A stretch of 64,000 bases of DNA from Roseibacillus sp. (GTDB taxonomy: Bacteria; Verrucomicrobiota; Verrucomicrobiia; Verrucomicrobiales; Akkermansiaceae), in the NCBI GenBank assembly GCA_028821775.1, contig JAPKFB010000002.1, positions 62,001 to 126,000 on the forward strand, read 5' to 3'. The notes beneath the pieces are model-generated. The model made no database searches. It had not been told where the DNA came from and worked only from the letters and a program-made list of their open reading frames with translations. Of this stretch, positions 1 to 64,000 are shown in pieces. A program made the translations under genes and the position numbers. The stretch's first letter is position 1, and every line of letters starts with the position of its first letter.

Positions 1-2
1 CG

Positions 3-1727
3 GAGGCCCTCCTGGATAAGACCACGGGGATTTTCATGCTCGATTTGGTGGGCGGGCAACGATCGTCCTACCAGGTCTACGATGAGCTCAATCCCCCTCC
101 GAAGACCACCAGTAGCAAGTCTTCGAGTGCTCCGACCAAAGAGAAGAAGCCGGTCGAGGTGAAATTGGAGGGCCTGGAGCACCGGCTCCATGTTGCGCCG
201 GTGGAGGCGAGCAACTATCGCTCTCTATCGGTCGCGAAGGGCAACCTCTACTGCCTCTATTCGCCCTTGCAGCTTGGGCGCGACTGGCACTTCGTGACCA
301 TTCCAATCACGCGCGACCGTGGTCTCCAGAAGTGGACTACGGTGGTGAGCGACGTGCGGGGATTCGAGATTTCGGGGGATGGGACCACATGCCTGGTGCG
401 AAAGGGGAATGACTTTCATGTCTTTCCGGCGAACGGGAAAGTGCCTTCAAGTTTCAGCAAATCGAAAGTGAGTCTTTCTGGACTGGCGATCAATGTGAAT
501 CCGACCGATGAGTGGCGGCAGATGTTTGTGGATGCCTGGCGGATGCACCGGGACTATTTCTACGATCCGGAAATGCATCAGGTGAACTGGGAGGGGGCGC
601 GGCGGAAACACGAAGCATTGCTTCCGCGGGTGACCAGTCGCTGGGAACTCGACGATCTCATTGGACAAATGGTGGGTGAGCTTTCCGCGATGCACACGGA
701 TATCTGGGCAGGGGATGTTAGGGATGCAACCGATGGCTCGAGCCTGGGCTGCCTCGGCGCGCAATTGTCTCGGGGGGAAGAGGGCTATCGTATCGATCAC
801 ATTTACGAGACGGATCCGGACTATCCCACTGAGCTCGCGCCGCTCTTAAAGGGGGGAGTCGGACTGGAGGTCGGAGACGTGATTTTGTCTCTTGATGGGG
901 TGAAGGCGCTCTCAGTTCCCGACCTTGGCATCTTGCTGAAAAACAAGGCCGGGCGGAAGGTGTTGCTCGAGTCCCGACGAATCGGAGTGGCCGGATCGAA
1001 GAAGGCCATCGTGGTGCCCTTGAGTGTGAATGGATTCCGAAACTTGAAGACGAGTCATTGGGAATACACGAGGCGACTGGAAATCGAGGAGAAGGGTGAG
1101 GGGGAAATCGGATATTTTCACATGCGTGCGATGTCTGCCTCGAACTACGCGGAGTTCGTGAAGGGCTACTATCCGGTCTTCAATCGCAAGGGACTGGTGA
1201 TCGATATGCGGCAGAACTATGGGGGCAGCATCGACAGCTGGATTCTTGGTCGGCTCAATCGCAAGCGCTGGATGTATTGGAAGACGCGGACCGGACGTCC
1301 GAGCGCGAACATGCAGTATGCCTTCAATGGTCACATGGTGGTCCTCATCGATGCCTACACGATTTCGGATGGCGAAGCGTTCTCGGAAGGATTTCGCCGG
1401 CTTGGCTTGGGTCCCTTGATCGGGACCAAGACGTGGGGGGGAGGGATCTGGCTTCGCGGCGCGACCCGCCTGGTGGATGGCGGCATGGCGCGGAGTCCCG
1501 AGACTGGAGTGTATGCTCCGTCGCGAAACTGGATCATCGAAGGGACCGGGGTCAAGCCGGATATCCGGGTTGATAACTTGCCGCATCAGGCCTTTCTCGG
1601 AAAGGACGCCCAGTTGGAGGCGGCCATTGCCTACCTTCGAAAGAAGATCAAGGAGGACCCGCCGAGCAATCCCGAGGCTCCCAATCGGCCGGACAAATCG
1701 TTTCGCTATCCGGTGCCAAAGAAGTGA
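3..1727 (+). CDS. Tricorn-type S41 protease with PDZ domain, 5'-truncated by window edge
   Basis: The C-terminal part of a tricorn-like serine protease, a family that degrades peptides or proteins. The reading frame is open to the window edge, so the start and the N-terminal beta-propeller lie outside. Numbering from the first Met codon at 36: a tricorn core domain lies around residues 155-230, a PDZ domain around 238-318 and the S41 catalytic fold around 340-530. The candidate catalytic residues are H220 (motif SAMHTD), S444 (motif TISDGE) and E502 (motif IIEGTGVKPDI). The S444-to-E502 spacing of 58 equals that between S965 and E1023 in archaeal tricorn, which supports the assignment. The C-terminal tail is basic and proline-rich. 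The gene stands apart from its downstream neighbour by about 300 bp. Confidence 0.88.
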   Translation, partial: EALLDKTTGIFMLDLVGGQRSSYQVYDELNPPPKTTSSKSSSAPTKEKKPVEVKLEGLEHRLHVAPVEASNYRSLSVAKGNLYCLYSPLQLGRDWHFVTIPITRDRGLQKWTTVVSDVRGFEISGDGTTCLVRKGNDFHVFPANGKVPSSFSKSKVSLSGLAINVNPTDEWRQMFVDAWRMHRDYFYDPEMHQVNWEGARRKHEALLPRVTSRWELDDLIGQMVGELSAMHTDIWAGDVRDATDGSSLGCLGAQLSRGEEGYRIDHIYETDPDYPTELAPLLKGGVGLEVGDVILSLDGVKALSVPDLGILLKNKAGRKVLLESRRIGVAGSKKAIVVPLSVNGFRNLKTSHWEYTRRLEIEEKGEGEIGYFHMRAMSASNYAEFVKGYYPVFNRKGLVIDMRQNYGGSIDSWILGRLNRKRWMYWKTRTGRPSANMQYAFNGHMVVLIDAYTISDGEAFSEGFRRLGLGPLIGTKTWGGGIWLRGATRLVDGGMARSPETGVYAPSRNWIIEGTGVKPDIRVDNLPHQAFLGKDAQLEAAIAYLRKKIKEDPPSNPEAPNRPDKSFRYPVPKK

Positions 1728-2024
1728 TCCTGCCTCCTTCCGCGAGGAGGTAAGCCGGAGTAGAGATGGAAAGCTGTTGGGTTCCTACACCGCGCAAGAG
1801 CTAATCGGAGACTTCAAGAAAGGATTCCGTGCCGATCCTTGGTTTCCGAGGTGGATCCGGCGCGATGAGGAAGCCGGGTCCGGGATTGACCCAGCCGCCA
1901 TCATGAGATCGAGAGGGACAACGAGGGGTTGGCTCGATCCCCCGGCAGGGGACCAGTAATTGAGCTGGTGGGGTGCTTGTTCTCGACCTCCCGCGCACGA
2001 GCGGACTAAGTTCTTTGTAATTCC

Positions 2025-3314
2025 ATGCGCACATTTTTTGATTCCCCGATCGCTCTCTGGGATGGTCTGGAGGGCCTGACGCAGCTTGCCGATGATGAGA
2101 AGGACGGGTGGCAATGGGCCATCGTCGGGGGGGCGCTCTTGCTCGGGTTTTTGCTGAGCCTGCTCATGGCCCGCACCATCTTTGCCACGGGAACGCGTTG
2201 CCGTGGCGCCTGTGAGCGCTTTTTCAAACCGACCAGGGAGTTCGGTGGGGTTCCCTTGAGCGGGGCGCTCCTTCTGTGGATCGCCTACGTCTGTGGACAG
2301 AACGAATTCGGGGGTAATCGAGAAGTGCTGCATACCGCGGCGTTGCTCGCGACTGGTTTCGCCGTCTACCGACTGGCGGTTGCGCTCTCGAAGGGTCAAT
2401 GGGTGCCGCGCATGATCGGTATCGCGGCCTTGATCACGGTCGGGTTGAATCTTGTGGGCGTTCTCGATTCTTTTCTCTTCTCGCTGCAGAATTACCATTT
2501 GCCGCTGGGCGATCTGCGCATCAATCCGTGGGCGATTTTTTCCGGAGTGTTGGCGCTCTTCCTCCTCCTTTGGCTGGCCAATCTCTCCTCGCGATTTCTG
2601 GATGCGGGGCTTCATGCCCAGGGGGGCATTCCCGGATCCATGCGGGTGCTGATTGGCAAGCTTGCCCGATTTATATTCTATGTTGCTGCTGTTCTCATCG
2701 CGCTCAAGATCGGCGGATTCAATCTTGGGGCGCTCACGGTGTTTTCCGGGGCGTTGGGCCTGGGCCTCGGTTTCGGTCTGCAGAAGGTGGTTTCGAACCT
2801 GGTGAGTGGCGTCATCATCCTGCTCGATAAATCGATCAAGCCAGGCGACGTGATCGAGATTGAGAATGCCTACGGATCTATCAATTCGCTGAGAACGCGC
2901 TATGTCTCGGTGATCACGCGGGATCGCAAGGAACACCTCATTCCCAACGAGGATTTCATCACCAGTCCCGTGATCAACTGGTCGTTTACGGGGAAAGAAA
3001 TCCGCCTTCGGGCGGACGTGGGCGTCGCTTACGGGACGGATCTGCGGAAGGCGATTGCTCTTTGTGTGGAGGCCGCCGAGGCCGAAGAGCGTGTGCTGGG
3101 GAAGCCCGAGGCCAAGTGTCTCCTGCTGGGTTTTGGAGATTCGTCAATTGATTTACAGCTGCGGTTCTGGATCAACGATGCGCACAATGGAGTAAGCAAC
3201 ATCAAGTCGGAGGTCTTGCTTGGAGTGTGGGATCGTTTTGAGGAAGCAGGGATCGAGATTCCCTTCCCGCAGGTGGACCTCAATGTTAAGTCTGATCAGA
3301 TCAAGCATTTTTAA
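2025..3314 (+). CDS. MscS-family mechanosensitive ion channel
   Basis: Inner-membrane channel of the MscS family, which releases osmolytes on hypo-osmotic shock. The 429-residue protein has about five hydrophobic segments. The last is the glycine-rich pore helix (GALGLGLGFGLQKVVSN, roughly residues 238-254). It is followed by the MscS beta domain with the typical KPGDVIEI and HLIPNEDFITSPVINWS signatures and a C-terminal alpha/beta domain. It is longer than E. coli MscS (286 aa) because of extra N-terminal membrane helices, as is common in the family. The ATG at 2025 is the first in frame. No operon partner is visible. Confidence 0.93.
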   Translation: MRTFFDSPIALWDGLEGLTQLADDEKDGWQWAIVGGALLLGFLLSLLMARTIFATGTRCRGACERFFKPTREFGGVPLSGALLLWIAYVCGQNEFGGNREVLHTAALLATGFAVYRLAVALSKGQWVPRMIGIAALITVGLNLVGVLDSFLFSLQNYHLPLGDLRINPWAIFSGVLALFLLLWLANLSSRFLDAGLHAQGGIPGSMRVLIGKLARFIFYVAAVLIALKIGGFNLGALTVFSGALGLGLGFGLQKVVSNLVSGVIILLDKSIKPGDVIEIENAYGSINSLRTRYVSVITRDRKEHLIPNEDFITSPVINWSFTGKEIRLRADVGVAYGTDLRKAIALCVEAAEAEERVLGKPEAKCLLLGFGDSSIDLQLRFWINDAHNGVSNIKSEVLLGVWDRFEEAGIEIPFPQVDLNVKSDQIKHF

Positions 3315-3731
3315 GGATCGCTTGGGAAGGGGGGCGAGGTCCGGAATTCGAGCCTGGAAAAGAGTCCACGCTCAACTGCTGATGGGCTTCGTGATCCAGG
3401 TCGTGACCTGCGCATTGCCCTGATTCTCGGATTTTGTGACTCCTCCTCCATGAAACCCGCCCTCCTGACCCCGAATCAGTATGCCGATTTATCGATTTGA
3501 CCGAGGCTTGCAGCGGTCCCTGGGCTGGGGTCTTTTTTTTCCCGGAAGCAGACACCCCGGGATGAATCGCGCAAGTGAAAATCCTGCGGTCCAGCAGGGC
3601 AGAATGGAAAGCCATGGGTGTCCCCATCACCGGAATCGCCAACGATCCCGATCTCACTTCCTTGATCCAGGCCTTCGATATCAAGAAGGTGATCGCGAAA
3701 ATCGGGAAGAGGTGAGGCGGCCCGAGAAGCC
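3315..3731. other. 417-bp intergenic region with a coding-like remnant
   Basis: Lies between the MscS gene and the convergent lactonase gene. It contains a run of eight T at 3533-3540 and a short open frame (3575-3715, listed separately). No RNA gene and no convincing terminator hairpin were seen. Confidence 0.5.
3575..3715 (+). CDS. Possible small ORF or gene remnant (46 aa)
   Basis: A GTG-initiated frame encoding 46 residues, with codon choice like the real genes of the window and a plausible protein-like ending (SLIQAFDIKKVIAKIGKR). A stop codon lies four codons upstream of the GTG and no ribosome-binding site is obvious. It may be a true small protein, the surviving 3' end of a decayed gene, or chance. 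I do not recognise it and assign no function. Confidence 0.2.
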   Translation: MKILRSSRAEWKAMGVPITGIANDPDLTSLIQAFDIKKVIAKIGKR

Positions 3732-4562
3732 TTAAAGTCGGTAGGCCGCCGCGCAGGTCTCGTGAAGGATGGCGGCCTGCTCGTGGGCGCTCAATTCGGC
3801 AACGTAGTTGCGCATGGAGGTAGCCCAATCGAGATAAGAGTCGATGCGGAGCAAACAAACTGGCCAGTCCGTGCCGAAGGAGAGTCTCTTTGCGCCGAAG
3901 ATCTCCAGCGTTTCATAGAGGTAGTTTCTGAGGGTCACCTCGTCGATGGTGTCGTTGGTAACCTCGGTCACCATTCCGCTGATCTTGACCGCGCATATGT
4001 TTTCGCGCTCTGCGAGGGCGGTCATGCCGCTCTGCCACTCCTTCTCAATGCGTCCGTTGTGGATGACCGGTTTGGCGATGTGGTCGATGACGAACAGTTG
4101 GTTTGGATGGCGATCGACGAACTCGATGGTGGGGGAAAGATGCTTCTGGAAGATGAGGATGTCGTAGATGAGGTCGAAGCCCTTCAGCTTTGCGATGCCC
4201 TTGTTGAATTCATCGCCGAGGATGAAGTTGTCGTCAGGTTCGTCCTGCACCACGTGGCGCACGGCCTTGAATTTGCGATGCTGGGAAAGGCGTTCGAGGT
4301 GTTCGCCCACGTTATCTTCGGCCAGGGGGACCCAACCCACCACGCCCTTGATGCGGTCGGTTTCGTCGGCGAGGGAGAGGAGCCAGTCGGACTCCTCCAA
4401 GGTCTGCCGGGCTTGCACGGCGATCGTTCCTGTCACACCGGCCGCATCGGTGTTGGCGATGAGTTCAGGAATGAGATAGTCCTGCGCGAGGGCGCTTTCG
4501 GGCGGAATCCAAGGATACTGTTCCGGGTTGTAGTTCCAGAGGTGGTGATGGGAATCGAGCAT
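3732..4562 (-). CDS. Amidohydrolase / sugar lactonase (COG3618 family)
   Basis: A 276-residue TIM-barrel amidohydrolase of the COG3618 group, which contains L-fucono- and L-rhamnono-lactonases. These hydrolyse sugar lactones produced by sugar dehydrogenases. The N-terminal metal-binding motif DSHHHLW is at residues 3-9. Further family motifs are VIDHIAKP in the middle and SFGTDWPV near the C-terminus, which carries the catalytic Asp. It is the last gene of a minus-strand cluster with a tagaturonate-epimerase family protein, an aldo/keto reductase and a sugar isomerase, so a sugar-acid lactone is the likely substrate. The exact sugar cannot be read from the sequence. Confidence 0.85.
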   Translation of the reverse strand: MLDSHHHLWNYNPEQYPWIPPESALAQDYLIPELIANTDAAGVTGTIAVQARQTLEESDWLLSLADETDRIKGVVGWVPLAEDNVGEHLERLSQHRKFKAVRHVVQDEPDDNFILGDEFNKGIAKLKGFDLIYDILIFQKHLSPTIEFVDRHPNQLFVIDHIAKPVIHNGRIEKEWQSGMTALAERENICAVKISGMVTEVTNDTIDEVTLRNYLYETLEIFGAKRLSFGTDWPVCLLRIDSYLDWATSMRNYVAELSAHEQAAILHETCAAAYRL

Positions 4563-4686
4563 CGGGAGGAGTGTTCAACGAACGGCAATCAGGGTCCAGT
4601 AATCAGACCGGCAAGGAGGCAAGAGAGAGGGCGGATCCCGGGAGATTCGCCCTTGAAAGAGGGAGGGGGTGAGCAGAGCGCAAGCG

Positions 4687-5937
4687 TTAAGCCAGGAACA
4701 AGGGCACCATGTGGCGGGCGTAGATGTTCTCGCAGACGTTCTTCCCGATCACATCGCGGTTGGCCTTGAGGGCGTCGAGGTAGGTGTCACCGAGTTGAGC
4801 GGCAACTTTGAAGCCGACGTGGAGGAGTTGGCGGAAGTGTTGGTTGTAGCCCGCATTGCCCTGGTCGTGGCGGAGGGCGGCGGTGTATTGCTCGCTGGTC
4901 CAGCCCTTGACTTCTTCCGCGCTGGGCAGCTTGGAGTCGTCGACATCGATGACGGTGGCGTAGGGTTTGCAGAGGGCATCCTTCTTCTCAAGAGCGGTGG
5001 CGTAGATCTGCTTGGCAAGGTCGAGGGCGTCGCCTCCCGCTTCGGCGAGACCGATGAGTTCCTCGAGCCAGGTGGTGCCGGCGGTCTTGATGTGGAGGCC
5101 GGCGCCGGTGCGGGCGAGTGCACGCTTGATGGGCTCGTAGATGGAGAACTTGTCTGAGCCGGAGTGGACGCTGAGTTTGAGAGTGTCGGGGAGGCCGTAG
5201 GCCTTGACGGCGTGCGCGAGGACCGCGAGGTCGTCGTTGAATTCCTGTTCGAATTGCGCGAGGTCACCGACATAGTCGACGCCCTTGTTGAAGCGGCCGG
5301 TGAACTTGGGCGCGATGGTTTGGATCGGGAAGCCCTGATCGGAAATGGCGGCGAGGATGATGAGCATCTCGGGCGGAGTCTGCGGGTCGTCGGTCTCGTC
5401 CATGGAGACTTCTGCAATGAAATCCTCGGTGCCTCTGCTCTCCGCGATGTGGCGATAGATCCTGCTGGCCAGTTCGGTGGCCTTGAGAAACTGGTTGGCG
5501 GTCTTGGCGACGTCTTCGCGAGTGATCTCAAGAGGGGCCCTGATGCCCTCGATCGCGATGGTGCCGATCAGTTCGGGATGTTTATCGATGAAGGCGTCGA
5601 TTTCGGCGGGCTCGGCGGGAGTGCCGATGTCGTCCGCGACGTCGATGGTGTAGAAGTCGCAGTGGGGAAGGTAGCGGTCGACGGTGTCGAGATTGATGTG
5701 ATCGGCGTCGAGAAGGTAGTTCGAGTCCCATCCGAGGTTGGCGACGGCGGCATCGGCGGCGGCGCGGGTGCCCGCGGGCTCGGAGCCGACGATGAGGTGC
5801 TCACGGTTGGACTTGTTCCAGACTGGAGTGACCTGGACGCCCTGCTCGGCGAGTTGCTGGAAGGCACGGAGTTGCGCTTCGGCTTGATGGGCGAAACGAT
5901 CGCCGACGCCGAAGGTGAATTTATCGATGGTTTTCAT
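4687..5937 (-). CDS. Tagaturonate epimerase family protein (UxaE-like)
   Basis: A 416-residue protein resembling the UxaE/tagaturonate epimerase family. In Thermotoga this enzyme interconverts D-tagaturonate and D-fructuronate in hexuronate catabolism. The chosen start is the ATG giving MKTIDKFTFGVGDRF. The frame stays open far upstream, but that upstream part overlaps the reductase gene and lacks family similarity. Features include a DADHINLDTVDR segment, an SVHSGSDKFSIY motif typical of this family, and a C-terminal region ending KNVCENIYARH. It lies 59 bp downstream of the aldo/keto reductase gene and is probably co-transcribed with it. The physiological substrate may differ from tagaturonate. 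Confidence 0.8.
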   Translation of the reverse strand: MKTIDKFTFGVGDRFAHQAEAQLRAFQQLAEQGVQVTPVWNKSNREHLIVGSEPAGTRAAADAAVANLGWDSNYLLDADHINLDTVDRYLPHCDFYTIDVADDIGTPAEPAEIDAFIDKHPELIGTIAIEGIRAPLEITREDVAKTANQFLKATELASRIYRHIAESRGTEDFIAEVSMDETDDPQTPPEMLIILAAISDQGFPIQTIAPKFTGRFNKGVDYVGDLAQFEQEFNDDLAVLAHAVKAYGLPDTLKLSVHSGSDKFSIYEPIKRALARTGAGLHIKTAGTTWLEELIGLAEAGGDALDLAKQIYATALEKKDALCKPYATVIDVDDSKLPSAEEVKGWTSEQYTAALRHDQGNAGYNQHFRQLLHVGFKVAAQLGDTYLDALKANRDVIGKNVCENIYARHMVPLFLA

Positions 5938-5996
5938 GGGAGGAAGATTGCAGGTGCGAGGAGTGAAGTTGAAGACGGGAGATCGGCTGCCGAAGC

Positions 5997-6935
5997 CTAG
6001 TTGTTCTCCGGAAGACCCTCGGCATGTCCGAGGTTCTTGACCGGTTCGAAGATTTTGAGAACTTCGGCGAGGAGGTCCGCGGGGATTGGCTTGGCGAGCC
6101 ACTCGGCCCACTTGCGGATGTTGTCGGGATTCGCGGAGCCGGCCACGCAGGTGGCAATGTCCTGGTGGGCGCAAGAAAACTGGAGCGCGAGTTGGGCGAT
6201 GTCGACGCCCTGGTCGTCGCAGAGTTTGGCCGCAGCGCGGGCGGCGGCTTTGACCTCCGCGGGCTCCTTGAGCCACTCCGGGAGGGGGGCGTTGGTGAGG
6301 AGGCGGGCGGAAAAGGGGCCCGCGGTCATGACACCGATCTTCTTCTCCAAGAGACGAGGGAGGAGGCTGTCGGCGAGAGTGGTGTTCTGGAGGGTGTACT
6401 GGTTGTAGGAGAGGATGCAGTCGAGGTCGTCCTGAGCATGATCAAGGACGGTATGGAATGACTTCGTCGGATAGCAGGAGAATCCCACGGCGCGGACGAG
6501 GCCCTTCTGCTTGAGCTCCAGAGCGGCCGGGATGGTTTCCTCCCAAATCTGGGGGAGATCGACAAATTCGACGTCGTGGAGGAGGATAACGTCGAGATGA
6601 TCAGTGCCCAGGCGGTGGAGGGAGACGTGGACGCTTTCCTCGACACGCTTGGCGGAAAAATCGAAATGAGTGAGCGAATAGCGCCCGAGTTTGGATCCCA
6701 GGAGATAGGAATCGCGGGGCACATCGCGGAGAGCAATGCCGAGCAGGACCTCTGACATTCCGCGTCCGTAGAAGGGCGAGGTGTCGATGAAGTTGATGCC
6801 GAGGTCGAGGGCGACCCGGACGGATTCCAGGGCATCCTCGAGGCGGACTTTACGGAATTCCTGACCGAGGGAGGATGCGCCGAAGCCGAGGATGGGAAGG
6901 TCGATTCCGGTATTGCCGAGAGGTCTGGTCTGCAT
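5997..6935 (-). CDS. Aldo/keto reductase (L-galactose/L-fucose dehydrogenase type)
   Basis: A 312-residue NAD(P)-dependent aldo/keto reductase. The catalytic tetrad is visible: D51 and Y56 (DTSPFYGRG), K82 (LLGSKLGRY) and H120 (ILLHDVEF). The overall pattern, including the start MQTRPLGNTGIDLPILGFGA, resembles L-galactose dehydrogenase and D-threo-aldose (L-fucose) dehydrogenase. These oxidise an aldose C1 to a lactone. That fits the COG3618 lactonase two genes downstream, which would open the lactone. It is 31 bp downstream of the isomerase gene, in the same direction. Substrate is inferred from context only. Confidence 0.88.
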   Translation of the reverse strand: MQTRPLGNTGIDLPILGFGASSLGQEFRKVRLEDALESVRVALDLGINFIDTSPFYGRGMSEVLLGIALRDVPRDSYLLGSKLGRYSLTHFDFSAKRVEESVHVSLHRLGTDHLDVILLHDVEFVDLPQIWEETIPAALELKQKGLVRAVGFSCYPTKSFHTVLDHAQDDLDCILSYNQYTLQNTTLADSLLPRLLEKKIGVMTAGPFSARLLTNAPLPEWLKEPAEVKAAARAAAKLCDDQGVDIAQLALQFSCAHQDIATCVAGSANPDNIRKWAEWLAKPIPADLLAEVLKIFEPVKNLGHAEGLPENN

Positions 6936-6966
6936 GGTCGGAGAGGGGAAGGGAAAGCACCAACGC

Positions 6967-7779
6967 CTAGGAGGTGAGCTCCTGGAAGGCTTTGATGGTT
7001 TGGGCGGCAGCGGTCTCGGGGCTGGGGAGGGGGAAAATCTCGGCGGAGAGATAGCCGTCGTAGTTGGTCTCCCTGAGCGCGGTGATGACGGAGCTCATCT
7101 CGGTGTGCCCGAAGCCGATGGCCTGGCGATTGGAATCGGCGAAGTGAACATGTCCCACTTTGGCTCCGGCGGCGCGGATGGCCTCGCCGAGGTCGAGCTC
7201 TTCGATGTTCATGTGGAAGAGGTCTGCGAGGAGGACCGTGTGGTCGAGATTGTGACTGGCCAGATACTGGGCGGCAGGAGCGAGGTGGTTGAACTGGTTG
7301 GTCTCGTAGCGATTGAGCGGTTCGTAGATGAAGTTGACTCCGTGGCGACCGGCGCGTTCATTGCATGCTTGGAGGGCTTCGGTGAGCCAGGCGAGCGATT
7401 GCTCCTGGCTGATCTCGCCACCCCACTTACCCTGCATCGACCCGAGGATCGCCGGCGCTCCGAGTTGGCCACCGAAGTCGATCATGGAGAGGACGAAGTC
7501 GAGGGCCTCCGCGCGCTTGGCGGGGTCGCCATCGGTGAGGGAAAGTCCGTGTTGGACCATCCCGGCTCCGGTTCCCACCGCGGCGATGTCGAGGGTGTGC
7601 GCGGCGGCCATGGACTTGATCTTGGCGACATCGATGAAGTGGGGACCTGGCAGGAACAGTTCCACGGCGTCAAATCCGAGCGAGGCGGCCAGGGCGAAAC
7701 TATCGGGGAGAGCCTGATGGAAGACGAAGGGGCCGGCCGATGCTTCCGGAACTTGAGCGAGAGTGATGGCGGATTTCAT
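6967..7779 (-). CDS. Sugar phosphate isomerase/epimerase (xylose-isomerase-like TIM barrel)
   Basis: A 270-residue TIM-barrel protein of the AP endonuclease 2 superfamily, which includes hydroxypyruvate isomerase, inosose dehydratases and ketose epimerases. Four candidate metal ligands are evident: Glu in FIYEPLNRYE, Asp in LLADLFHMN, His in GHVHFADSN and Glu in LSAEIFPLP. It is the first gene of the minus-strand sugar-acid cluster, and its promoter should lie in the 169 bp shared with the divergent DUF1592 gene. Its role is probably to isomerise or epimerise the sugar acid or ketose in this pathway. The exact reaction is unknown. Confidence 0.85.
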   Translation of the reverse strand: MKSAITLAQVPEASAGPFVFHQALPDSFALAASLGFDAVELFLPGPHFIDVAKIKSMAAAHTLDIAAVGTGAGMVQHGLSLTDGDPAKRAEALDFVLSMIDFGGQLGAPAILGSMQGKWGGEISQEQSLAWLTEALQACNERAGRHGVNFIYEPLNRYETNQFNHLAPAAQYLASHNLDHTVLLADLFHMNIEELDLGEAIRAAGAKVGHVHFADSNRQAIGFGHTEMSSVITALRETNYDGYLSAEIFPLPSPETAAAQTIKAFQELTS

Positions 7780-7948
7780 GGGTCAGAGGAGCGGAGAGAC
7801 CGGCTCTGCCGCGATTTTGAAAGCGGGAGAGGTGCGGTTTGAGGGCTTGGCAGTCAAGGTATTTCCCTCTTGGAGAGTGGGGCACGGCATAATCGATGAT
7901 AAGGCTCGGAGGCGAGGCCGTAATGTCGGTGGTAGTTTGGCAAACCTG

Positions 7949-10324
7949 ATGAGGAGATCGACAATAACTGGCCTGACCGCCGCGGTGCTCCTCGGGATGA
8001 GTGGCGTGGTGACGGGGCAATCAAAGGTCGAGCCCGGGGTGGCGAAGGAGTTCCGGGAAGAGATTGAGCCTCTCCTGCAAGACTACTGTTTTGATTGCCA
8101 CGGGGACGGATCCCACAAGGGCGATCTCTCGATGGACAAGTTCAAAGATCTCTCGAGCCATTTGAACGATCACGAGCATTGGTTTCGGGTGTGGCAAAAC
8201 GTGCGCACTCAACTCATGCCTCCCGCGGATGAGGAATTTCAGCCCAATCTGGCGGAGAGGAAGCTGCTTACGGGGTGGATCGAGAAGCAGGTCTTCAAAT
8301 TGGATCCCAAGAACCCCGATCCCGGGCGGGTGACCATCCGGCGGCTGAATCGCGCGGAGTACCGGAACACGGTCCTGGATGTGGTGGGGGTCAGCTTCAA
8401 TGTGAATGACAATTTCCCGCCGGACGACACTGGTTTTGGATTTGATACGGTGGGGGATGCGCTTTCGCTCTCGCCGTTGTTGTTGGAAAAGTATCTTGCG
8501 GCCTCGGAGGAGATCGCCGCCCAGGCCCTACCGACTGGTGCGGGGAAGCCGAAGCCGATCGTGATTGACCCCGGGAATTTTCGGGAGCGGGGAAACAACA
8601 CGCAGAGTGCCCGCTTCATGGAGGCGGACCAGGATCATACCGTGGGTGCCGACCGGAAATTCGAGGCGGACGGAAGGTATGCCTATGAAGTGAGCTATGA
8701 GGTTCGGAGTGAGGGAGGGCGGCCGAGAGGACAGACCGCCACCTGGCGCATCCTGGTCGATGGCAAGGAATTGCACAAAGTGGGAGTGCATTCGGACCGA
8801 GGGGATCGTGGGACGTTCAAGGGCGAGTTGGACCTGCCGAAGGGGGACCATCAATTTGAGTTTCACATCGAGCCCGGTGAGCAGGGCGAAGGATCGGGGG
8901 TGACGGGAGTGCGGGTGGCGGAGGTCAAACTGACGCGCGATGCCACGAGCAATTGGGAACTCTATCCGGAGAGCTATCGGAAGATCTTCATCAAGGGATT
9001 TCCTCCGCAAGGGGAGAAGGAACAGGCGGGCTACATGCGTGAGATCGTGGAAAACTTTGCGACCCTGGTGTTTCGTCGGCCGGCGGAGAAAGGCACGGTG
9101 GACCGATTGACTGCCCTTGCGCTCAAGAGGGCGAAGGAGAAGGACCGGAAGTTTGTGGACGGGGTGAAGTTCGCGGTCACCGCCGCGCTCACCTCCCCGC
9201 GGTTTTTGTTTCGCAGTGAAGTGCAGGCCGAGCCCGACAACCCGGGGAGGGTCGTTGCGGTGGATGAGTTCGCCCTGGCGTCGCGCCTGTCCTATTTCCT
9301 GTGGAGTTCTGCTCCCGACGTGGAGCTCTATGAGCACGCCAAGGAGGGGACTTTGCGCGCGAATCTGCGAGCGCAAGTGGATCGCATGATCTCTGACGAG
9401 AAGGCCGAACGCATGGTGGCCAACTTTGTGGGGCAGTGGTTGCGGGCACGGGACTTGCGAGGATTGAGCATTGATGTCCGTCGGATCTTGCACGAGCGAA
9501 ACAAGCGCGAAGCGGAGCGTGTCTTCAACCAAGGCGTCCGGCATGACATGCGGATCGAGACCGAGATGTTCTTTCGACACATCCTTTTGGAAAACCGTCC
9601 CGTGCTCGAGTTGCTCAACGCGAGGTATTCCTTTCTCAACGAAAACCTGGCGCGTTTCTATCAGGTGCCCAGGGTGAAAGGGAGGGAATTCCGCAAGGTT
9701 GAATTTGGAGAAGAGTCGAAGGGGCGCGGGGGCATTCTCGGGCAGGGCACTTTCCTCATCGTGACCTCGAATCCCACGCGCACCTCGCCAGTGAAACGCG
9801 GGCTCTTTGTGCTGGATAACATTCTCGGAACGCCCTCTCCGCCAGCCCCTCCCGACGTGCCCGAACTGGCGCAGGCCAAGAGGGAGATCGAGAATGGCAC
9901 GATGCGCCAGCTGATGGAGCTCCACCGTGGCAAGCCGCTCTGCAAGTCGTGCCATGCCCGGATGGATCCGATCGGCCTTGCGCTGGAGAATTTCAATGCA
10001 ATCGGGCAATGGCGAGATCGGGAGGAGGGCCAGGAAATCGACACTGCGGGCAAGTTGGTGACCGGGGAGAGCTATGGCAGCGTGATGGAGCTCAAGGAAA
10101 TCCTGGCGAGCTCCCGGAAGCAGGATTTCTACCGCTGCCTGACCGAGAAGATGCTGACCTATGCGCTGGGGCGAGGAGTGGAATATTATGACGCTCCGAC
10201 CGTGGATTCGATCGTGGAGCGCTTGAACAAAAGCGGCGAAGGGATGAAGGAGCTTGTCTATGGAATTGTGGAGAGTGTGCCATTTCAAAAGCGGCGCGGT
10301 GACGGGAGCAGATTGGCAAAGTGA
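7949..10324 (+). CDS. DUF1592 multidomain c-type cytochrome (DUF1587/1592/1588/1585)
   Basis: A 791-residue exported protein of a kind expanded in Planctomycetes and Verrucomicrobia. The chosen start, MRRSTITGLTAAVLLGMSG, begins a signal peptide. The open frame upstream is non-coding in character. Near the N-terminus is a heme c motif, CFDCHGDG. It is followed by DUF1587, a carbohydrate-binding-like insert, DUF1592, DUF1588 and a C-terminal DUF1585 domain holding a second heme c motif, CKSCHARMDPIG. The molecular function of this family is not established; periplasmic redox activity is inferred. It is paired with the DUF1552 gene downstream, as commonly seen. Confidence 0.9.
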   Translation: MRRSTITGLTAAVLLGMSGVVTGQSKVEPGVAKEFREEIEPLLQDYCFDCHGDGSHKGDLSMDKFKDLSSHLNDHEHWFRVWQNVRTQLMPPADEEFQPNLAERKLLTGWIEKQVFKLDPKNPDPGRVTIRRLNRAEYRNTVLDVVGVSFNVNDNFPPDDTGFGFDTVGDALSLSPLLLEKYLAASEEIAAQALPTGAGKPKPIVIDPGNFRERGNNTQSARFMEADQDHTVGADRKFEADGRYAYEVSYEVRSEGGRPRGQTATWRILVDGKELHKVGVHSDRGDRGTFKGELDLPKGDHQFEFHIEPGEQGEGSGVTGVRVAEVKLTRDATSNWELYPESYRKIFIKGFPPQGEKEQAGYMREIVENFATLVFRRPAEKGTVDRLTALALKRAKEKDRKFVDGVKFAVTAALTSPRFLFRSEVQAEPDNPGRVVAVDEFALASRLSYFLWSSAPDVELYEHAKEGTLRANLRAQVDRMISDEKAERMVANFVGQWLRARDLRGLSIDVRRILHERNKREAERVFNQGVRHDMRIETEMFFRHILLENRPVLELLNARYSFLNENLARFYQVPRVKGREFRKVEFGEESKGRGGILGQGTFLIVTSNPTRTSPVKRGLFVLDNILGTPSPPAPPDVPELAQAKREIENGTMRQLMELHRGKPLCKSCHARMDPIGLALENFNAIGQWRDREEGQEIDTAGKLVTGESYGSVMELKEILASSRKQDFYRCLTEKMLTYALGRGVEYYDAPTVDSIVERLNKSGEGMKELVYGIVESVPFQKRRGDGSRLAK

Positions 10325-10536
10325 CCCCGGTGCTCTTTCAGGATCGAGGTGACGGATGATCGCTTGTGGAATGAAGTGCTGGCGGCGTTCCCGAATCGTC
10401 GAGGATGGTCCAACCCACTGCCTTTCGGCGCCTTGTCAGCACTCCCTTCTCCTGCGCGTTGATCCCTCCATCCAACCCTGAGAGAACCATGGGGGGCTGG
10501 GCGGTAGCGGTCACCTCAAAGAAATGGGCTTGGCGC

Positions 10537-10567
10537 TTGAAAAACCGTCCCCCGATGGGTGTATAGT
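10537..10567 (+). promoter_or_regulatory. Candidate promoter for the DUF1552 gene
   Basis: TTGAAA at 10537-10542 and TATAGT at 10562-10567, separated by 19 bp, each match the sigma70-type consensus at five of six positions. The -10 element ends only 8 bp before the ATG at 10576, so the message would be leaderless or nearly so. The 19-bp spacing is longer than ideal. Confidence 0.3.
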
Positions 10568-10575
10568 ATTCTCAG

Positions 10576-11937
10576 ATGAGCGAAGCTAAAATCGAGGTCG
10601 GCCGCCGGGCCTTTCTCCGTGGACTGGGCGCAAGGGTCGCACTCCCGGGGTTGAGTTCCCTCGGGATGGCCAAGGCGAGAGCAGGAGTGCGAGGAGTGAC
10701 TGCGACGGGAGCTCCCTTGCGGATGGCATTTCTCTACATTCCGAACGGGGTCATCATGGACAAGTGGCGGCCGGAGGGGACAGGCAAGGACTTCAGCTTG
10801 AACAAGTCCATGAAGTCATTGGAGAAATTCAAAGGGAACCTTCAGATCATCAAGGGCTTCGAGCAGGCCAACGGCTGGGCGGGACCCGACGGTGCTGGGG
10901 ATCACGCTCGCAGTGGCGCGACCTTTCTGACGGGCGCTCGTCCGAAGAAGACCGCGGGGTCGGACATCCGAGTGGGCATCTCCGTCGATCAGATGGCCGC
11001 GAACTATGTCGGATCGGAAACGCGATTTCCCTCCCTCGAGCTTTCCTGTGATGGGGTGCGCAAATCGGGGAACTGTGACTCGGGATATTCCTGCGCGTAT
11101 CAGTATAATCTTTCCTGGCGATCTGCCACCCAGCCGATGACGCCGGAGTCCAATCCCCGTCTGGTCTTTGAACGACTCTTTGGGAGTGGGTCGGCGAACG
11201 AGCGACAGGAGTCCCTGGCCCGGCGCCGGACGGAGCAGCGGTCGATCCTTGATTTCGTTCTCGACGATGCCAAGGCGATGGAGAAAGGCCTTGGGAGGAA
11301 TGATCAGCAGAAACTTGAGGAGTACATCACAGGGGTGCGTGAGATCGAGCAGCGCCTTCAAAAGGCGGAGAGTTTTGGTCCACCTCCGAAGCCCGGAGTG
11401 AAGGCTCCCGAAGGAGGAGTGCCCAACGACTATCAGGCGCACATCCGGCTGATGTTCGACATGCTGCTGCTGGCCTTCCAAACGGATCAGACCCGGATCT
11501 CCAGCTTTCTGCTTGCCCATGACGGAAGTAATCGCAACTTCCCCAGCGTGGGGGTGAGCGATGGGCATCATGGGATTTCCCATCACGGTCGCAAAGAGAG
11601 CAAAATGGCCAAGCTCGCCAAGATCGACACCTTCTACAGCCAGCAGCTCGCCTACTTTCTGGAGCAGATGTCCCGGACGGAGGACGTCGATGGAAAGTCG
11701 CTCCTGCACAACTCGATGATTGTGTGGGGAAGCGGGCTGTCCGATGCGGATCGTCACTCGCACAACGATCTGCCGATCATCCTCGCCGGTCAGGCTGGCG
11801 GAAAATTTGATTCAGGTCGCCATCTCGATTTGAAGACCGACCTCCCCTTGAACAATCTCTACATGCGCATGCTGCAGGAAGTTGGGGCGCCGGCAGGCCG
11901 GATCGGAGACTCAACAGGAGTACTCAAGGCTGTCTAG
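10576..11937 (+). CDS. DUF1552 domain protein with twin-arginine signal
   Basis: A 453-residue protein of the DUF1552 family, frequent in Planctomycetes and Verrucomicrobia next to DUF1592 cytochromes. The N-terminus has a Tat-like signal (GRRAFLRGLGARVALPGLSS), implying export of a folded protein. The body contains family-typical segments such as FLYIPNGV, a WGSGLSDADRHSHNDLPIILAG motif split across the C-terminal third, and HLDLKTDLPLNNLY. The fold resembles the alkaline phosphatase/DUF1501 sulfatase-like group, but no biochemical function is known. It follows the DUF1592 gene by 251 bp and probably acts with it. Confidence 0.88.
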   Translation: MSEAKIEVGRRAFLRGLGARVALPGLSSLGMAKARAGVRGVTATGAPLRMAFLYIPNGVIMDKWRPEGTGKDFSLNKSMKSLEKFKGNLQIIKGFEQANGWAGPDGAGDHARSGATFLTGARPKKTAGSDIRVGISVDQMAANYVGSETRFPSLELSCDGVRKSGNCDSGYSCAYQYNLSWRSATQPMTPESNPRLVFERLFGSGSANERQESLARRRTEQRSILDFVLDDAKAMEKGLGRNDQQKLEEYITGVREIEQRLQKAESFGPPPKPGVKAPEGGVPNDYQAHIRLMFDMLLLAFQTDQTRISSFLLAHDGSNRNFPSVGVSDGHHGISHHGRKESKMAKLAKIDTFYSQQLAYFLEQMSRTEDVDGKSLLHNSMIVWGSGLSDADRHSHNDLPIILAGQAGGKFDSGRHLDLKTDLPLNNLYMRMLQEVGAPAGRIGDSTGVLKAV

Positions 11938-12075
11938 CAGGTGGTGCGAAGCGGCGATGGTCATGAGCGGGTGCCGTGCCCGGGACCGCCGGGCCCTGGG
12001 CGAAATTTTCGGTCGTGGGTAGTTTGCTGGCGCAATGAGAGATCCGTTAGTATAGTGGATTAAGGCTCTGAACGA

Positions 12076-15000
12076 ATGAAGCTTTCGACGAAGCTCCTGC
12101 TTACCACCTGTGTCCCGCCAGCTCTGATCTGGGTGGTGGGTTTCCGTGTTGAGCAGGAGTCCGAGAAATACCTTCGCGCTGAGATTGACGCGGGAGCAAT
12201 GGGACAGGTTCTGTCGGTGCAGGAAGCCATTGATCGCCTGCTGCGGGCACGGACCGCGAATTGGCAAGCCTATGGCCGGAGCCGCCATGTGGAGAGGGCC
12301 CTGCGAGGATCCAACGCCGAGTTTGCAGCGCTCGATGATCGAGAGGAAAGGATCTTGGAGTTCGACCAACTGTGGAAGGGGGATGATGAAATTGAGAAGA
12401 AAATCCTCGTGGATCAGTTGCTTGACGTGTCCCTTTCTTTCGATTTGAAGGTTACCCTGGAAAATCTGACCGAGGTCTCCGGGCACAAGATCTTTGGGGA
12501 GGTCTTCATCACCAATGAGTATGGGGGAAATGTGGCGCAAAGCGGGATGACTTCCGATTATCGCCAGGATGACGAAATCTGGTGGCAGCAGGCCAAGAAG
12601 AACGGGCGCTTCATTGGTGATGTCACCTTTGATGAGAGCGCAAAGATTTTTTCAATTGATCTTTGTCAACGGATCGAGGGCCGCGGGGGTGAGTTCCTCG
12701 GAGTGCTCAAGGCGGTGATGAGCCTGGAGGAGATCTTTGAGATTGTGGACTCGCATGCGGTGCGCGGTGGTCCCGATCGGAGGCTTGCCTTGCTCAATCG
12801 CAAGGGAGAACTCATTCGACTCTACAATCGCGATACCATGCCCCTTGCGGATGGGAGTCGCTACTTCGTAAAGTCAGAGGATGGGGTGGGATCCAAAGTC
12901 TGGAAGGACGAGGAAACGGGGCAGGATCGGCACTTATCCTGGGCCAAGCCACAGGAGGGGAGCATGGTGAAGAGCCTTGGGTGGATCGCGGTGCAAGTGG
13001 CGGAAGCCGATACGGTGTTGGCTCCGGTGTGGCAGTTGCGCAGGACCGTGATCCTGAGTTCGGTGATCGCCACTGCAATTGGGATCGCGGCGATGGGCTG
13101 GATTGTTTTTCCGGTCTCGCGGCGACTTGGGAAGATGGCCGATGCGACCAAGGAGATCGGACGAGGCAATCTTGGAATTCGGATTGGGGACCCCGGGTGG
13201 GATGAACTTTCCCAACTGAGTCGCGAGTTTGACCGGATGACCAGCCGCCTGGAGGGGGCGCGGGCGGAGTTGATGGTTGCGATGGAGCAGGCAGAGGATG
13301 CGAGCAAGGTCAAGGGAGATTTCCTGGCCAACATGAGCCACGAGATTCGCACGCCCATGAACGCGATTCTGGGGATGACTGAACTCACCTTGGGGACAGA
13401 TCTTAGTGACGAGCAGCGTGACTACCAACTTTTGGTGGAGCAGTCTGCCGAGTCGCTCCTCTCGTTGCTGAATGACATCCTCGACTATTCGAAGATTGAA
13501 TCAGGAAACCTGGAGCTGGAGTACCGCGATTTTGATCTTCGCGATTCGTTGGGAGACATCTTGCAAATGCTCTCTCCCCAGTCTGCGGACAAGGGATTGG
13601 AGTTGGCCTTCCGAGTGGAGCCGAAGGTGCCCGGCATCGTGGCGGGAGATCTGGGGCGACTGCGCCAGGTGATCGTGAACCTGGTGGGGAATGCAATCAA
13701 GTTCACCGAGGAAGGAGAGATTCTGGTCTCTGTTCTTGAAGGGAAGCGCCACGAGGGGAAGATCGAATTGCTCTTCAAGGTTCAGGATACCGGGATTGGA
13801 GTTCCCCTGGACCGGCAGGAATCGATCTTTGAAGTCTTTGCCCAGGCCGACAGTTCGACGACCAGGGAGTTTGGAGGGACCGGGCTGGGGCTCGCGATCT
13901 CGAAACGGATCGTCGAAAAAATGGACGGTAGAATCTGGATGGAGAGCATGGAAGGGGAGGGGAGTTCGTTCCAGTTTACGGGGCAGTTCGGGGTGACGGC
14001 AGAACCAGCCAGAGTGATGGAGTTCCCGGGCTCACTCCAGGGTCTTCCGGTGCTGGTGGTTGATGACAACGATACGAACCTCAAGATCGTGGGCGAGATG
14101 CTGCAGAGCTGGAACATGACGGGCATTCTCTGTTCCAATGGCGAGAGCGCGCTCGCTAAACTTTCGGAACTTGAGCGCGAAGGCGAGGAGGTGAAATTGA
14201 TTCTCCTGGATCGCATGATGCCCGAGGTGGACGGTCTTCAGTTGGCGTTCCATATTCACGAGAGTCCCAAATGGGGGAACCTTCCGATCATTCTTCTCAG
14301 TTCCATGTGGGGAGCGGGCAAGGGCGGGGATTACGAGGAATTGGGCATCATGAAAGTTGTGAGCAAGCCGGTCAAACAGTCGATTCTGCTCGATGCCATC
14401 ATGCACACGATGGGAATGGGGACGACTAGGAGAAAGAAAGTGCGCGAGAAGTTCGGCGAACGCCCCGGCGACGTACCCTCCATGAACGTCTTGCTGGCTG
14501 AGGATGGCAAAGTGAACCAAGTGGTTGCCGTTCGCTTGCTGGAGCGGCGGGGACATCACGTGACGGTGGTGGAGAACGGTCATGATGCGGTGGAGGCCGC
14601 GAGGGCAGTGGACTACGACGTGATTCTGATGGATATCCAGATGCCCGTCATGAGTGGCTACGAAGCTGCTCGTGCCATTCGCGATCGAGAGAAAGGGGCG
14701 GGCCAGCATGTCCCCTTGATCGCGATGACGGCGCACGCGATGCTTGGCGATCGAGAGGATTGTCTGGCCGCTGGGATGGATGACTACATCTCGAAGCCGA
14801 TTGAATCGAGTGAGCTCTACAAGGTGGTGGAGAGATTTTTCCCGGCGAGCGAACCTGAGGCGGAGAGCCAAGTGAATCAAAGGGGGGGAGCGAACGAACG
14901 CAGCAACGGAACGAAACAGGATTCAGAGATCTTTGATTCTCAAAGCTTCCGGCTGCGCATCGAGGACGTGGACTTGATGAATGATTTGATCGAGATCTTT

Positions 15001-15291
15001 GAAGATGAGATGAAGCAGATGCTGGAGAGGGTCCAGGCCGCACACCAACGGGGAAGTGGCGAAGATCTTCATCGAGCGGCTCACAGTTTGAAGGGATTGC
15101 TGGGAAACTACTGCGCGGATCGAGCGCTGCAGAGTATCTCGAAGATCGACGAGCAAGCTCAGTCTGGATCCTTGGATGGTCTCACGGAGGCCGTAGAAAA
15201 TCTTGCGCGGGAACTGGAGGAACTTGACCAGGCGATGGGGGATTTTCGCGACACGCTCCAAGAGCCCGAATCCGCATCGAAGATACCTTAG
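12076..15291 (+). CDS. Hybrid sensor histidine kinase with two receiver domains and HPt
   Basis: A 1071-residue membrane-bound phosphorelay protein. Domains in order: TM1 (about 5-24), a Cache-like periplasmic sensor (about 30-310), TM2 (about 325-345), HAMP, HisKA with the phosphoacceptor H422 in SHEIRTPMN, HATPase_c, receiver 1 with D712 ([11 protein letters not shown]), receiver 2 with D853 ([11 protein letters not shown]), and a C-terminal HPt domain with H1003 (AAHSLKG). All phosphotransfer residues are present, so the relay His-Asp-His could run within one polypeptide. No separate response regulator gene is adjacent, and the output partner and ligand are unknown. The start ATG leads directly into a hydrophobic segment. 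Confidence 0.94.
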
Positions 15292-15405
15292 GGCGTGAGG
15301 ATCTGTTCTTCAGCAGGAGGCTGAAGGGGGCGATCTGGGGGCGAGGAGGATCTTCTGCTCCGGGTGTCCTCGATCATCCAGGGTGCCAGGGATGGGAGAA
15401 TGTGC

Positions 15406-15996
15406 TCAGCGCGCAAGAAGCAGTTTGGCCTGCGCACGGGCGGCCGCAAGGAATTGTTGGAAGGAGTGATCGAGCGACTGATAGTGAGCCATGAGATCGT
15501 CCGTTGATCGTCGAATGGGAGCAAGGCGAGGCGAACGCTCTGAGATGCGTTCGAAGGTCAGAGCCTGGCCTTCGAGGGTTCCATAGCTGGGGAACCAGTT
15601 TTCTTTGCGCATGAGGGGCAGACCGCGGGCCAGGTCGGGGCTCAGCCAGTCGCGATGTCTTTCGAGAGTGTTGTAGATCTCCTCGATGAAGGCGGGGAGG
15701 AGGTGATCGGAATACTGATTCCAGTGAATAGTGAGAAAGTGGTCGAAGAATACATCGATGACGATCCCGGCGAAACGTCGCGGTTCCTTCGCGAGAAACT
15801 CGCGGGCCTGTAAAAAGGACTCATGCTGATCGGTGAATCGGTCGAGGTGCCGATGCATCATGATCCCGTCGATGACCTAGGGAGGATAGTGGTCGGTGAG
15901 GGACTCCGTAGTGCCCTTCACGAAATCGCCGAGGAGATTTCCGATGCGCGAGGCGGCGGTGGCCCCTGCCAGGTAGAGATGGGCGAGATAGTTCAC
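15406..15996 (-). pseudogene. acpH: ACP phosphodiesterase (AcpH) gene interrupted by an amber codon
   Basis: AcpH removes the 4'-phosphopantetheine group from acyl carrier protein. From a GTG at 15996 the frame reads VNYLAHLYLAGATAASRIG and GNLLGDFVKGTTESLTDHYPP, then an in-frame TAG at 15877-15879, then VIDGIMMHRHLD and the rest of a normal AcpH. The conserved sequence continues without a shift across the stop, giving about 196 codons, close to E. coli AcpH (193 aa). The first 39 codons hold conserved residues, so the 151-aa frame after the stop is unlikely to work alone. A single base change (for example CAG to TAG) explains it. A sequencing error or stop readthrough are alternatives. Confidence 0.85.
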
Positions 15997-16067
15997 AGCG
16001 AGAGAACGATCTTTGCCGGTATTCGAAAGGTTGCAAACCCCCGCAGCATGGGTTCTCTTCCCCGCAT

Positions 16068-16922
16068 ATGGCAGATATGGTTTGGCTTAACGGGAAGCTG
16101 CAGCCGATAGCGGAAGCAGAAATTTCGCCCTTCGATCATGGCATTACGGTCGGGAACGGCGTTTTTGAGACGATGATCGCTTATGCTGGCGGGCCCGTGC
16201 CCTTCGCCTTTACCCGGCACTATCAACGCCTGGAGCGCTCGGCAGGGGCGATGGGGCTGGCGATTCGGCCGTTGGAGGAATTGTTGCAGGCCAGCATCGC
16301 GGTGGTGGAAGCAAACGAGCTGGTCGCTCAGCTCGCCCGCATACGCATCACGGTGACCGGGGGCCCCGCCCCGCTCGGAAGTGAGCGCGGAGACTCTCCG
16401 GAGACCACGCTGGTCGCCTCTGCCGCCGCGCCCGATCTGGGAGAAGCGGTGGATGTCTTGGTGGTGCCCTACACCCGCAATGAGCATGGCGCGCTCTCGG
16501 GTCTGAAGACGACTTCCTATGGCGAGAATGTGGTCGCTCTCTCCTACGCCAAGAAGCGAGCTTCTGGAGAAGCAATCTTTGCCAACACCAAGGGCGAGCT
16601 GTGCGAAGGAACGGGCTCGAATATTTTCATCGTCTTCGAGGGGGAACTCTTAACCCCTCCTCTGGAGGGAGGGTGCCTTGCGGGAGTGACGCGCGCACTG
16701 GTGATGGAACTTTGTGCCCAGGAAGGAATCGCAGTCACCCAAAGGGCTGTTCCTGTGAGCGCTCTTCATCAAGCCACGGAAGCATTTCTCACGGGGACGA
16801 CCCGCGAAGTGCAGCCGATTCACAAGGTCGATGGCGTGGTCTTGAGTGAGGTTCCCGGCGAGATGACGGCGAAGTTGCGCGCGGCGTTTCGGAACCTGGT
16901 GGATGGCAAGGTTGATCCTTAA
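16068..16922 (+). CDS. Class IV aminotransferase (BCAT / aminodeoxychorismate lyase-like)
   Basis: A 284-residue PLP enzyme of fold type IV, the family that includes branched-chain amino acid aminotransferase, D-amino acid aminotransferase and PabC. The N-terminal motif FDHGITVGNGVFETM is characteristic. The PLP lysine lies in GLKTTSYGENV (about residue 147), and the cofactor-binding segment is ELCEGTGSNIF. TGTTREVQPIHKVDG near the C-terminus is also typical. The subfamily, and thus the substrate, cannot be decided from motifs alone. It is divergent from the broken acpH gene with only 71 bp between them, so the two share a promoter region. Confidence 0.88.
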   Translation: MADMVWLNGKLQPIAEAEISPFDHGITVGNGVFETMIAYAGGPVPFAFTRHYQRLERSAGAMGLAIRPLEELLQASIAVVEANELVAQLARIRITVTGGPAPLGSERGDSPETTLVASAAAPDLGEAVDVLVVPYTRNEHGALSGLKTTSYGENVVALSYAKKRASGEAIFANTKGELCEGTGSNIFIVFEGELLTPPLEGGCLAGVTRALVMELCAQEGIAVTQRAVPVSALHQATEAFLTGTTREVQPIHKVDGVVLSEVPGEMTAKLRAAFRNLVDGKVDP

Positions 16923-17011
16923 CAGGGTTTTGATCTTCTGTGGGCATGACCGCGCCGAAGCCAGAGGAGATGCTGAGTGTCGCGGATTCGCAGGGAGAGA
17001 TCTGGCATCCT

Positions 17012-17398
17012 CTACCACACTCGTTTCACTCCGTAGGCGTCGAAGATTTCGTTCCTGCTGACGAGAGTTGCGCTGTGCTCCAGCGCTTCCGCGATGAGCA
17101 GGCGATCGAAGGGATCGCGGTGGTAGTCGGGCAACCGGGCGGTGCGTTCAAGCGCTGCCCTGCTGAGAGGAAGAAGTTCGAAGCCAAGTGATTCCAGGGT
17201 GGCGTCGAAATCTTCTCCGAGACTGTAGGGAAGACGGAGCTTGCCGAGACCAACCTTCACCGCGAGCTCCCATGGCGTGACCGAGCTCACCATGGAATGG
17301 GACTCCAGACTCTCAATGAGACCAGCTGCTGTTTCGGAAAGTTGAGGTGCTCCTTCGAGGAACCAGACAACCGTACTGGAATCGAGCAAGAGTTTCAT
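17012..17398 (-). CDS. PIN-domain toxin of a type II toxin-antitoxin system (VapC-like)
   Basis: A 128-residue PIN-domain ribonuclease. Candidate metal-binding acids are visible: the Asp in MKLLLDSSTVVWFLEG, the Glu in VTPWELAVKVGLGKL and the Asp residues in YHRDPFDRLLIAEAL. These belong to the COG3744 group of toxins normally paired with Phd-type antitoxins. The start is the ATG giving MKLLLDSS; the frame upstream is open but not PIN-like. The likely antitoxin gene lies upstream on the same strand, but 310 bp away instead of the usual few bases. Confidence 0.88.
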   Translation of the reverse strand: MKLLLDSSTVVWFLEGAPQLSETAAGLIESLESHSMVSSVTPWELAVKVGLGKLRLPYSLGEDFDATLESLGFELLPLSRAALERTARLPDYHRDPFDRLLIAEALEHSATLVSRNEIFDAYGVKRVW

Positions 17399-17708
17399 GG
17401 GTCTGTAAGGGTGAGGCTTCTTCCATCGCGAAGAGGTGAAGCGACGGGAGGCGATTCTGCGGGGGAGTCTCGGGGAACAGGAGGGTAGCGAATTCGCCCG
17501 TGGCTTGGCTCGCCCCCACCTCCCTCCCGACAAGGTCCGGACCCCGGGACGAATCCCGGGGCCCGGCAAGGCAGGGGTGTAAGGGTGGGCAGTTAAAGGG
17601 GTGGAACAGCTTTCCAGGGTAGAACAGTTGCAGAAAAGGAGTGAACAGGAATCGGGTGAAGGGGTGGAGCTAGGCGGGTAATGGTGGTCAGTTGAAAGGG
17701 GTAGGCGC
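17399..17708 (-). repeat. 310-bp repeat-rich spacer between antitoxin and toxin
   Basis: No gene is seen. The spacer holds a direct repeat of about 30 bp (copies at 17574-17602 and 17673-17702, exactly 100 bp apart, both ending AAAGGGGT). It also has three GAACAG units (17604-17609, 17622-17627 and 17643-17648) and a perfect hairpin with 8-bp arms. The hairpin arms are CCCCGGGA at 17542-17549 and TCCCGGGG at 17554-17561, around a 4-base loop that reads TTCG on the transcribed strand. It looks like an inserted non-coding element in the toxin-antitoxin operon. Confidence 0.6.
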
Positions 17709-17918
17709 TTAGAGCGGATCGTCGAAGTCATCCGCCATCCAAAAATTTGGTCCGCTGGCAGCGCCCCGTTGAGGCTGGGCGGGATCTGAAGTGGGAGGGC
17801 GGAGTTCCGCCACCGCGCGACCGTGCTTGGTGATCTGGAAAATTTCCCCCTCTGACATGATCTCCGCCACGATGGCGGAAAGTCTCGTTTTTGCTTCGAA
17901 AATCCCAATGCTTCTCAC
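17709..17918 (-). CDS. Phd/YefM-type antitoxin
   Basis: A 69-residue protein, starting with GTG, with the classic Phd/YefM N-terminal DNA-binding pattern (SIGIFEAKTRLSAIVAEI, then ITKHGRAVAEL). The C-terminal tail, rich in Pro, Asp and aromatic residues (NFWMADDFDDPL), is where such antitoxins wrap the toxin. It is the natural partner of the PIN toxin downstream. A palindrome directly upstream of its start fits autoregulation. The 310-bp spacer between the two genes is abnormal. Confidence 0.8.
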   Translation of the reverse strand: MRSIGIFEAKTRLSAIVAEIMSEGEIFQITKHGRAVAELRPPTSDPAQPQRGAASGPNFWMADDFDDPL

Positions 17919-17925
17919 TGGAAAG

Positions 17926-17948
17926 ACAAACTAGACTAACTAGTTTGT
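17926..17948. promoter_or_regulatory. Palindromic operator candidate upstream of the antitoxin
   Basis: Perfect inverted repeat ACAAACTAG (17926-17934) and CTAGTTTGT (17940-17948) with a 5-bp spacer, centred about 19 bp upstream of the antitoxin GTG. Position and symmetry match autoregulatory operators of Phd-type systems. The role is inferred. Confidence 0.55.
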
Positions 17949-18291
17949 TTGGAAAAGAGAAAAATGGGAGAGGGTCACAAAAAATTGCATAGTGTTGATA
18001 GTGAGGGAGTTATTAATCAAGAGGGGGGGCGGGAAGCGGAATGCGAGCGCTGAGATGGGCACTATTGTCGGCGGCTCGGTAGGATATGGTGAAGCGGAAC
18101 CGGCGAGGAGACCCCGAGAGGGCGGAAGGAGCCTACGGGCGAGGGCCTGCAGAGGTCCAAAGGTCTCAAGTTTCCGAGGCCCGCATCTCGTGTTCGAAGG
18201 GGCTCCGACGCGGGAGGAATGAGGTCCTCTGGAGGGAAGGGGCGGCTCGGGGGAAGAGTCTGCGCGCTGCGCTTGCGATGTGCCGTTACGG
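17949..18291. other. 343-bp intergenic region, no gene seen
   Basis: Lies upstream of the antitoxin gene and downstream of the AraC-type regulator, both on the minus strand. The first 60 bases are AT-rich and should hold the toxin-antitoxin promoter. The rest is purine-rich on the plus strand with no protein-like frame, RNA gene or clear terminator. Confidence 0.5.
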
Positions 18292-19080
18292 CTAAGGTCG
18301 CAGCGAGTAGTACTTCCGGTAGGCAGTCGGACTCATGTGCATCACGCTGGTAAATGCGCGCGTGAAGGAGGCGTGCTCATGGTAACCGAGGGACTCTGCG
18401 ATCTCGCCGACACTCATTGGGGTGCTGAGCAAACGGTCGCAGGAGGCTGCAATCTTGGCGTGCAGGATAAAACGCTTGGGGGAGGTGCCGAGGTGACTGC
18501 GGAAGCGGCGTTCGAGGGTACTGATCGACATGCCGGCCTGGCGGGCGAGTTCGTCGACACTGAGAGTCTGCTCGACGTGGTCGTGGACGAAGTTGACGAG
18601 CTTGGAGAGGGCGCGGTAGGGGGCCGGGAGAGGGTGGCCTTCTCGTTGATCAAGGCGACGGGAGATTCCGGAAGTGCCCACGAGTTCGCCTTCGAGACTG
18701 AAGAGGGGAACCTTGGAAGTCATGCGCCACTCGATTCCGCCGGCGCGGCGCGTGACCAGTTCCATCTTGTTGAGGAGTGAATTCCCGGTTTCGAAAATTT
18801 GCTGATCGTCCTGCAGAAAAGTGCGCGCGATTTCGTCCGGGAAAATGTCGGTGTCAGTTTTACCCAGGAAGCTCTCGGGCTTGCGACGCACCAGTTCGCT
18901 GAAGGCACGGTTGACAAAAATGAAGCGACTTTGGCGATCTTTGATCCAGAATAACACATCGGGGAGCGCTTCAAAAAGCCCAAGAGCGATCTGCCCCGGG
19001 CGCAGGGTGCGGACAAACGATTCAAAGCCAGAATCAGGGGGGGGCACTGAGGCGGTGGATTCTTCGGGATGAGCGGCCAT
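18292..19080 (-). CDS. PAS-domain AraC-family transcriptional regulator
   Basis: A 262-residue regulator with an N-terminal PAS domain (about 35-145; motifs DVLFWIKDRQSRFIFVNRAF and FLGKTDTDIFPDE) and a C-terminal AraC-type double helix-turn-helix (about 165-260; QAGMSISTLERRFRSHLG and IAESLGYHEHASFTRAF). It is divergent from xylA with 186 bp between, so it probably controls the xylose operon. E. coli XylR uses a sugar-binding domain, whereas this protein would sense through PAS. The ligand is unknown. Confidence 0.88.
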   Translation of the reverse strand: MAAHPEESTASVPPPDSGFESFVRTLRPGQIALGLFEALPDVLFWIKDRQSRFIFVNRAFSELVRRKPESFLGKTDTDIFPDEIARTFLQDDQQIFETGNSLLNKMELVTRRAGGIEWRMTSKVPLFSLEGELVGTSGISRRLDQREGHPLPAPYRALSKLVNFVHDHVEQTLSVDELARQAGMSISTLERRFRSHLGTSPKRFILHAKIAASCDRLLSTPMSVGEIAESLGYHEHASFTRAFTSVMHMSPTAYRKYYSLRP

Positions 19081-19266
19081 TGGGAAAGTGGTTCCTGCGG
19101 AGTTCAGTCAAGTGCGGCTGCTGGAAATCTCGCTCCATCCTGCAAAGGTGCAACGATTTTCAACAAAAGATCGCAGGATTTATTTCTGGTCGCGGAGAGG
19201 GTCCCTTTGTAGCGTCACGCCCCCAAGAACCCCTCGGTTCATGGTCTCAACTGCACTCCGCTCGTC

Positions 19267-20586
19267 ATGTCAGATTACTTCCCAAACGTCCCAAAAATAA
19301 AATACGAAGGGCCGGATTCGGACAATCCGCTCGCATTCCGTCATTACAATCCCGACGAGGAGATCGCCGGGAAAAGTATGAAGGATCACCTGCGCTTCGG
19401 TGCCGCCTACTGGCATTGCATGCGCAATGGGCTGGGAGACCCCTTCGGAATGGGGACGGCCTTGATGCCTTGGGATGACGGTAGCGAATCGCTCGACAAC
19501 GCGCTCAAGCGGATTCCGGTATTCTTCGAGTTCCTCGATAAGAACCAGATTGACTACTATTGCTTCCACGATCGGGACGTTTCGCCCGAAGGGGCGACTT
19601 GGGCGGAGACTCATTCGAATCTCGAGAAGGTTACCGAGGGACTCAAAGCCGCGCAGAAATCGAGTGGCAAGAAGCTCCTCTGGGGGACGGCCTGCCTCTT
19701 TGCCCATCCGCGCTATGCGCAAGGCGCGGCCACTTCGCCGAATGCCGATGTCTTTGCCTACGCGGCCAGCCAGGTAAAGCATGCCCTCGATGCCACCCAC
19801 GAGCTGGGGGGAGCAGGCTACGTCTTCTGGGGCGGTCGGGAAGGCTACGCTTCCTTGATCAATACCGACATGAAGCGTGAGCTCGACCACCTCGCGCGCC
19901 TGCTGCACCTGGCGGTCGATTACGGGAAGAAGATCGGCTTTACCGGACAATTCTACATCGAGCCCAAGCCTCGTGAACCATCCACCCACCAGTATGACTC
20001 GGATGCCGCGGCTTGTCTCAACTTCCTGCGGGAATATGATTTGCTTGATCATCTGAAACTCAACCTGGAGACCAACCACGCCGAGCTGGCCGGTCACACG
20101 ATGGAGCATGAGCTGGATGTGGCGGCGGCCGCGGGAGCGCTGGGATCGATCGATGCCAACCGGGGCGACACTCTCATTGGATGGGACACTGATCAGTTTC
20201 CAACCAATCTCTACCAGACCACCAACATCATGTTGCGGGTCTTGAAGTTGAATGATGGGCAGGGCCTGACCACGGGCGGGCTCAACTTCGACGCCAAGCG
20301 TCGTCGCGAGTCGCACCTTCCCGAGGATCTCTTCCATGCGCACGTCGGTGGGATGGATGCCTTTGCGCGCGGATTGAAAATCGCGGCCAAGATCATCGCG
20401 GATGGTCGCTTCGACGATTTTGTGAAGAAGCGCTATTCCACCTACGACAGCGGGATCGGAGCAGAGATTGAGGGCGGGTCAGCCAATTTCGATACTCTCG
20501 ACGGTTACGCCCTCGGAATCGAGCCCCCGGTTCTTGAAAGCGGTCGCCAGGAGATGTTGGAGAACCTTCTCAACGACTACATTTAA
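19267..20586 (+). CDS. xylA: Xylose isomerase
   Basis: A 439-residue enzyme converting D-xylose to D-xylulose (EC 5.3.1.5), the usual class II length. The catalytic pair H101 and D104 sits in [12 protein letters not shown] at the same numbers as in E. coli XylA. The metal-binding segments [26 protein letters not shown] and GWDTDQFP are all present. It is first in an operon with xylulokinase and three further sugar-metabolism genes, and is divergent from a PAS-AraC regulator. The ATG start at 19267 gives [11 protein letters not shown], the normal N-terminus of the family. Confidence 0.97.
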
Positions 20587-20756
20587 GAGGTCGAAGGCAG
20601 GGGCGGGATCGCTGCCGCCTGGAAACAACCCTTTGAAGCCAGATCACCAGCGCGTCGAAACTTGCATGACGGCCATCCGGGAGCGCGCCGAGCGGCCGAG
20701 GCAATCGGAGACAGAGGCCTCATCAGCAGCCCTTGCCAGAACTCGTTCCTCGAATT

Positions 20757-20807
20757 AAAAAAGGCGCGGGAGAACCGGAAAACCCACAATCCAATTTCTC
20801 CCACGCC
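20757..20807 (-). terminator. Hairpin upstream of xylulokinase, terminator-like on the minus strand
   Basis: GGCGCGGGAGAA (20763-20774) pairs with TTCTCCCACGCC (20796-20807) with one C-A mismatch across a 21-base loop. Six A residues at 20757-20762 precede it, so read on the minus strand the stem is followed by six T. In the plus-strand message it would be a hairpin about 40 bases before the xylB start. No minus-strand gene is known to end here. Confidence 0.4.
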
Positions 20808-20845
20808 ATTCAATAGTAACCGTGGTCACTGAACCATCAAGCGCC

Positions 20846-22420
20846 ATGCCCATTGTCCTTGGTCTAGATTCTTCGACACAAAGTGTATCAGCGGTCGTTC
20901 TCGACACCGCTGCCGGAACGATCATTCACGAAGCCTCAGTGAGTTTTGGCGAGGATTTGCCGGACTATGGCCAGCCCTCGGGATTCATGCCCAATGGCGA
21001 AGATGGCGAGGTTCATTCGGATCCCCTGATGTGGCTCGATGGACTGGAGCTTCTCTTTACGCGCCTGGCAGAAAGTGACCTCGATTTGTCACAAATCAAA
21101 GCCATCGCGGGATCCGGGCAACAGCACGGCAGCGTTTACCTCGATCATGGTTTTGCGGACACGGTACAGAATCTGGATCCGTCCAAGACCCTCAAGTCGC
21201 AGGCGCTCTCGCATCTCACCCGCCAGAGCGCACCGATCTGGATGGACACCTCCACGAGCAACGAGTGCGCCGAGATCGCGAAGGCGATGGGGGGGGACGC
21301 CGAAGTGTGCAGGCGGAGCGGATCGATCGCGATCGAGCGATTCACGGGACCGCAGATTCGACGTTTCGCCAAGATGAGCTATGATAGCTGGGAGCTCACC
21401 GGAGTGATTCACTTGGTGAGTTCCTTCATGGCGTCGATCCTGGCCGGCCAGAGCGTCGCGATTGATCACGGTGACGGGGCGGGGATGAATTTACTGAACC
21501 TCGCGGCGGGCGATTGGGATCACGATCTCTTGGAGGCGACTGCTCCTGGATTGCGGGAGAAGCTTCCGCCCGTGCAACCGTCGGGCACGGTGGCGGGAAA
21601 GCTCTCCAACTATTTTGTCGAGAGGTTCGGTCTCTCGCCCGACTGCGAGGTGGTCCTCTTTTCCGGGGACAATCCATGCAGCCTCGTTGGGATGGGCGCC
21701 TCGAGGCCCGGCAAAGTGGTGATCAGCCTGGGGACCAGCGACACCCTCTTTGCGGCGATGCCCGAAGCGCGCACCGATCCCAGGGGATACGGTCACGCCT
21801 TTGGCAATCCGATGGGGGGCTTCATGAGCTTGATCTGTTTCCTGAATGGATCACTGGCGCGGGAGCGCGTGAAGGACGAGCTTGGATTGGATTGGTCGGA
21901 CTTCGAGAAGGAAGCCCTGGCCGCAACTCCCGCGGGCAATGAAGGGCGCCTGATGTTGCCATTTTTTGGACCCGAGATTACCCCGCGAGTCGAGTCGAGG
22001 GACGCCGTCTATCTCGGCTGGCCGGAAGGAGCGCGCGATCCCGCCTCGGTGGTGCGCGCGGTGCTGGAGGGACAATTCCTGAACATGAAGGTGCACTCCC
22101 GCTGGCTCGGGGTGGATCCCGAAACGATTTATCTCACCGGGGGGGCCTCGCAGAACGATGGCATCGCCCAAACGGTCGCCAATGTCTTCGGCGTTCCGGT
22201 TTCGCGACTGACGGTGGCCGGCTCGGCCGCTCTGGGCGCGGCGATGCGTGCGGCCCACGCTGCCTGCGGAGTGGCGCTGGCCGAGCTCGAAAACGCCTAT
22301 TGCCAGCCCGAAGCGGGCTCTACCGTGACTCCAGAAGACGGGGTTCGCGAAATTTTCGACGATTTGGAGCAAAAGTGGGTCTCAGCCTTGCACGACTCCT
22401 TTTCGGAAACTAATCACTAA
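20846..22420 (+). CDS. xylB: Xylulokinase (FGGY carbohydrate kinase)
   Basis: A 524-residue sugar kinase that should phosphorylate D-xylulose to xylulose 5-phosphate. The ATG at 20846 (MPIVLGLDSSTQSVSAVVLD) starts the ATP-binding domain in the family manner; a GTG 24 bases upstream is also in frame. Key motifs are AGSGQQHGSVYL, the catalytic Asp in FSGDNPCSLVGMG, the phosphate-binding SLGTSDTLFA and the C-terminal TGGASQNDGIAQ. The position between xylA and an isomerase gene supports xylulose as substrate. It is followed 26 bp later by the next operon gene. Confidence 0.9.
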   Translation: MPIVLGLDSSTQSVSAVVLDTAAGTIIHEASVSFGEDLPDYGQPSGFMPNGEDGEVHSDPLMWLDGLELLFTRLAESDLDLSQIKAIAGSGQQHGSVYLDHGFADTVQNLDPSKTLKSQALSHLTRQSAPIWMDTSTSNECAEIAKAMGGDAEVCRRSGSIAIERFTGPQIRRFAKMSYDSWELTGVIHLVSSFMASILAGQSVAIDHGDGAGMNLLNLAAGDWDHDLLEATAPGLREKLPPVQPSGTVAGKLSNYFVERFGLSPDCEVVLFSGDNPCSLVGMGASRPGKVVISLGTSDTLFAAMPEARTDPRGYGHAFGNPMGGFMSLICFLNGSLARERVKDELGLDWSDFEKEALAATPAGNEGRLMLPFFGPEITPRVESRDAVYLGWPEGARDPASVVRAVLEGQFLNMKVHSRWLGVDPETIYLTGGASQNDGIAQTVANVFGVPVSRLTVAGSAALGAAMRAAHAACGVALAELENAYCQPEAGSTVTPEDGVREIFDDLEQKWVSALHDSFSETNH

Positions 22421-22446
22421 CCGTAAATCACTAGCACAGTACTCCG

Positions 22447-23499
22447 ATGGCACGACCAGTAACACTCTTCACCGGCCAGTGGGCCGATCTCTCTCTCGCA
22501 GACCTTCTCCCCAAGGTGAAGGACATGGGCTATGACGGCGTGGAGCTCGCCTGTTGGGGCGACCAGTTCGACGTCCAGAAAGCCCTCAACGAAGACGGTT
22601 ATGTGGAGGAACGCTGGGAGCTCCTTTCGCAGCACGGAATGGCTTGCTATGCGATCTCGAACCACTTGGTGGGACAGGCCATCTGCGACAACATCGATGA
22701 GCGTCACAAGGCGATTCTCTCGCCGGACGTTTGGGGCGATGGGGACCCGGAAGGAGTTCGTCAGCGCGCAGCGCAGGAGTTGATCGACACCGGCAAGGCT
22801 TGCCGCAAGTTCATCGACGCGGGGAAGGACTACATGTCCTCGAAACCGGCCGGTTCGGGCAAAGTGGTGGTGAATGGCTTTACCGGTTCCAGCATCTGGC
22901 ACGCTCTCTACGCCTTCCCGCCGACTGATCAACATTACATCAACAAGGGATTCGAAGATTTCGGGAAGCGCTTCGGCCCCATCCTCGATGCCTTCGAAGC
23001 GGAGGATGTCTACTTCGGTCTTGAGGTGCACCCGACCGAGATTGCCTTCGACATTGCTTCCGCGGCCCGGGCCATTGAGGCGGTGGGCGGCCACAAGCGC
23101 TTCGGCTTCAACTACGACCCGAGTCACCTTGGTTACCAGGGCGTTGATTACGTGAAGTTCATTCGCGACTTCGCGGACCGCATCTTCCACGTGCACATGA
23201 AGGACGCGTGGTGGGGGCACGGGGACGGCTCGGTGGGAGTCTTCGGTGGACACACCGACTTCGGTGATGCGCGCCGCTTCTGGGACTTCCGCTCGGTGGG
23301 GCGCGGCGACACGGATTTCGAGGAGATCATCGTGGCGCTCAACGACATTCGTTACAACGGACCGCTCTCGGTCGAGTGGGAAGACGGCCGCATGGATCGC
23401 TTTCACGGTGCCACTGAGAGCTGCGCTTTCACCAAGGATCTCGATTTCGCTCCGAGCGACGTGATCTTCGACTCCGCCTTCGACAAGGAGAACCAGTAA
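22447..23499 (+). CDS. Sugar phosphate isomerase/epimerase
   Basis: A 350-residue TIM-barrel protein of the xylose-isomerase-like superfamily. Metal ligands are predicted at the Glu in [10 protein letters not shown], the Asp in [11 protein letters not shown], the His in [10 protein letters not shown] and the Glu in [10 protein letters not shown]. Proteins of this subtype occur beside Gfo/Idh oxidoreductases in Verrucomicrobia and act on unknown sugars or cyclitols. It lies 26 bp after xylB and 12 bp before a Gfo/Idh gene, so it is within the xylose operon. The exact reaction is not known. Confidence 0.86.
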
Positions 23500-23511
23500 A
23501 CCCTTCGAACC

Positions 23512-24588
23512 ATGGCAACCAAAGTAGGAGTGATCGGTGCGGGTGGGATGCTTCAATATCACGTGCCCGGCTTTCAACAGGGTGGGGGAGAAGTCATCGC
23601 CATCGCGGACGTCAACGAAGCAGCCGCGCAAGCCTCGGCCGACCACTGGTCGATCCCCAAGGTCTATGCGGACACGGCGGAATTTCTGAAATCAGACCTC
23701 GATGCCGTCAGCATCATCGTGCCGAACAAGTTTCACGCACCGCTGGCCATTCAAGCCCTGGAGGCCGGGAAGCACGTCTTCTGTGAAAAGCCGCCGGCGC
23801 TCAATGCGGCGGAAGTTGTCGAGATGAAGGCGGCGGCCGAAAAGGCCGGCAAGGTCCTCATGTTCAACTTCAACAATCGTGCCCGGCCGGAGTCGCAGGC
23901 AATGATGAAGTACATCGCGGATGGCACGGTGGGCACCCTCAACTCGGCCCAGTCGCAGTGGACTCGGCGCACCGGGATTCCCGGCTTCGGAGGATGGTTC
24001 ACAACCAAGGCGCTCTCGGGCGGTGGCCCCGTGATTGACCTGCTGCACATGGTTGATCTTTCCCTCTACTTCATGGGTTATCCCGAACCGGCCCACGTGC
24101 TGGGCCAGACCTTCAACGACTTCATCACGGACCCTGGACACAAGGGACCGTGGGGCATTCCCGACAATGCGGAGGGCTCCACCGACGTGGAAGCGGCCGC
24201 GCACGGATTTGTCACCTTCAAGAGCGGACAGGTTCTCAGCATCCGCACCTCCTGGGCGGAGATGAACGAGCGCGAAGTAGTTTCGGTGGTCTTCCAGGGA
24301 TCCAAAGCGGGGGGCAAAGTCGAGCGTCTCTTCGGGATCGATGGGCTTGACGAGACCGCGATCGACTCCTGTGAACTCTACGTGCAGGAAAATGGAAATT
24401 CGGTGAACCGCAGCATCATCACGGAGGCCTGTGAAGACATGGGCCGCACGGCTTCAGCGGCAAACTTTGTGGCCACCATCGAAGGGACCGCCCAGCCGCT
24501 CAACACCCCGGATGAGGCGCTCAAGTTGATGCAAATTATCGATGCGCTCTACCAATCTGCTGGTTCCGGGACGCCCGTTTCTCTCTAA
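23512..24588 (+). CDS. Gfo/Idh/MocA-family oxidoreductase (first of two)
   Basis: A 358-residue NAD(P)-dependent sugar dehydrogenase. The Rossmann motif VGVIGAGGM starts at residue 5, and the catalytic Lys motif is CEKPPALNA. The C-terminal alpha/beta domain carries the substrate site. It is encoded 12 bp after the TIM-barrel isomerase and 21 bp before a second Gfo/Idh gene. Members oxidise or reduce sugars, inositols or glycosides at one carbon. Together with the isomerase it could process a sugar via a keto intermediate, but the substrate is not evident. Confidence 0.9.
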   Translation: MATKVGVIGAGGMLQYHVPGFQQGGGEVIAIADVNEAAAQASADHWSIPKVYADTAEFLKSDLDAVSIIVPNKFHAPLAIQALEAGKHVFCEKPPALNAAEVVEMKAAAEKAGKVLMFNFNNRARPESQAMMKYIADGTVGTLNSAQSQWTRRTGIPGFGGWFTTKALSGGGPVIDLLHMVDLSLYFMGYPEPAHVLGQTFNDFITDPGHKGPWGIPDNAEGSTDVEAAAHGFVTFKSGQVLSIRTSWAEMNEREVVSVVFQGSKAGGKVERLFGIDGLDETAIDSCELYVQENGNSVNRSIITEACEDMGRTASAANFVATIEGTAQPLNTPDEALKLMQIIDALYQSAGSGTPVSL

Positions 24589-24609
24589 ATACTCTCCCTG
24601 ATTACGACA

Positions 24610-25770
24610 ATGGCTCTCAATAGAAAACTCCGCATGGGAATGGTTGGCGGTGGGCGCGGTGCGTTCATCGGCGCAGTGCACCGCATGGCGGCCAACCTCG
24701 ACGGCAAGATCGAACTGGTGGCGGGTGCATTTTCGTCCGACCCGGAAAAATCCAGGCTCTCGGGCGAAGACTTTTTTCTCGATCCGGAGCGGGTCTACGG
24801 CTCCTACGAGGAGATGGCCGAGAAGGAAGCAGGGAGGGAGGACAAGATCGATTTTGTGACCATCGTGGTGCAGAACCACCTTCACGTTCCGGTGGCCAAG
24901 ATCTTCCTCGCGGCCGGCATCAATGTGATCTGCGACAAGCCGCTGGCCTTTGATCTCGCGCAGGCCAAGGAGCTCAAGGAAATCGTGGAGAAGAGCGGCA
25001 AGGTCTTTTGCCTCACCCACAATTACACGGGCTACCCGATGGTGAAGGAGGCCCGGCGCATGGTGCAGGACGGCGAGCTGGGCCGGCTCCTCAAGATTGT
25101 GGCCGAGTATCCCCAAGGCTACGCGGTAGGAGACGTCGAGGGGGACGGCCAGGGAAAAATTTCCAACTGGCGCGCCGACCCGAAAGTGGCGGGAGCCTCC
25201 AACTGCATGGGCGACATCGGAACCCATGCCCACAACCTCGTGCGCTACATTTGTGGGGTCGAGATTGAAGAGCTGGCCGCCGAGTTGACCGCCTTCATTC
25301 CCGGGCGCGAGCTTGACGACGATGGCAATTGCCTGGTGCGTTTCGAGGGGGGCATCAAGGGCCTCATCTACGCCTCGCAAATTTCCAACGGAGACGAGAA
25401 CAATCTCAATATCCGGGCCTACGGGACCAAGGCGTCCATCGAGTGGCGGCAGGAAGATCCCAACGAGCTGATTGTAAAATACGCCAATGCTCCGCGGAAA
25501 ACCTACCGGCGTGGCAACGACTACCTCGGAGAAGCGGCGGCCGCGAACTCGCGCACTCCCTTTGCCCATCCGGAAGGCTTCATTGAAGCCTTTGCGAATG
25601 TCTATCTCGCGGCAGCGCAGGCGATCAGCGACAACGTTGAAGGGAATGATCCTCCGGAAGGTGGCTACGATCACCCCACCGTCGATGATGGGGTAGCCGG
25701 CATGGCCTTCATCCAGGCCTGTGTGGAGTCTTCCGCGAATAACGCGGCCTGGACCAAGATGCAGGGATAG
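24610..25770 (+). CDS. Gfo/Idh/MocA-family oxidoreductase (second of two)
   Basis: A 386-residue Gfo/Idh/MocA protein with nucleotide-binding motif MGMVGGGRGAFIGAVHR and catalytic motif ICDKPLAFDLA. GASNCMGDIGTHAHNL in the second half carries the typical GD-GTHAHN substrate-binding pattern. It differs clearly from the preceding Gfo/Idh protein, so it is not a recent duplicate. It is the last gene of the tightly spaced xylose cluster. The substrate is unknown. The next 559 bp have no firm gene. Confidence 0.9.
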   Translation: MALNRKLRMGMVGGGRGAFIGAVHRMAANLDGKIELVAGAFSSDPEKSRLSGEDFFLDPERVYGSYEEMAEKEAGREDKIDFVTIVVQNHLHVPVAKIFLAAGINVICDKPLAFDLAQAKELKEIVEKSGKVFCLTHNYTGYPMVKEARRMVQDGELGRLLKIVAEYPQGYAVGDVEGDGQGKISNWRADPKVAGASNCMGDIGTHAHNLVRYICGVEIEELAAELTAFIPGRELDDDGNCLVRFEGGIKGLIYASQISNGDENNLNIRAYGTKASIEWRQEDPNELIVKYANAPRKTYRRGNDYLGEAAAANSRTPFAHPEGFIEAFANVYLAAAQAISDNVEGNDPPEGGYDHPTVDDGVAGMAFIQACVESSANNAAWTKMQG

Positions 25771-26329
25771 GCCGCCTCTGGAGGGTAATTTCCTCCGCGC
25801 AGAGCTCGGACAGCGGGACGGATTGCTCCCCCGAGCAGGGACGGATTGTCGCTTTGGCGGTTCCTGCTCGACAGCACGACCTGGGTGCTGGTCTACAAGG
25901 GAGAGGCGAGTGCGGAGCCGTTGGACCCCTTCGCCTTGAACGCGAGCATGGTGGGGATCGTCAATTCTGTTCCTCAGAATCGCACTGTGTTGCTGAAGGG
26001 TCTCGATGGCTATTTTGCGGACGCCGGATTTCACACCATGGAAGTGCTCCACCAGACCCCCTTTGGCGTGGATTTTTTAGGGGCTCAGCCTCTGATGATC
26101 ATAAACGTCATTAGTGTGAGGGGGGCTCCCTAGTCGTCGGATTAAGGACGTCGGGCCGCTTGGATACGCGCTTTGTCTCGGTCGTGGTTGCGCCCCTGCG
26201 AGGAAGAGTGCGCTGGTGTCGAGAGATCCCGTCGGGAATCCGATGATCAGGCTCGTCTTCGACAATTCCTGGTTGTCCATTGAATGATTGTCTCGTTCTC
26301 GCGCGTTCCATAGGCTCCACTTCACACAT
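25771..26329. other. 559-bp intergenic region with one uncertain frame
   Basis: Separates the xylose operon from the ThuA-like gene. It contains a coding-like frame at about 25846-26133 (listed separately) and an 11-bp direct repeat GGGACGGATTG near its start. No terminator or RNA gene was seen. Confidence 0.5.
25846..26133 (+). CDS. Uncertain ORF, possibly a truncated gene
   Basis: Up to 95 residues from a possible TTG start. The frame opens at 25789 after a TAA and contains no ATG before residue 35. The translated sequence looks protein-like (for example NSVPQNRTVLLKGLDGYF) and the codon choice matches neighbouring genes, but I recognise no family. It may be the 3' remnant of a gene that lost its start. 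Confidence 0.28.
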   Translation: MSLWRFLLDSTTWVLVYKGEASAEPLDPFALNASMVGIVNSVPQNRTVLLKGLDGYFADAGFHTMEVLHQTPFGVDFLGAQPLMIINVISVRGAP

Positions 26330-27229
26330 ATGAAAAAGCGAATCTCACTCATTCTTCCGATGGCGCTGGCCGCTGCGATGGTTCCCTTCGCGATTGGTCA
26401 GAAGGACAACCCTGGCAAGAACGCCGATAAGATTGCGCCCAGCCTGCCCAAGGAGGCCTTCGCCAAGCCCAAGAAGGAGCGCAAGCTCCTCGTCTTCTCG
26501 GTCACCAATGGATTCCGGCACGGCTCCATCGCGACCGGCAAAACCGCCATGAAGATGCTCGGTGAAAAGACCGGTGCGTTTGAAGCGATCGTGAGTGACG
26601 ACCTCGCAAACTTCGAATCAGACAAGATCAACCAGTTCGACACCATTCTCTTTCTGAACACCACCGGCGATCCCTTCTTCGACAAGAAGATCGACAAGGC
26701 CGAGGCCAAGGCCAAGTCGGAGCGTCTGCAGAAGAACCTGCAGGACTTCGTGAAAGGCGGAAAAGGATTCGCGGGCTTCCACTCCGCGACCGATACCCTC
26801 AAGCCGGGCGGCGGACACACCCCGGAATACAGCAAGATGATCAACGGCGCCTTTGACGGCCATCCCTGGGGAGGAGGAACTCCGGTGAGCATCGCGGTCG
26901 AGAAAGGCGCCGAGAAGCATCCGATCGTCGCTCACCTCAACGGCAAGAACATGGACTTCAAGGAAGAGATCTACCAACTGCGTGATCCCTATGACTCCAG
27001 CAAGGTGCAGATGCTCCTGCGTCTCGATCTCGACCGGAGCCAGAAGAAGAACATCAAGCGCGCCGACAAGGACTACGGAGTCTCCTGGGTCCGCAAGTGG
27101 GGCAAAGGCCGCGTCTTTTACTGCTCGCTCGGACACAACGACGCGATCTACTGGCATCCCGACGTGCTGAAAGTCTACCTCGGGGGACTCCAGTACGCCT
27201 TGGGGGACTTCGATGTTCCCTCCAAGTAG
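26330..27229 (+). CDS. ThuA-like domain protein, exported
   Basis: A 299-residue protein with a signal peptide (MKKRISLILPMALAAAMVPF) and a ThuA-like (glutamine amidotransferase-like) domain starting at about residue 55 with LLVFSVTNGFRHGSI. The motif GFAGFHSATDT and the C-terminal GRVFYCSLGHNDAIYW are hallmarks of the family, which is abundant in Planctomycetes and Verrucomicrobia. The start was chosen because it begins the signal peptide; an earlier in-frame codon would mask it. The function of these exported homologues is unproven. A role in sugar or glycoside handling is suggested by the name-giving trehalose-utilisation gene and by the upstream operon. Confidence 0.88.
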   Translation: MKKRISLILPMALAAAMVPFAIGQKDNPGKNADKIAPSLPKEAFAKPKKERKLLVFSVTNGFRHGSIATGKTAMKMLGEKTGAFEAIVSDDLANFESDKINQFDTILFLNTTGDPFFDKKIDKAEAKAKSERLQKNLQDFVKGGKGFAGFHSATDTLKPGGGHTPEYSKMINGAFDGHPWGGGTPVSIAVEKGAEKHPIVAHLNGKNMDFKEEIYQLRDPYDSSKVQMLLRLDLDRSQKKNIKRADKDYGVSWVRKWGKGRVFYCSLGHNDAIYWHPDVLKVYLGGLQYALGDFDVPSK

Positions 27230-27279
27230 GGAAGTCGCCTGACGAAAGTCGGAAATTACCAGCACGGACGAACATTTCA

Positions 27280-27308
27280 GCCCATGGCTTCGGCCATGGG
27301 CCCTTTTT
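27280..27308 (+). terminator. Strong intrinsic terminator after the ThuA-like gene
   Basis: Perfect 9-bp stem GCCCATGGC (27280-27288) / GCCATGGGC (27293-27301) with a TTCG tetraloop, followed by five T at 27304-27308. It lies 50 bp after the ThuA stop codon. Confidence 0.9.
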
Positions 27309-27466
27309 GTGGATGGGAAATTGGGCAAGCCCCCGTTTGGGGGATGATGGAAGGGATTACGCGGCTCGCCTTCTCTTCCGGTGGTAGACTGGGTGGGTGG
27401 TGCCGCTGCGCAGCGCAACGGTGAGCTCCGGCTGGTGGACTCGCTGGTGGCCGAATCCCGTCTGCT

Positions 27467-27655
27467 TTGGCCAGGAGTTACCTTCAAGTGCAGGTCGTCA
27501 GCGTGGTCCTGCTGGGCAAACGAAAGAATGACGATCCCGAGCCCTCATTCTGGGCGACCGATCGGGAGGGAATTACTGAGATGGAGCGGGTGGGGCGAAG
27601 GTTGGGAGAGATGAAGGGCCGGAGGTGGGAACCCGCGTTCATCGGGGAGGAATAA
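27467..27655 (+). pseudogene. Possible gene remnant (62 aa)
   Basis: A frame opening after a TGA at 27422-27424 and ending with TAA at 27655. The translation resembles the end of a real protein (VVSVVLLGKRKNDDPEPSFW, then ERVGRRLGEMKGRRWEPAF), but only a TTG is available as a start. The frame just upstream in another register also looks coding, suggesting a frameshifted remnant. Family unknown. Confidence 0.2.
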
Positions 27656-27794
27656 CCCACCACTTATTCACAATTTGATTCCGGGGAGGACGGTTTTATG
27701 AGTGAAGAATCAAATAGGAGTTGCCACTTTTGGGAGGGGCGATTATTCCGGCGGCGCTCCGATAAATCCCTACAGGGCGCCAAACAAAATGCGC

Positions 27795-27812
27795 TTGTGA
27801 AAACTTTCACAA
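27795..27812. promoter_or_regulatory. CRP/FNR-family binding-site candidate upstream of actA
   Basis: The 18-bp sequence TTGTGA-AAACTT-TCACAA is a perfect palindrome of half-sites and matches the CRP consensus TGTGA-N6-TCACA exactly. It ends 30 bp before the actA start codon, a position likely to overlap the promoter or transcript start. A CRP/FNR-superfamily regulator acting on the respiratory operon is inferred; no such regulator gene lies in the window. Confidence 0.6.
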
Positions 27813-27842
27813 ACTGCTACTTCCCTTCCGTAGCCTAAGCCG

Positions 27843-28556
27843 ATGGCCAATTTTTTCCCTCGTTGGACTAACGTTCTACCGCTCAAGATAGCGATCTGCC
27901 TCGGCTTCGCAGGAGCCGGAGTGGTGGTCGGGTTCGCCTATTATGCGACGCCCAAAGCGCAGCGGGTGGGATATCAGCCTGCGCAGCCAATCGCCTACGA
28001 TCACGCCCTGCATGTCGGGCAGCTCGGGCTAGATTGCCGCTACTGCCACAGCTTTGTGGAGCACTCGGGGCAGGCCAATATTCCCTCCGCCAACACCTGT
28101 TGGAATTGCCACCAGCACGTGCGCAAGGACAGCGCGAAGCTCGCTCCACTGCGCCGGGCTTACGACAAGGACTTTGCAGGCTACGATGGGGAACCTCTCA
28201 AGTGGGTGCGGGTCCACAAGAATCCCGACTACGTCTTCTTCAACCACTCTGCGCACGTGAATCGCGGGGTTTCCTGTGTTTCGTGTCACGGCAAGGTGAA
28301 CGAGATGGAAGTGGTCTTCCAAGCGAAGAGCCACTCGATGGGCTTCTGTCTCGATTGCCACCGCAGTCCAGAAAATCACCTCCGCCCGCTGGAAGAGGTC
28401 TTCAATCTCGATTACGACGCGGAAAAATATCTGACGGAGAACGAAATTCTCGATGCCTCTGGCAACCGCATCAGCACCCAGAAGGATCTCGGCAAGTTCC
28501 TGAAGGCCCACTGGAACATTCAGTCCAAGGACAGCTGTTCTACCTGCCACCGCTAA
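27843..28556 (+). CDS. actA: Alternative complex III subunit ActA, pentaheme cytochrome c
   Basis: A 237-residue membrane-anchored multiheme cytochrome. One N-terminal TM helix (about 13-35) is followed by five CxxCH heme c motifs: CRYCH (65-69), CWNCH (86-90), CVSCH (145-149), CLDCH (169-173) and CSTCH (232-236). Five hemes is the count known for ActA of ACIII, the quinol:electron-acceptor oxidoreductase that replaces cytochrome bc1 in many bacteria. ActA moves electrons from the iron-sulfur protein ActB to periplasmic acceptors. It is first in the cluster, 4 bp before actB, with a CRP-type palindrome upstream. Confidence 0.94.
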   Translation: MANFFPRWTNVLPLKIAICLGFAGAGVVVGFAYYATPKAQRVGYQPAQPIAYDHALHVGQLGLDCRYCHSFVEHSGQANIPSANTCWNCHQHVRKDSAKLAPLRRAYDKDFAGYDGEPLKWVRVHKNPDYVFFNHSAHVNRGVSCVSCHGKVNEMEVVFQAKSHSMGFCLDCHRSPENHLRPLEEVFNLDYDAEKYLTENEILDASGNRISTQKDLGKFLKAHWNIQSKDSCSTCHR

Positions 28557-28560
28557 GAGC

Positions 28561-31500
28561 ATGAGCAAACGCATCTGGCAACATCCGGACATTCCCGTTG
28601 AAGAGACGGAGATTACCTCGTGGCGGAGTGTGGGCGAGTTGGAGAAGAGTCCTGCCTTCCAGGAGCATCTCGAACGCGAATTCCCCAAGGGCTCCGGCCA
28701 TTTGAGCGAGGAAGAGCGCGAAAGTTCGCGCCGCGGATTTCTCAAGCTCATGGGGGCCTCTTCGGCCCTGAGCGGGCTGGCCTTGGTTTCCTGCCGTCGC
28801 CCCGAGTCCTACATCGTCCCTTACAAGAAGGCCCCCGAGTGGGTCATCCCCGGCAAGCCGCTTTTCTATGCTTCGACCCGCCCCACCGCGGAAGGGGGAG
28901 TGCCTCTGGTGGTGACGACCTTCGAAGGCCGGCCGACCAAGCTCGAAACCAATCGGGAGCATCCCGATGGCGGGGCCAGCGATGCGCTGACCCAAGCTTC
29001 CGTTCTCAACCTCTACGATCCCAATCGCTCCCGGATCTTCCTGAACAAAGGGAAAAAGTCTTCGCGGAAGGCATTTTCGAAAGCATTGACCGGGATCGCG
29101 AAGGAGCCTGGCAAGATCGCGATTCTGGTGGGGGAGGACGACAGTCCGACCCGCAATCGACTGCGCGACGAGCTCAGGAGCGCCTACCCCGCGGCGAAGT
29201 TTTTCAGCTACGAAGCGTTGCGCGGCGCAGGCCGACGCACTGCCAACAACGCGGTCTTTGGAAGCGGGAGCGATGACGGGTGCGAAGTGACCGTCGACTT
29301 TGAAAAGGCCGACCGGATCCTCTCCCTCGACTGTGATTTCCTTGGTGTTGATCCGCACGGAAGCGCAGTAGAATTCTCGAAGCGACGCCAGGGTGGTGGT
29401 TCCGACTACAAGCACAACATCGCGGCGGATAAGATGAATCGCCTCTACATGGTCGAGACTGCCTTCAGTTTGACCGGAGGCATGGCCGATCACCGCCTGC
29501 GTTCCAAGCCGAGCGAGATTCTGCTGGTGGCGGTTGAGATCGCGCGCAAGATCGAGAATGCGGATCAGCTTTCGGCTGAGGCGAAAAAGGAGCTCAACGG
29601 GATCACGAAGAATTTCGAGATCCTCGACGGAGGCTACTTTTTCGGTGGCAACCCCAAGGATTTCTCTGCTTGGGTGAGCGAATGTGCCACTGACCTGCTG
29701 AAGAATGCGGGCAAGTCGCTTGTGCTGGCCGGAAGTCGTCACAACGAAGAATTGCAGCGTCTCGCAATCGCGATGAACAAAGCCCTCGAGGCCTACGGCG
29801 CCGGCGCTCCGCTCCAGGGAGTGCAGACCGGTCGCGAAGGCTACGGCACGCTTCAGGATTTTCAGGGCTTCGTCGGTTCGGATACCACGGTTTTCCTCCT
29901 TGGGCCCGCCAACCCGGTCTATGACACGCCGGGTGATGAGTTTGAGAAGGCGCTCGCGAGTGCCAAGCAAAGCATTCACCTCGGGCTGCGCACGGACGCC
30001 ACGGCCAATGCCTGCACCTGGCATGTTCCGGCCGCTCACTACCTTGAGAGCTGGAGCGATGCCCGAAGCGCGACCGGAGTTTACTCCCTGCTACAGCCCA
30101 TGATTTTGCCTCTCTACGATGGCGTTTCCGAGATCGAGCTCCTCTCGCAGCTGCTCACTTGGAAAGACGTGGACTGGGCCAAGGTCGCGAGTGGAGATGA
30201 GAAGGCTCCTCTCCTGATCAGTGGCGAAGGTCCCAAGGGCGCGGCCTCCCCGGCCTACAACGAAGTGCGCAGCACCTTCGCCGAAATCGGCGAGGAAGGG
30301 GACACGGCTTGGAAGGAAGCTCTAAAAAATGGTTTCCTGGCAGGCAGCGAATACGCCAGCGCCGATCCCGGCGAAGTGGGCGATGTCACGAAGCCTGCGG
30401 AAACAGAGGGCCTCGAAGTGAACTTTTTGGCGGACGCCTCGATCTGGGACGGTCGCTACATCGACAACGGCTGGCTGCAGGAAGCGCCGGATCCAATTTC
30501 GAAACTTTCCTGGGACAACGCGGCCCTCGTTTCGCCCAAGACGGCGAAGGAGCTGGGGGTCTACGACGCCATTCAAGAACTCGAGCCGGAGAGCAATTTC
30601 CCGATCGTGGGCAAGGTGAAGAATGCGCCCAAGCCCCTCATCGGCGAGGGCGGAAATGCCCGGGCTCCGATGGCGGAAATCACGACTTCGGCGGGCCGGA
30701 TGCAGGTTCCCGTGCTGGTGGCCTTTGGGCACGCCGACGACTGCATTTCGATTGCGGTCGGTTACGGACAGGGTGCATCAGATGGGCGCGATGGTACGGT
30801 CGTTGCTCGCGAGAAGGATCCCTTCGCAGTGGTCGGACTGGTCGGGATCAATGCCGGGTTCAACGCCAACGCCATTCGAGGAGAGGGCTTCAGCGCCAAG
30901 GTCGAGAAGGTTGAGAAGCTCAAGGCGAAGTATCCAGTCGCACTCGTGCAGGAGCACAACGCGATGAACGGTCGTGCACTTGCGCGCGAGGTTTCCACCA
31001 ACGAAGTCAATCACCACGGGCACCCAAGATCCTTCGAGAACCAGGTCAAGAACGTGGCCAAGCAAGGCCCGGTCGACTCCCACGCCCCGGAAAACATCTC
31101 CCTCTACAAGCGCAAGGGTTCGGCTTGGGAAGATGATGAGGACAAGCAGGCCGATCTCATCAGTGACAAGATTCACCAGTGGGGGATGGCGATTGACCTC
31201 AACACCTGTCTGGGTTGTAACGCCTGTCTGGTAGCCTGCCAGGCCGAGAACAACATTCCGATCGTCGGTAAGGAGCAGGTCGCGATGGGTCGCGAGATGC
31301 ACTGGATCCGGATGGACCGCTACTTCGCCACTCCGACTTATGAGCGCGATAGTCACGGCGACGTTGCGAAGGAGAACGGCACCAAGAACAAGATCAAGGT
31401 GCCGGCCTGGGTGTTCGAAAACCCCGAGTTTGTCCCCCAGCCGGTGGCCTGCATGCATTGCGAAAATGCTCCCTGCGAAACAGTGTGCCCCGTGAATGCC

Positions 31501-32148
31501 ACGGTGCATACCGAGGAGGGCCTGAACGCGATGGCCTACAACCGCTGTATCGGCACGCGCTACTGCGCCAACAACTGCCCCTACAAGGCGCGCCGTTTCA
31601 ACTTTTTCGATTACAACAAGAACAACCCGCTCATCGACCACAACCTCTACAAGGGCCCGTTTGCGGAGGCCAAGGTGGGCGATGCGCCGCACTTGCAGCG
31701 CAACCCGAACGTCTCGGTTCGCATGCGCGGGGTGATGGAGAAGTGCACTTACTGTGTGCAACGTCTCGAAAGCGCCAAGATCAAGCAAAAGCAGATCGGC
31801 CGCCAGAAGACCCTCAAGGCGGGAGCCCATTCGACCGCGGTGGCCGTGAGTGCAGATGACCTGCGCATCAAGGTCGACTCGGTGCGCACCGCCTGTCAGG
31901 ACGCCTGTCCAACGCAGGCAATCAGCTTTGGCAATATTCTCGACGTGAAAAAATCGCAGGTCTGGTGGGCCAAGAATACTGACCACCAGCAGAAAGACGG
32001 GAATTTCGCTCCCAATCCGCGCAACTATAGCGTCCTGCAATATGTCGGCACCGTGCCACGGACCACCTACCTGGCACGCGTGAAAAACCCCAACCAAGCC
32101 ATGCCCGACGCGAAATATCGCGGGCTTGCTACCATCCACACGGCCTAA
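28561..32148 (+). CDS. actB: Alternative complex III subunit ActB, molybdopterin-type iron-sulfur protein
   Basis: A 1195-residue fusion of a molybdopterin-oxidoreductase-like domain and a ferredoxin domain. The variant Tat signal is RRGFLKLMG at residues 57-65, as annotated for this family (TAT-variant-translocated). The C-terminal part has fifteen Cys in cluster-binding groups: C883/886/889/893, C964/967/972/976, C996/1002/1006, C1062/1065 and C1112/1116. That number suits three [4Fe-4S] and one [3Fe-4S] cluster, as known for ActB. In characterised ACIII the large domain holds no molybdenum. It receives electrons from quinol at ActC and passes them to the ActA hemes. Encoded 12 bp before actC. 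Confidence 0.95.
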   Translation: MSKRIWQHPDIPVEETEITSWRSVGELEKSPAFQEHLEREFPKGSGHLSEEERESSRRGFLKLMGASSALSGLALVSCRRPESYIVPYKKAPEWVIPGKPLFYASTRPTAEGGVPLVVTTFEGRPTKLETNREHPDGGASDALTQASVLNLYDPNRSRIFLNKGKKSSRKAFSKALTGIAKEPGKIAILVGEDDSPTRNRLRDELRSAYPAAKFFSYEALRGAGRRTANNAVFGSGSDDGCEVTVDFEKADRILSLDCDFLGVDPHGSAVEFSKRRQGGGSDYKHNIAADKMNRLYMVETAFSLTGGMADHRLRSKPSEILLVAVEIARKIENADQLSAEAKKELNGITKNFEILDGGYFFGGNPKDFSAWVSECATDLLKNAGKSLVLAGSRHNEELQRLAIAMNKALEAYGAGAPLQGVQTGREGYGTLQDFQGFVGSDTTVFLLGPANPVYDTPGDEFEKALASAKQSIHLGLRTDATANACTWHVPAAHYLESWSDARSATGVYSLLQPMILPLYDGVSEIELLSQLLTWKDVDWAKVASGDEKAPLLISGEGPKGAASPAYNEVRSTFAEIGEEGDTAWKEALKNGFLAGSEYASADPGEVGDVTKPAETEGLEVNFLADASIWDGRYIDNGWLQEAPDPISKLSWDNAALVSPKTAKELGVYDAIQELEPESNFPIVGKVKNAPKPLIGEGGNARAPMAEITTSAGRMQVPVLVAFGHADDCISIAVGYGQGASDGRDGTVVAREKDPFAVVGLVGINAGFNANAIRGEGFSAKVEKVEKLKAKYPVALVQEHNAMNGRALAREVSTNEVNHHGHPRSFENQVKNVAKQGPVDSHAPENISLYKRKGSAWEDDEDKQADLISDKIHQWGMAIDLNTCLGCNACLVACQAENNIPIVGKEQVAMGREMHWIRMDRYFATPTYERDSHGDVAKENGTKNKIKVPAWVFENPEFVPQPVACMHCENAPCETVCPVNATVHTEEGLNAMAYNRCIGTRYCANNCPYKARRFNFFDYNKNNPLIDHNLYKGPFAEAKVGDAPHLQRNPNVSVRMRGVMEKCTYCVQRLESAKIKQKQIGRQKTLKAGAHSTAVAVSADDLRIKVDSVRTACQDACPTQAISFGNILDVKKSQVWWAKNTDHQQKDGNFAPNPRNYSVLQYVGTVPRTTYLARVKNPNQAMPDAKYRGLATIHTA

Positions 32149-32160
32149 CCCTGAGAACTC

Positions 32161-33654
32161 ATGGCAGACGCCGCAACCAAGACCACGAGTGAGTCGTCCG
32201 CGCCGCGGGAAGTGAAGCTTCCTGTCCTCGAGCGCGAGAAGCTCATCCTCAACAAACGGTCCTACCACTGGATCACGGAGCGAGTGTGCGGCGTGGTCGA
32301 GAACAAGCAGCCTGCGATCTGGTGGGCCTTGTTCATCCCGGCTGTCATCATGGCGGTGGTCGGGGTGGGGGGCGGTCTCATCTACCTCATCACCACCGGA
32401 GTCGGAGTGTGGGGGAACACCAACCGCGTGATGTGGGGATGGCCGATCGTGAACTTCGTGTTCTGGATTGGAATCGGTCACGCCGGAACACTGATCTCGG
32501 CGATTCTTTTCCTGACCCGTCAGAATTGGCGGACGTCCATCAACCGCGCGGCGGAGGCCATGACGATTTTCGCGGTGATCTGCGCGGGCATCTTCCCGGC
32601 CTTCCACGTGGGACGGGTCTGGATGGCCTGGTATCTCGCGCCTATCCCGAACGCGAATGCGATCTGGCAGAATTTCAAGTCGCCGCTGCTCTGGGACGTC
32701 TTCGCAGTCTCGACCTACTTCTCCATCTCCCTGGTCTTCTGGTTCCTCGGAATGGTGCCGGACCTCGCGACCATTCGCGACCGGTGCAAGAACGGAGTGA
32801 AGAAGATGCTCTACGGTATCTTTTCTCTCGGATGGCGCGGCAGCAACCGCCACTGGAGCCACTACGAGATGGCTTACCTCCTCCTGGCCGCCCTTTCCAC
32901 CCCGCTTGTGCTCTCGGTGCACTCGGTGGTGAGTTTCGACTTCGCAACCTCCATCGTGCCCGGTTGGCACACCACGATTTTCCCTCCCTATTTTGTGGCC
33001 GGTGCCGTCTTCGGCGGTTTTGCGATGGTGCTCACCATCATGATTCCGGCACGCCTCATTTATGGCCTGCAGGACATGATCACGATGAAGCACATCGACA
33101 ACATGGCCAAGATCATCCTCCTGACGGGATCGATCGTGGGCTATGCCTACCTGATGGAGCTCTTCGTGGCCTTCTACTCGGGGGCCGAGTATGAAATGAA
33201 GGCCTTCACTTACCGCATCACCGGTCCCTACTGGTGGGCTTACGTCTGCATGATGAGCTGCAACGTCCTTTCTCCACAGCTCTTCTGGTTCAAGTGGTGC
33301 CGCGAAAACCTCTGGGTCGTGATGGGAGTCTGCATGTGTGTGAACGCCGGCATGTGGTTTGAGCGCTTCGTCATCATCGTGACCACCCTAGCGCGGGACT
33401 TCATGCCCGCCAACTGGAAGTATTACAACCAGAGCTGGGTCGACATAGGCCTCTTCCTCGGCACGATCGGCTTGTTTCTTTCGCTCTTCCTCCTCTTCCT
33501 GCGCTTCCTGCCCTGCATCAACATCGCAGAGGTCAAATGGGCCAAGGAAGAGAGCGACGTGCACCACGACGACAAGAAGGCTCATCCCGATCCGGGAGCG
33601 GTCGTGGAGCCCGCTTACCAGCACGAACTTGAGAAAGGAACTGCCGAAGTCTGA
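32161..33654 (+). CDS. actC: Alternative complex III subunit ActC, NrfD-like quinol-binding protein
   Basis: A 497-residue integral membrane protein of the NrfD/PsrC family with about ten TM helices. ActC forms the quinol site and possible proton path of ACIII. Recognisable segments include [10 protein letters not shown] near the N-terminus, [13 protein letters not shown] in TM2-3 and [11 protein letters not shown]. The stop codon overlaps the start of actD (TGATG), implying coupled translation. The C-terminal tail is hydrophilic and charged. Confidence 0.94.
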
Positions 33655-34211
33655 TGAGTACAACCGTCAAACGCGTTTACGGCTACCTCGCCGAGTTTGA
33701 AAGCGCATCCTCCCTCTACAAGGCGTCTGAAAAAGTACGCGACGCGGGATTCCGCAAGTGGGATTGCTACACGCCCTATCCAGTCCACGGCTTGGACGAT
33801 GCGATGGGAATCAAGCGCTCGATTCTTCCCTACTTTGTGTTCTTCGGAGGGCTGACCGGACTCGCGACCGCCTTCTTCCTCGCCTACATCACCCAGGTGG
33901 GAATCTACCCCACGGTGGTGCAGGGCAAGCCGGCCAACATCTTCACGGTGCCGGCCTTCTTCCCGATCATGTTTGAGCTCACCGTGCTCTTCTCGGGATT
34001 TACCACTTTGTTTGGTTTGTTGGGTCTCTGCCAACTCCCTCGCTGGAACCACCCGCTCTTTGCGAGCCGGCAGTTCCACCGGAGCACGGATGACGGGTTT
34101 TTCATCGCGATTGAAGCGCGTGACCCCAAGTTTTCGGCAGAAGGAACGAAGGGCTTCCTCGATGAAATCGGCGGCGCCAATATCGAATTGGTCGAAGACG
34201 ACGGAAACTAG
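33654..34211 (+). CDS. actD: Alternative complex III subunit ActD (DUF3341)
   Basis: A 185-residue DUF3341 protein, the ActD subunit of ACIII. The soluble N-terminal part begins VYGYLAEFESASSLYKASEK and has the DCYTPYPVHGLDDAMG motif typical of the family. Two TM helices follow (about 60-85 and 102-125). The role is structural within the membrane arm. Its start overlaps the actC stop by one base, and actE follows after 12 bp. Confidence 0.94.
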   Translation: MSTTVKRVYGYLAEFESASSLYKASEKVRDAGFRKWDCYTPYPVHGLDDAMGIKRSILPYFVFFGGLTGLATAFFLAYITQVGIYPTVVQGKPANIFTVPAFFPIMFELTVLFSGFTTLFGLLGLCQLPRWNHPLFASRQFHRSTDDGFFIAIEARDPKFSAEGTKGFLDEIGGANIELVEDDGN

Positions 34212-34223
34212 ACTGACGATCCC

Positions 34224-34913
34224 ATGAAGTTTTTCTTCCTCGCCTTCCTCGGAATGATCACCCTTGCCATCGGCATTCTGGGCTTCCGCGGAGATAAATT
34301 CAGCCAGACCCCGATCGAGATCTTCCCGGACATGGACCGACAGGATTTCCTGAAGGGGCAAAAGCCCAGCGACTTTTTCCACGATGGCATGGGAGCCCGC
34401 CTCCCGGTTGCCGGCACCGTTCCGCATTCCAGTGATGATGGCATTTTTCCGGTCGAGTTCAGCGAGGGCCGCACCGGTCACTACTACTCCGGGGCGATCA
34501 ACGATTATTTCGCGACCGGGCTTCCCCTCGAGAAGCTCGGGCTGACGGGGGACTCTGCGGCTGATGAAATGCAGAGCCTTCTGCGGCGCGGGCAAGGACG
34601 CTTCGGAATTTATTGCGCCATCTGCCATGGTCATGGAGGTGATGGCACCGGCACGGTCAGTCGCTACATGGCCGCCAAGGTGGCCAACCTGCACGAGGCG
34701 CGCTTCGGAGCGGACCAGTATCCGGACGGCAAAGTCTATCACGTCATTACGCACGGACAGGGACTCATGAGCGGCTACGGCGCCAACATCCCGGTGCGTG
34801 ATCGCTGGGCCATCGTCGCTTACCTGCGTGCCCTGCAGGAGTCGAAGAAGGCTCCTGCGGATGCGCCCGCCGCGCCTGAAAACACTGAAACGGCGGGAGG
34901 CGCCTCTAACTGA
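34224..34913 (+). CDS. actE: Alternative complex III subunit ActE, monoheme cytochrome c
   Basis: A 229-residue protein with an N-terminal hydrophobic segment (MKFFFLAFLGMITLAIGILG) and one heme c motif, CAICH, at residues 131-135. A Met ligand is likely in the GLMSGYGANIP segment. In ACIII, ActE is a periplasmic lipid- or helix-anchored cytochrome that accepts electrons from ActA and may deliver them to the oxidase. I see no lipobox Cys here, so a TM anchor is more likely. It precedes actF by 8 bp. Confidence 0.92.
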   Translation: MKFFFLAFLGMITLAIGILGFRGDKFSQTPIEIFPDMDRQDFLKGQKPSDFFHDGMGARLPVAGTVPHSSDDGIFPVEFSEGRTGHYYSGAINDYFATGLPLEKLGLTGDSAADEMQSLLRRGQGRFGIYCAICHGHGGDGTGTVSRYMAAKVANLHEARFGADQYPDGKVYHVITHGQGLMSGYGANIPVRDRWAIVAYLRALQESKKAPADAPAAPENTETAGGASN

Positions 34914-34921
34914 TTACCGGT

Positions 34922-36235
34922 ATGGGACACATGGTTACATCGGCAGACATTCCGGTCGACGGCGAGAAGATCGACGGGAACAAGCTTCAACGGATCCGGA
35001 CCATCTGTGGTGGGATCATGGTCGGCGGGATCGCGATCAGTTTTCCGATCCTGATCGCCGGCATGTTCGTGTCGGATAAGGCGCAGGGTTCCTACGCCTA
35101 TTCCTGGCTCTACGCCTTCTTCTTCTTCACCACCCTTTCGCTGGGCGGATGCTTCTGGACCCTCCTTCACAACGTCTCCAATTCGGGCTGGGGTGTTTCG
35201 GTACGCCGGGTGATGGAGAATGTGGGCTTCGTCTTTCCGTTCATGATCGTCTTTGCGATCCCGTTCCTCTTCCCGCAGGTGCAAGAGTTCCTCTACGAGT
35301 GGATGGCCGGTCATCGCAGCGTTCCGGACAACACGGCCCTTGAGGACCACCTTCACCACACCAATCACCTCCTCTACTTGAAGCGTTGGTTCCTCAACAT
35401 CCCCTTCTGGTATGTGCGCTTCTTTGGCTACTTTGCCATCCTCGGGCTTGTTATCTATCGGCTGCGCAAACTCTCGATTGATCAGGACAATGATCCGAAT
35501 CCCGGCACCAAGCGACTCATCCGGGCGCGGCGCGATTCCTCCTGGGGAGTGCCCGTCTTCGCCTTGGTGCTGACCTTCCTCTCCATCGACTTGGTGAAGA
35601 CCCTCGACTACAAGTGGTTCTCCACCATGTGGGGGGTCTACATTTTCGCGGGCAGCGCGCTCAACTCGATGGCGGTCATCATCCTGGTCACGATCGCCCT
35701 GCGTCGCATGGGATACCTGAAGAACGTGGTGGGTCCGGAACATGATCACCTGATGGGTAAGCTCGCCTTCGCCTTCACCGTCTTCTGGGCCTACATCTCC
35801 TTCGACCAGTATTTCCTGATCTGGTACGCCAACATCACGGAAGAGACTCGTTACTTCATCCTGCGAAACACCGAAGGATGGAACTACGTCAGTCTCGTGC
35901 TGGTCTTTGGTCACTTTGTCGCCCCCTTCCTGCTCTTGATCCGCCAGGACCTGAAGCGCCGGAATGGCTACATGATCATTGTGGCCCTCTACCTCCTTGG
36001 CATGCACATGATCGATGTCTACCACATGATCATCCCGGAACGGGGACCCTCGGTCGGCCTGGTGGTGGACGGCAAACCGGAGCTCTGGCTCAACGGATCG
36101 TTCTTCGGCGACATCATCGCCTTCGTGATCGTGGGTGCCGGCTTCGTTTTCTTCCTTCTGCGAAACATCGCTTCGGCTGCGCTCTATCCGAACCGCGATC
36201 CGCGCATCCTTGAATCAGCCAACGTGCACAACTGA
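34922..36235 (+). CDS. actF: Alternative complex III subunit ActF, NrfD-like membrane protein
   Basis: A 437-residue membrane protein with about ten TM helices, the second NrfD-like subunit of ACIII, related to ActC but with no complete quinol site in known structures. Typical segments are LGGCFWTLLHNVSNSGWGVS near the N-terminus and FWAYISFDQYFLIWYANI in the second half. A second in-frame ATG lies three codons in (MGHM), so the precise start is uncertain by nine bases. The stop codon overlaps the start of the next cytochrome gene (TGATG), tying the ACIII genes to the downstream module. Confidence 0.93.
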   Translation: MGHMVTSADIPVDGEKIDGNKLQRIRTICGGIMVGGIAISFPILIAGMFVSDKAQGSYAYSWLYAFFFFTTLSLGGCFWTLLHNVSNSGWGVSVRRVMENVGFVFPFMIVFAIPFLFPQVQEFLYEWMAGHRSVPDNTALEDHLHHTNHLLYLKRWFLNIPFWYVRFFGYFAILGLVIYRLRKLSIDQDNDPNPGTKRLIRARRDSSWGVPVFALVLTFLSIDLVKTLDYKWFSTMWGVYIFAGSALNSMAVIILVTIALRRMGYLKNVVGPEHDHLMGKLAFAFTVFWAYISFDQYFLIWYANITEETRYFILRNTEGWNYVSLVLVFGHFVAPFLLLIRQDLKRRNGYMIIVALYLLGMHMIDVYHMIIPERGPSVGLVVDGKPELWLNGSFFGDIIAFVIVGAGFVFFLLRNIASAALYPNRDPRILESANVHN

Positions 36236-36999
36236 TGGACTCGGCGAAAGACAATCCTCTCAAGCGATTTTCCAGCTTCTGGCTGGGGCTGATCATCTTT
36301 GCCTCCTTCGGGTTGCTGAGTCTCCTGCTTGGCCTGTGCTTCAAGAAGCCCATCAATAATGCCTACGATGAGCACAACGCGAATCGGCGTCAGGAAATCA
36401 GAACCGAAGTGGATGCCGCTCACGCGGGAGCCAGGAAGGCTGCCGTCAAGAGCTTCGAGAAGGTAGGAGCCACCTTGCTCGCCGCCACCGTGGGTGCAGT
36501 GGAGAAGCCTGAGTTCATTCTTCCCGGCTCCGCCATGGCGAAGGAGAAGGCGGCCGCCGGTAATACGGGCATCGAAGTGCCTGCTGACTTTCCCAAAGTC
36601 GCTGCCGACGCTCCGGTGGACCCGGCCATGATGGATGAAGGCAAGGTGCTCTATTCAACCTGTCTTGCCTGCCACGGTCCCGACGCGAACGGAGTTCTCA
36701 ACCTCGGACCGCCCCTGGCGGGATCAGAATGGGTCGCGGGCCCGGTGGAGAACCTGATTGCAATCCAGTTGCGTGGAATGTTCGGACCGATCGAAGTGAA
36801 GGGGACGACCTACACCCCGGTCGCTCCCATGGCGCCGCTGGCCTTTCAGACCGATGATCAAATCGCGGCCGTGCTCACTTATGTCCGCAATAGTTTTGGG
36901 AACAAGGCTTCTCCGGTCACTGCCGAGCAGGTCAAAGCGATGCGGGGTGAGGTTGGCAAGCCGATGCTGAACCCGACTCAACTCCTTCCCCTCAAATAA
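36235..36999 (+). CDS. Membrane-anchored monoheme cytochrome c, copy 1
   Basis: A 254-residue protein with one N-terminal TM helix (about 15-37), an Ala/Lys-rich linker and a C-terminal cytochrome c domain with CLACH at residues 143-147. The C-terminal domain is clearly paralogous to that of the second cytochrome at 39259 (shared LAGSEWV, then VKG-TY, then FVRN/YVRN-FGN). It starts inside the actF stop codon, so it is translated with ACIII. The likely role is to carry electrons between ACIII and the downstream oxidase modules. A similar position is occupied by mono-heme cytochromes in other ACIII-oxidase clusters. Confidence 0.88.
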   Translation: MDSAKDNPLKRFSSFWLGLIIFASFGLLSLLLGLCFKKPINNAYDEHNANRRQEIRTEVDAAHAGARKAAVKSFEKVGATLLAATVGAVEKPEFILPGSAMAKEKAAAGNTGIEVPADFPKVAADAPVDPAMMDEGKVLYSTCLACHGPDANGVLNLGPPLAGSEWVAGPVENLIAIQLRGMFGPIEVKGTTYTPVAPMAPLAFQTDDQIAAVLTYVRNSFGNKASPVTAEQVKAMRGEVGKPMLNPTQLLPLK

Positions 37000-37018
37000 C
37001 CCAGAAGAGCGCTCATCC

Positions 37019-38509
37019 ATGCCTACTGACGACATAGCGTTTCAAAAGGATTCCGAACTCCGGGCCAAGATCGACCGGTCGCTCCGGCATCCCGTGATGT
37101 TCTTCTTCGCAAGCGGTGCCACCTGGCTAGCGCTCTCCCTGCTCCTCGGATTCATCTCCTCCGCCAAGGCCCACTCGCCAACCTTCCTCGATGGCTGTGG
37201 TTTTCTGAGCTACGGTCGGGTCTATGCAGCGCACCTCAACTTGCTCGTCTACGGATGGGGCTGTCAGGCGGCTTTTGGTCTCGTGATCTGGCTCATGGCC
37301 CGCCTTTCCCGCAAGGAGTGCTCCGCAGTCGGGATCATCCTGACCGCTGGTCATGTCTGGAACTTCGGAGTGCTCGTCGGGTTTCTCGGGATCATCGCAG
37401 GATATGGCACCGGTAAGCCGTGGATGGAGTTTCCTGTCGCGGTCTGGCCCATGCTCCTGCTGAGTTACCTTTTCATCACGGTTTGGTCCTTTGTGCAGTT
37501 CCGCTGCAGTGAGGGTGGGAAGATCTACGTCGCGCAATGGTATCTCGTAGCCGCCCTTTTCTGGTTCCCCTGGATTTTCCTGACCGCTCACCTCTTCGTC
37601 TTCGTCTTCAACGGTCACCCGGTGATGGCGGCCGCCGTGAATGCCTGGTTCAAGTATGCCCTCATATTCCTCTTCTTCACTCCGGTGGCGCTCGGGACCG
37701 CTTACTACCTGGTTCCCAAAGTGACGGGGCGTCCAATCTACAGTTACGCGCTCGCCCTCTTCGGTTTTTGGGCCCTGGCTGTGATCGGTCCCTGGGCTGG
37801 GATGCAGCGACTGGCGGGTGCGCCCCTGCCACAGTTCATGCCCTACCTTGGTGCGGCGGCCACCATTCTCATTCTTATTCCCGCCCTCGCCGTTGGGGTC
37901 AACATCATCATGACCATTCGCGGTCACGAAGACGCCGTCTCCGCCAGTCCTTCTCTTCGATTCGCCTTGGGCGGGATTGTTTCCTTCCTGACCTTGGGAG
38001 TGCTTGGATTGGTTCTCAACACTCCGGGAACCTTGAAACTCACCCAGTTCAGCCTGACCGGTTATGGCTACGAGATTCTCGCCATTTACGGCTTCTTCAG
38101 CATGTGCGCCTTCGGGGGGATCTACTTTATCGTCCCACGCATCACCCGTCGGGAATGGCTCTCGCGCCGCTTCATCAGCTGGCACTTCTGGCTCACCGTC
38201 TATGGTGTGGGCACGGTGGTGGTTTGCTCGATCATGGGCGGACTTTTCCAAGGCCAGGCTCAGGAAGCCTATGGTAGCGCCTGGATGGATGCCGCAACGC
38301 GCAGCTACGCCTACAACATCGGCACCACGATTGCCTGGAGCTTCATTCTCTTCGGAAGTATCTTCTTTCTCCTGCATCTCCTCCTTATGTGGGCGCGCCT
38401 CGGTCGGCGCAGCCAACACCCGACACTCTTGAAGGTTGATGATCACCACGAAGCCTCCCCCCACGGGCCCGAAGGGGACCTCGACGAACTCCAATCCGCG
38501 GAAGCCTGA
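37019..38509 (+). CDS. CcoN-like protein (cbb3 oxidase subunit I homologue) lacking catalytic ligands
   Basis: A 496-residue protein with about twelve TM helices and clear collinear similarity to CcoN, including GYGTGKPWMEFP, AYYLVPKVTGRPIYSYALAL and FWALAVIGPWAG. By hand alignment H72 keeps the first low-spin heme ligand, but the CuB histidines are absent: the YGHN position reads FKYA (212-213), and the HH pair after WAGP reads QR (263-264). The late HxH that ligates both hemes reads Y-E-I (351-353). It therefore should not reduce oxygen. It lies between two paralogous cytochromes and before a CcoO-like gene. It may be a structural or electron-transfer subunit of an ACIII-oxidase supercomplex. 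The role is inferred. Confidence 0.85.
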   Translation: MPTDDIAFQKDSELRAKIDRSLRHPVMFFFASGATWLALSLLLGFISSAKAHSPTFLDGCGFLSYGRVYAAHLNLLVYGWGCQAAFGLVIWLMARLSRKECSAVGIILTAGHVWNFGVLVGFLGIIAGYGTGKPWMEFPVAVWPMLLLSYLFITVWSFVQFRCSEGGKIYVAQWYLVAALFWFPWIFLTAHLFVFVFNGHPVMAAAVNAWFKYALIFLFFTPVALGTAYYLVPKVTGRPIYSYALALFGFWALAVIGPWAGMQRLAGAPLPQFMPYLGAAATILILIPALAVGVNIIMTIRGHEDAVSASPSLRFALGGIVSFLTLGVLGLVLNTPGTLKLTQFSLTGYGYEILAIYGFFSMCAFGGIYFIVPRITRREWLSRRFISWHFWLTVYGVGTVVVCSIMGGLFQGQAQEAYGSAWMDAATRSYAYNIGTTIAWSFILFGSIFFLLHLLLMWARLGRRSQHPTLLKVDDHHEASPHGPEGDLDELQSAEA

Positions 38510-38514
38510 TCCCC

Positions 38515-39240
38515 ATGTCGTTCAAAGCATTCACGCTCGCATTGATGTTCAGCTTCGGAATCCCGTGGCTCATGATCATCGTGGTTCCGTTTTCCAAAAT
38601 GCGGCATGTTGAGCCGATATACTTCACCGAAGAGGCCGATGGGAGAGACGACGTCTACGTCCCGCGCCGCGCCGGACGGATCGCCAATGGTGCGGCGATC
38701 TATGCTGCGAATGGTTGTTACATCTGTCACACCCAGTTGATTCGACCCAGCTTCGCAGGCTCTGAACTTGGGCGCCCCGGATGGGCCGGGTTCAAGGAGC
38801 AGGACGATGCGGGCATTCCTGTCGATACCCGTCGCGAAACAACTCCCTTCGACTATGTGGGCGAATCGTTTGCACAGATCGGCCTCATGCGGAACGGTCC
38901 CGACCTCAGCAATGTGGGCGGACGGATCGAGCGCTATGTCAAGGAGGACGATGCCGATGCCAAGACCCCGGAAAACTGGCTCTTCCTGCACCTTTACGAC
39001 CCCCGCAAGAAGGTGAAGGCCTACTGGTCGACTTGTCCCTCCCAGGCACATCTTTTCACCACCAGGAACGTCTACGGCCAAGGAAGCCCGGATGCCGTGC
39101 CCGGCTTGGGTGGGGAGGGGGAGGAAGTCCTGCCCACCGACCAGGCGCTTGCCTTGGCAAGTTATCTCATCTCCATGAAGAAGGATGATGCAGTGCCCTA
39201 CTCCATCAACTACAGACGCGACAAGAAGAAGGCCGAATAA
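38515..39240 (+). CDS. CcoO-like monoheme cytochrome c (cbb3 subunit II homologue)
   Basis: A 241-residue protein with one N-terminal TM helix (about 5-27) and a heme c motif CYICH at residues 68-72 in the CcoO-typical context GCYICHTQLIRP. The second CcoO signature, GPDLSNVGGR, carries the region before the Met ligand. It starts 5 bp after the CcoN-like gene. Its own heme site looks intact even though its partner lacks the oxidase centre, so the pair may pass electrons without reducing oxygen. No CcoP or CcoQ gene follows. Confidence 0.87.
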   Translation: MSFKAFTLALMFSFGIPWLMIIVVPFSKMRHVEPIYFTEEADGRDDVYVPRRAGRIANGAAIYAANGCYICHTQLIRPSFAGSELGRPGWAGFKEQDDAGIPVDTRRETTPFDYVGESFAQIGLMRNGPDLSNVGGRIERYVKEDDADAKTPENWLFLHLYDPRKKVKAYWSTCPSQAHLFTTRNVYGQGSPDAVPGLGGEGEEVLPTDQALALASYLISMKKDDAVPYSINYRRDKKKAE

Positions 39241-39258
39241 CCTGAACTGAATTTACCG

Positions 39259-40041
39259 ATGGCCGATTCCAACCAACCTGCCGATTCCAAGCGACCCGAT
39301 CTCGAGGAGAGCACCAACGTGGCTGAGACTCACGCTTCTCTCATCGAGGGTGGAGTTGCGCAGGCTCGCGAGAAGCGGATCAAGGAAACCGGAATGGAGC
39401 CGGTCTCCCTCTGGGTGATTTTGGCCAGCGCGATCGTGCTTCTGGTCGGTGGCTCCGTGATCGGGGCAGGCGGGAAACTCCTCGCCTACAGTCCGCATCC
39501 CCAAGGATATATCCGGGCCGATTTTCCGACTGGTGGGAATGATGGGCCGACCAGTGGCCCGATCTATGATGCCCTCTTCAAGCGTGGTCAGAAGCTCTTT
39601 GCAAAGTGCAGTGGGTGTCATGGATCCACTGGCGAGGGCAACGCCGGATTTCCTCCCCTGGCGGGCTCTGAGTGGGTGCAGGGAAATACCGAACGCTTTG
39701 CCATGATCGTTCTGAATGGCCTGAAGGATCCCATCACGGTGAAGGGCAACACCTATAATGGCAGCATGCCTTCCCAAGCTCCCCTGACTGCGACTGAACT
39801 TGCCGCCCTGATGACTTTTGTCCGCAACAATTTTGGCAACGCGATGGGCGACATCGTGACTCCCGAGCAGGCAGCGGCCGCCCTGGAAATCCAGAAGTCG
39901 CGTCCCGCTGGTCAGCAGATTACCGCTGATGAACTGAACGCCACCCACGACCAGATGCTGGAAGGCGATCCCATTGATCCCACCACGGTAGTGGATTTTG
40001 AGACTCTTGAGCCCGTGGAAGATCCCCCAGGAGTAAAATAA
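39259..40041 (+). CDS. Membrane-anchored monoheme cytochrome c, copy 2
   Basis: A 260-residue protein with an acidic cytoplasmic N-terminus, one TM helix (about 50-70) and a cytochrome c domain with CSGCH at residues 117-121. Its heme domain is paralogous to the cytochrome at 36235. The C-terminal extension after residue 205 is Gln- and Asp-rich and unique to this copy. It is the gene just before COX subunit I. Since COX subunit II here has no fused cytochrome domain, this protein is a good candidate for the direct electron donor to CuA. Confidence 0.88.
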   Translation: MADSNQPADSKRPDLEESTNVAETHASLIEGGVAQAREKRIKETGMEPVSLWVILASAIVLLVGGSVIGAGGKLLAYSPHPQGYIRADFPTGGNDGPTSGPIYDALFKRGQKLFAKCSGCHGSTGEGNAGFPPLAGSEWVQGNTERFAMIVLNGLKDPITVKGNTYNGSMPSQAPLTATELAALMTFVRNNFGNAMGDIVTPEQAAAALEIQKSRPAGQQITADELNATHDQMLEGDPIDPTTVVDFETLEPVEDPPGVK

Positions 40042-40061
40042 ACCCTCAACCCTGAACGACG

Positions 40062-41951
40062 ATGAGTGCAGAAGCGGCCGCAGATCACGGTGATCATGAT
40101 CACCATGACGAACACCACCACGAACTTCCCTTCTACAAGAAGTACATCTGGTCGACGGATCACAAGGTGATCGGGATTCAGTATGGCATTACGGCCCTGC
40201 TCTTCCTCGCCTTAGGGTTCTATCTCATGATGGTGATGCGATGGAGCATCGCCTATCCTGAAGAGCCCCTTCCGAGTTGGATGAGCTGGGTTTTCAGTGA
40301 TGAGTGGAAAGCGCGTTGGCTGCAGGACGGTCGCGTGACGGGGGATACCTACAACATGTTCGGGGCCATGCACGGAACGATCATGGTGTTCCTCGGGATT
40401 GTGCCCTTGGGATTTGCCGCTTTCGGAAACTTCGTCACTCCGCTCCAGATTGGGGCGGTCGACATGGCCTTTCCGCGTCTCAACATGATCAGTTACTGGT
40501 GCTATCTTGTCGGTGGCTTGATCATGGTCGGAAGCTTCTTCATGGAGTCCGGCGCGGCCAAGTCCGGATGGACGAACTACTCGCCTCTTGCAAACTTCGC
40601 GGATGGGCAAATTGTGAACCAGTTTCTGGCGGGGCAGACCCAGTGGCTGCTGGGCATGGTCTTCCTGATTTCCTCCTCGCTCCTCGGGGCGGTGAACTTC
40701 CTGACCACCATCATCAACCTGCGGGCCAAAGGCCTGACTTGGATGCGTCTGCCCTTTTTTGTCTGGGCCATGTTGGTGACCGGATTCCTCCTTCTCCTCG
40801 CCTTTCCTCCCCTTGAAGTTGCGGCCTTGATGCAGCTCATGGACCGGACCGTCGGTTCGAGTTTCTTCCTGCCCAGCGGCCTCTACACTTCGGGTGCGGG
40901 GATCATCGAAGCTTCTGGGGGTGGTAGTCCGCTTCTCTATCAGCACCTCTTCTGGTTCCTCGGACACCCCGAGGTGTATGTCCTCCTCCTTCCCGCAATC
41001 GCCTGCGTGGCGGAAGTGATTCCAGTCAACACTCGAAAGCCTCTGTGGGGATACAAGCCCATGGTCTGGTCGATTCTCATCCTTGGCTTCCTGAGTTTCG
41101 TGGTGTGGGCCCACCACATGTATCTCACCGGCATGGGACCGGTGGTTTCGACCTGGTTCCAGACCACCACCGTTCTCATCTCGGTGCCATCGGTCATCCT
41201 GCTGACTTCCATGGTGGTCTCGCTCTGGGGCGGCTCCATTCGATTCAATGTGCCCATGCTCTGGGCGTTGGCCTTCCTTCCCATGTTTGGAATTGGGGGG
41301 CTTACCGGATTGCCGCTGGCCTTCAACCTGGTCGATCTGCACCTGCACGACACCTATTACGTGATTGGGCACTTCCACTACGTGGTGGCTCCCGGAGTGC
41401 TCTTCGGCCTCTTTGCGGGAGTGTATCACTGGTATCCCAAGGTTACGGGCCGCCACCTGGACACGTTCCTGGGGCACCTCCACTTCTGGCCCTCGCTCAT
41501 CTTCATGAACATGCTCTTCTTTCCCATGCTGGTGCAGGGAATGGCGGGCTTCCACCGTCGGTGGTACAATGGGGGAGACGCCTATCTCTCCAAGGCTGAG
41601 GACAGCGTCAACGTGTTCGGGAACACGGTGGCAGAGTGGATCTACCTCAACCCCGTCATGTCCTGGGGCGCCTGGCTGCTCGCCTTGTCGCAGATCCCGT
41701 TCGTCATCAACTTTATCGCATCCATCTGGGTCGGCAAAAAGATCAAGAACGACAATCCCTACGACGCGACCACCCTCGAATGGGCCACTCCCACGCCTCC
41801 ACCGCACGGGAACTTCACTTTTGACATCGCGGTTTTCCGCGGTCCTTACGAATACAGCCGCGATGATCACGAAGGAGATTTCTTCCCGCAGTGGGAAGAG
41901 CCCAAGAGAGACAAACCGGCTGAGGTCCCCGTCGAAGAACCCACCCGCTAA
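40062..41951 (+). CDS. coxA: Cytochrome c oxidase subunit I (aa3-type)
   Basis: A 629-residue heme-copper oxidase catalytic subunit with all ligands: the low-spin heme His in GAMHGTIMVF, the CuB/Tyr motif FWFLGHPEVYVLLLP, the HH pair in VVWAHHMYLTG, and the HxH in YYVIGHFHYVVAPG. The EVY tyrosine marks a type A oxidase. The N-terminus is His-rich and acidic (about 17 residues), a possible metal-binding tail. It reduces oxygen to water and pumps protons. It is followed by subunit III, IV and II genes; subunit II comes last, which is an unusual order. Confidence 0.97.
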   Translation: MSAEAAADHGDHDHHDEHHHELPFYKKYIWSTDHKVIGIQYGITALLFLALGFYLMMVMRWSIAYPEEPLPSWMSWVFSDEWKARWLQDGRVTGDTYNMFGAMHGTIMVFLGIVPLGFAAFGNFVTPLQIGAVDMAFPRLNMISYWCYLVGGLIMVGSFFMESGAAKSGWTNYSPLANFADGQIVNQFLAGQTQWLLGMVFLISSSLLGAVNFLTTIINLRAKGLTWMRLPFFVWAMLVTGFLLLLAFPPLEVAALMQLMDRTVGSSFFLPSGLYTSGAGIIEASGGGSPLLYQHLFWFLGHPEVYVLLLPAIACVAEVIPVNTRKPLWGYKPMVWSILILGFLSFVVWAHHMYLTGMGPVVSTWFQTTTVLISVPSVILLTSMVVSLWGGSIRFNVPMLWALAFLPMFGIGGLTGLPLAFNLVDLHLHDTYYVIGHFHYVVAPGVLFGLFAGVYHWYPKVTGRHLDTFLGHLHFWPSLIFMNMLFFPMLVQGMAGFHRRWYNGGDAYLSKAEDSVNVFGNTVAEWIYLNPVMSWGAWLLALSQIPFVINFIASIWVGKKIKNDNPYDATTLEWATPTPPPHGNFTFDIAVFRGPYEYSRDDHEGDFFPQWEEPKRDKPAEVPVEEPTR

Positions 41952-41974
41952 CGCCACTCCAATCGTAGAATCTC

Positions 41975-43765
41975 ATGGAGATCCCCTATACCGTAACTGC
42001 CCGGAAGGATACCGGCCTCTTCAACGCGAAGGTTGGCATCTGGCTCTTCCTCGCTTCCGAAGTGATGCTCTTTGGGGGCCTCTTTTCGGGCTACGTTTTT
42101 TTGCGGATTTACGCAGACTATCCCTGGCCTGAGCGCGCCTTGCCGGTGTTGCCTGGTCTCATCAACACCTTCGTCCTGATCGGTTCTTCGGTCACCGTGG
42201 TCTTTGCCTGGGCGGCGCTCAAGATGCGACAATGGCGGCGCTTCCAGTTCTTCATGGCCATCACGATTGCCTGCGCGGGAATATTCATGGTCCTCAAGGG
42301 CCTCGAGTACAACGCCAAGTGGAATCACCAGGCGGTGCGCATGGATGACTTCACGATCGTGGAAGGGCACACCCACAAGGCGGTGATTGATGAGGATGGC
42401 CACTTTCACGAAGTCCATGAAGGAGACGATCCCCATGGCACGCCCTTCAAGGCGAACGCGGTGATCTTCAAGGCCGAGAGGGTGAGCTTCTCACTGGTCC
42501 GTGCCCACGAGTCCTGGATCGACTCGATGCTTTCCCAAGCCGAAGAGCGCCACTCGAAATTGGTGGCCCAGAAGCAGAAGGGAACGACCGGGATCTTCCT
42601 CTATGGAGCTCTCGTGGATTTCGAAGCGGATGCCGACAAGCGCAAGGCCGCCGAGGAAGATATCGTCAAGGAATACCAGACCGCCGAAAAGATCGCGCGG
42701 AAGATTGGGGAAAAATCGCTCTACATTCCGGACGGGACGCCACTGAGCTACGCCTTGCTGAAGAAGGCCCGCGAAATCTTCATCGCGGGGCGTGCCCACA
42801 ACGCCGAGATCCGCACCGGGATTCTGAGGACCAAGTGGAAGGATGCTCACGCGAATCATCCCGACAAGGGCAACTGGGAGATCGCGGACGAGGCCAAAAT
42901 TACTCCCGAGGACACCGCCGGACAGATTGTGAAGGTCCTCTCCACGCTGGCCTTCGAGATGGATCCTCCGGTTCCGCTGGTACTCAATCGCAGTTGGATC
43001 AAGCGGCCCATTCCGGCCAAGGCGGAGCAAGCAGAGCTGCGGGATGACACCACGCTCGCCGGGGCACTGCAGGACAGCCCACTGGCTCTCGCGGTCGATG
43101 CGGTGGATTTCCGCTGGATGGCTCAAAAGGCGGTCGAGGCCGACAAGGATCCCATGAAGGTCATTGAGAGCAGTTGGATTTTCTCGGACAAGAATGAACA
43201 CGCCGCCGAATACAAGAAGCTTTGGAAGATGCACAAGAAGCGCATCGAGAAGCTCGAGGAGCACCTCGTCGAGAAATACAAGAGAGACAAGCTGGGTAAT
43301 CCCAAGCGCGTTTCCACCGAGACCGAACGCTACCGGATGGGCTGGAAGGATTTACTGCAATACGCCAAGGCCGAGGAGGAAGGAGTCTTCCCTGGAGAGG
43401 AGAAGTTCGATGATCTTCGTCCAAGCATGACGGACGGGTTCACGGGACCGGATCACAAGAACGCGGATGTCAAGAGACTCCACGCCTTCCCCGAATTGAA
43501 GGTTCCCCACGAGAAGGTTGCCATGGCCTCGGCCTTCACCCCCAAGTGGAACACCTACTACGCGATCTACTTCACTCTCACCGGACTGCACGGACTGCAC
43601 GTGATCGGCGGAGCACTCGTGTTGGGCTACTATCTCCTCTTCAGTAAGGGGCTCTACCGCCAAAATCCCGAGTGGCTTGCCAACCGGGTGGAAGTGGGCG
43701 GTCTCTTCTGGCACTTCGTTGATCTCGTCTGGATCTTCCTCTTTCCGATCCTCTACCTCATGTAA
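41975..43765 (+). CDS. coxC: Cytochrome c oxidase subunit III with a ~400-residue inserted domain
   Basis: A 596-residue protein; bacterial subunit III is normally about 190-300. Residues 1-117 give three TM helices of the family, including WLFLASEVMLFGGLFSGY and the LKGLEY end of a helix. Residues about 526-596 resume the family with YFTLTGLHGLHVIGG and two TM helices ending in VEVGGLFWHFVDLVWIFLF. The intervening 400 residues are hydrophilic and charged, begin His-rich (HTHKAVIDEDGHFHE), and are unlike any COX III I know. By family topology this loop faces the periplasm. Both flanks are in frame with uniform codon use, so it is not an assembly join. Confidence 0.9.
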   Translation: MEIPYTVTARKDTGLFNAKVGIWLFLASEVMLFGGLFSGYVFLRIYADYPWPERALPVLPGLINTFVLIGSSVTVVFAWAALKMRQWRRFQFFMAITIACAGIFMVLKGLEYNAKWNHQAVRMDDFTIVEGHTHKAVIDEDGHFHEVHEGDDPHGTPFKANAVIFKAERVSFSLVRAHESWIDSMLSQAEERHSKLVAQKQKGTTGIFLYGALVDFEADADKRKAAEEDIVKEYQTAEKIARKIGEKSLYIPDGTPLSYALLKKAREIFIAGRAHNAEIRTGILRTKWKDAHANHPDKGNWEIADEAKITPEDTAGQIVKVLSTLAFEMDPPVPLVLNRSWIKRPIPAKAEQAELRDDTTLAGALQDSPLALAVDAVDFRWMAQKAVEADKDPMKVIESSWIFSDKNEHAAEYKKLWKMHKKRIEKLEEHLVEKYKRDKLGNPKRVSTETERYRMGWKDLLQYAKAEEEGVFPGEEKFDDLRPSMTDGFTGPDHKNADVKRLHAFPELKVPHEKVAMASAFTPKWNTYYAIYFTLTGLHGLHVIGGALVLGYYLLFSKGLYRQNPEWLANRVEVGGLFWHFVDLVWIFLFPILYLM

Positions 43766-43774
43766 TCACTGGTC

Positions 43775-44152
43775 ATGGCTGACACACCCGAAGAAATCAA
43801 GAAAGCGCAGAAGAAGTATCTGCTCATTGGCCTGATTCTGTTTGCCTTCACCATTGTGACGGTGGCAGTGGCCACCGTCCCTGCACTCGATTTCGGCAAA
43901 CACGGATTCGATACCTGGGATGCGATCATTGGTCTCTGCATCGCCTCCGTGAAGGCGACGCTCGTGGCTCTGATTTTCATGCACCTCAATCATGAGAAGA
44001 AGAGCATCTATCTGTTCATCGTGCTCGGTGTTCTCGGGGGGCTCTCCCTCATCGGGCTCACGGGCTGGGCATTCATCGATCCCATCGAGTATGGCACCGC
44101 CACCGAAGGGAATGGCTTTTTTAACCCGGAGATGGTAATCGAGGAGGAATAG
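43775..44152 (+). CDS. Cytochrome c oxidase subunit IV family protein
   Basis: A 125-residue protein with three TM helices, matching the bacterial COX subunit IV (CyoD/CtaF-like) family. The typical signature is IGLCIASVKATLVALIFMHL around residues 50-69. It helps assemble or stabilise the CuB centre of subunit I. It lies 9 bp after subunit III. The C-terminal tail is acidic. Confidence 0.88.
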   Translation: MADTPEEIKKAQKKYLLIGLILFAFTIVTVAVATVPALDFGKHGFDTWDAIIGLCIASVKATLVALIFMHLNHEKKSIYLFIVLGVLGGLSLIGLTGWAFIDPIEYGTATEGNGFFNPEMVIEEE

Positions 44153-44155
44153 ATC

Positions 44156-44359
44156 ATGTCCCTGCGCGGCTTCCATATCGTATTCGTTGCCCTGACGACC
44201 CTCTTGAGTGTCTTCATGGCGGCATGGGCGATTTTCTGGGCGCCTGCTGATGCAGAATTCCTGAAACCCTGCCTTATGATCTTGGGATTTGGCGGGTGCA
44301 TCGTTTTCCCGATTTACGGGGTCTTCTTTTATCGCAAGGCCAAGAACCTGATCATCTAA
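44156..44359 (+). CDS. Small two-helix membrane protein in the oxidase cluster
   Basis: A 67-residue protein with two predicted TM helices (about 5-27 and 38-58) and a basic C-terminus (FYRKAKNLII). It starts 3 bp after the COX IV stop codon, and a GGAGG sequence lies 9 bp before its ATG within the end of COX IV. I do not recognise the family. The position suggests a small accessory subunit or assembly factor of the oxidase. Confidence 0.75.
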   Translation: MSLRGFHIVFVALTTLLSVFMAAWAIFWAPADAEFLKPCLMILGFGGCIVFPIYGVFFYRKAKNLII

Positions 44360-44370
44360 CAACCGCGCTC

Positions 44371-44568
44371 ATGAACCACGAGATACTGCAACTTGCCTGC
44401 GCCACCTGCGCGAAGTCCTTCCAGGAGGGAGGAGGTGATGCTGCAGGGTGGTCCATCCTCTTCCTTCTGGCCATCATCGTGCCGGTGCTCGGAGCGACCG
44501 GGATCTGCATGGTGCGCATCGTGCGTCGCGAACGCGCGGCCCTGGATCCGAAGTACATGGACCAGTAA
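44371..44568 (+). CDS. Small single-helix membrane protein in the oxidase cluster
   Basis: A 65-residue protein: an N-terminal segment with a CATC motif (residues 10-13), a Gly-rich turn, one TM helix (about 27-50) and a basic then charged tail (RIVRRERAALDPKYMDQ). The ATG at 44371 was chosen because it begins the protein-like part; the frame upstream overlaps the previous gene. Its family is unknown. The two Cys could bind metal or form a disulfide. It is likely an oxidase accessory subunit. Confidence 0.65.
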   Translation: MNHEILQLACATCAKSFQEGGGDAAGWSILFLLAIIVPVLGATGICMVRIVRRERAALDPKYMDQ

Positions 44569-44588
44569 TTCAAATACGTTTTCATACA

Positions 44589-45401
44589 ATGCCAATGATG
44601 GATTTACTTTCGGCTGTCTGGGGTACCCCGGAGAACTTTTCGGAACACGGTGGCAGCGTGGATCACCTCATCGAAGTGGTGCATTGGTTCATGCTCGCAC
44701 TCTTCGTGGGTTGGACCGGCTTCTTCCTGATTGCCTGCTGGGTTTTCTGGCAGCGTCGTCATCCCAAGGCCTCCTATAGCGGGGTTAAGAACCACGTGAC
44801 CACTCACCTCGAGATCGGAGTGGCCATTTTTGAAGCGGTGCTTCTTCTGGGCTTTGCCTTCCCCTTGTGGGCGGAACGGACCGATCGATTTGAAACGATT
44901 CAAGCCCAGGACCCGGTGCGAGTGCGCGTGATTGGATACCAGTTTGGTTGGAACTATCACTATCCCGGGGCGGACGGAAAGTTCGGGCGCATCAACCGCC
45001 ACCTCGTGAAAAGTGCCGGCGATCCCTGCATCGATCCCGAAGATCCCAACGGCTGGGATGATTTCACCTCCCCCATTCTCAAGGTGCCCGTCAAGGAGCC
45101 CTGCATCTTGCAGGTGACGTCCACCGATGTCATTCACGCCTACGCGATTGTACCCATGCGCATCCAGCAGGATGCCATTCCCGGAACCGACATTCCGATG
45201 TGGTTCAAGCCCCTCAAGGAGCTTGAGACCAGTGTGGTGTGCGCCCAGCTTTGTGGCGAAGGTCACGGCGATATGGTGGGCGTGATGGAAGTGATCAGCG
45301 GCAATTCGTATTCGTCCTGGTCCAAGGAGCAGAGCGCCGGCGCCCTCGAGCGCAATACGCCCAAGGACGAGCCTGAAGGAGAACCTGTGGCTGCGAAATA
45401 G
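44589..45401 (+). CDS. coxB: Cytochrome c oxidase subunit II, CuA-containing
   Basis: A 270-residue protein with two TM helices (about 30-53 and 77-95) and a cupredoxin domain. The CuA ligands are H183 (VIHAYAIVP) and the motif CAQLCGEGHGDM with C218, C222, H226 and M229. The usual aromatic electron-entry segment is FGWNYHYPG. There is no C-terminal cytochrome c domain, so this is an aa3 rather than caa3 arrangement. The start at 44589 places the first TM helix normally. It ends the respiratory cluster. Confidence 0.95.
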   Translation: MPMMDLLSAVWGTPENFSEHGGSVDHLIEVVHWFMLALFVGWTGFFLIACWVFWQRRHPKASYSGVKNHVTTHLEIGVAIFEAVLLLGFAFPLWAERTDRFETIQAQDPVRVRVIGYQFGWNYHYPGADGKFGRINRHLVKSAGDPCIDPEDPNGWDDFTSPILKVPVKEPCILQVTSTDVIHAYAIVPMRIQQDAIPGTDIPMWFKPLKELETSVVCAQLCGEGHGDMVGVMEVISGNSYSSWSKEQSAGALERNTPKDEPEGEPVAAK

Positions 45402-45649
45402 GACGGGGATGTTCCTGTTTACGTCCTGTTTTCGAAGGGCCCTTCCCCGTGACCGGCCGACGGTCGCAAGCTGATTTGTCTGCGTGGGATGGAGCCTTGG
45501 TGCTCGCGAGCGAACCCATGTGGTCATCTACACCACGGACGGGATCGGTTCGCTCAGTCCGATCAAGGTTTGGACTCTTCCGGAGGTCGCGAAAACTCCG
45601 ACCGTTTCGGACTAGCCCTGGTTTCCGTGGAAGCCCGAGAGGGGGATCT

Positions 45650-46444
45650 TCAGCCTTTCGGCGTCTCCTCCCGGGTCAGGATGCCCTTGCGGCCCGGGTT
45701 GCGAACGGCCTCGATGAGGAGAGTGGCGGCGGGTCCCCATTCCCGGGTGCCTGCTTCGTCGAGAGCGGAGTTGATGGCGAGTCCGCGTTGAAAGAGGATG
45801 GCGTAAGCGGACTTGATCTCCTGGCGCTCGTTGGGGCTGATCCCTGCGCGCCGCATGCCGACGGAGTTGAGTCCAGAGAGGCGATTTGTGTGCCGCAGAA
45901 TGCAGTAGGGCGGCACATCCTTGGAAGCTCCCGTGAGTCCCTGCACCATCGCGTGGTCGCCAATCTTGATGAATTGGTGGAAGGCGGAAGCTCCCGCTAT
46001 CACGATCGAGTTACCAACTTCCACGAAGCCACCGAAAAGGGCATTGTTGGCAATGATGTTCTTGTTCCCCAGCGTGACGTCGTGCCCGAGGTGGGCACCG
46101 GTCATGAGGTAGTTCTCATCGCCGATCCTGGTCTTGGCGCCGGCCTCGGTAGCACGATGAATGGTGACATATTCGCGAATTACGTTGCGGGATCCGATCT
46201 CGACCCCGGTTTCGGTGGCGGGATCGAAGGCCAAGTCCTGGGGATCGGCGCCCACAATGGATCCGTAGCCAATCTTATTATTCGTTCCCATCGTAACCGC
46301 CCCATGAATCCACACTTGGGCCCCGATCACAGAACCGGAACCAATCACGGCGGGACCATCAATGATCGCAAATGGCCCTATCGTGACGTCTTCAGCGATT
46401 TGGGCATCCGGAGAGATTTGCGCGGAGGAGTGAATGTCGGGCAC
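45650..46444 (-). CDS. lpxA: UDP-N-acetylglucosamine O-acyltransferase
   Basis: A 264-residue left-handed beta-helix acyltransferase for the first step of lipid A synthesis (EC 2.3.1.129). Hexapeptide repeats fill the N-terminal 190 residues. The catalytic His is one of H118/H121 in MTGAHLGHDVTLGN, matching E. coli H122/H125. The C-terminal helical domain ends the protein. It implies a lipopolysaccharide outer membrane. It lies 61 bp after radC on the same strand and faces the respiratory cluster end-on; lpxD, fabZ and lpxB are not adjacent. Confidence 0.95.
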   Translation of the reverse strand: MPDIHSSAQISPDAQIAEDVTIGPFAIIDGPAVIGSGSVIGAQVWIHGAVTMGTNNKIGYGSIVGADPQDLAFDPATETGVEIGSRNVIREYVTIHRATEAGAKTRIGDENYLMTGAHLGHDVTLGNKNIIANNALFGGFVEVGNSIVIAGASAFHQFIKIGDHAMVQGLTGASKDVPPYCILRHTNRLSGLNSVGMRRAGISPNERQEIKSAYAILFQRGLAINSALDEAGTREWGPAATLLIEAVRNPGRKGILTREETPKG

Positions 46445-46505
46445 GAAGGGAGTTTGATGAATATTGGAGGAAGCTCAATGGTGGGTTTGGAGCTTTTTCC
46501 AGCCC

Positions 46506-47192
46506 TTAGAGCAATCCTGCCTCCTTGAAGGAAAAGTAACCTTCATTCCGCACCGAGGGTTTGCCGATGATGAGATGATCGAGAAACGCCACCTGCATCA
46601 GGGTTGCAGCGGCGGCGACCCGCTTGGTCAGCTCGCGATCTGCTCTGCTGGGACTGGGGTCTCCGGAGGGATGGTTGTGAACGAGGAGAAATCCGTAGGC
46701 CTTATGCAGAACGACGGGGTGAAGAATGTCGCGAGGGTGCGCAACAGTTTCGTTGAGGCTTCCATCCGAGATGGTGTGATAACGGGTGGCGCGGAGACGC
46801 GTGTCGAGAAGGGCCAGTCGCAGGGATTCGTGATTGAGGAGACGCATCTGTGGCGCGAAGACACCGCAGGCTGCCTCCGGGCAGTCCAGCATGACCTGAT
46901 CGGCTTGTTCACGGGCAACCCGCGAACCCACTTCGAAGGCTGCGGCCAATTGGGCAGCCTTGGCGAGCCCGAGCCCGTGTTCGCCAGCGAGCTGCGCAAT
47001 TTCCAGGCTACCGAGCGCGGACAGTCCGCCGTAGTGGCAGAGGAGTCTCTGCCCCACTTCGATCGCGCTCTCACCCTTCACCCCAACGCGCAGGAAGATG
47101 GCCAGCAACTCCGCATCGCTGAGGGAGGAAGGCCCCAGCTGGGCCATCTTCTCGCGGGGGCGCTTCTGGTCGGGCAGGTCGTGAATGATCAC
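46506..47192 (-). CDS. radC: RadC/JAB-domain protein
   Basis: A 228-residue protein of the RadC family. It has an N-terminal helix-hairpin-helix region starting IIHDLPDQKRPREKM and a C-terminal MPN/JAMM metalloprotease-like domain with HNHPSGDPSPSRAD. The start is a GTG at 47192, where the family N-terminus begins; the frame continues upstream but without similarity. RadC was named for DNA repair, but its true activity is unresolved. A CRP-type palindrome lies about 110 bp upstream. Confidence 0.92.
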   Translation of the reverse strand: MIIHDLPDQKRPREKMAQLGPSSLSDAELLAIFLRVGVKGESAIEVGQRLLCHYGGLSALGSLEIAQLAGEHGLGLAKAAQLAAAFEVGSRVAREQADQVMLDCPEAACGVFAPQMRLLNHESLRLALLDTRLRATRYHTISDGSLNETVAHPRDILHPVVLHKAYGFLLVHNHPSGDPSPSRADRELTKRVAAAATLMQVAFLDHLIIGKPSVRNEGYFSFKEAGLL

Positions 47193-47302
47193 AGCTCCAC
47201 GAATAGCGAAGAGTGGTCGGATGAACAGTCTTTTCGGAAGGCACGCTGCAGCGAGGCGCTGAAGCGTGCCTTCGAAATCGGCGAAGGGAGAATGGCTGGG
47301 AG

Positions 47303-47324
47303 GCTTGTGAAGAATTTCACAAGC
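47303..47324. promoter_or_regulatory. Second CRP-type palindrome, upstream of radC
   Basis: GCTTGTGA (47303-47310) and TCACAAGC (47317-47324) form a perfect inverted repeat around a 6-bp centre. The core is TGTGA-N6-TCACA, the same as the site upstream of actA. It lies 110 bp upstream of the radC GTG and 146 bp after the end of the oppC-like gene. Confidence 0.55.
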
Positions 47325-47470
47325 TCCCGGGCCCTTGGAGGAATGGAGGCTGTGACGCCTTGGAGGGGGAGCGAGAATTTTTGAGGGGCACGCTTGGTTG
47401 CTCCCGGGCACTCCAACGCCAATGGTTTGGCGAAGTAAAACATCTTGGACGATGAGCTCACCGCGTGGAC

Positions 47471-48433
47471 TCAGTCCTTCGCGGCCTTGGGATCGAGCGC
47501 GTCGCGCAAGCCATCGCCGAGGAAGTTGAAGGCGAAGAGCGTGGAGGTGAAGAAGAGACCCGGGAGGATGAGGAGCATCGGTTGGGTCTCCATGAAATTG
47601 GCACCATCCTTGATCAGGACCCCCCAGGAGCTGTTGGGCGCCTTGATGCCGAGGCCCAGAAAGGAAAGAGTGGCCTCGTACATGATGAAGCCGGGGACGG
47701 TGAGGGTCACGTAGACAATGGAAGGGCCAAGCGTATTTGGAATGATGTGACGAAGGAGAATGCGCATGGGAGAGAGACCCAGGGAGCGGGCGGCCTGGGT
47801 GAATTCCTGCTGCTTCATGGAGAGGACTTGAGCGCGGGTAATTCGGGCGAGGGTGAGCCAACCGAGCGCGCTGATGGCGACCAGGAGAGGGACGACGTTT
47901 GAAATCCTGCGAATGGTCTTCTGAGTGGTTTGCTTTTCGATGTTGAGTTTTTCGATGATCCACGCGGACGCTTCTCCCGCCTTCGCGTCGAAGAGTTGTT
48001 GCAGCAGGATGATCAGGACCAGGAAGGGAATGGCGTAGAGGACATCCACAAGGCGCATCATGGTGGCGTCGATCCGGCCCCCGGTATAACCCGAGACGGC
48101 ACCGTAGAGGATGCCGATACAGAACGCCACCGCGGTGGCGGTGAGACCGACCACGAGGGAGAGTTGGCCGCCATAGAGAATGCGGGAGAGAAGGTCCCGG
48201 CCCATCTGGTCGGTCCCCAACCAATGCGCCCCGCTGGAGGAGGAAAACTTGTTGTCAAGATTCTGGATGTTGGGATCGGCCATGAACCAGGCTGCGACGA
48301 AGCAGAGCAGGAGCATCAGGATGAGGAAGATCCCACTGCCGACCGCGACTTTGTTTTGTCGCAGGCGGTGCCAGGCATCCATCCAAAGGGAAGTGCCCCT
48401 GGCGAACTCGGGCTGAGGTTCACTTGATGTCAT
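47471..48433 (-). CDS. Peptide ABC transporter permease, OppC/DppC type
   Basis: A 320-residue inner-membrane permease with six TM helices. It has the typical LGTDQMGRDLLSRILYGG motif of OppC/DppC proteins and an EAA loop around AARSLGLSPMRILLRHIIPN. The N-terminal cytoplasmic part is about 25 residues long. It is the last gene of the minus-strand set OppA-OppB-OppC, with 3 bp between it and the oppB-like stop codon. No ATPase gene follows it; the ATPases lie 9-11 kb away on the plus strand. Confidence 0.92.
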   Translation of the reverse strand: MTSSEPQPEFARGTSLWMDAWHRLRQNKVAVGSGIFLILMLLLCFVAAWFMADPNIQNLDNKFSSSSGAHWLGTDQMGRDLLSRILYGGQLSLVVGLTATAVAFCIGILYGAVSGYTGGRIDATMMRLVDVLYAIPFLVLIILLQQLFDAKAGEASAWIIEKLNIEKQTTQKTIRRISNVVPLLVAISALGWLTLARITRAQVLSMKQQEFTQAARSLGLSPMRILLRHIIPNTLGPSIVYVTLTVPGFIMYEATLSFLGLGIKAPNSSWGVLIKDGANFMETQPMLLILPGLFFTSTLFAFNFLGDGLRDALDPKAAKD

Positions 48434-48436
48434 TAC

Positions 48437-49357
48437 CTAGAGGGAATCGCGCAGGCGGGGGTTCATGAGAGCCTGAATGATATCAGAGACGAGGTTGAGA
48501 ATGACGATGAGGAATCCGTAGTAGAGCACACAGCCGAGCAGGAGGAAGATGTCCCGATCGACCGTGCCATTGATGAAGTGCCGTCCCATCCCGGGAACCT
48601 GGAAGATCGTTTCCACCACGAAGGAACCGCTGATGAGACCCGCGAAGGCGGGGCCGAGGAAGGCGACGGTGGGGAGGAGTCCTCCCCGCAGGGTGTGGCG
48701 GCGAATGATGGTGAGAAAGGGCAGGCCTTTGGCGTAGGCGGTGCGCACGTAATCCTGGTTGAGGATTTCCAGCATGCCTCCGCGGGTGAGCCGGGCAAGG
48801 TAGGCTGCCGGGGCAAGGCCGAGGGTGAGGGCAGGGAGGAGAATATCCAGGGGGGTTTCCCAGCCGGCGACTTTGAGGGCGGGGACCTTCATGGCGATGA
48901 AGGTCTGCAGGAGGGGGCCCACGATGAAGGCCGCGACACAGATGCCGATCATGGCAAATCCCATACTGAAGTAATCGAACCAGGTGTTCTTCTTGACCGC
49001 CGAGAATACTCCCAGGGGGATGCCGATGACACAGGCGATGAACAAGGCGTTGAGCCCCAGGATCACGGAAGGGGGAAAGGACTGCTTGAGGATGTAGGAA
49101 ACTTCGCGGTTCTTCTTGGGGGAGATCCCGAGATCCTGGTTCACGATGAGGCGCTTCAGGTACATGGCGTACTGCAGCGGAACGGGCCGATCGAGGCCGA
49201 AGCGGGCCCGCTGTTCCTGGAGCGCTTCTTCCGACATTTTCTTTTCCTTCACAAAGGCATCGCCCGGCAAGGCGCTGATCAGAAAGAAGGAGATCGTGAG
49301 CAGGACGAAGAGGACAAGAAGGCCCTGGAGAAGGCGCTGGAAGATGAAGCGAAGCAC
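48437..49357 (-). CDS. Peptide ABC transporter permease, OppB/DppB type
   Basis: A 306-residue permease with six TM helices, GTG start (encoding MLRFIFQRLLQGLLVLFVLL). The OppB-type signature is FFLISALPGDAF in the first helix region, and the EAA loop is YAKGLPFLTIIRRHTLRGG. It forms a heterodimeric channel with the OppC-type protein encoded just downstream. Only 3 bp separate it from the oppA-like gene upstream, showing an operon. Confidence 0.92.
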   Translation of the reverse strand: MLRFIFQRLLQGLLVLFVLLTISFFLISALPGDAFVKEKKMSEEALQEQRARFGLDRPVPLQYAMYLKRLIVNQDLGISPKKNREVSYILKQSFPPSVILGLNALFIACVIGIPLGVFSAVKKNTWFDYFSMGFAMIGICVAAFIVGPLLQTFIAMKVPALKVAGWETPLDILLPALTLGLAPAAYLARLTRGGMLEILNQDYVRTAYAKGLPFLTIIRRHTLRGGLLPTVAFLGPAFAGLISGSFVVETIFQVPGMGRHFINGTVDRDIFLLLGCVLYYGFLIVILNLVSDIIQALMNPRLRDSL

Positions 49358-49360
49358 GGG

Positions 49361-50986
49361 TTATTCGGTATTCGTTTCCAGCGAGATGAACTTGAAGGGG
49401 TGGTTGTTCAGGAGAAGAGGACTCCAGCCTTTCACCCGCTTGTCGATGATGTAGTTCGTGGTGTACCAATAAATGGGAATGGCGGGGATCTCGCTCATCA
49501 GGATCTCCTCCGCACTTTGGAGCACCTTCAGGCGTTCCCCGGCATCAGGAACGTGCTCGGAGTCCTTGAGAAGTTTCTCGAAGTCCTTGTCGAACCACCC
49601 GGTTCGGTTGTTGCCGCCTCCTTCGATCCACATGTCGAGAAAGGTGGTGGGGTCGAGGTAGTCGCCGATCCAACCGGCATCTGCGAGGTCGTAATCGAGA
49701 TTGGTTTGCGCGACGAGGTAGGAAGTCCACTCCTTCTGTTCGATCTCAACCGAGATCCCCAGGTTCTGCGCCCACATGCCCTGGTAGGCTTCGGCGAGAC
49801 GCTTGGCAACATCGCGATCGGTGGTGAGGAGTTTGAGGACCGGAAATTTCTTGGTGGTCCCGTCGTAGCCAGCCTCGACGAGGAGTTGTCTGGCCTTCTC
49901 CTTGTCGAACTCAACCGAGCGTGGGGTCTTGTAGTTCCCGAAGGGAGGCACCATGCCGTAGGTCGGTTGCTGGCCTCCGCGCAGGACGTTGTTGATCAGG
50001 GACTCCCGGTCGAGGGCCAAGGCGAGGGCCTTGCGGACCCGGACGTCCTTGAGAACTTCCCTGGTCACATTGCAGCGAATGAACTTGGTGCCGAGGTAGA
50101 GTTCGCTGCGAACCTCGTCGGGGTAGTTTTCGTTGGCGTAGGGGATGAGCTCGGGGGGAAGGGTGTAGGTGACGTGCATGAGCCCGTCGAAGAACATGCG
50201 CGACTCGGTGTAGGTGTTGTTGACGGGCAAGAAGCGAATGCCGTTGAGTTTCACCTGGGCGGCGTCCCAGTAGTGGGGATTGCGCTCGACCTCGATATGG
50301 TCGTTGATGCGCCAGGACTTGAGGGTGAAGGGGCCGTTGCTGATCAGTTTGCCAGGCATCGTCCAGCCGCTGTCGGGATCGGCGATGTCCCCCTCGTTCT
50401 CCCGCAGGATGACATGGCGGGGCACGGGGTACCAGGTGTAGTGCTTGGTGATTTCGGGCAGGAAGGGCAGGGAGCCGCGGAGGGTGATCTCGAGGGTGAA
50501 ATCGTCCAGCGCCTTGACGCCTACTTCGTTGAAGTCCGTGGTTTTGGCTTTGTGGAAATCCTCCGCTCCCTTGATGTAGTAGAGCATCTCCGCGTATTCG
50601 GCTGCGAGCTTGGGAGTCAGCATGCGCTCGTAGGAAAAGAGAAAATCGAGGGTGGTGACCGGATTTCCGTCGGACCAGGTGCGGTCTTCGCCCAGGTGAA
50701 AGGTCCACACCGTAAAGTCGTCGTTGTGTTCCCAGCTCTTGGCGGCTCCTGGCAGGGCGGTGCCGTTTTCGCTGGGATGCTCGACGCAGAGTCCTTCGAA
50801 GAGGGCCCGAATGATGTTACTCTCAAGGACTCCCGAAACGAGTTGGGGGTCGAGGCCCTGGGGTTCGGAGGAATTGCCAAAGATCAGAATTCCCTTCTCG
50901 ACCGCCTTGTCCGCGGTGGTCTGGTCGTCGCAGGAGACGAGAAACGCGCAGCCAAGGGCCAGGCTGAGAACTAGGAGGACGCGCAT
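49361..50986 (-). CDS. Oligopeptide-binding lipoprotein (OppA-like, SBP family 5)
   Basis: A 541-residue periplasmic solute-binding lipoprotein. The start at 50986 gives a signal peptide with lipobox LVSC and lipidated C19. The open frame continues far upstream but into a repeated leader sequence. SBP family 5 features include EPQGLDPQLVSGVLESNI near the N-terminus and TWSDGNPVTTLDFLFSYERM. It feeds peptides to the OppB/OppC pair encoded downstream. It is divergent from a second transporter set across 332 bp. Confidence 0.93.
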   Translation of the reverse strand: MRVLLVLSLALGCAFLVSCDDQTTADKAVEKGILIFGNSSEPQGLDPQLVSGVLESNIIRALFEGLCVEHPSENGTALPGAAKSWEHNDDFTVWTFHLGEDRTWSDGNPVTTLDFLFSYERMLTPKLAAEYAEMLYYIKGAEDFHKAKTTDFNEVGVKALDDFTLEITLRGSLPFLPEITKHYTWYPVPRHVILRENEGDIADPDSGWTMPGKLISNGPFTLKSWRINDHIEVERNPHYWDAAQVKLNGIRFLPVNNTYTESRMFFDGLMHVTYTLPPELIPYANENYPDEVRSELYLGTKFIRCNVTREVLKDVRVRKALALALDRESLINNVLRGGQQPTYGMVPPFGNYKTPRSVEFDKEKARQLLVEAGYDGTTKKFPVLKLLTTDRDVAKRLAEAYQGMWAQNLGISVEIEQKEWTSYLVAQTNLDYDLADAGWIGDYLDPTTFLDMWIEGGGNNRTGWFDKDFEKLLKDSEHVPDAGERLKVLQSAEEILMSEIPAIPIYWYTTNYIIDKRVKGWSPLLLNNHPFKFISLETNTE

Positions 50987-51318
50987 CGGTGGAGAAGTTG
51001 CGACAAATTGAGGGGATTGGCAGGTTTTTTTTCGGGAGCGACGGCAGAACTTTGCGTTGGTCTCACCCGCGGTGCGAGGGTGCAGATTGAAAACGGGGCC
51101 AAGGAGAGAGGCGGAAAGGAGCAGCGAGGGGCAGAGAGGGCGGGCGGAAGGCCAGTTCGAAATAGTTGGGCACGCCCATTGGTAGAAATGTTGCGGCAAA
51201 TTGAGGGGATGCGCAGGATTTGTTTTGGGGAGGGGACGATGAATTTTCCGCGGGCTTGCTTCGTCTCATCTGGAAGCTAGAACTGTTGAACGACCTGACC
51301 TCTTTTCAGGCCTCATCG
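50987..51318. repeat. Divergent intergenic region with a duplicated leader segment
   Basis: The 332 bp between two divergent transporter operons hold an imperfect direct repeat of about 60-80 bp. Copy A (about 50984-51060) abuts the oppA-like start; copy B (about 51172-51265) lies 188 bp away, near the plus-strand operon. Both share CAAATTGAGGGGAT, a GCAGG plus T-rich tract, and a GGAG-GACG segment. On the minus strand each is followed by an ATG. No separate gene is evident. Confidence 0.6.
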
Positions 51319-52788
51319 ATGAAGGTATATTTTATCCGGCGTCTTCTCCTGGTTCCCCTCACGATGATTGGAGTGACGTTTCTGGGGTTCTCGATCACGC
51401 GCATCATGCCGGGAGGTCCCATTGAGCAGCAGATGCAGGAGGCCGCCAAGGCCAGCATGGATGGCGGGGGTGGAGCAGGAAAAGGGGGCGGGTCCCTGAC
51501 TGACGAGCAACTGGAGGAGCTGGAGCGGGAGTACGGTTACGACAAGATTTTGCCCATCGCGTATCTGCAATGGCTGGGAGCGCTGCCCAGGGAGCGTCGG
51601 CATTCTCAAGAGGACTTCAAGAAGGGGGGGGAGGAACGGGTGGGTGATGCTGCGGTGGAGCACTATGAAACCGAAACGCTCGTGATCGTGGGAGATTCCG
51701 GACGACAGGCCAAGGTGGTGCGGGCCCAGGGGGAGCTCAAGCGGCCCATGAAACCGAAGGACGAGGAGGACCAAGAGGCCTCCGAGAAGTTTAAGAGTGA
51801 GTTGGCGGACTGGAAGGAGGCCATGAAGAAGTCCCTGGCGGAGCGGCACGAGGTGGTCTCCGCCACTTATTTGGATGACAACACCAAGGTCTCTAAAAGC
51901 GGGTGGAAGGTGCGCATCGAGACTCCGGAAGACTTGCAGGCCACCTGGTTGCGTCGGCATGAGGGCAAGAAAATCGAGGATGCGCGGGACAACTACGATG
52001 CCCGGGCGGTGATGTACAAGACGAAGTTTTCGGGGGTCATCCAAGGGGACTTTGGGCGCTCCACCGAGTTTGGAGAACCGGTCCTCACCCTGATCTGGCA
52101 GCGCATGCCCATCGCGGCCTACTTCGGCTTGCTCACGGCCCTCATCAGCTATGGAGTCTGTCTTCCCCTGGGGGTGCTCAAGGCGATCAAGCACCGCACT
52201 CCGATCGACAATCTGAGCTCGGTTCTGATCTTTGTGGGGTATTCCATTCCCGGTTTCGCCCTGGGTGCGGTCCTGGTCGTTTACCTTGGGGCCCGCACCC
52301 ACATGTTTCCCCTGCTTGGATTGACCGGCCCCGAATTCGACACCTTGAGCAATTGGGGGAAGGTCAAGGATTTGGCGCACCATACGGTGTTGCCGCTCCT
52401 CTGTTACGTGGTGAGCAGCTTCGCATGGTTGACCATGATGATGAAAAACAACCTGATGGACAATCTGGCCGCCGACTACGTTCGGACCGCGGTGGCCAAG
52501 GGTGTTCGCTTCCGCACTGCGGTCTTTCGCCATGCCTTTCGCAACTCCTTCATTCCGATTGCGACCAGCCTGGGTCAGCTCATTACCATCTTTGTGACGG
52601 GGAGCATGCTCATTGAGGCGGTCTTTGACATCCAGGGATTCGGTCTCCTGCAGTTGATCGCGATTACGGGCAAGGATTCCTATGTTATCATGGGGACCCT
52701 GGTCTTCGCGTCCTTCCTCATGATCATGGGAAATATTCTTTCGGATCTCATCGTCGCGTTCGTCGATCCACGCGTGAAGTTCAACTAG
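51319..52788 (+). CDS. ABC transporter permease, YejB type, with enlarged periplasmic loop
   Basis: A 489-residue permease; typical YejB is about 365. The start at 51319 (MKVYFIRRLLLVPLTMIGV) begins the first TM helix; an upstream in-frame extension is not hydrophobic. FLGFSITRIMPGGPIEQQ is typical of YejB. About 225 charged residues (roughly 32-255) separate TM1 from TM2, far more than usual. The EAA loop (AVAKGVRFRTAVFRHAFRNS) is normal. It forms a pair with the YejE-like protein encoded 3 bp downstream. Confidence 0.9.
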   Translation: MKVYFIRRLLLVPLTMIGVTFLGFSITRIMPGGPIEQQMQEAAKASMDGGGGAGKGGGSLTDEQLEELEREYGYDKILPIAYLQWLGALPRERRHSQEDFKKGGEERVGDAAVEHYETETLVIVGDSGRQAKVVRAQGELKRPMKPKDEEDQEASEKFKSELADWKEAMKKSLAERHEVVSATYLDDNTKVSKSGWKVRIETPEDLQATWLRRHEGKKIEDARDNYDARAVMYKTKFSGVIQGDFGRSTEFGEPVLTLIWQRMPIAAYFGLLTALISYGVCLPLGVLKAIKHRTPIDNLSSVLIFVGYSIPGFALGAVLVVYLGARTHMFPLLGLTGPEFDTLSNWGKVKDLAHHTVLPLLCYVVSSFAWLTMMMKNNLMDNLAADYVRTAVAKGVRFRTAVFRHAFRNSFIPIATSLGQLITIFVTGSMLIEAVFDIQGFGLLQLIAITGKDSYVIMGTLVFASFLMIMGNILSDLIVAFVDPRVKFN

Positions 52789-52791
52789 GCG

Positions 52792-54462
52792 ATGTTTAGA
52801 ATTCTCGGCTTGGTATTCATCCTCGGCGCAGTGGGCGCGGTGGTGGGAGAATTCATGGGGCTCAAGCTGCCCACCGTGAGTTGGGGGTTTGAATTGAGCC
52901 GCAATGTGGAGTTTTTCCGCTTTCAAACCGAGGGAGGGTCAAGCTTTGGCGGGCTCATGTACTCCCTCGCGCAATGGCTCAACGAACGCGTCGGGCTCTC
53001 GAACGCCAATGGCTTGCTCTGGTTTGGCTGGTTGACGGCGGCCATGGCGCTTTGGTTCGGAGTCTACCTCCTGAAAACCTTTTGGCGCCCGGAATCGCTC
53101 ACTCCGCTCACCCAGCGCCGGCTGGATCGTTTCAAGCAGATCAGGCGGGGATACTATTCCTTCCTGGCTCTGATCGGCCTCATGGTCCTTGCTTCCTTTG
53201 ATCAGGTTCTGGTGGGGTCGGAGGCGATCATGGTGAGATACGAGGGTAAAACCTATTGGCCAGCACTGACGCAGAAGATCGAGAAGGGCGAGGAGTTCGG
53301 AGTGGAAGGAGACCTGGCCAAGGCGGCCCCGAAATACCGGGAGCTCAAGGAGCGCTTCAAGGAAGAAGGTTCGCCCAACAAGGTCTTCATGCCGCTGTGG
53401 CCCTACGGCGCCACCAACGACAACATCACGGCGCTGGCCTCCGAGTTGGAGACCCGGGACGACCTCGTATACGAGTCTTCCAAGACCTTGCGCTCCGGCC
53501 TGGGAACGAGGATTTATGATCAGCGCCATCCCGAGCAGGTTCACGTTCAGTACAAGTTTCGCGACGGGATCAAAACCGGGTCGGCCTTTGGTTGGAACCG
53601 CGATCGCAATCGGGTCTACGGTGCGACTTACGAGAAGGGAACGCTGGTGGCGGGATCGGAGAGTTGGAGCGGGGAGGGATCCCTCGAGGATTTTCTCAAG
53701 GCCACTCCGGAGACCCTCTACAACGTGGATCGGCCGCCCTCTTCCCCAGTCATGGGCACCGCGCCGCGCCACCCGCTGGGCACTAATTCCCAGGGCTACG
53801 ATGTGATTTCCTACCTTTACGGAGGGCTCAAGGTGAACATCCAGGCGGCCTTGGTTTACATTCCGATCGTCTATTGTGTCGGCATCACGATCGGGCTCCT
53901 GATGGGATACTTCGGGGGAACCTTCGATATCGTGGTGCAGCGCCTGATCGAAATCCTCTCCAACATCCCCTTCCTCTTTCTGGTCATCATCGTGAGTGAG
54001 GCGGTGCCCGCGCAGTGGAAGGATCGCTTCGGTCTCTATGTCATTCTCGGGATTCTGGCGCTCTTTGGCTGGATTGGGATGACCTACTACATGCGCACCG
54101 CGGCCCTCAAGGAAAAGGCACGAGACTACATTGCGGCCAGCCGGGTGCTCGGGGCCTCGACGCCACGGATCCTCTTCCGGCACCTGCTGCCCAACTCGGT
54201 GGCCATCGTGGTGACCCTCGTGCCATTTTCGGTTTCAGGCCTGGTTCTTTCTCTGACGGCCTTGGATTACCTGGGCTTTGGCTTGCCGGAGAAGTACGCC
54301 ACCTGGGGCAAGTTGTTGCAGGACGGATTGCACAATCTCTCCTCGCCCTGGCTGGTGAGTTCGGCCTTCGTGGCCCTGGTCGTTCTCCTGGTGCTGGTCA
54401 CCTTTGTGGGAGAGGCCGTGCGAGAAGCCTTTGATCCCAAGAAATTCACCGTCTACCGCTGA
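52792..54462 (+). CDS. ABC transporter permease, YejE type, enlarged
   Basis: A 556-residue permease; typical YejE is about 340. Two extra N-terminal TM helices (about 3-22 and 78-97) precede the normal YejE start (RRGYYSFLALIGLMVLASF, about 119-137). After SEAIMVRYEGKTYWPAL comes a 200-residue periplasmic domain before HPLGTNSQGYDVISYLYGG and five TM helices. The EAA loop is ASRVLGASTPRILFRHLLPN. Its stop overlaps the start of the binding-protein gene (TGATG). Confidence 0.9.
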   Translation: MFRILGLVFILGAVGAVVGEFMGLKLPTVSWGFELSRNVEFFRFQTEGGSSFGGLMYSLAQWLNERVGLSNANGLLWFGWLTAAMALWFGVYLLKTFWRPESLTPLTQRRLDRFKQIRRGYYSFLALIGLMVLASFDQVLVGSEAIMVRYEGKTYWPALTQKIEKGEEFGVEGDLAKAAPKYRELKERFKEEGSPNKVFMPLWPYGATNDNITALASELETRDDLVYESSKTLRSGLGTRIYDQRHPEQVHVQYKFRDGIKTGSAFGWNRDRNRVYGATYEKGTLVAGSESWSGEGSLEDFLKATPETLYNVDRPPSSPVMGTAPRHPLGTNSQGYDVISYLYGGLKVNIQAALVYIPIVYCVGITIGLLMGYFGGTFDIVVQRLIEILSNIPFLFLVIIVSEAVPAQWKDRFGLYVILGILALFGWIGMTYYMRTAALKEKARDYIAASRVLGASTPRILFRHLLPNSVAIVVTLVPFSVSGLVLSLTALDYLGFGLPEKYATWGKLLQDGLHNLSSPWLVSSAFVALVVLLVLVTFVGEAVREAFDPKKFTVYR

Positions 54463-56579
54463 TGAAATCCTGCGCCATGATTCTGACGACGCTCCTGGCC
54501 ATCCTGGTCTGCGGGTGTTCCCGTGAGGAGCAGCAGGCCGCTGGGGGCTTGGGGTTTGATGAGTTTGTGCCGATCTACAATGCCTACATTGAGAAGTGGT
54601 TGAAGGAGAAGAAATCGGAGGCCGAAGGAGACTTGGAGCAGGCTCGCGAGGCCATCGCTTCCGAGAACGATCCGACCAATCGCAAGCGACTCGAAGGCAA
54701 GGTGGGGGAGTCCAGCAAGCTGATTGCACGCTACGATTATCGGCTTGAGCTTGGGCCTTACTTCAATGTGAAGCCTTCCTCGGCCTTGCCGGACGGACTC
54801 GCCTGGCAGGATGGGTTGGAACAGCCCGATCTCGGTGATCCCGCCTGCAAGAAGGGTGGGATCTTTCGATACTATATCTCTAGTTTTCCTCCGACCCTGC
54901 GCCCCTTTGGTCCGAAAGCCAACAACTCCTTCCGCAGTGAACTCTACGACGACATGACCGTCAGCCTGATTGACCTTCATCGGGGCACAGGCGGGATCAT
55001 GCCCGGAGTGGCCCGGGAGTGGGCGTTCAGTGAGGACAAGCGGACCATCTATTTCAAGATTCATGAGGACGCCACCTATGACGACGGGGTGGGAATCAGG
55101 GCCCTCGACTACCTGATCTCGGTCTACATCCGTGTCTCCAACAATGTCACCGCACCCTACTTCAAGCAGTATCTCCGGGAGCAGTTTGCCCAGTGGACGG
55201 TCTATGGGGACCACACCCTGGCAGTGACCACCCCGGAACCCAAGCCGCCCTTGGCGGCCATGTCGAACGTGCAGGGGATCGAGCCTGCCGCACCGCACTT
55301 CTACAATGAATATGGTCCGGACTACGAAGAGCGTTACCAGTGGCGAATCCCGCCCACCACCAGTGCCTACTTCGTGAAGCCGGAGGATGTCGTAAAGGGG
55401 GAATCGATCACCCTGACGCGGGTGAAGGACTGGTGGGCCAAGGACAAGAAATTTTACCGCTACCGTTACAACACGGACAAATTGCACTGGCGGATCGTGC
55501 GGGATCGCAACAAGGCATGGGAGCTTTTCCGGGCCGGGGAGCTGGACTTCACGCTCTTGTCCGGTCCGCGCAGTTGGTACGAGGACTCTGAGATTTCCGA
55601 TGTCTTCGATGGCTATATTGAACGGCACTGGTGGTACAACCAGTTTCCCCGCCCGCCTTGGGGACTGTATTTGAACACCGCCAAACCACTCTTGAAGGAG
55701 CGCGACGTCCGCCTTGGTCTCGCTCATGCCATGAACTGGCAGAAGGTGATCGATGTCGTCTTCTGGGGAGACTACTCCAGACTTCCCGGATTTGTGGATG
55801 GCTATGGCGATCTCGTCAATTCCGAGGTGCAGGCCCGCAAGTTCTCGATCACCAAAGCCCGGGAGTATTTCGTGAAGGCCGGATTCACCGAGGAGGATGA
55901 CAAGGGAATCCTGAAGCGTCCAGATGGCACCCGCCTCGAGATCACCCTCAACTACTCGCAAAACAATGAAGTGTTTCGCAACATCATGGCGATCCTCAAG
56001 GACGAGTCGATGGGGGCCGGAGTGGATCTCATTCTCAATGGCCTGGATCACTCGGTGAACTACAAGCATGAGATGGAGAAGAAGCACGAGATGGTGTGCA
56101 GTGCGTGGTCGGTGCAGCCACCCTACTTTTCCTTCTACGAGTATTTCCACTCCCGCAATGCCTACGATGAGAAGGGCAACTTGAAATTCGAAACCAACAA
56201 CGTCTTCACCTACGCCGACGACCATATGGATGTCCTGACCGAAAACTATCGCCAGGCCGCCACGCGGGAGGAGAAGAAGAGCCTCGGGCTGGAAATCCAG
56301 CAGATTGTCCACGATGAGAGCCTCTTCATTCCCGGATGGTCCCGGGATTTTGAGCGAGTGGGCTGTTGGCGCTGGCTCCGTTGGCCGGACACCGAGCACA
56401 CTCAATTCTGTCCCAAGATCGTCTCTTATCCTTACCAGAGTTACGTCTTCTGGGTGGATGAGGACATGCAACAGGAAACCTTGTCTGCGATAAAGTCCGG
56501 GAAAACCTTTCCGGAAGTGGAGAACCTGGTGGACGACTATCGCACGGTCAAGGGTGGTAGAAAGGCTCGAGGCGAGTGA
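54462..56579 (+). CDS. Extracellular solute-binding lipoprotein, YejA type
   Basis: A 705-residue SBP family 5 protein with a lipoprotein signal (MKSCAMILTTLLAILVCGCS, lipidated Cys about residue 19). An extra N-terminal helical segment (about 25-100) is rich in Lys and Glu. The binding domain has YejA-like motifs such as PPTLRPFGPKANNSF and WWYNQFPRPPWGLYLNT. It probably delivers peptides or peptide-like compounds to the YejB/YejE permease. Its start overlaps the yejE-like stop, and the GTG of the first ATPase gene overlaps its own stop by 4 bp. Confidence 0.92.
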   Translation: MKSCAMILTTLLAILVCGCSREEQQAAGGLGFDEFVPIYNAYIEKWLKEKKSEAEGDLEQAREAIASENDPTNRKRLEGKVGESSKLIARYDYRLELGPYFNVKPSSALPDGLAWQDGLEQPDLGDPACKKGGIFRYYISSFPPTLRPFGPKANNSFRSELYDDMTVSLIDLHRGTGGIMPGVAREWAFSEDKRTIYFKIHEDATYDDGVGIRALDYLISVYIRVSNNVTAPYFKQYLREQFAQWTVYGDHTLAVTTPEPKPPLAAMSNVQGIEPAAPHFYNEYGPDYEERYQWRIPPTTSAYFVKPEDVVKGESITLTRVKDWWAKDKKFYRYRYNTDKLHWRIVRDRNKAWELFRAGELDFTLLSGPRSWYEDSEISDVFDGYIERHWWYNQFPRPPWGLYLNTAKPLLKERDVRLGLAHAMNWQKVIDVVFWGDYSRLPGFVDGYGDLVNSEVQARKFSITKAREYFVKAGFTEEDDKGILKRPDGTRLEITLNYSQNNEVFRNIMAILKDESMGAGVDLILNGLDHSVNYKHEMEKKHEMVCSAWSVQPPYFSFYEYFHSRNAYDEKGNLKFETNNVFTYADDHMDVLTENYRQAATREEKKSLGLEIQQIVHDESLFIPGWSRDFERVGCWRWLRWPDTEHTQFCPKIVSYPYQSYVFWVDEDMQQETLSAIKSGKTFPEVENLVDDYRTVKGGRKARGE

Positions 56580-57553
56580 ACGATTTATTGCTTCAAGTTC
56601 GTGGTCTGGTGACCAGCTTCCAGACCGACGACGGCCAGGTGCGGGCGGTGGATGGAGTGTCCTTCGAGATCCCGAAAGGGAAGACGATCGGATTGGTGGG
56701 TGAGTCGGGCTGCGGAAAAACCGTGACTGCGATGTCCATTGTCGATCTCCTCCCCAAGCCGGCGGGCACGATCCAGGAAGGCGAAATTCTCTTTGGGGGA
56801 GAGGATTTGCGCAAAGTGGGGGACTCCCGTCTGCACGAAGTACGGGGCGGAGAGATCGGAGTCATTTTCCAGGAGCCGATGTCGGCCCTGAACCCGGTGC
56901 ACCGCATTGGGAAGCAGTTGGTGGAAGCGATCGTCCTTCATAAGAAGGTCAACAAGAGGGACGCGCTGATTCGTGCGGTGGAGCTCCTCGAGAAGGTGGG
57001 AATCCCTTCCCCGGAGCGGCGGGTCATGGATTATCCCCACCAACTCTCCGGGGGCATGCGGCAGCGGGTGATGATTGCGATGGCGATATCCTGTGAACCG
57101 CAATTGTTGATTGCGGATGAGCCCACCACAGCCTTGGACGTGACGGTGCAGGCGCAGATTCTGGAGCTCATCGAATCGATGCAACGGGATCTCGGGATGG
57201 CGGTTCTGCTGATCACCCATGATCTGGGCGTGATCGCGGAAAACTGCGAGGAAGTGGTGGTGATGTATGCCGGTCGGGTGGTCGAGAAGGCCTCCGTCCT
57301 CGAGCTTTTTGCGAATCCCCTTCATGCCTATACCAAGGGTCTCTTGTCCTCGATTCCACGCCTGGAGTACAAGCGCAAAACGGAGTTGAAGACGATCGAA
57401 GGACAGGTCGCCGCGATCCGGGATTTTGTTCCGGGATGTCGATTTTGTCAGCGCATGGAGCGGGAGGGTGAGACCTTGGTAGAGCGTCCGGAGTTCAAGG
57501 AAGTCTCCCCTGATCACTGGGTCGAAACCTGTATGAGCTGTTACGCGGGCTAG
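56576..57553 (+). CDS. Oligopeptide ABC transporter ATPase, OppD type
   Basis: A 325-residue cytoplasmic ATPase. It has Walker A GESGCGKT, signature LSGGMRQRV, Walker [13 protein letters not shown] and the H-loop in [12 protein letters not shown]. The C-terminal oligopeptide-transporter domain is [13 protein letters not shown] followed by ETCMSCYAG. Its Cys spacing (CxxC and CxxC) differs from the usual OppD pattern that can hold an iron-sulfur cluster. The GTG start overlaps the yejA-like stop. With OppF it is the only ATPase pair in this locus. Confidence 0.93.
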
Positions 57554-57578
57554 GCAGAGAACTGGAAATTCGAGAACG

Positions 57579-58601
57579 ATGGCGCAGAACGAACAAGAGG
57601 AACCCTTGCTGGAGGTGCACGACCTTCAGATGTACTTTCCGGTCCGGGGTGGGGTCATGTTCAAGAAGATTGGCGATGTGAAGGCGGTCGATGGAGTGTC
57701 CCTGAGCATTGGGCGTGGGGAATCCCTGGGGCTGGTCGGAGAGTCCGGATGTGGCAAGTCAACGGTTGGGAAATGCCTTGTGCGCCTGTTGAAGCCCACC
57801 GATGGCAAGGTGATCTTCAAGGAGATGGACATTACGGAGATGAGCCAGCGACGACTTCGTCCGCTCCGTCAGGATATCCAGATGGTTTTTCAGGATCCAG
57901 TGGAGTCCCTCGATGCGCGCCTTTCAGTGGGCGAGTTGATTGCGGAGCCCTTGCAGATTCATCGGGTGGGAAGTCGTTCTTCGCGCCGGGAACGAGTCTA
58001 CGAATTGCTCGACCAGGTGCGCATGCCGCGCTCAGCAGTGGAGAAGTTTCCCTTTGAATTTTCGGGTGGCCAGCGGCAGCGGATTGGCATCGCGCGTTCG
58101 CTGGCGCTGAATCCGGAACTGCTCATTCTCGACGAACCGGTCTCGGCGCTTGACGTATCGGTCCAGAGCCAGGTCCTCAATTTGCTGGTCGAGTTGCAGC
58201 GGGAGCTGGGCCTGAGCTATCTATTCATTGCGCATGACCTCGCGGTGGTGAAGCACATCAGTGATCGGGTGGCGGTGATGTATCTTGGCAAGTTGGTCGA
58301 GGTTGCCGGAGCGGATGAGATCTATCACAATCCCCGGCATGCCTACACCAAGGCCTTGCTCTCCGCGGTTCCCATCCCGGATCCGACCGTCAAGCGGGAG
58401 AGAAAAGCCTTGGTAGGCGACGTGCCCTCCCCGATCGATCCCCCGGCCGGAAGTGCCTTTGGTCACCGGATCAGTCATCCCAAGTACGAAGAAAGTATCG
58501 GGATGGATCTGGGACTGGTTGAGATCGAACGCGATCACTGGGTGGCCAGGGATCCTTGTTGTTTGACGAGCGAGGATTGGGGGAGAGTTCGTATGTTATA
58601 G
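57579..58601 (+). CDS. Oligopeptide ABC transporter ATPase, OppF type
   Basis: A 340-residue cytoplasmic ATPase with Walker A GESGCGKST, signature FSGGQRQRIG, Walker B LLILDEPVSALD and H-loop FIAHDLAVVKHI. The C-terminal domain keeps PSPIDPPAGSAFGHR but has lost the Cys residues usual after PPSGC and RC. It follows the OppD-type gene by 25 bp and ends the operon. It may power both the Yej-like and the divergent Opp-like permeases. Confidence 0.93.
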   Translation: MAQNEQEEPLLEVHDLQMYFPVRGGVMFKKIGDVKAVDGVSLSIGRGESLGLVGESGCGKSTVGKCLVRLLKPTDGKVIFKEMDITEMSQRRLRPLRQDIQMVFQDPVESLDARLSVGELIAEPLQIHRVGSRSSRRERVYELLDQVRMPRSAVEKFPFEFSGGQRQRIGIARSLALNPELLILDEPVSALDVSVQSQVLNLLVELQRELGLSYLFIAHDLAVVKHISDRVAVMYLGKLVEVAGADEIYHNPRHAYTKALLSAVPIPDPTVKRERKALVGDVPSPIDPPAGSAFGHRISHPKYEESIGMDLGLVEIERDHWVARDPCCLTSEDWGRVRML

Positions 58602-58677
58602 GGTTATTCACAGTTGTTGGCAGGGGGAAGGGACCCTTGCTCTTGCGAGAATTCGGGAATGCTCTCTTACTCCCGCC

Positions 58678-59928
58678 ATGCGCATCGTTGTCGTAGGAAA
58701 GGGTGGTCGGGAGCACGCGTTGATTCGCTCGCTGAGCGAATCGCGGTCGCAGCCCGAGCTCTTCTGTTTTCCGGGGAGCGATGCGATTTCGGAGTTGGCG
58801 AAGCTGGTTGAGGTTGCGGACATGGCGGAGCTCATTGCGTGGATGGGAGCCAATGCGATTGATCTTTGCCTGGCGGGGGAGGAGAGCTATTTGCTCAAGG
58901 ACGAAGGCTTGGCAAACCTGTGTGTGAAGAACGGGATTCCCTGTTGGGGACCGCCCAAGGACGCGGCGCAATTGGAAGGGAGCAAGGAGTTTGCCAAGCA
59001 GTTCATGGAGCGCCACGCGATTCCGACCGGTGCGGCGAGCGTGGTGGAGAGTGCCGAGGAGGCGCTGGAAGTGATTGGCGGAAACTACCCGACGGTGCTG
59101 AAGTTTGACGGGCTTGCTGCCGGCAAAGGGGTGGCGGTGTGCCCCGATGAGGCCAGCGCAGGAGAATTCCTTGATGAAGTCTTTGGCAAGAAGCGATTTG
59201 GAGAGGGAAGTATGCTGGTTGAGGAGTGCCTCGTGGGACCGGAGGTCTCCATCTTTGCGGCGGTGAGCGGTGGGGAGTCCCTCATTTTTACCCCGGCGCG
59301 TGACTACAAGTTGATCGGGGAAGGTGACACCGGTGCAAACACTGGCGGAATGGGTGCGGTGGCGAGTCGACAATTGCTCGATGGGAAACTCATGGAGCGC
59401 ATTCAGAAGGACGTGATCGGACCGACGATCGATGGCTTGGAATCAGATGGGCTCGGCTATGTGGGCTTCCTGTATTTTGGACTGATGTTGACCTCGGAAG
59501 GCCCGAAGGTGATCGAGTACAACTGTCGCTTTGGTGATCCCGAGTGCCAGGCTGTGATGCCGCTGGTGTCGGGGGATTTTGCAGAGTTCTGCCTGGAAGG
59601 CGCGCGGGGAAGGTTGAAACCGGAATTGTTGAGCTTTGATGAAGGCTGGAGCGTCGGGGTGATCCTGGCCTCGGGCGGTTATCCCGCTTCCTCGCACAGT
59701 GGAGATGTCATCCGGGGACTGGACAAAGTGGAAGGGGCGCGGGTCTATCACGCGGGGACGCGGAAGAACGGGGACGGCCAGTGGGAGACGAATGGAGGGC
59801 GGGTCCTCGCGGTGGTGGCGGGGGGCGCAGACCGGGTGAGCGCGGTGGAGAAGGCACACGCAGAGGCGGCTAAGGTCGACTTTGACGGTGCGCAACGAAG
59901 AAATGATATCGGGCGGTTGAGTTTTTGA
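58678..59928 (+). CDS. purD: Phosphoribosylamine-glycine ligase
   Basis: A 416-residue ATP-grasp enzyme for the second step of purine synthesis (EC 6.3.4.13). The N-terminal domain has VVVGKGGREHALI. The ATP-grasp region has KFDGLAAGKGVAV, GPEVSIFA and the metal-binding segment VIEYNCRFGDPECQ. Length is normal. It is followed 166 bp later by a purE-family gene, so purine genes are loosely grouped here. Confidence 0.95.
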   Translation: MRIVVVGKGGREHALIRSLSESRSQPELFCFPGSDAISELAKLVEVADMAELIAWMGANAIDLCLAGEESYLLKDEGLANLCVKNGIPCWGPPKDAAQLEGSKEFAKQFMERHAIPTGAASVVESAEEALEVIGGNYPTVLKFDGLAAGKGVAVCPDEASAGEFLDEVFGKKRFGEGSMLVEECLVGPEVSIFAAVSGGESLIFTPARDYKLIGEGDTGANTGGMGAVASRQLLDGKLMERIQKDVIGPTIDGLESDGLGYVGFLYFGLMLTSEGPKVIEYNCRFGDPECQAVMPLVSGDFAEFCLEGARGRLKPELLSFDEGWSVGVILASGGYPASSHSGDVIRGLDKVEGARVYHAGTRKNGDGQWETNGGRVLAVVAGGADRVSAVEKAHAEAAKVDFDGAQRRNDIGRLSF

Positions 59929-60094
59929 GCAACAGAAGGAGCTCGAGAAATGAGAGTCCGGAGCCGGAGAAGAGGAGCCGCGGGAATAACAGCTCGCGAG
60001 ACTTGCCCGCAAAGACCCCTTAGGAGACTGTTGCTCCAGCTAGCAAACAAGCGCGCGAATATTCAACCGACTCATAACCTGCCAGAACCAGCCC

Positions 60095-60505
60095 ATGAAA
60101 GTCATCCTGATTTACGGAAGCAAAAACGATAAGCCCTTCATGCAGCCTGCGCGCGATTATCTCGAGGCCGAGAAGCTGGAATACGTGGAGGAGGTTCTCT
60201 CCGCGCATCGCAATCTCTCCGAGTTGATCGAGTATCTGGGCAAGTTGGAGGAGAGTGGGGAGAAGGGCGTCATCCTTGCGATCGCGGGACTGGCAGCAGC
60301 CTTGCCGGGGGTGGTGGTGATGAAGACCTCCTTGCCGGTGATCGGAGTGCCGGTGCCGGGCGGTCCGCTCAACGGGATCGATGCCCTGCTCTCGATTTCG
60401 CAGTTGCCGGGAGGGGTTCCCGCAACCACGGTGGGTCTGCACAGCAAGGCACCGATGAATGCCGCGATGGCCGCGCATCGGATTCTCAAGCTGGCGGAAG
60501 GCTAA
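60095..60505 (+). CDS. PurE-family protein (AIR carboxylase domain), short and divergent
   Basis: A 136-residue AIRC-domain protein, shorter than usual PurE (about 160). It keeps the SAHR motif with the catalytic His (VLSAHRNLSEL) and the nucleotide loop VIGVPVPGGPLNGIDALLSI. Two sites differ from E. coli PurE: the GSKSD motif reads GSKND, and the AAHLPG motif reads AAALPG. It may be a true N5-CAIR mutase or a relative with altered activity. The position after purD supports a purine role. Confidence 0.8.
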   Translation: MKVILIYGSKNDKPFMQPARDYLEAEKLEYVEEVLSAHRNLSELIEYLGKLEESGEKGVILAIAGLAAALPGVVVMKTSLPVIGVPVPGGPLNGIDALLSISQLPGGVPATTVGLHSKAPMNAAMAAHRILKLAEG

Positions 60506-60536
60506 CTACGAAAGACGAGAAGGAGGAACGACCGAG

Positions 60537-61061
60537 ATGGCAGTGGTAATGAATGCAGCGGCAATTGGGGAGGCGGTAGCGACTCTCGTGGAGAAGATCT
60601 GTGCCACCGCTCGGCGGGAACGAGTTGCCATTGTGGGGATCCGAAGCCGGGGGGATGAAGTGGCGGAGCGGGTGTGTGCGGCCCTGAGCAAGGAGGGGAT
60701 CGAGCACGACTACGGAATGATCGATATTTCTCTCTATCGCGACGACCTCTCGCACCTCGCCGAGAATCCCAAGCTGCAAAGCAGTGAGATCACCTTCCAG
60801 ATGGATGGCGCGCACATCATCCTGATCGACGATGTGCTCTTCACAGGGCGAACGATTCGAGCGGCCCTGGACGCCCTGACTGACTACGGGCGCCCGGCCC
60901 GGATCCAATTGGCGATCCTGATCGACCGGGGGCATCGGGAGATCCCGATCCAGCCGGACTACGTGGGAGCGACCCTGGAGACCGCGCGCATGGACCACGT
61001 TCTGGTCCGGTTGAAAAATACTGATGGCGAAGACGCCGTGGAGCTGGTAACGAACTCGTAA
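60537..61061 (+). CDS. pyrR: Bifunctional pyr operon regulator / uracil phosphoribosyltransferase
   Basis: A 174-residue PyrR. The PRPP-binding loop is HIILIDDVLFTGRTIRAAL (about residues 97-115), and the DYGMIDISLYRDDL and VAIVGIRSRGDEVAERV segments are typical. A strong ribosome-binding site (AAGGAGGAA) precedes the ATG at 60537. PyrR binds pyr mRNA to attenuate transcription in many bacteria and has weak UPRT activity. It is first in pyrR-pyrB-pyrC, with 3 bp to pyrB. I did not find a PyrR-binding RNA element upstream. Confidence 0.94.
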   Translation: MAVVMNAAAIGEAVATLVEKICATARRERVAIVGIRSRGDEVAERVCAALSKEGIEHDYGMIDISLYRDDLSHLAENPKLQSSEITFQMDGAHIILIDDVLFTGRTIRAALDALTDYGRPARIQLAILIDRGHREIPIQPDYVGATLETARMDHVLVRLKNTDGEDAVELVTNS

Positions 61062-61064
61062 CGA

Positions 61065-62012
61065 ATGGCCCGCAAGGACTTTCTCGATATCGCCTCGTTA
61101 ACCCGGGAGGAGGTCGACCATTTGTTGGATCAAGCGACTCCCTTCAAGGAGCTCTTCACCCGCTCGGTAAAGAAAGTCCCTGCCCTGAAGGGAAAATCGG
61201 TCCTCACCCTCTTCTATGAGCCGAGCACCCGGACTCATTCCTCCTTCGAAGTGGCGGCCAAGCGTCTCTCCGCGGACGTGATCGATCTGGACGTTCCACA
61301 CTCCTCGGCGGTGAAGGGGGAGACCGTGAAGGACACGGTGGATACCTTGCAGGCGATGCGGGCGGATTACATCGTGGTGCGGCACAAGATGTCCGGCCTG
61401 CCGCAGGCCATTGCGCGGCAAACCAAGGCGTCGGTGATCAATGCTGGTGACGGCGCCCATGCCCATCCGACCCAGGCCCTGCTGGATGCCTTTACCTTGA
61501 AGGAAGTGTTCCCCTCCCCGGCGGGAAAGAAAGTTCTCATTGTGGGAGACATTCTCCACAGCCGGGTGGCACGCTCGACGAGCAACCTCTTCTTGAAGCT
61601 GGGAGTGGAGGTTGGATTCCTGGGACCCGGCTCACTGGTGCCCAAGCTGGGACCGGCGGGGATCACGCGCTTCACTGACTTTGAGGAAGCACTCAAGTGG
61701 GGCCCCGATGTGGTTTACCTCCTGCGGGTGCAGATGGAGCGGCAGGATGTGCCGAGCTTTCCCGGTCTCCAGGAGTACCATCGGGTCTATGGAGTCACCC
61801 AGGAACGATTCAAGCAGATCCAGGGCGAGGGGACCTACATCATGCACCCCGGACCGGTGAATCGCGGAGTGGAACTTTGTCACGAAGTGATGGACTACGA
61901 ACATAGTCTCATCAATCAGCAGGTCGAGAATGGGATCGCGGCGCGGATGGCTGTGCTCTATTGGCTCAAGCCGGGAACGAGCGAAGGAGAACCGCAACAC
62001 GAGACAGATTAA
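61065..62012 (+). CDS. pyrB: Aspartate carbamoyltransferase catalytic subunit
   Basis: A 315-residue enzyme (EC 2.1.3.2) joining aspartate and carbamoyl phosphate. The carbamoyl-phosphate motif is EPSTRTHSSFEVAAKRL (about residues 50-66). GDGAHAHPTQALLDA and the aspartate-binding VYLLRVQMERQ are present. It belongs to the class without a regulatory subunit gene (no pyrI nearby), as expected with PyrR control. pyrC starts 5 bp after its stop codon. Confidence 0.96.
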   Translation: MARKDFLDIASLTREEVDHLLDQATPFKELFTRSVKKVPALKGKSVLTLFYEPSTRTHSSFEVAAKRLSADVIDLDVPHSSAVKGETVKDTVDTLQAMRADYIVVRHKMSGLPQAIARQTKASVINAGDGAHAHPTQALLDAFTLKEVFPSPAGKKVLIVGDILHSRVARSTSNLFLKLGVEVGFLGPGSLVPKLGPAGITRFTDFEEALKWGPDVVYLLRVQMERQDVPSFPGLQEYHRVYGVTQERFKQIQGEGTYIMHPGPVNRGVELCHEVMDYEHSLINQQVENGIAARMAVLYWLKPGTSEGEPQHETD

Positions 62013-62017
62013 GGACG

Positions 62018-63295
62018 ATGAGTTTGTTGTTCAAAGGAGGGAAGATCGCGGCAGAGGAAGGTCCTCTGGTGCCGGGGGATGTCCTGGTTGTGGATGGAGT
62101 GATCACGGCGGTGGGGAAGAAGTTGGAGGCGCCGAAAGGGGTGCGGGTGGTGGACGTGACGGGCAGGATCGTGGCTCCGGCGATGTTTGATTCCCATGTG
62201 CATTTTCGAGAGCCGGGACAGGAACACAAGGAGGACCTCGCCCATGGTAGCGAGGCTGCGATCAATGGAGGAGTCACCGGGGTGGTGATGATGCCGAACA
62301 CCAGTCCGGCGATTGATTCTGCGGGAGTGGTGCGGACCTTGTTGGACAAGGCTGCGGAGGTCTCGCGGATCCCGGTGTATACCTCGGGATGCATCACCAA
62401 GGGACGCGCGGGAACGGAGTTGGCGGGGATCGATGGCATGCGGAAGCTGGGAGTGACCATGCTCACCGACGATGGCGATCCGGTGGTGGATCCCGCTCTG
62501 CTCAAGAACGCGATGGAGTACGCGACACCCTTTGGGATGTTTTTTGCGAGCCACTGTGAAGTGCCCGAGCTCGCTGGTCCTCGCGCGCTCAACGAAGGCA
62601 AGGTGAGCTATGAACTGGGGATCAAGGGCAGCCCGGCCTGCAGTGAAGAGATTTGCATGGACCGCGATATCCGTCTGGCCCATGCGGCCGGCGCCCATGT
62701 GCACATTCAGCATGTCTCCTCTGCGCTCGGGATGGAGACCATCCGATGGTGGAAGGAGCGAGGAGTGCGTGTGACGGCGGAGGTCTCGCCCCATCACCTC
62801 ATTTTCAACGAGGATGACATCGGGGATTACGATACTCACTACAAGATGAATCCCCCGTTGCGCACCGAGGAAGACAACGCCGCGCTCTTGGCAGGATTGA
62901 AAGAGGGCGTATTCGACCTGATCGCGACCGATCACGCCCCGCACAGTGAGTTTGAGAAATCACAGGACTTTGTGACCGCGCCCAATGGGATCACGGGGCT
63001 GGAGAGCGCCTTGGTTTCGCTCTTTGATCGCTTTGTGGTGCCTGGAGAGTTCGGATGGGATCTCCTTGTGAAGCGTTACTCGGCAGAACCGCGGCGTATG
63101 ATGGGCTTGCCCGCGGTGCCGATCGAGGAAGGGAAACCGGCGGAATTGATCGTGTTCGATCCGGCGGGAGAGACGACCTTCACGCGGGAGTTCATGAAAT
63201 CCAAGAGCGCGAATACGCCCTTTCTGGACCAGACGTTGAAAGGGAGCGTGGACTTAGTGTTGCTCGGGAACGAGATTCTCTTGGAGAGAGACTAG
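62018..63295 (+). CDS. pyrC: Dihydroorotase, class I
   Basis: A 425-residue metal-dependent amidohydrolase (EC 3.5.2.3). Motifs in order are FDSHVHFREPGQEHKED, MMPNTSPAIDS, FASHCEVPEL, HIQHVSSALGME and IATDHAPHSEFEK. The start at 62018 was chosen because it gives a family-like N-terminus just after pyrB; a longer frame would overlap pyrB. It ends the pyrR-B-C operon and converges with the fluoride channel gene 87 bp away. Confidence 0.95.
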   Translation: MSLLFKGGKIAAEEGPLVPGDVLVVDGVITAVGKKLEAPKGVRVVDVTGRIVAPAMFDSHVHFREPGQEHKEDLAHGSEAAINGGVTGVVMMPNTSPAIDSAGVVRTLLDKAAEVSRIPVYTSGCITKGRAGTELAGIDGMRKLGVTMLTDDGDPVVDPALLKNAMEYATPFGMFFASHCEVPELAGPRALNEGKVSYELGIKGSPACSEEICMDRDIRLAHAAGAHVHIQHVSSALGMETIRWWKERGVRVTAEVSPHHLIFNEDDIGDYDTHYKMNPPLRTEEDNAALLAGLKEGVFDLIATDHAPHSEFEKSQDFVTAPNGITGLESALVSLFDRFVVPGEFGWDLLVKRYSAEPRRMMGLPAVPIEEGKPAELIVFDPAGETTFTREFMKSKSANTPFLDQTLKGSVDLVLLGNEILLERD

Positions 63296-63382
63296 ATCTG
63301 CACATTCGGCGCCCGCTCTGGGGCAAGGGCGCTGCGACCCCTTCCGGGGCCGGGGCCCAATCTTAACCTTGCGCCATTCCTG

Positions 63383-63766
63383 CTAAGAGGCTGCGGGGGT
63401 GACGAGGCGCAACCCGGCCCAGACGGCGAGGACGCCGAGGAGGACGGAGAGGACGATGTTCATGACCGCGATGAGGGGAAGGCCGTCGTTGATGGCTTCG
63501 AAGGTGTCGCGGCTGAAGGTGGAAAAGGTGGTGAAGCCGCCAAGGAAGCCGGTGACGAGAAGGGGGAAGACCCAGGCGGGATTCTTTTGGGCGAAGTATC
63601 CGAAGACGCAGCCGATGAGGAAGCAGCCAAGGAGATTGCAGGCGAGGATGCCGAGCGGAAATTTGTGAAGGCTGGTTTTGAGGGTGATCTTCTCGATTCC
63701 GGAGGAGAGGCCCCAGCGAGAGAGTGCGCCCAGGCCACCGCCAAGAAAAATGAGCAACGCGTTCAC
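63383..63766 (-). CDS. crcB: Fluoride-specific ion channel FluC/CrcB
   Basis: A 127-residue membrane protein with four TM helices. The signatures are GGGLGALSRWGL, the pore motif ILACNLLGCFLIG with conserved Asn, and the central GFLGGFTTFSTFSRDTF break carrying the Phe residues and sodium site. It exports fluoride as a dual-topology dimer. One gene copy is present, so a homodimer is expected. No fluoride riboswitch was seen in the 77 bp upstream. Confidence 0.94.
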   Translation of the reverse strand: MNALLIFLGGGLGALSRWGLSSGIEKITLKTSLHKFPLGILACNLLGCFLIGCVFGYFAQKNPAWVFPLLVTGFLGGFTTFSTFSRDTFEAINDGLPLIAVMNIVLSVLLGVLAVWAGLRLVTPAAS

Positions 63767-63843
63767 GAGAAGAGGGAGGAGGGATGGATCAAACTATCAC
63801 GGGCCAAATTCCAGAGCTATTTCCAGGAGAGGGGTCCCAATGA

Positions 63844-64000
63844 TCAGGAGTTGGAAGAGGATTGCCGGAGTTTGGTCAGAAAGCCGTATTTGGGCGAGAG
63901 GAGAAATGCGAACAGAAAGAGAGCTCCGAGGACGATCACGATCGCGGGGCCGGCCGAGACGTTGGTCCAGTAGGCGAGGAGGAGGGCGCTCACGGAGCCG
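63844..64000 (-). CDS. Metal ABC transporter permease, C-terminal fragment at window edge
   Basis: The minus strand encodes 51 residues and a TGA stop at 63844-63846; the start lies beyond the window. The sequence includes LLLAYWTNVSAGPAIVIVLG and LFLFAFLLSPKYGFLTKL, the typical last TM helix and tail of ZnuB/MntB-type metal permeases (ABC-3 family). The metal is not predictable. It is 77 bp upstream of the crcB start and may be co-transcribed with it. Confidence 0.7.
   Translation of the reverse strand, partial: GSVSALLLAYWTNVSAGPAIVIVLGALFLFAFLLSPKYGFLTKLRQSSSNS

Follow-up and report, generated by a model that had tools for sequence, protein, structure and literature searches.

A degenerate CcoN encoded behind ACIII in Roseibacillus: repeated loss of heme-copper ligands at one operon position and a proposed structural role

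The window, a stretch of 64,000 nucleotides from a Roseibacillus genome, carries on its forward strand a run of genes in the order actABCDEF, monoheme cytochrome c, N', O', P', CoxA, CoxC, CoxD and CoxB. In what follows, N' denotes a degenerate CcoN, and O' and P' the CcoO-like and CcoP-like proteins; the window's family is the Akkermansiaceae (f1). The genes are listed here with the basis of each assignment.

27843..28556, + strand: actA, a pentaheme cytochrome with five CxxCH (motif count)
28561..32148, + strand: actB, a molybdopterin-like and Fe-S subunit (partial NCBIfam matches to QrcB, QrcC and TIGR04519)
32161..33654, + strand: actC, an NrfD-like membrane subunit (order and conserved cluster)
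33654..34211, + strand: actD (order and conserved cluster)
34224..34913, + strand: actE, a monoheme cytochrome c (Pfam)
34922..36235, + strand: actF (order and conserved cluster)
36235..36999, + strand: extra monoheme cytochrome c between actF and N' (Pfam, motif)
37019..38509, + strand: N', a degenerate CcoN (profile, PDB-sequence, ligand-alignment and fold comparisons)
38515..39240, + strand: O', a CcoO-like monoheme cytochrome c (Pfam, NCBIfam, motif)
39259..40041, + strand: P', a CcoP-like monoheme cytochrome c, presumed Met ligand kept (Pfam, alignment)
40062..41951, + strand: CoxA of an aa3 oxidase, ligand motifs present (Pfam, NCBIfam, motifs)
41975..43765, + strand: CoxC with a large insertion (Pfam)
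43775..44152, + strand: CoxD-like protein (order and conserved cluster)
44448..45401, + strand: CoxB with the CuA motif CAQLCGEGHGDM (Pfam, NCBIfam, motif)

Among the best 80 Akkermansiaceae loci, ActF was one of the two matches upstream of N' in 74 and CoxA one of the four downstream in 68, and the extra cytochrome c has one CxxCH in all 76 Akkermansiaceae homologues found. A preliminary description of this DNA spoke of a complete aa3 oxidase; CoxA (WFLGHPEVY, HH and GHFHY) and CoxB do have the expected motifs, but CoxC, a protein of 596 residues, has its two COX3 stretches set apart by the insertion. The CoxC frames of relatives measure 455-624 residues in f1 and f2 and 270-295 in f4. Elsewhere in the window (51220-54462) two peptide-transporter-like permease genes seem, by eye, to contain long extra in-frame segments.

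N' and the adjacent CoxA are the only two COX1 proteins of the genome, and no bd oxidase was matched in its 94.5% complete assembly; the aa3 enzyme is therefore the only intact terminal oxidase found there. Another contig carries one open frame with the N-terminal domain of cytochrome b, which makes a bc-type complex possible, so that ACIII need not be the organism's only complex III. The succession of ACIII genes and an aa3-type oxidase resembles that of the ACIII-aa3 and ACIII-caa3 supercomplexes of Flavobacterium johnsoniae and Rhodothermus marinus, for which the accessible parts of two papers describe direct electron transfer (PMC5928083; PMC8552683). Unlike these, the window has an N'-O'-P' module between ACIII and the oxidase, and its arrangement is known from genes; the gene order suggests that this module, too, may sit in a supercomplex.

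N' is a single open frame of 496 codons, lying exactly where the preliminary description had placed it, and its homology to CcoN, proposed there from collinearity, is certain. The protein matches Pfam COX1 at 4.2e-46 and the TIGR00780 ccoN model at 1.6e-30, the latter with 106.5 bits against the NCBIfam equivalog cut-off of 583; two full-ligand ACIII-linked forms reach only 234 and 254 bits on this model. Five CcoN sequences in the PDB match N' at 3e-26 to 1e-21, and in a phmmer alignment residues 31-459 pair with a CcoN chain of known structure. An AlphaFold2 model built from 70 aligned proteins (mean pLDDT 85.4, pTM 0.87) superposes on CcoN 3mk7_A with TM-scores of 0.83/0.88 and an rmsd of 2.7 Å at 21% identity, and the fold of N' is thus that of CcoN. 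Length, the N-O-P gene order and the PK..GRP.YSY and WAG segments are likewise common to N' and CcoN of the C-family cbb3 oxidases. NorB, of nitric oxide reductase, also has the COX1 fold (4xyd, 3o0r), as a weaker fold match. NorB has its set of His ligands in common with other heme-copper enzymes, and since these are missing in N', a NOR-like enzyme is ruled out.

The ligand columns were read against L088, a canonical fused CcoNO from a relative in the phylum. The seven heme-copper positions of N' are H72, Y213, G257, Q263, R264, Y351 and I353, in an order that we take to be TM2 heme-b His, CuB His, cross-linking Tyr, CuB His-His, heme-b3 His and TM10 heme-b His; all were placed by the ligand alignment.

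37232..37234, + strand: codon of H72, the sole retained ligand position (His in all of the best 80 homologues)
37655..37657, + strand: Y213 at the CuB His position
37787..37789, + strand: the glycine G257 at the cross-linking Tyr position
37805..37810, + strand: Q263-R264 at the CuB His-His pair
38069..38077, + strand: Y351-E352-I353 at the H-x-H for hemes b3 and b

Six of the seven positions are lost. This loss, the ccoN score far below the cut-off and, in the Akkermansiaceae, an altered ligand position in O' are what separate N' from CcoN. Only one of the six His ligands of hemes b, b3 and CuB remains, that of the low-spin heme in TM2. The three replacements reported earlier (YGHN to FKYA, HH to QR and H-x-H to Y-E-I) were all recovered, with H72 indeed the sole ligand match; the absence of the active-site cross-linking Tyr is a further loss that had gone unmentioned. 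These replacements are not a matter of chance, since the same pattern runs through the best 80 Akkermansiaceae homologues: Q263 is present in 74, Lys or Arg at position 264 in 71 and Asp or Glu at 352 in 78, and at position 353 all 80 have Ile, Val, Leu or Met, never His. The preliminary description had allowed that histidines such as H112, H191 and H200 might turn out to fill the ligand positions. None does, and shifted ligands at H191 and H200 are ruled out, neither being conserved (18 and 52 of the 80, respectively).

H72 and H112, on the other hand, are each present in 80 of the 80, an invariance that exceeds what a pure scaffold would seem to need. It could mean that N' of the window's family still binds one heme b or another cofactor through H72, possibly with H112, and passes electrons. 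Against this stand the consistent lack of His at 353, the Val, Ile or Gly that occupies the H112 column in the other families aligned, and the residues D/E352 and K/R264, which may form a salt bridge that fills the cavity. A different function is brought to mind by the conserved charged residues of the Akkermansiaceae alignment (R15, D19, R20, K234 and E379): as a polytopic membrane protein in a quinol-oxidising cluster, N' might be a cofactor-free subunit that handles ions or quinone, in a role like that of the NrfD-like ActC and ActF. It is, however, for ActC and ActF themselves that this role has been proposed in ACIII, according to the accessible part of PMC5928083, and we consider such a function for N' quite improbable.

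Two features of O' bear on how electrons might pass through the module.

38716..38730, + strand: CYICH heme-c motif of O', residues 68-72 (sequence)
39034..39036, + strand: Cys174 of O', where other families mostly have Met in S-x-M-P (O' alignment)

The S-x-M-P motif of CcoO provides the distal Met ligand of its heme, and we take the Met (or Cys) positions of O' and P' to be distal heme ligands. O' has a FixO domain (PF02433, 36.3 bits against a cut-off of 29.6, the best stretch covering residues 57-78 only); among 72 genomes, 66 have a recognisable O', each with a single CxxCH. The earlier portrayal of an intact CcoO-like partner therefore stands as regards the CxxCH, but not as regards the distal ligand. 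This position is Cys in 15/15 f1 genomes and in 79/79 Akkermansiaceae O' aligned from the best 80 homologues, Met in 16/16 full-ligand members, and Met in 32 of the 36 degenerate members outside f1 (R, R, H and A in the others). The Cys suggests His/Cys ligation of heme c in Akkermansiaceae O', for which a lower potential would be expected, placing O' outside the high-potential chain. P' has one CxxCH wherever it was found, and its presumed distal Met is kept in 149 of 151 aligned sequences, the remaining 2 being gaps. The electron-transfer bridge envisaged in the preliminary description thus fits P'; for O', the idea loses support in the window's own family.

Homologues were sought in 387 genomes of the phylum. 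Matches occurred in 122, of which 93 belong to the window's class, and N' was read in 76 of these 93 (loci L001-L076); of the remaining 17, one (G146) was read later. The same slot behind ActF is occupied in distant families, and in loci reaching far enough ActF stands upstream of N', either adjacent to it or separated from it by a cytochrome c. The exception is L076 (6848-13001, genome G072), where what appears by eye to be a nos-like cluster lies directly upstream of N'-O'-P', consistent with the accessible text of PMC11102522. A further full-ligand CcoN-like type (YYMHQ, IGTHH), branching apart from both cbb3 and N', was met at L087 (5427-6830) and L089 (5390-6802); no ACIII genes were seen near it within the 13 kb fetched.

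The ligand set is complete in 17 of the 76 ACIII-slot proteins and broken in 59; one of those counted as full, L042, is cut by a contig end before its first ligand. Homologues with canonical ligands in the same context had been held in advance to speak against a repurposed module. They exist, yet the loss in the window's protein stands, and they make the probable ancestral working state visible and the losses countable. The broken members display 41 different patterns, among them HSAQKFI, QQGRHQQ, AHSSRRW, FEAADVQ, SESSHFV and AAGVNQQ. This variation by lineage, with the poor conservation of H191 and H200, leaves next to no chance that N' is an active oxidase whose ligands have moved to other positions. 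Two broken members, both of f6, keep the two low-spin-heme His and have lost CuB, heme b3 and Tyr (L023:1462-2946 and L024:1270-2754); 23 have His at the H72 position but not in TM10; and 34 lack His at the H72 position, although one of these, L063, has it in TM10. The f6 pair may represent an intermediate with heme b only, and none of the 22 f1/f2 members examined has lost H72, both of which accord with a bound heme b in the window's family. Neither low-spin His is present in 33 of the 59 degenerate members, however, so that a heme cannot be the general function of N', and we judge a heme-binding N' in the window's family to be unlikely.

How often the ligands were lost depends on the tree consulted. 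The N' tree, computed with the ligand columns removed, needs three losses: one for G172 inside f3, one for f6 and one for the remainder. A tree of ActC/D/F (67 operons, midpoint root, losses only) gives 15, or 12-13 with weak forks collapsed. Holding the full members together was rejected on both trees (p-AU 5e-4 for N' and 2e-49 for ActC/D/F), these p-values being lenient because the groups were named after the trees were seen; on the N' tree, holding together the 57 degenerate rows other than f6 gave a p of only 0.049. The two trees disagree within f5, so that part of the higher count is open to replacement or transfer of N' or to long-branch attraction, which may lie behind it. A single ancient loss is ruled out by the trees and p-AU tests; the independent losses number at least three and may reach a dozen or more.

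Purifying selection on the N' of the window's family is strong, dN/dS (Nei-Gojobori, 15 closest pairs) being 0.027-0.066. The N' distance, expressed relative to that of ActC/D/F, ranges from 2.0 to 5.6 when a full member is paired with a broken one (six pairs), from 0.6 to 1.7 between full members (five pairs) and from 0.7 to 1.2 between broken ones (four pairs), all these pairs having been chosen by hand; the pattern is that of a burst around the loss followed by renewed constraint. Growth of N' distances across a loss is also what one would see if N' were a decaying relic carried along in its operon, as are the fall of one N' (genome G152) to 51.5 bits for COX1 and the single internal TGA in two of the matches listed, genomes G257 (itself full-ligand) and G384. 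But the frames are open in the other matches listed, 75 positions are invariant in 81 N' proteins, the heme motifs of O' and P' are intact, and the dN/dS values rule out a pseudogene in the window's family; a relic is a very remote prospect.

The full-ligand form appears to be a real oxidase. In two genomes that are 99% and 98% complete (G001 and G146), the N' of the ACIII slot is the only COX1 protein and has all seven residues, those of G146 having been read by eye and without its ActF neighbourhood. No bd oxidase was matched in either genome, and since they have no other COX1 protein, the full-ligand form was probably the working ancestor. By comparison, at least one further COX1 protein accompanies the degenerate N' in 49 of 49 genomes (66 were scanned, of which 16 are full and one, G108, is untyped). 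CoxA comes after N' in the same orientation in 24 of the 56 degenerate genomes and in 1 of the 16 full ones; these counts are descriptive, since the 72 genomes are related and their DNA stretches unequal in length. The 24 comprise 12 of 14 genomes of f1 (not G268 and G316), 5/5 of f2, 5/5 of f4 and 2/2 of f15. In the fetched DNA of the other 32 of the 56, some of it short, no CoxA lies beside N'; these include the degenerate genomes of f3, f5, f9 and f16 and the f6 genome G013, and the f11 genome has a CoxB-like neighbour only. The full-ligand genome G257 has an adjacent aa3 oxidase, and a neighbouring aa3 alone therefore does not cause the loss; in another full genome, G322, cox genes lie nearby on the opposite strand.

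We favour the reading, with a probability of roughly 0.6, that N' is a pseudo-oxidase that keeps two monoheme cytochromes in place between ACIII and a further oxidase. Its ancestor would have been subunit I of a functional C-family oxidase whose genes lay immediately after those of ACIII. The active site would have been lost in genomes that had a second heme-copper oxidase at their disposal, which in the window is the product of the aa3 operon immediately downstream. Judged from its residues, N' would neither reduce O2 nor carry the usual heme pair, and it would have stayed as a structural member that anchors the cytochromes c O' and P' near ACIII and the partner oxidase. We infer a physical assembly in which electrons would pass from quinol through ActB, ActA and ActE to P' (and to O' where its Met is kept) and on to CuA of the aa3 oxidase; in f1, to judge from the Cys of O', the main flow may run through P' and the extra cytochrome c. 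The repurposed, non-oxidase CcoN/O module that the preliminary description had suggested beside ACIII and aa3 is supported by this analysis.

The same loss touches organisms whose respiration has been discussed in print. One genome, G152, we take to be Methylacidiphilum kamchatkense Kam1. Its N' (L075) stands at the head of N'-O'-P' behind ACIII and reads SESSHFV in the ligand columns, with none of the seven residues kept. Of its four other COX1 proteins, two score like CoxA; another, at 268 bits, is presumably ba3-like, and one looks NorB-like, these being labels given from score or by eye. A query with canonical CcoN found nothing in G152, G054 or G072; it gave a single weak hit in G265, covering the CcoO part, and a single weak hit in G042, to a longer COX1 protein. 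The ACIII-linked "cbb3 oxidase" of G152, as read here, cannot act as an oxidase; a bd-oxidase subunit I match of 473 bits (G152:C1:832979-834265) could point to another source of high O2 affinity.

In the accessible parts of the literature, by contrast, the Kam1 enzyme figures as a high-affinity oxidase: ACIII is said to share its locus with a cbb3 oxidase, whose type has a very high affinity for O2, and this is tied to the affinity observed (PMC6688271); a cbb3 type is counted among three complexes IV and placed next to ACIII (PMC8498564); and the cbb3 type is listed in two further papers (PMC10205796; PMC11102522). The gene association itself is already in print, since PMC8498564, citing Refojo 2010, records C-type oxidase genes adjoining ACIII in verrucomicrobial methanotrophs and Opitutaceae. 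These occupy the same slot in the same gene order as in the window, but the accessible text calls them cbb3-type and is silent on lost ligands. No expression row for these genes was seen in the accessible part of PMC3404531. Among the titles and abstract openings listed, our search found no report of ligand loss in an ACIII-linked CcoN, although one may be in print in subscription papers (for example Refojo, on ACIII clusters) that lay beyond its reach.

We hold the odds to be even on a broader proposition: that an O2 reductase was converted into a scaffold without cofactors on many separate occasions in one operon slot across the class, that its structural part in an ACIII-N'O'P'-oxidase respirasome predates and outlasts its catalysis, and that the claims of a "high-affinity cbb3 oxidase" for verrucomicrobial methanotrophs rest on a dead subunit. 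The presence of heme-copper subunit I is usually taken to indicate O2 respiration, and that of a cbb3-type gene to indicate high-affinity respiration. In this case such a marker gene persists under selection although its active site is gone, and one of its bearers is a methanotroph whose affinity for O2 was tied to it in print. A simple check of the ligands would prevent false physiological predictions, and the series now available in nature, from all ligands through low-spin heme His only and H72 only to none, offers material for the study of non-catalytic roles of respiratory subunits.
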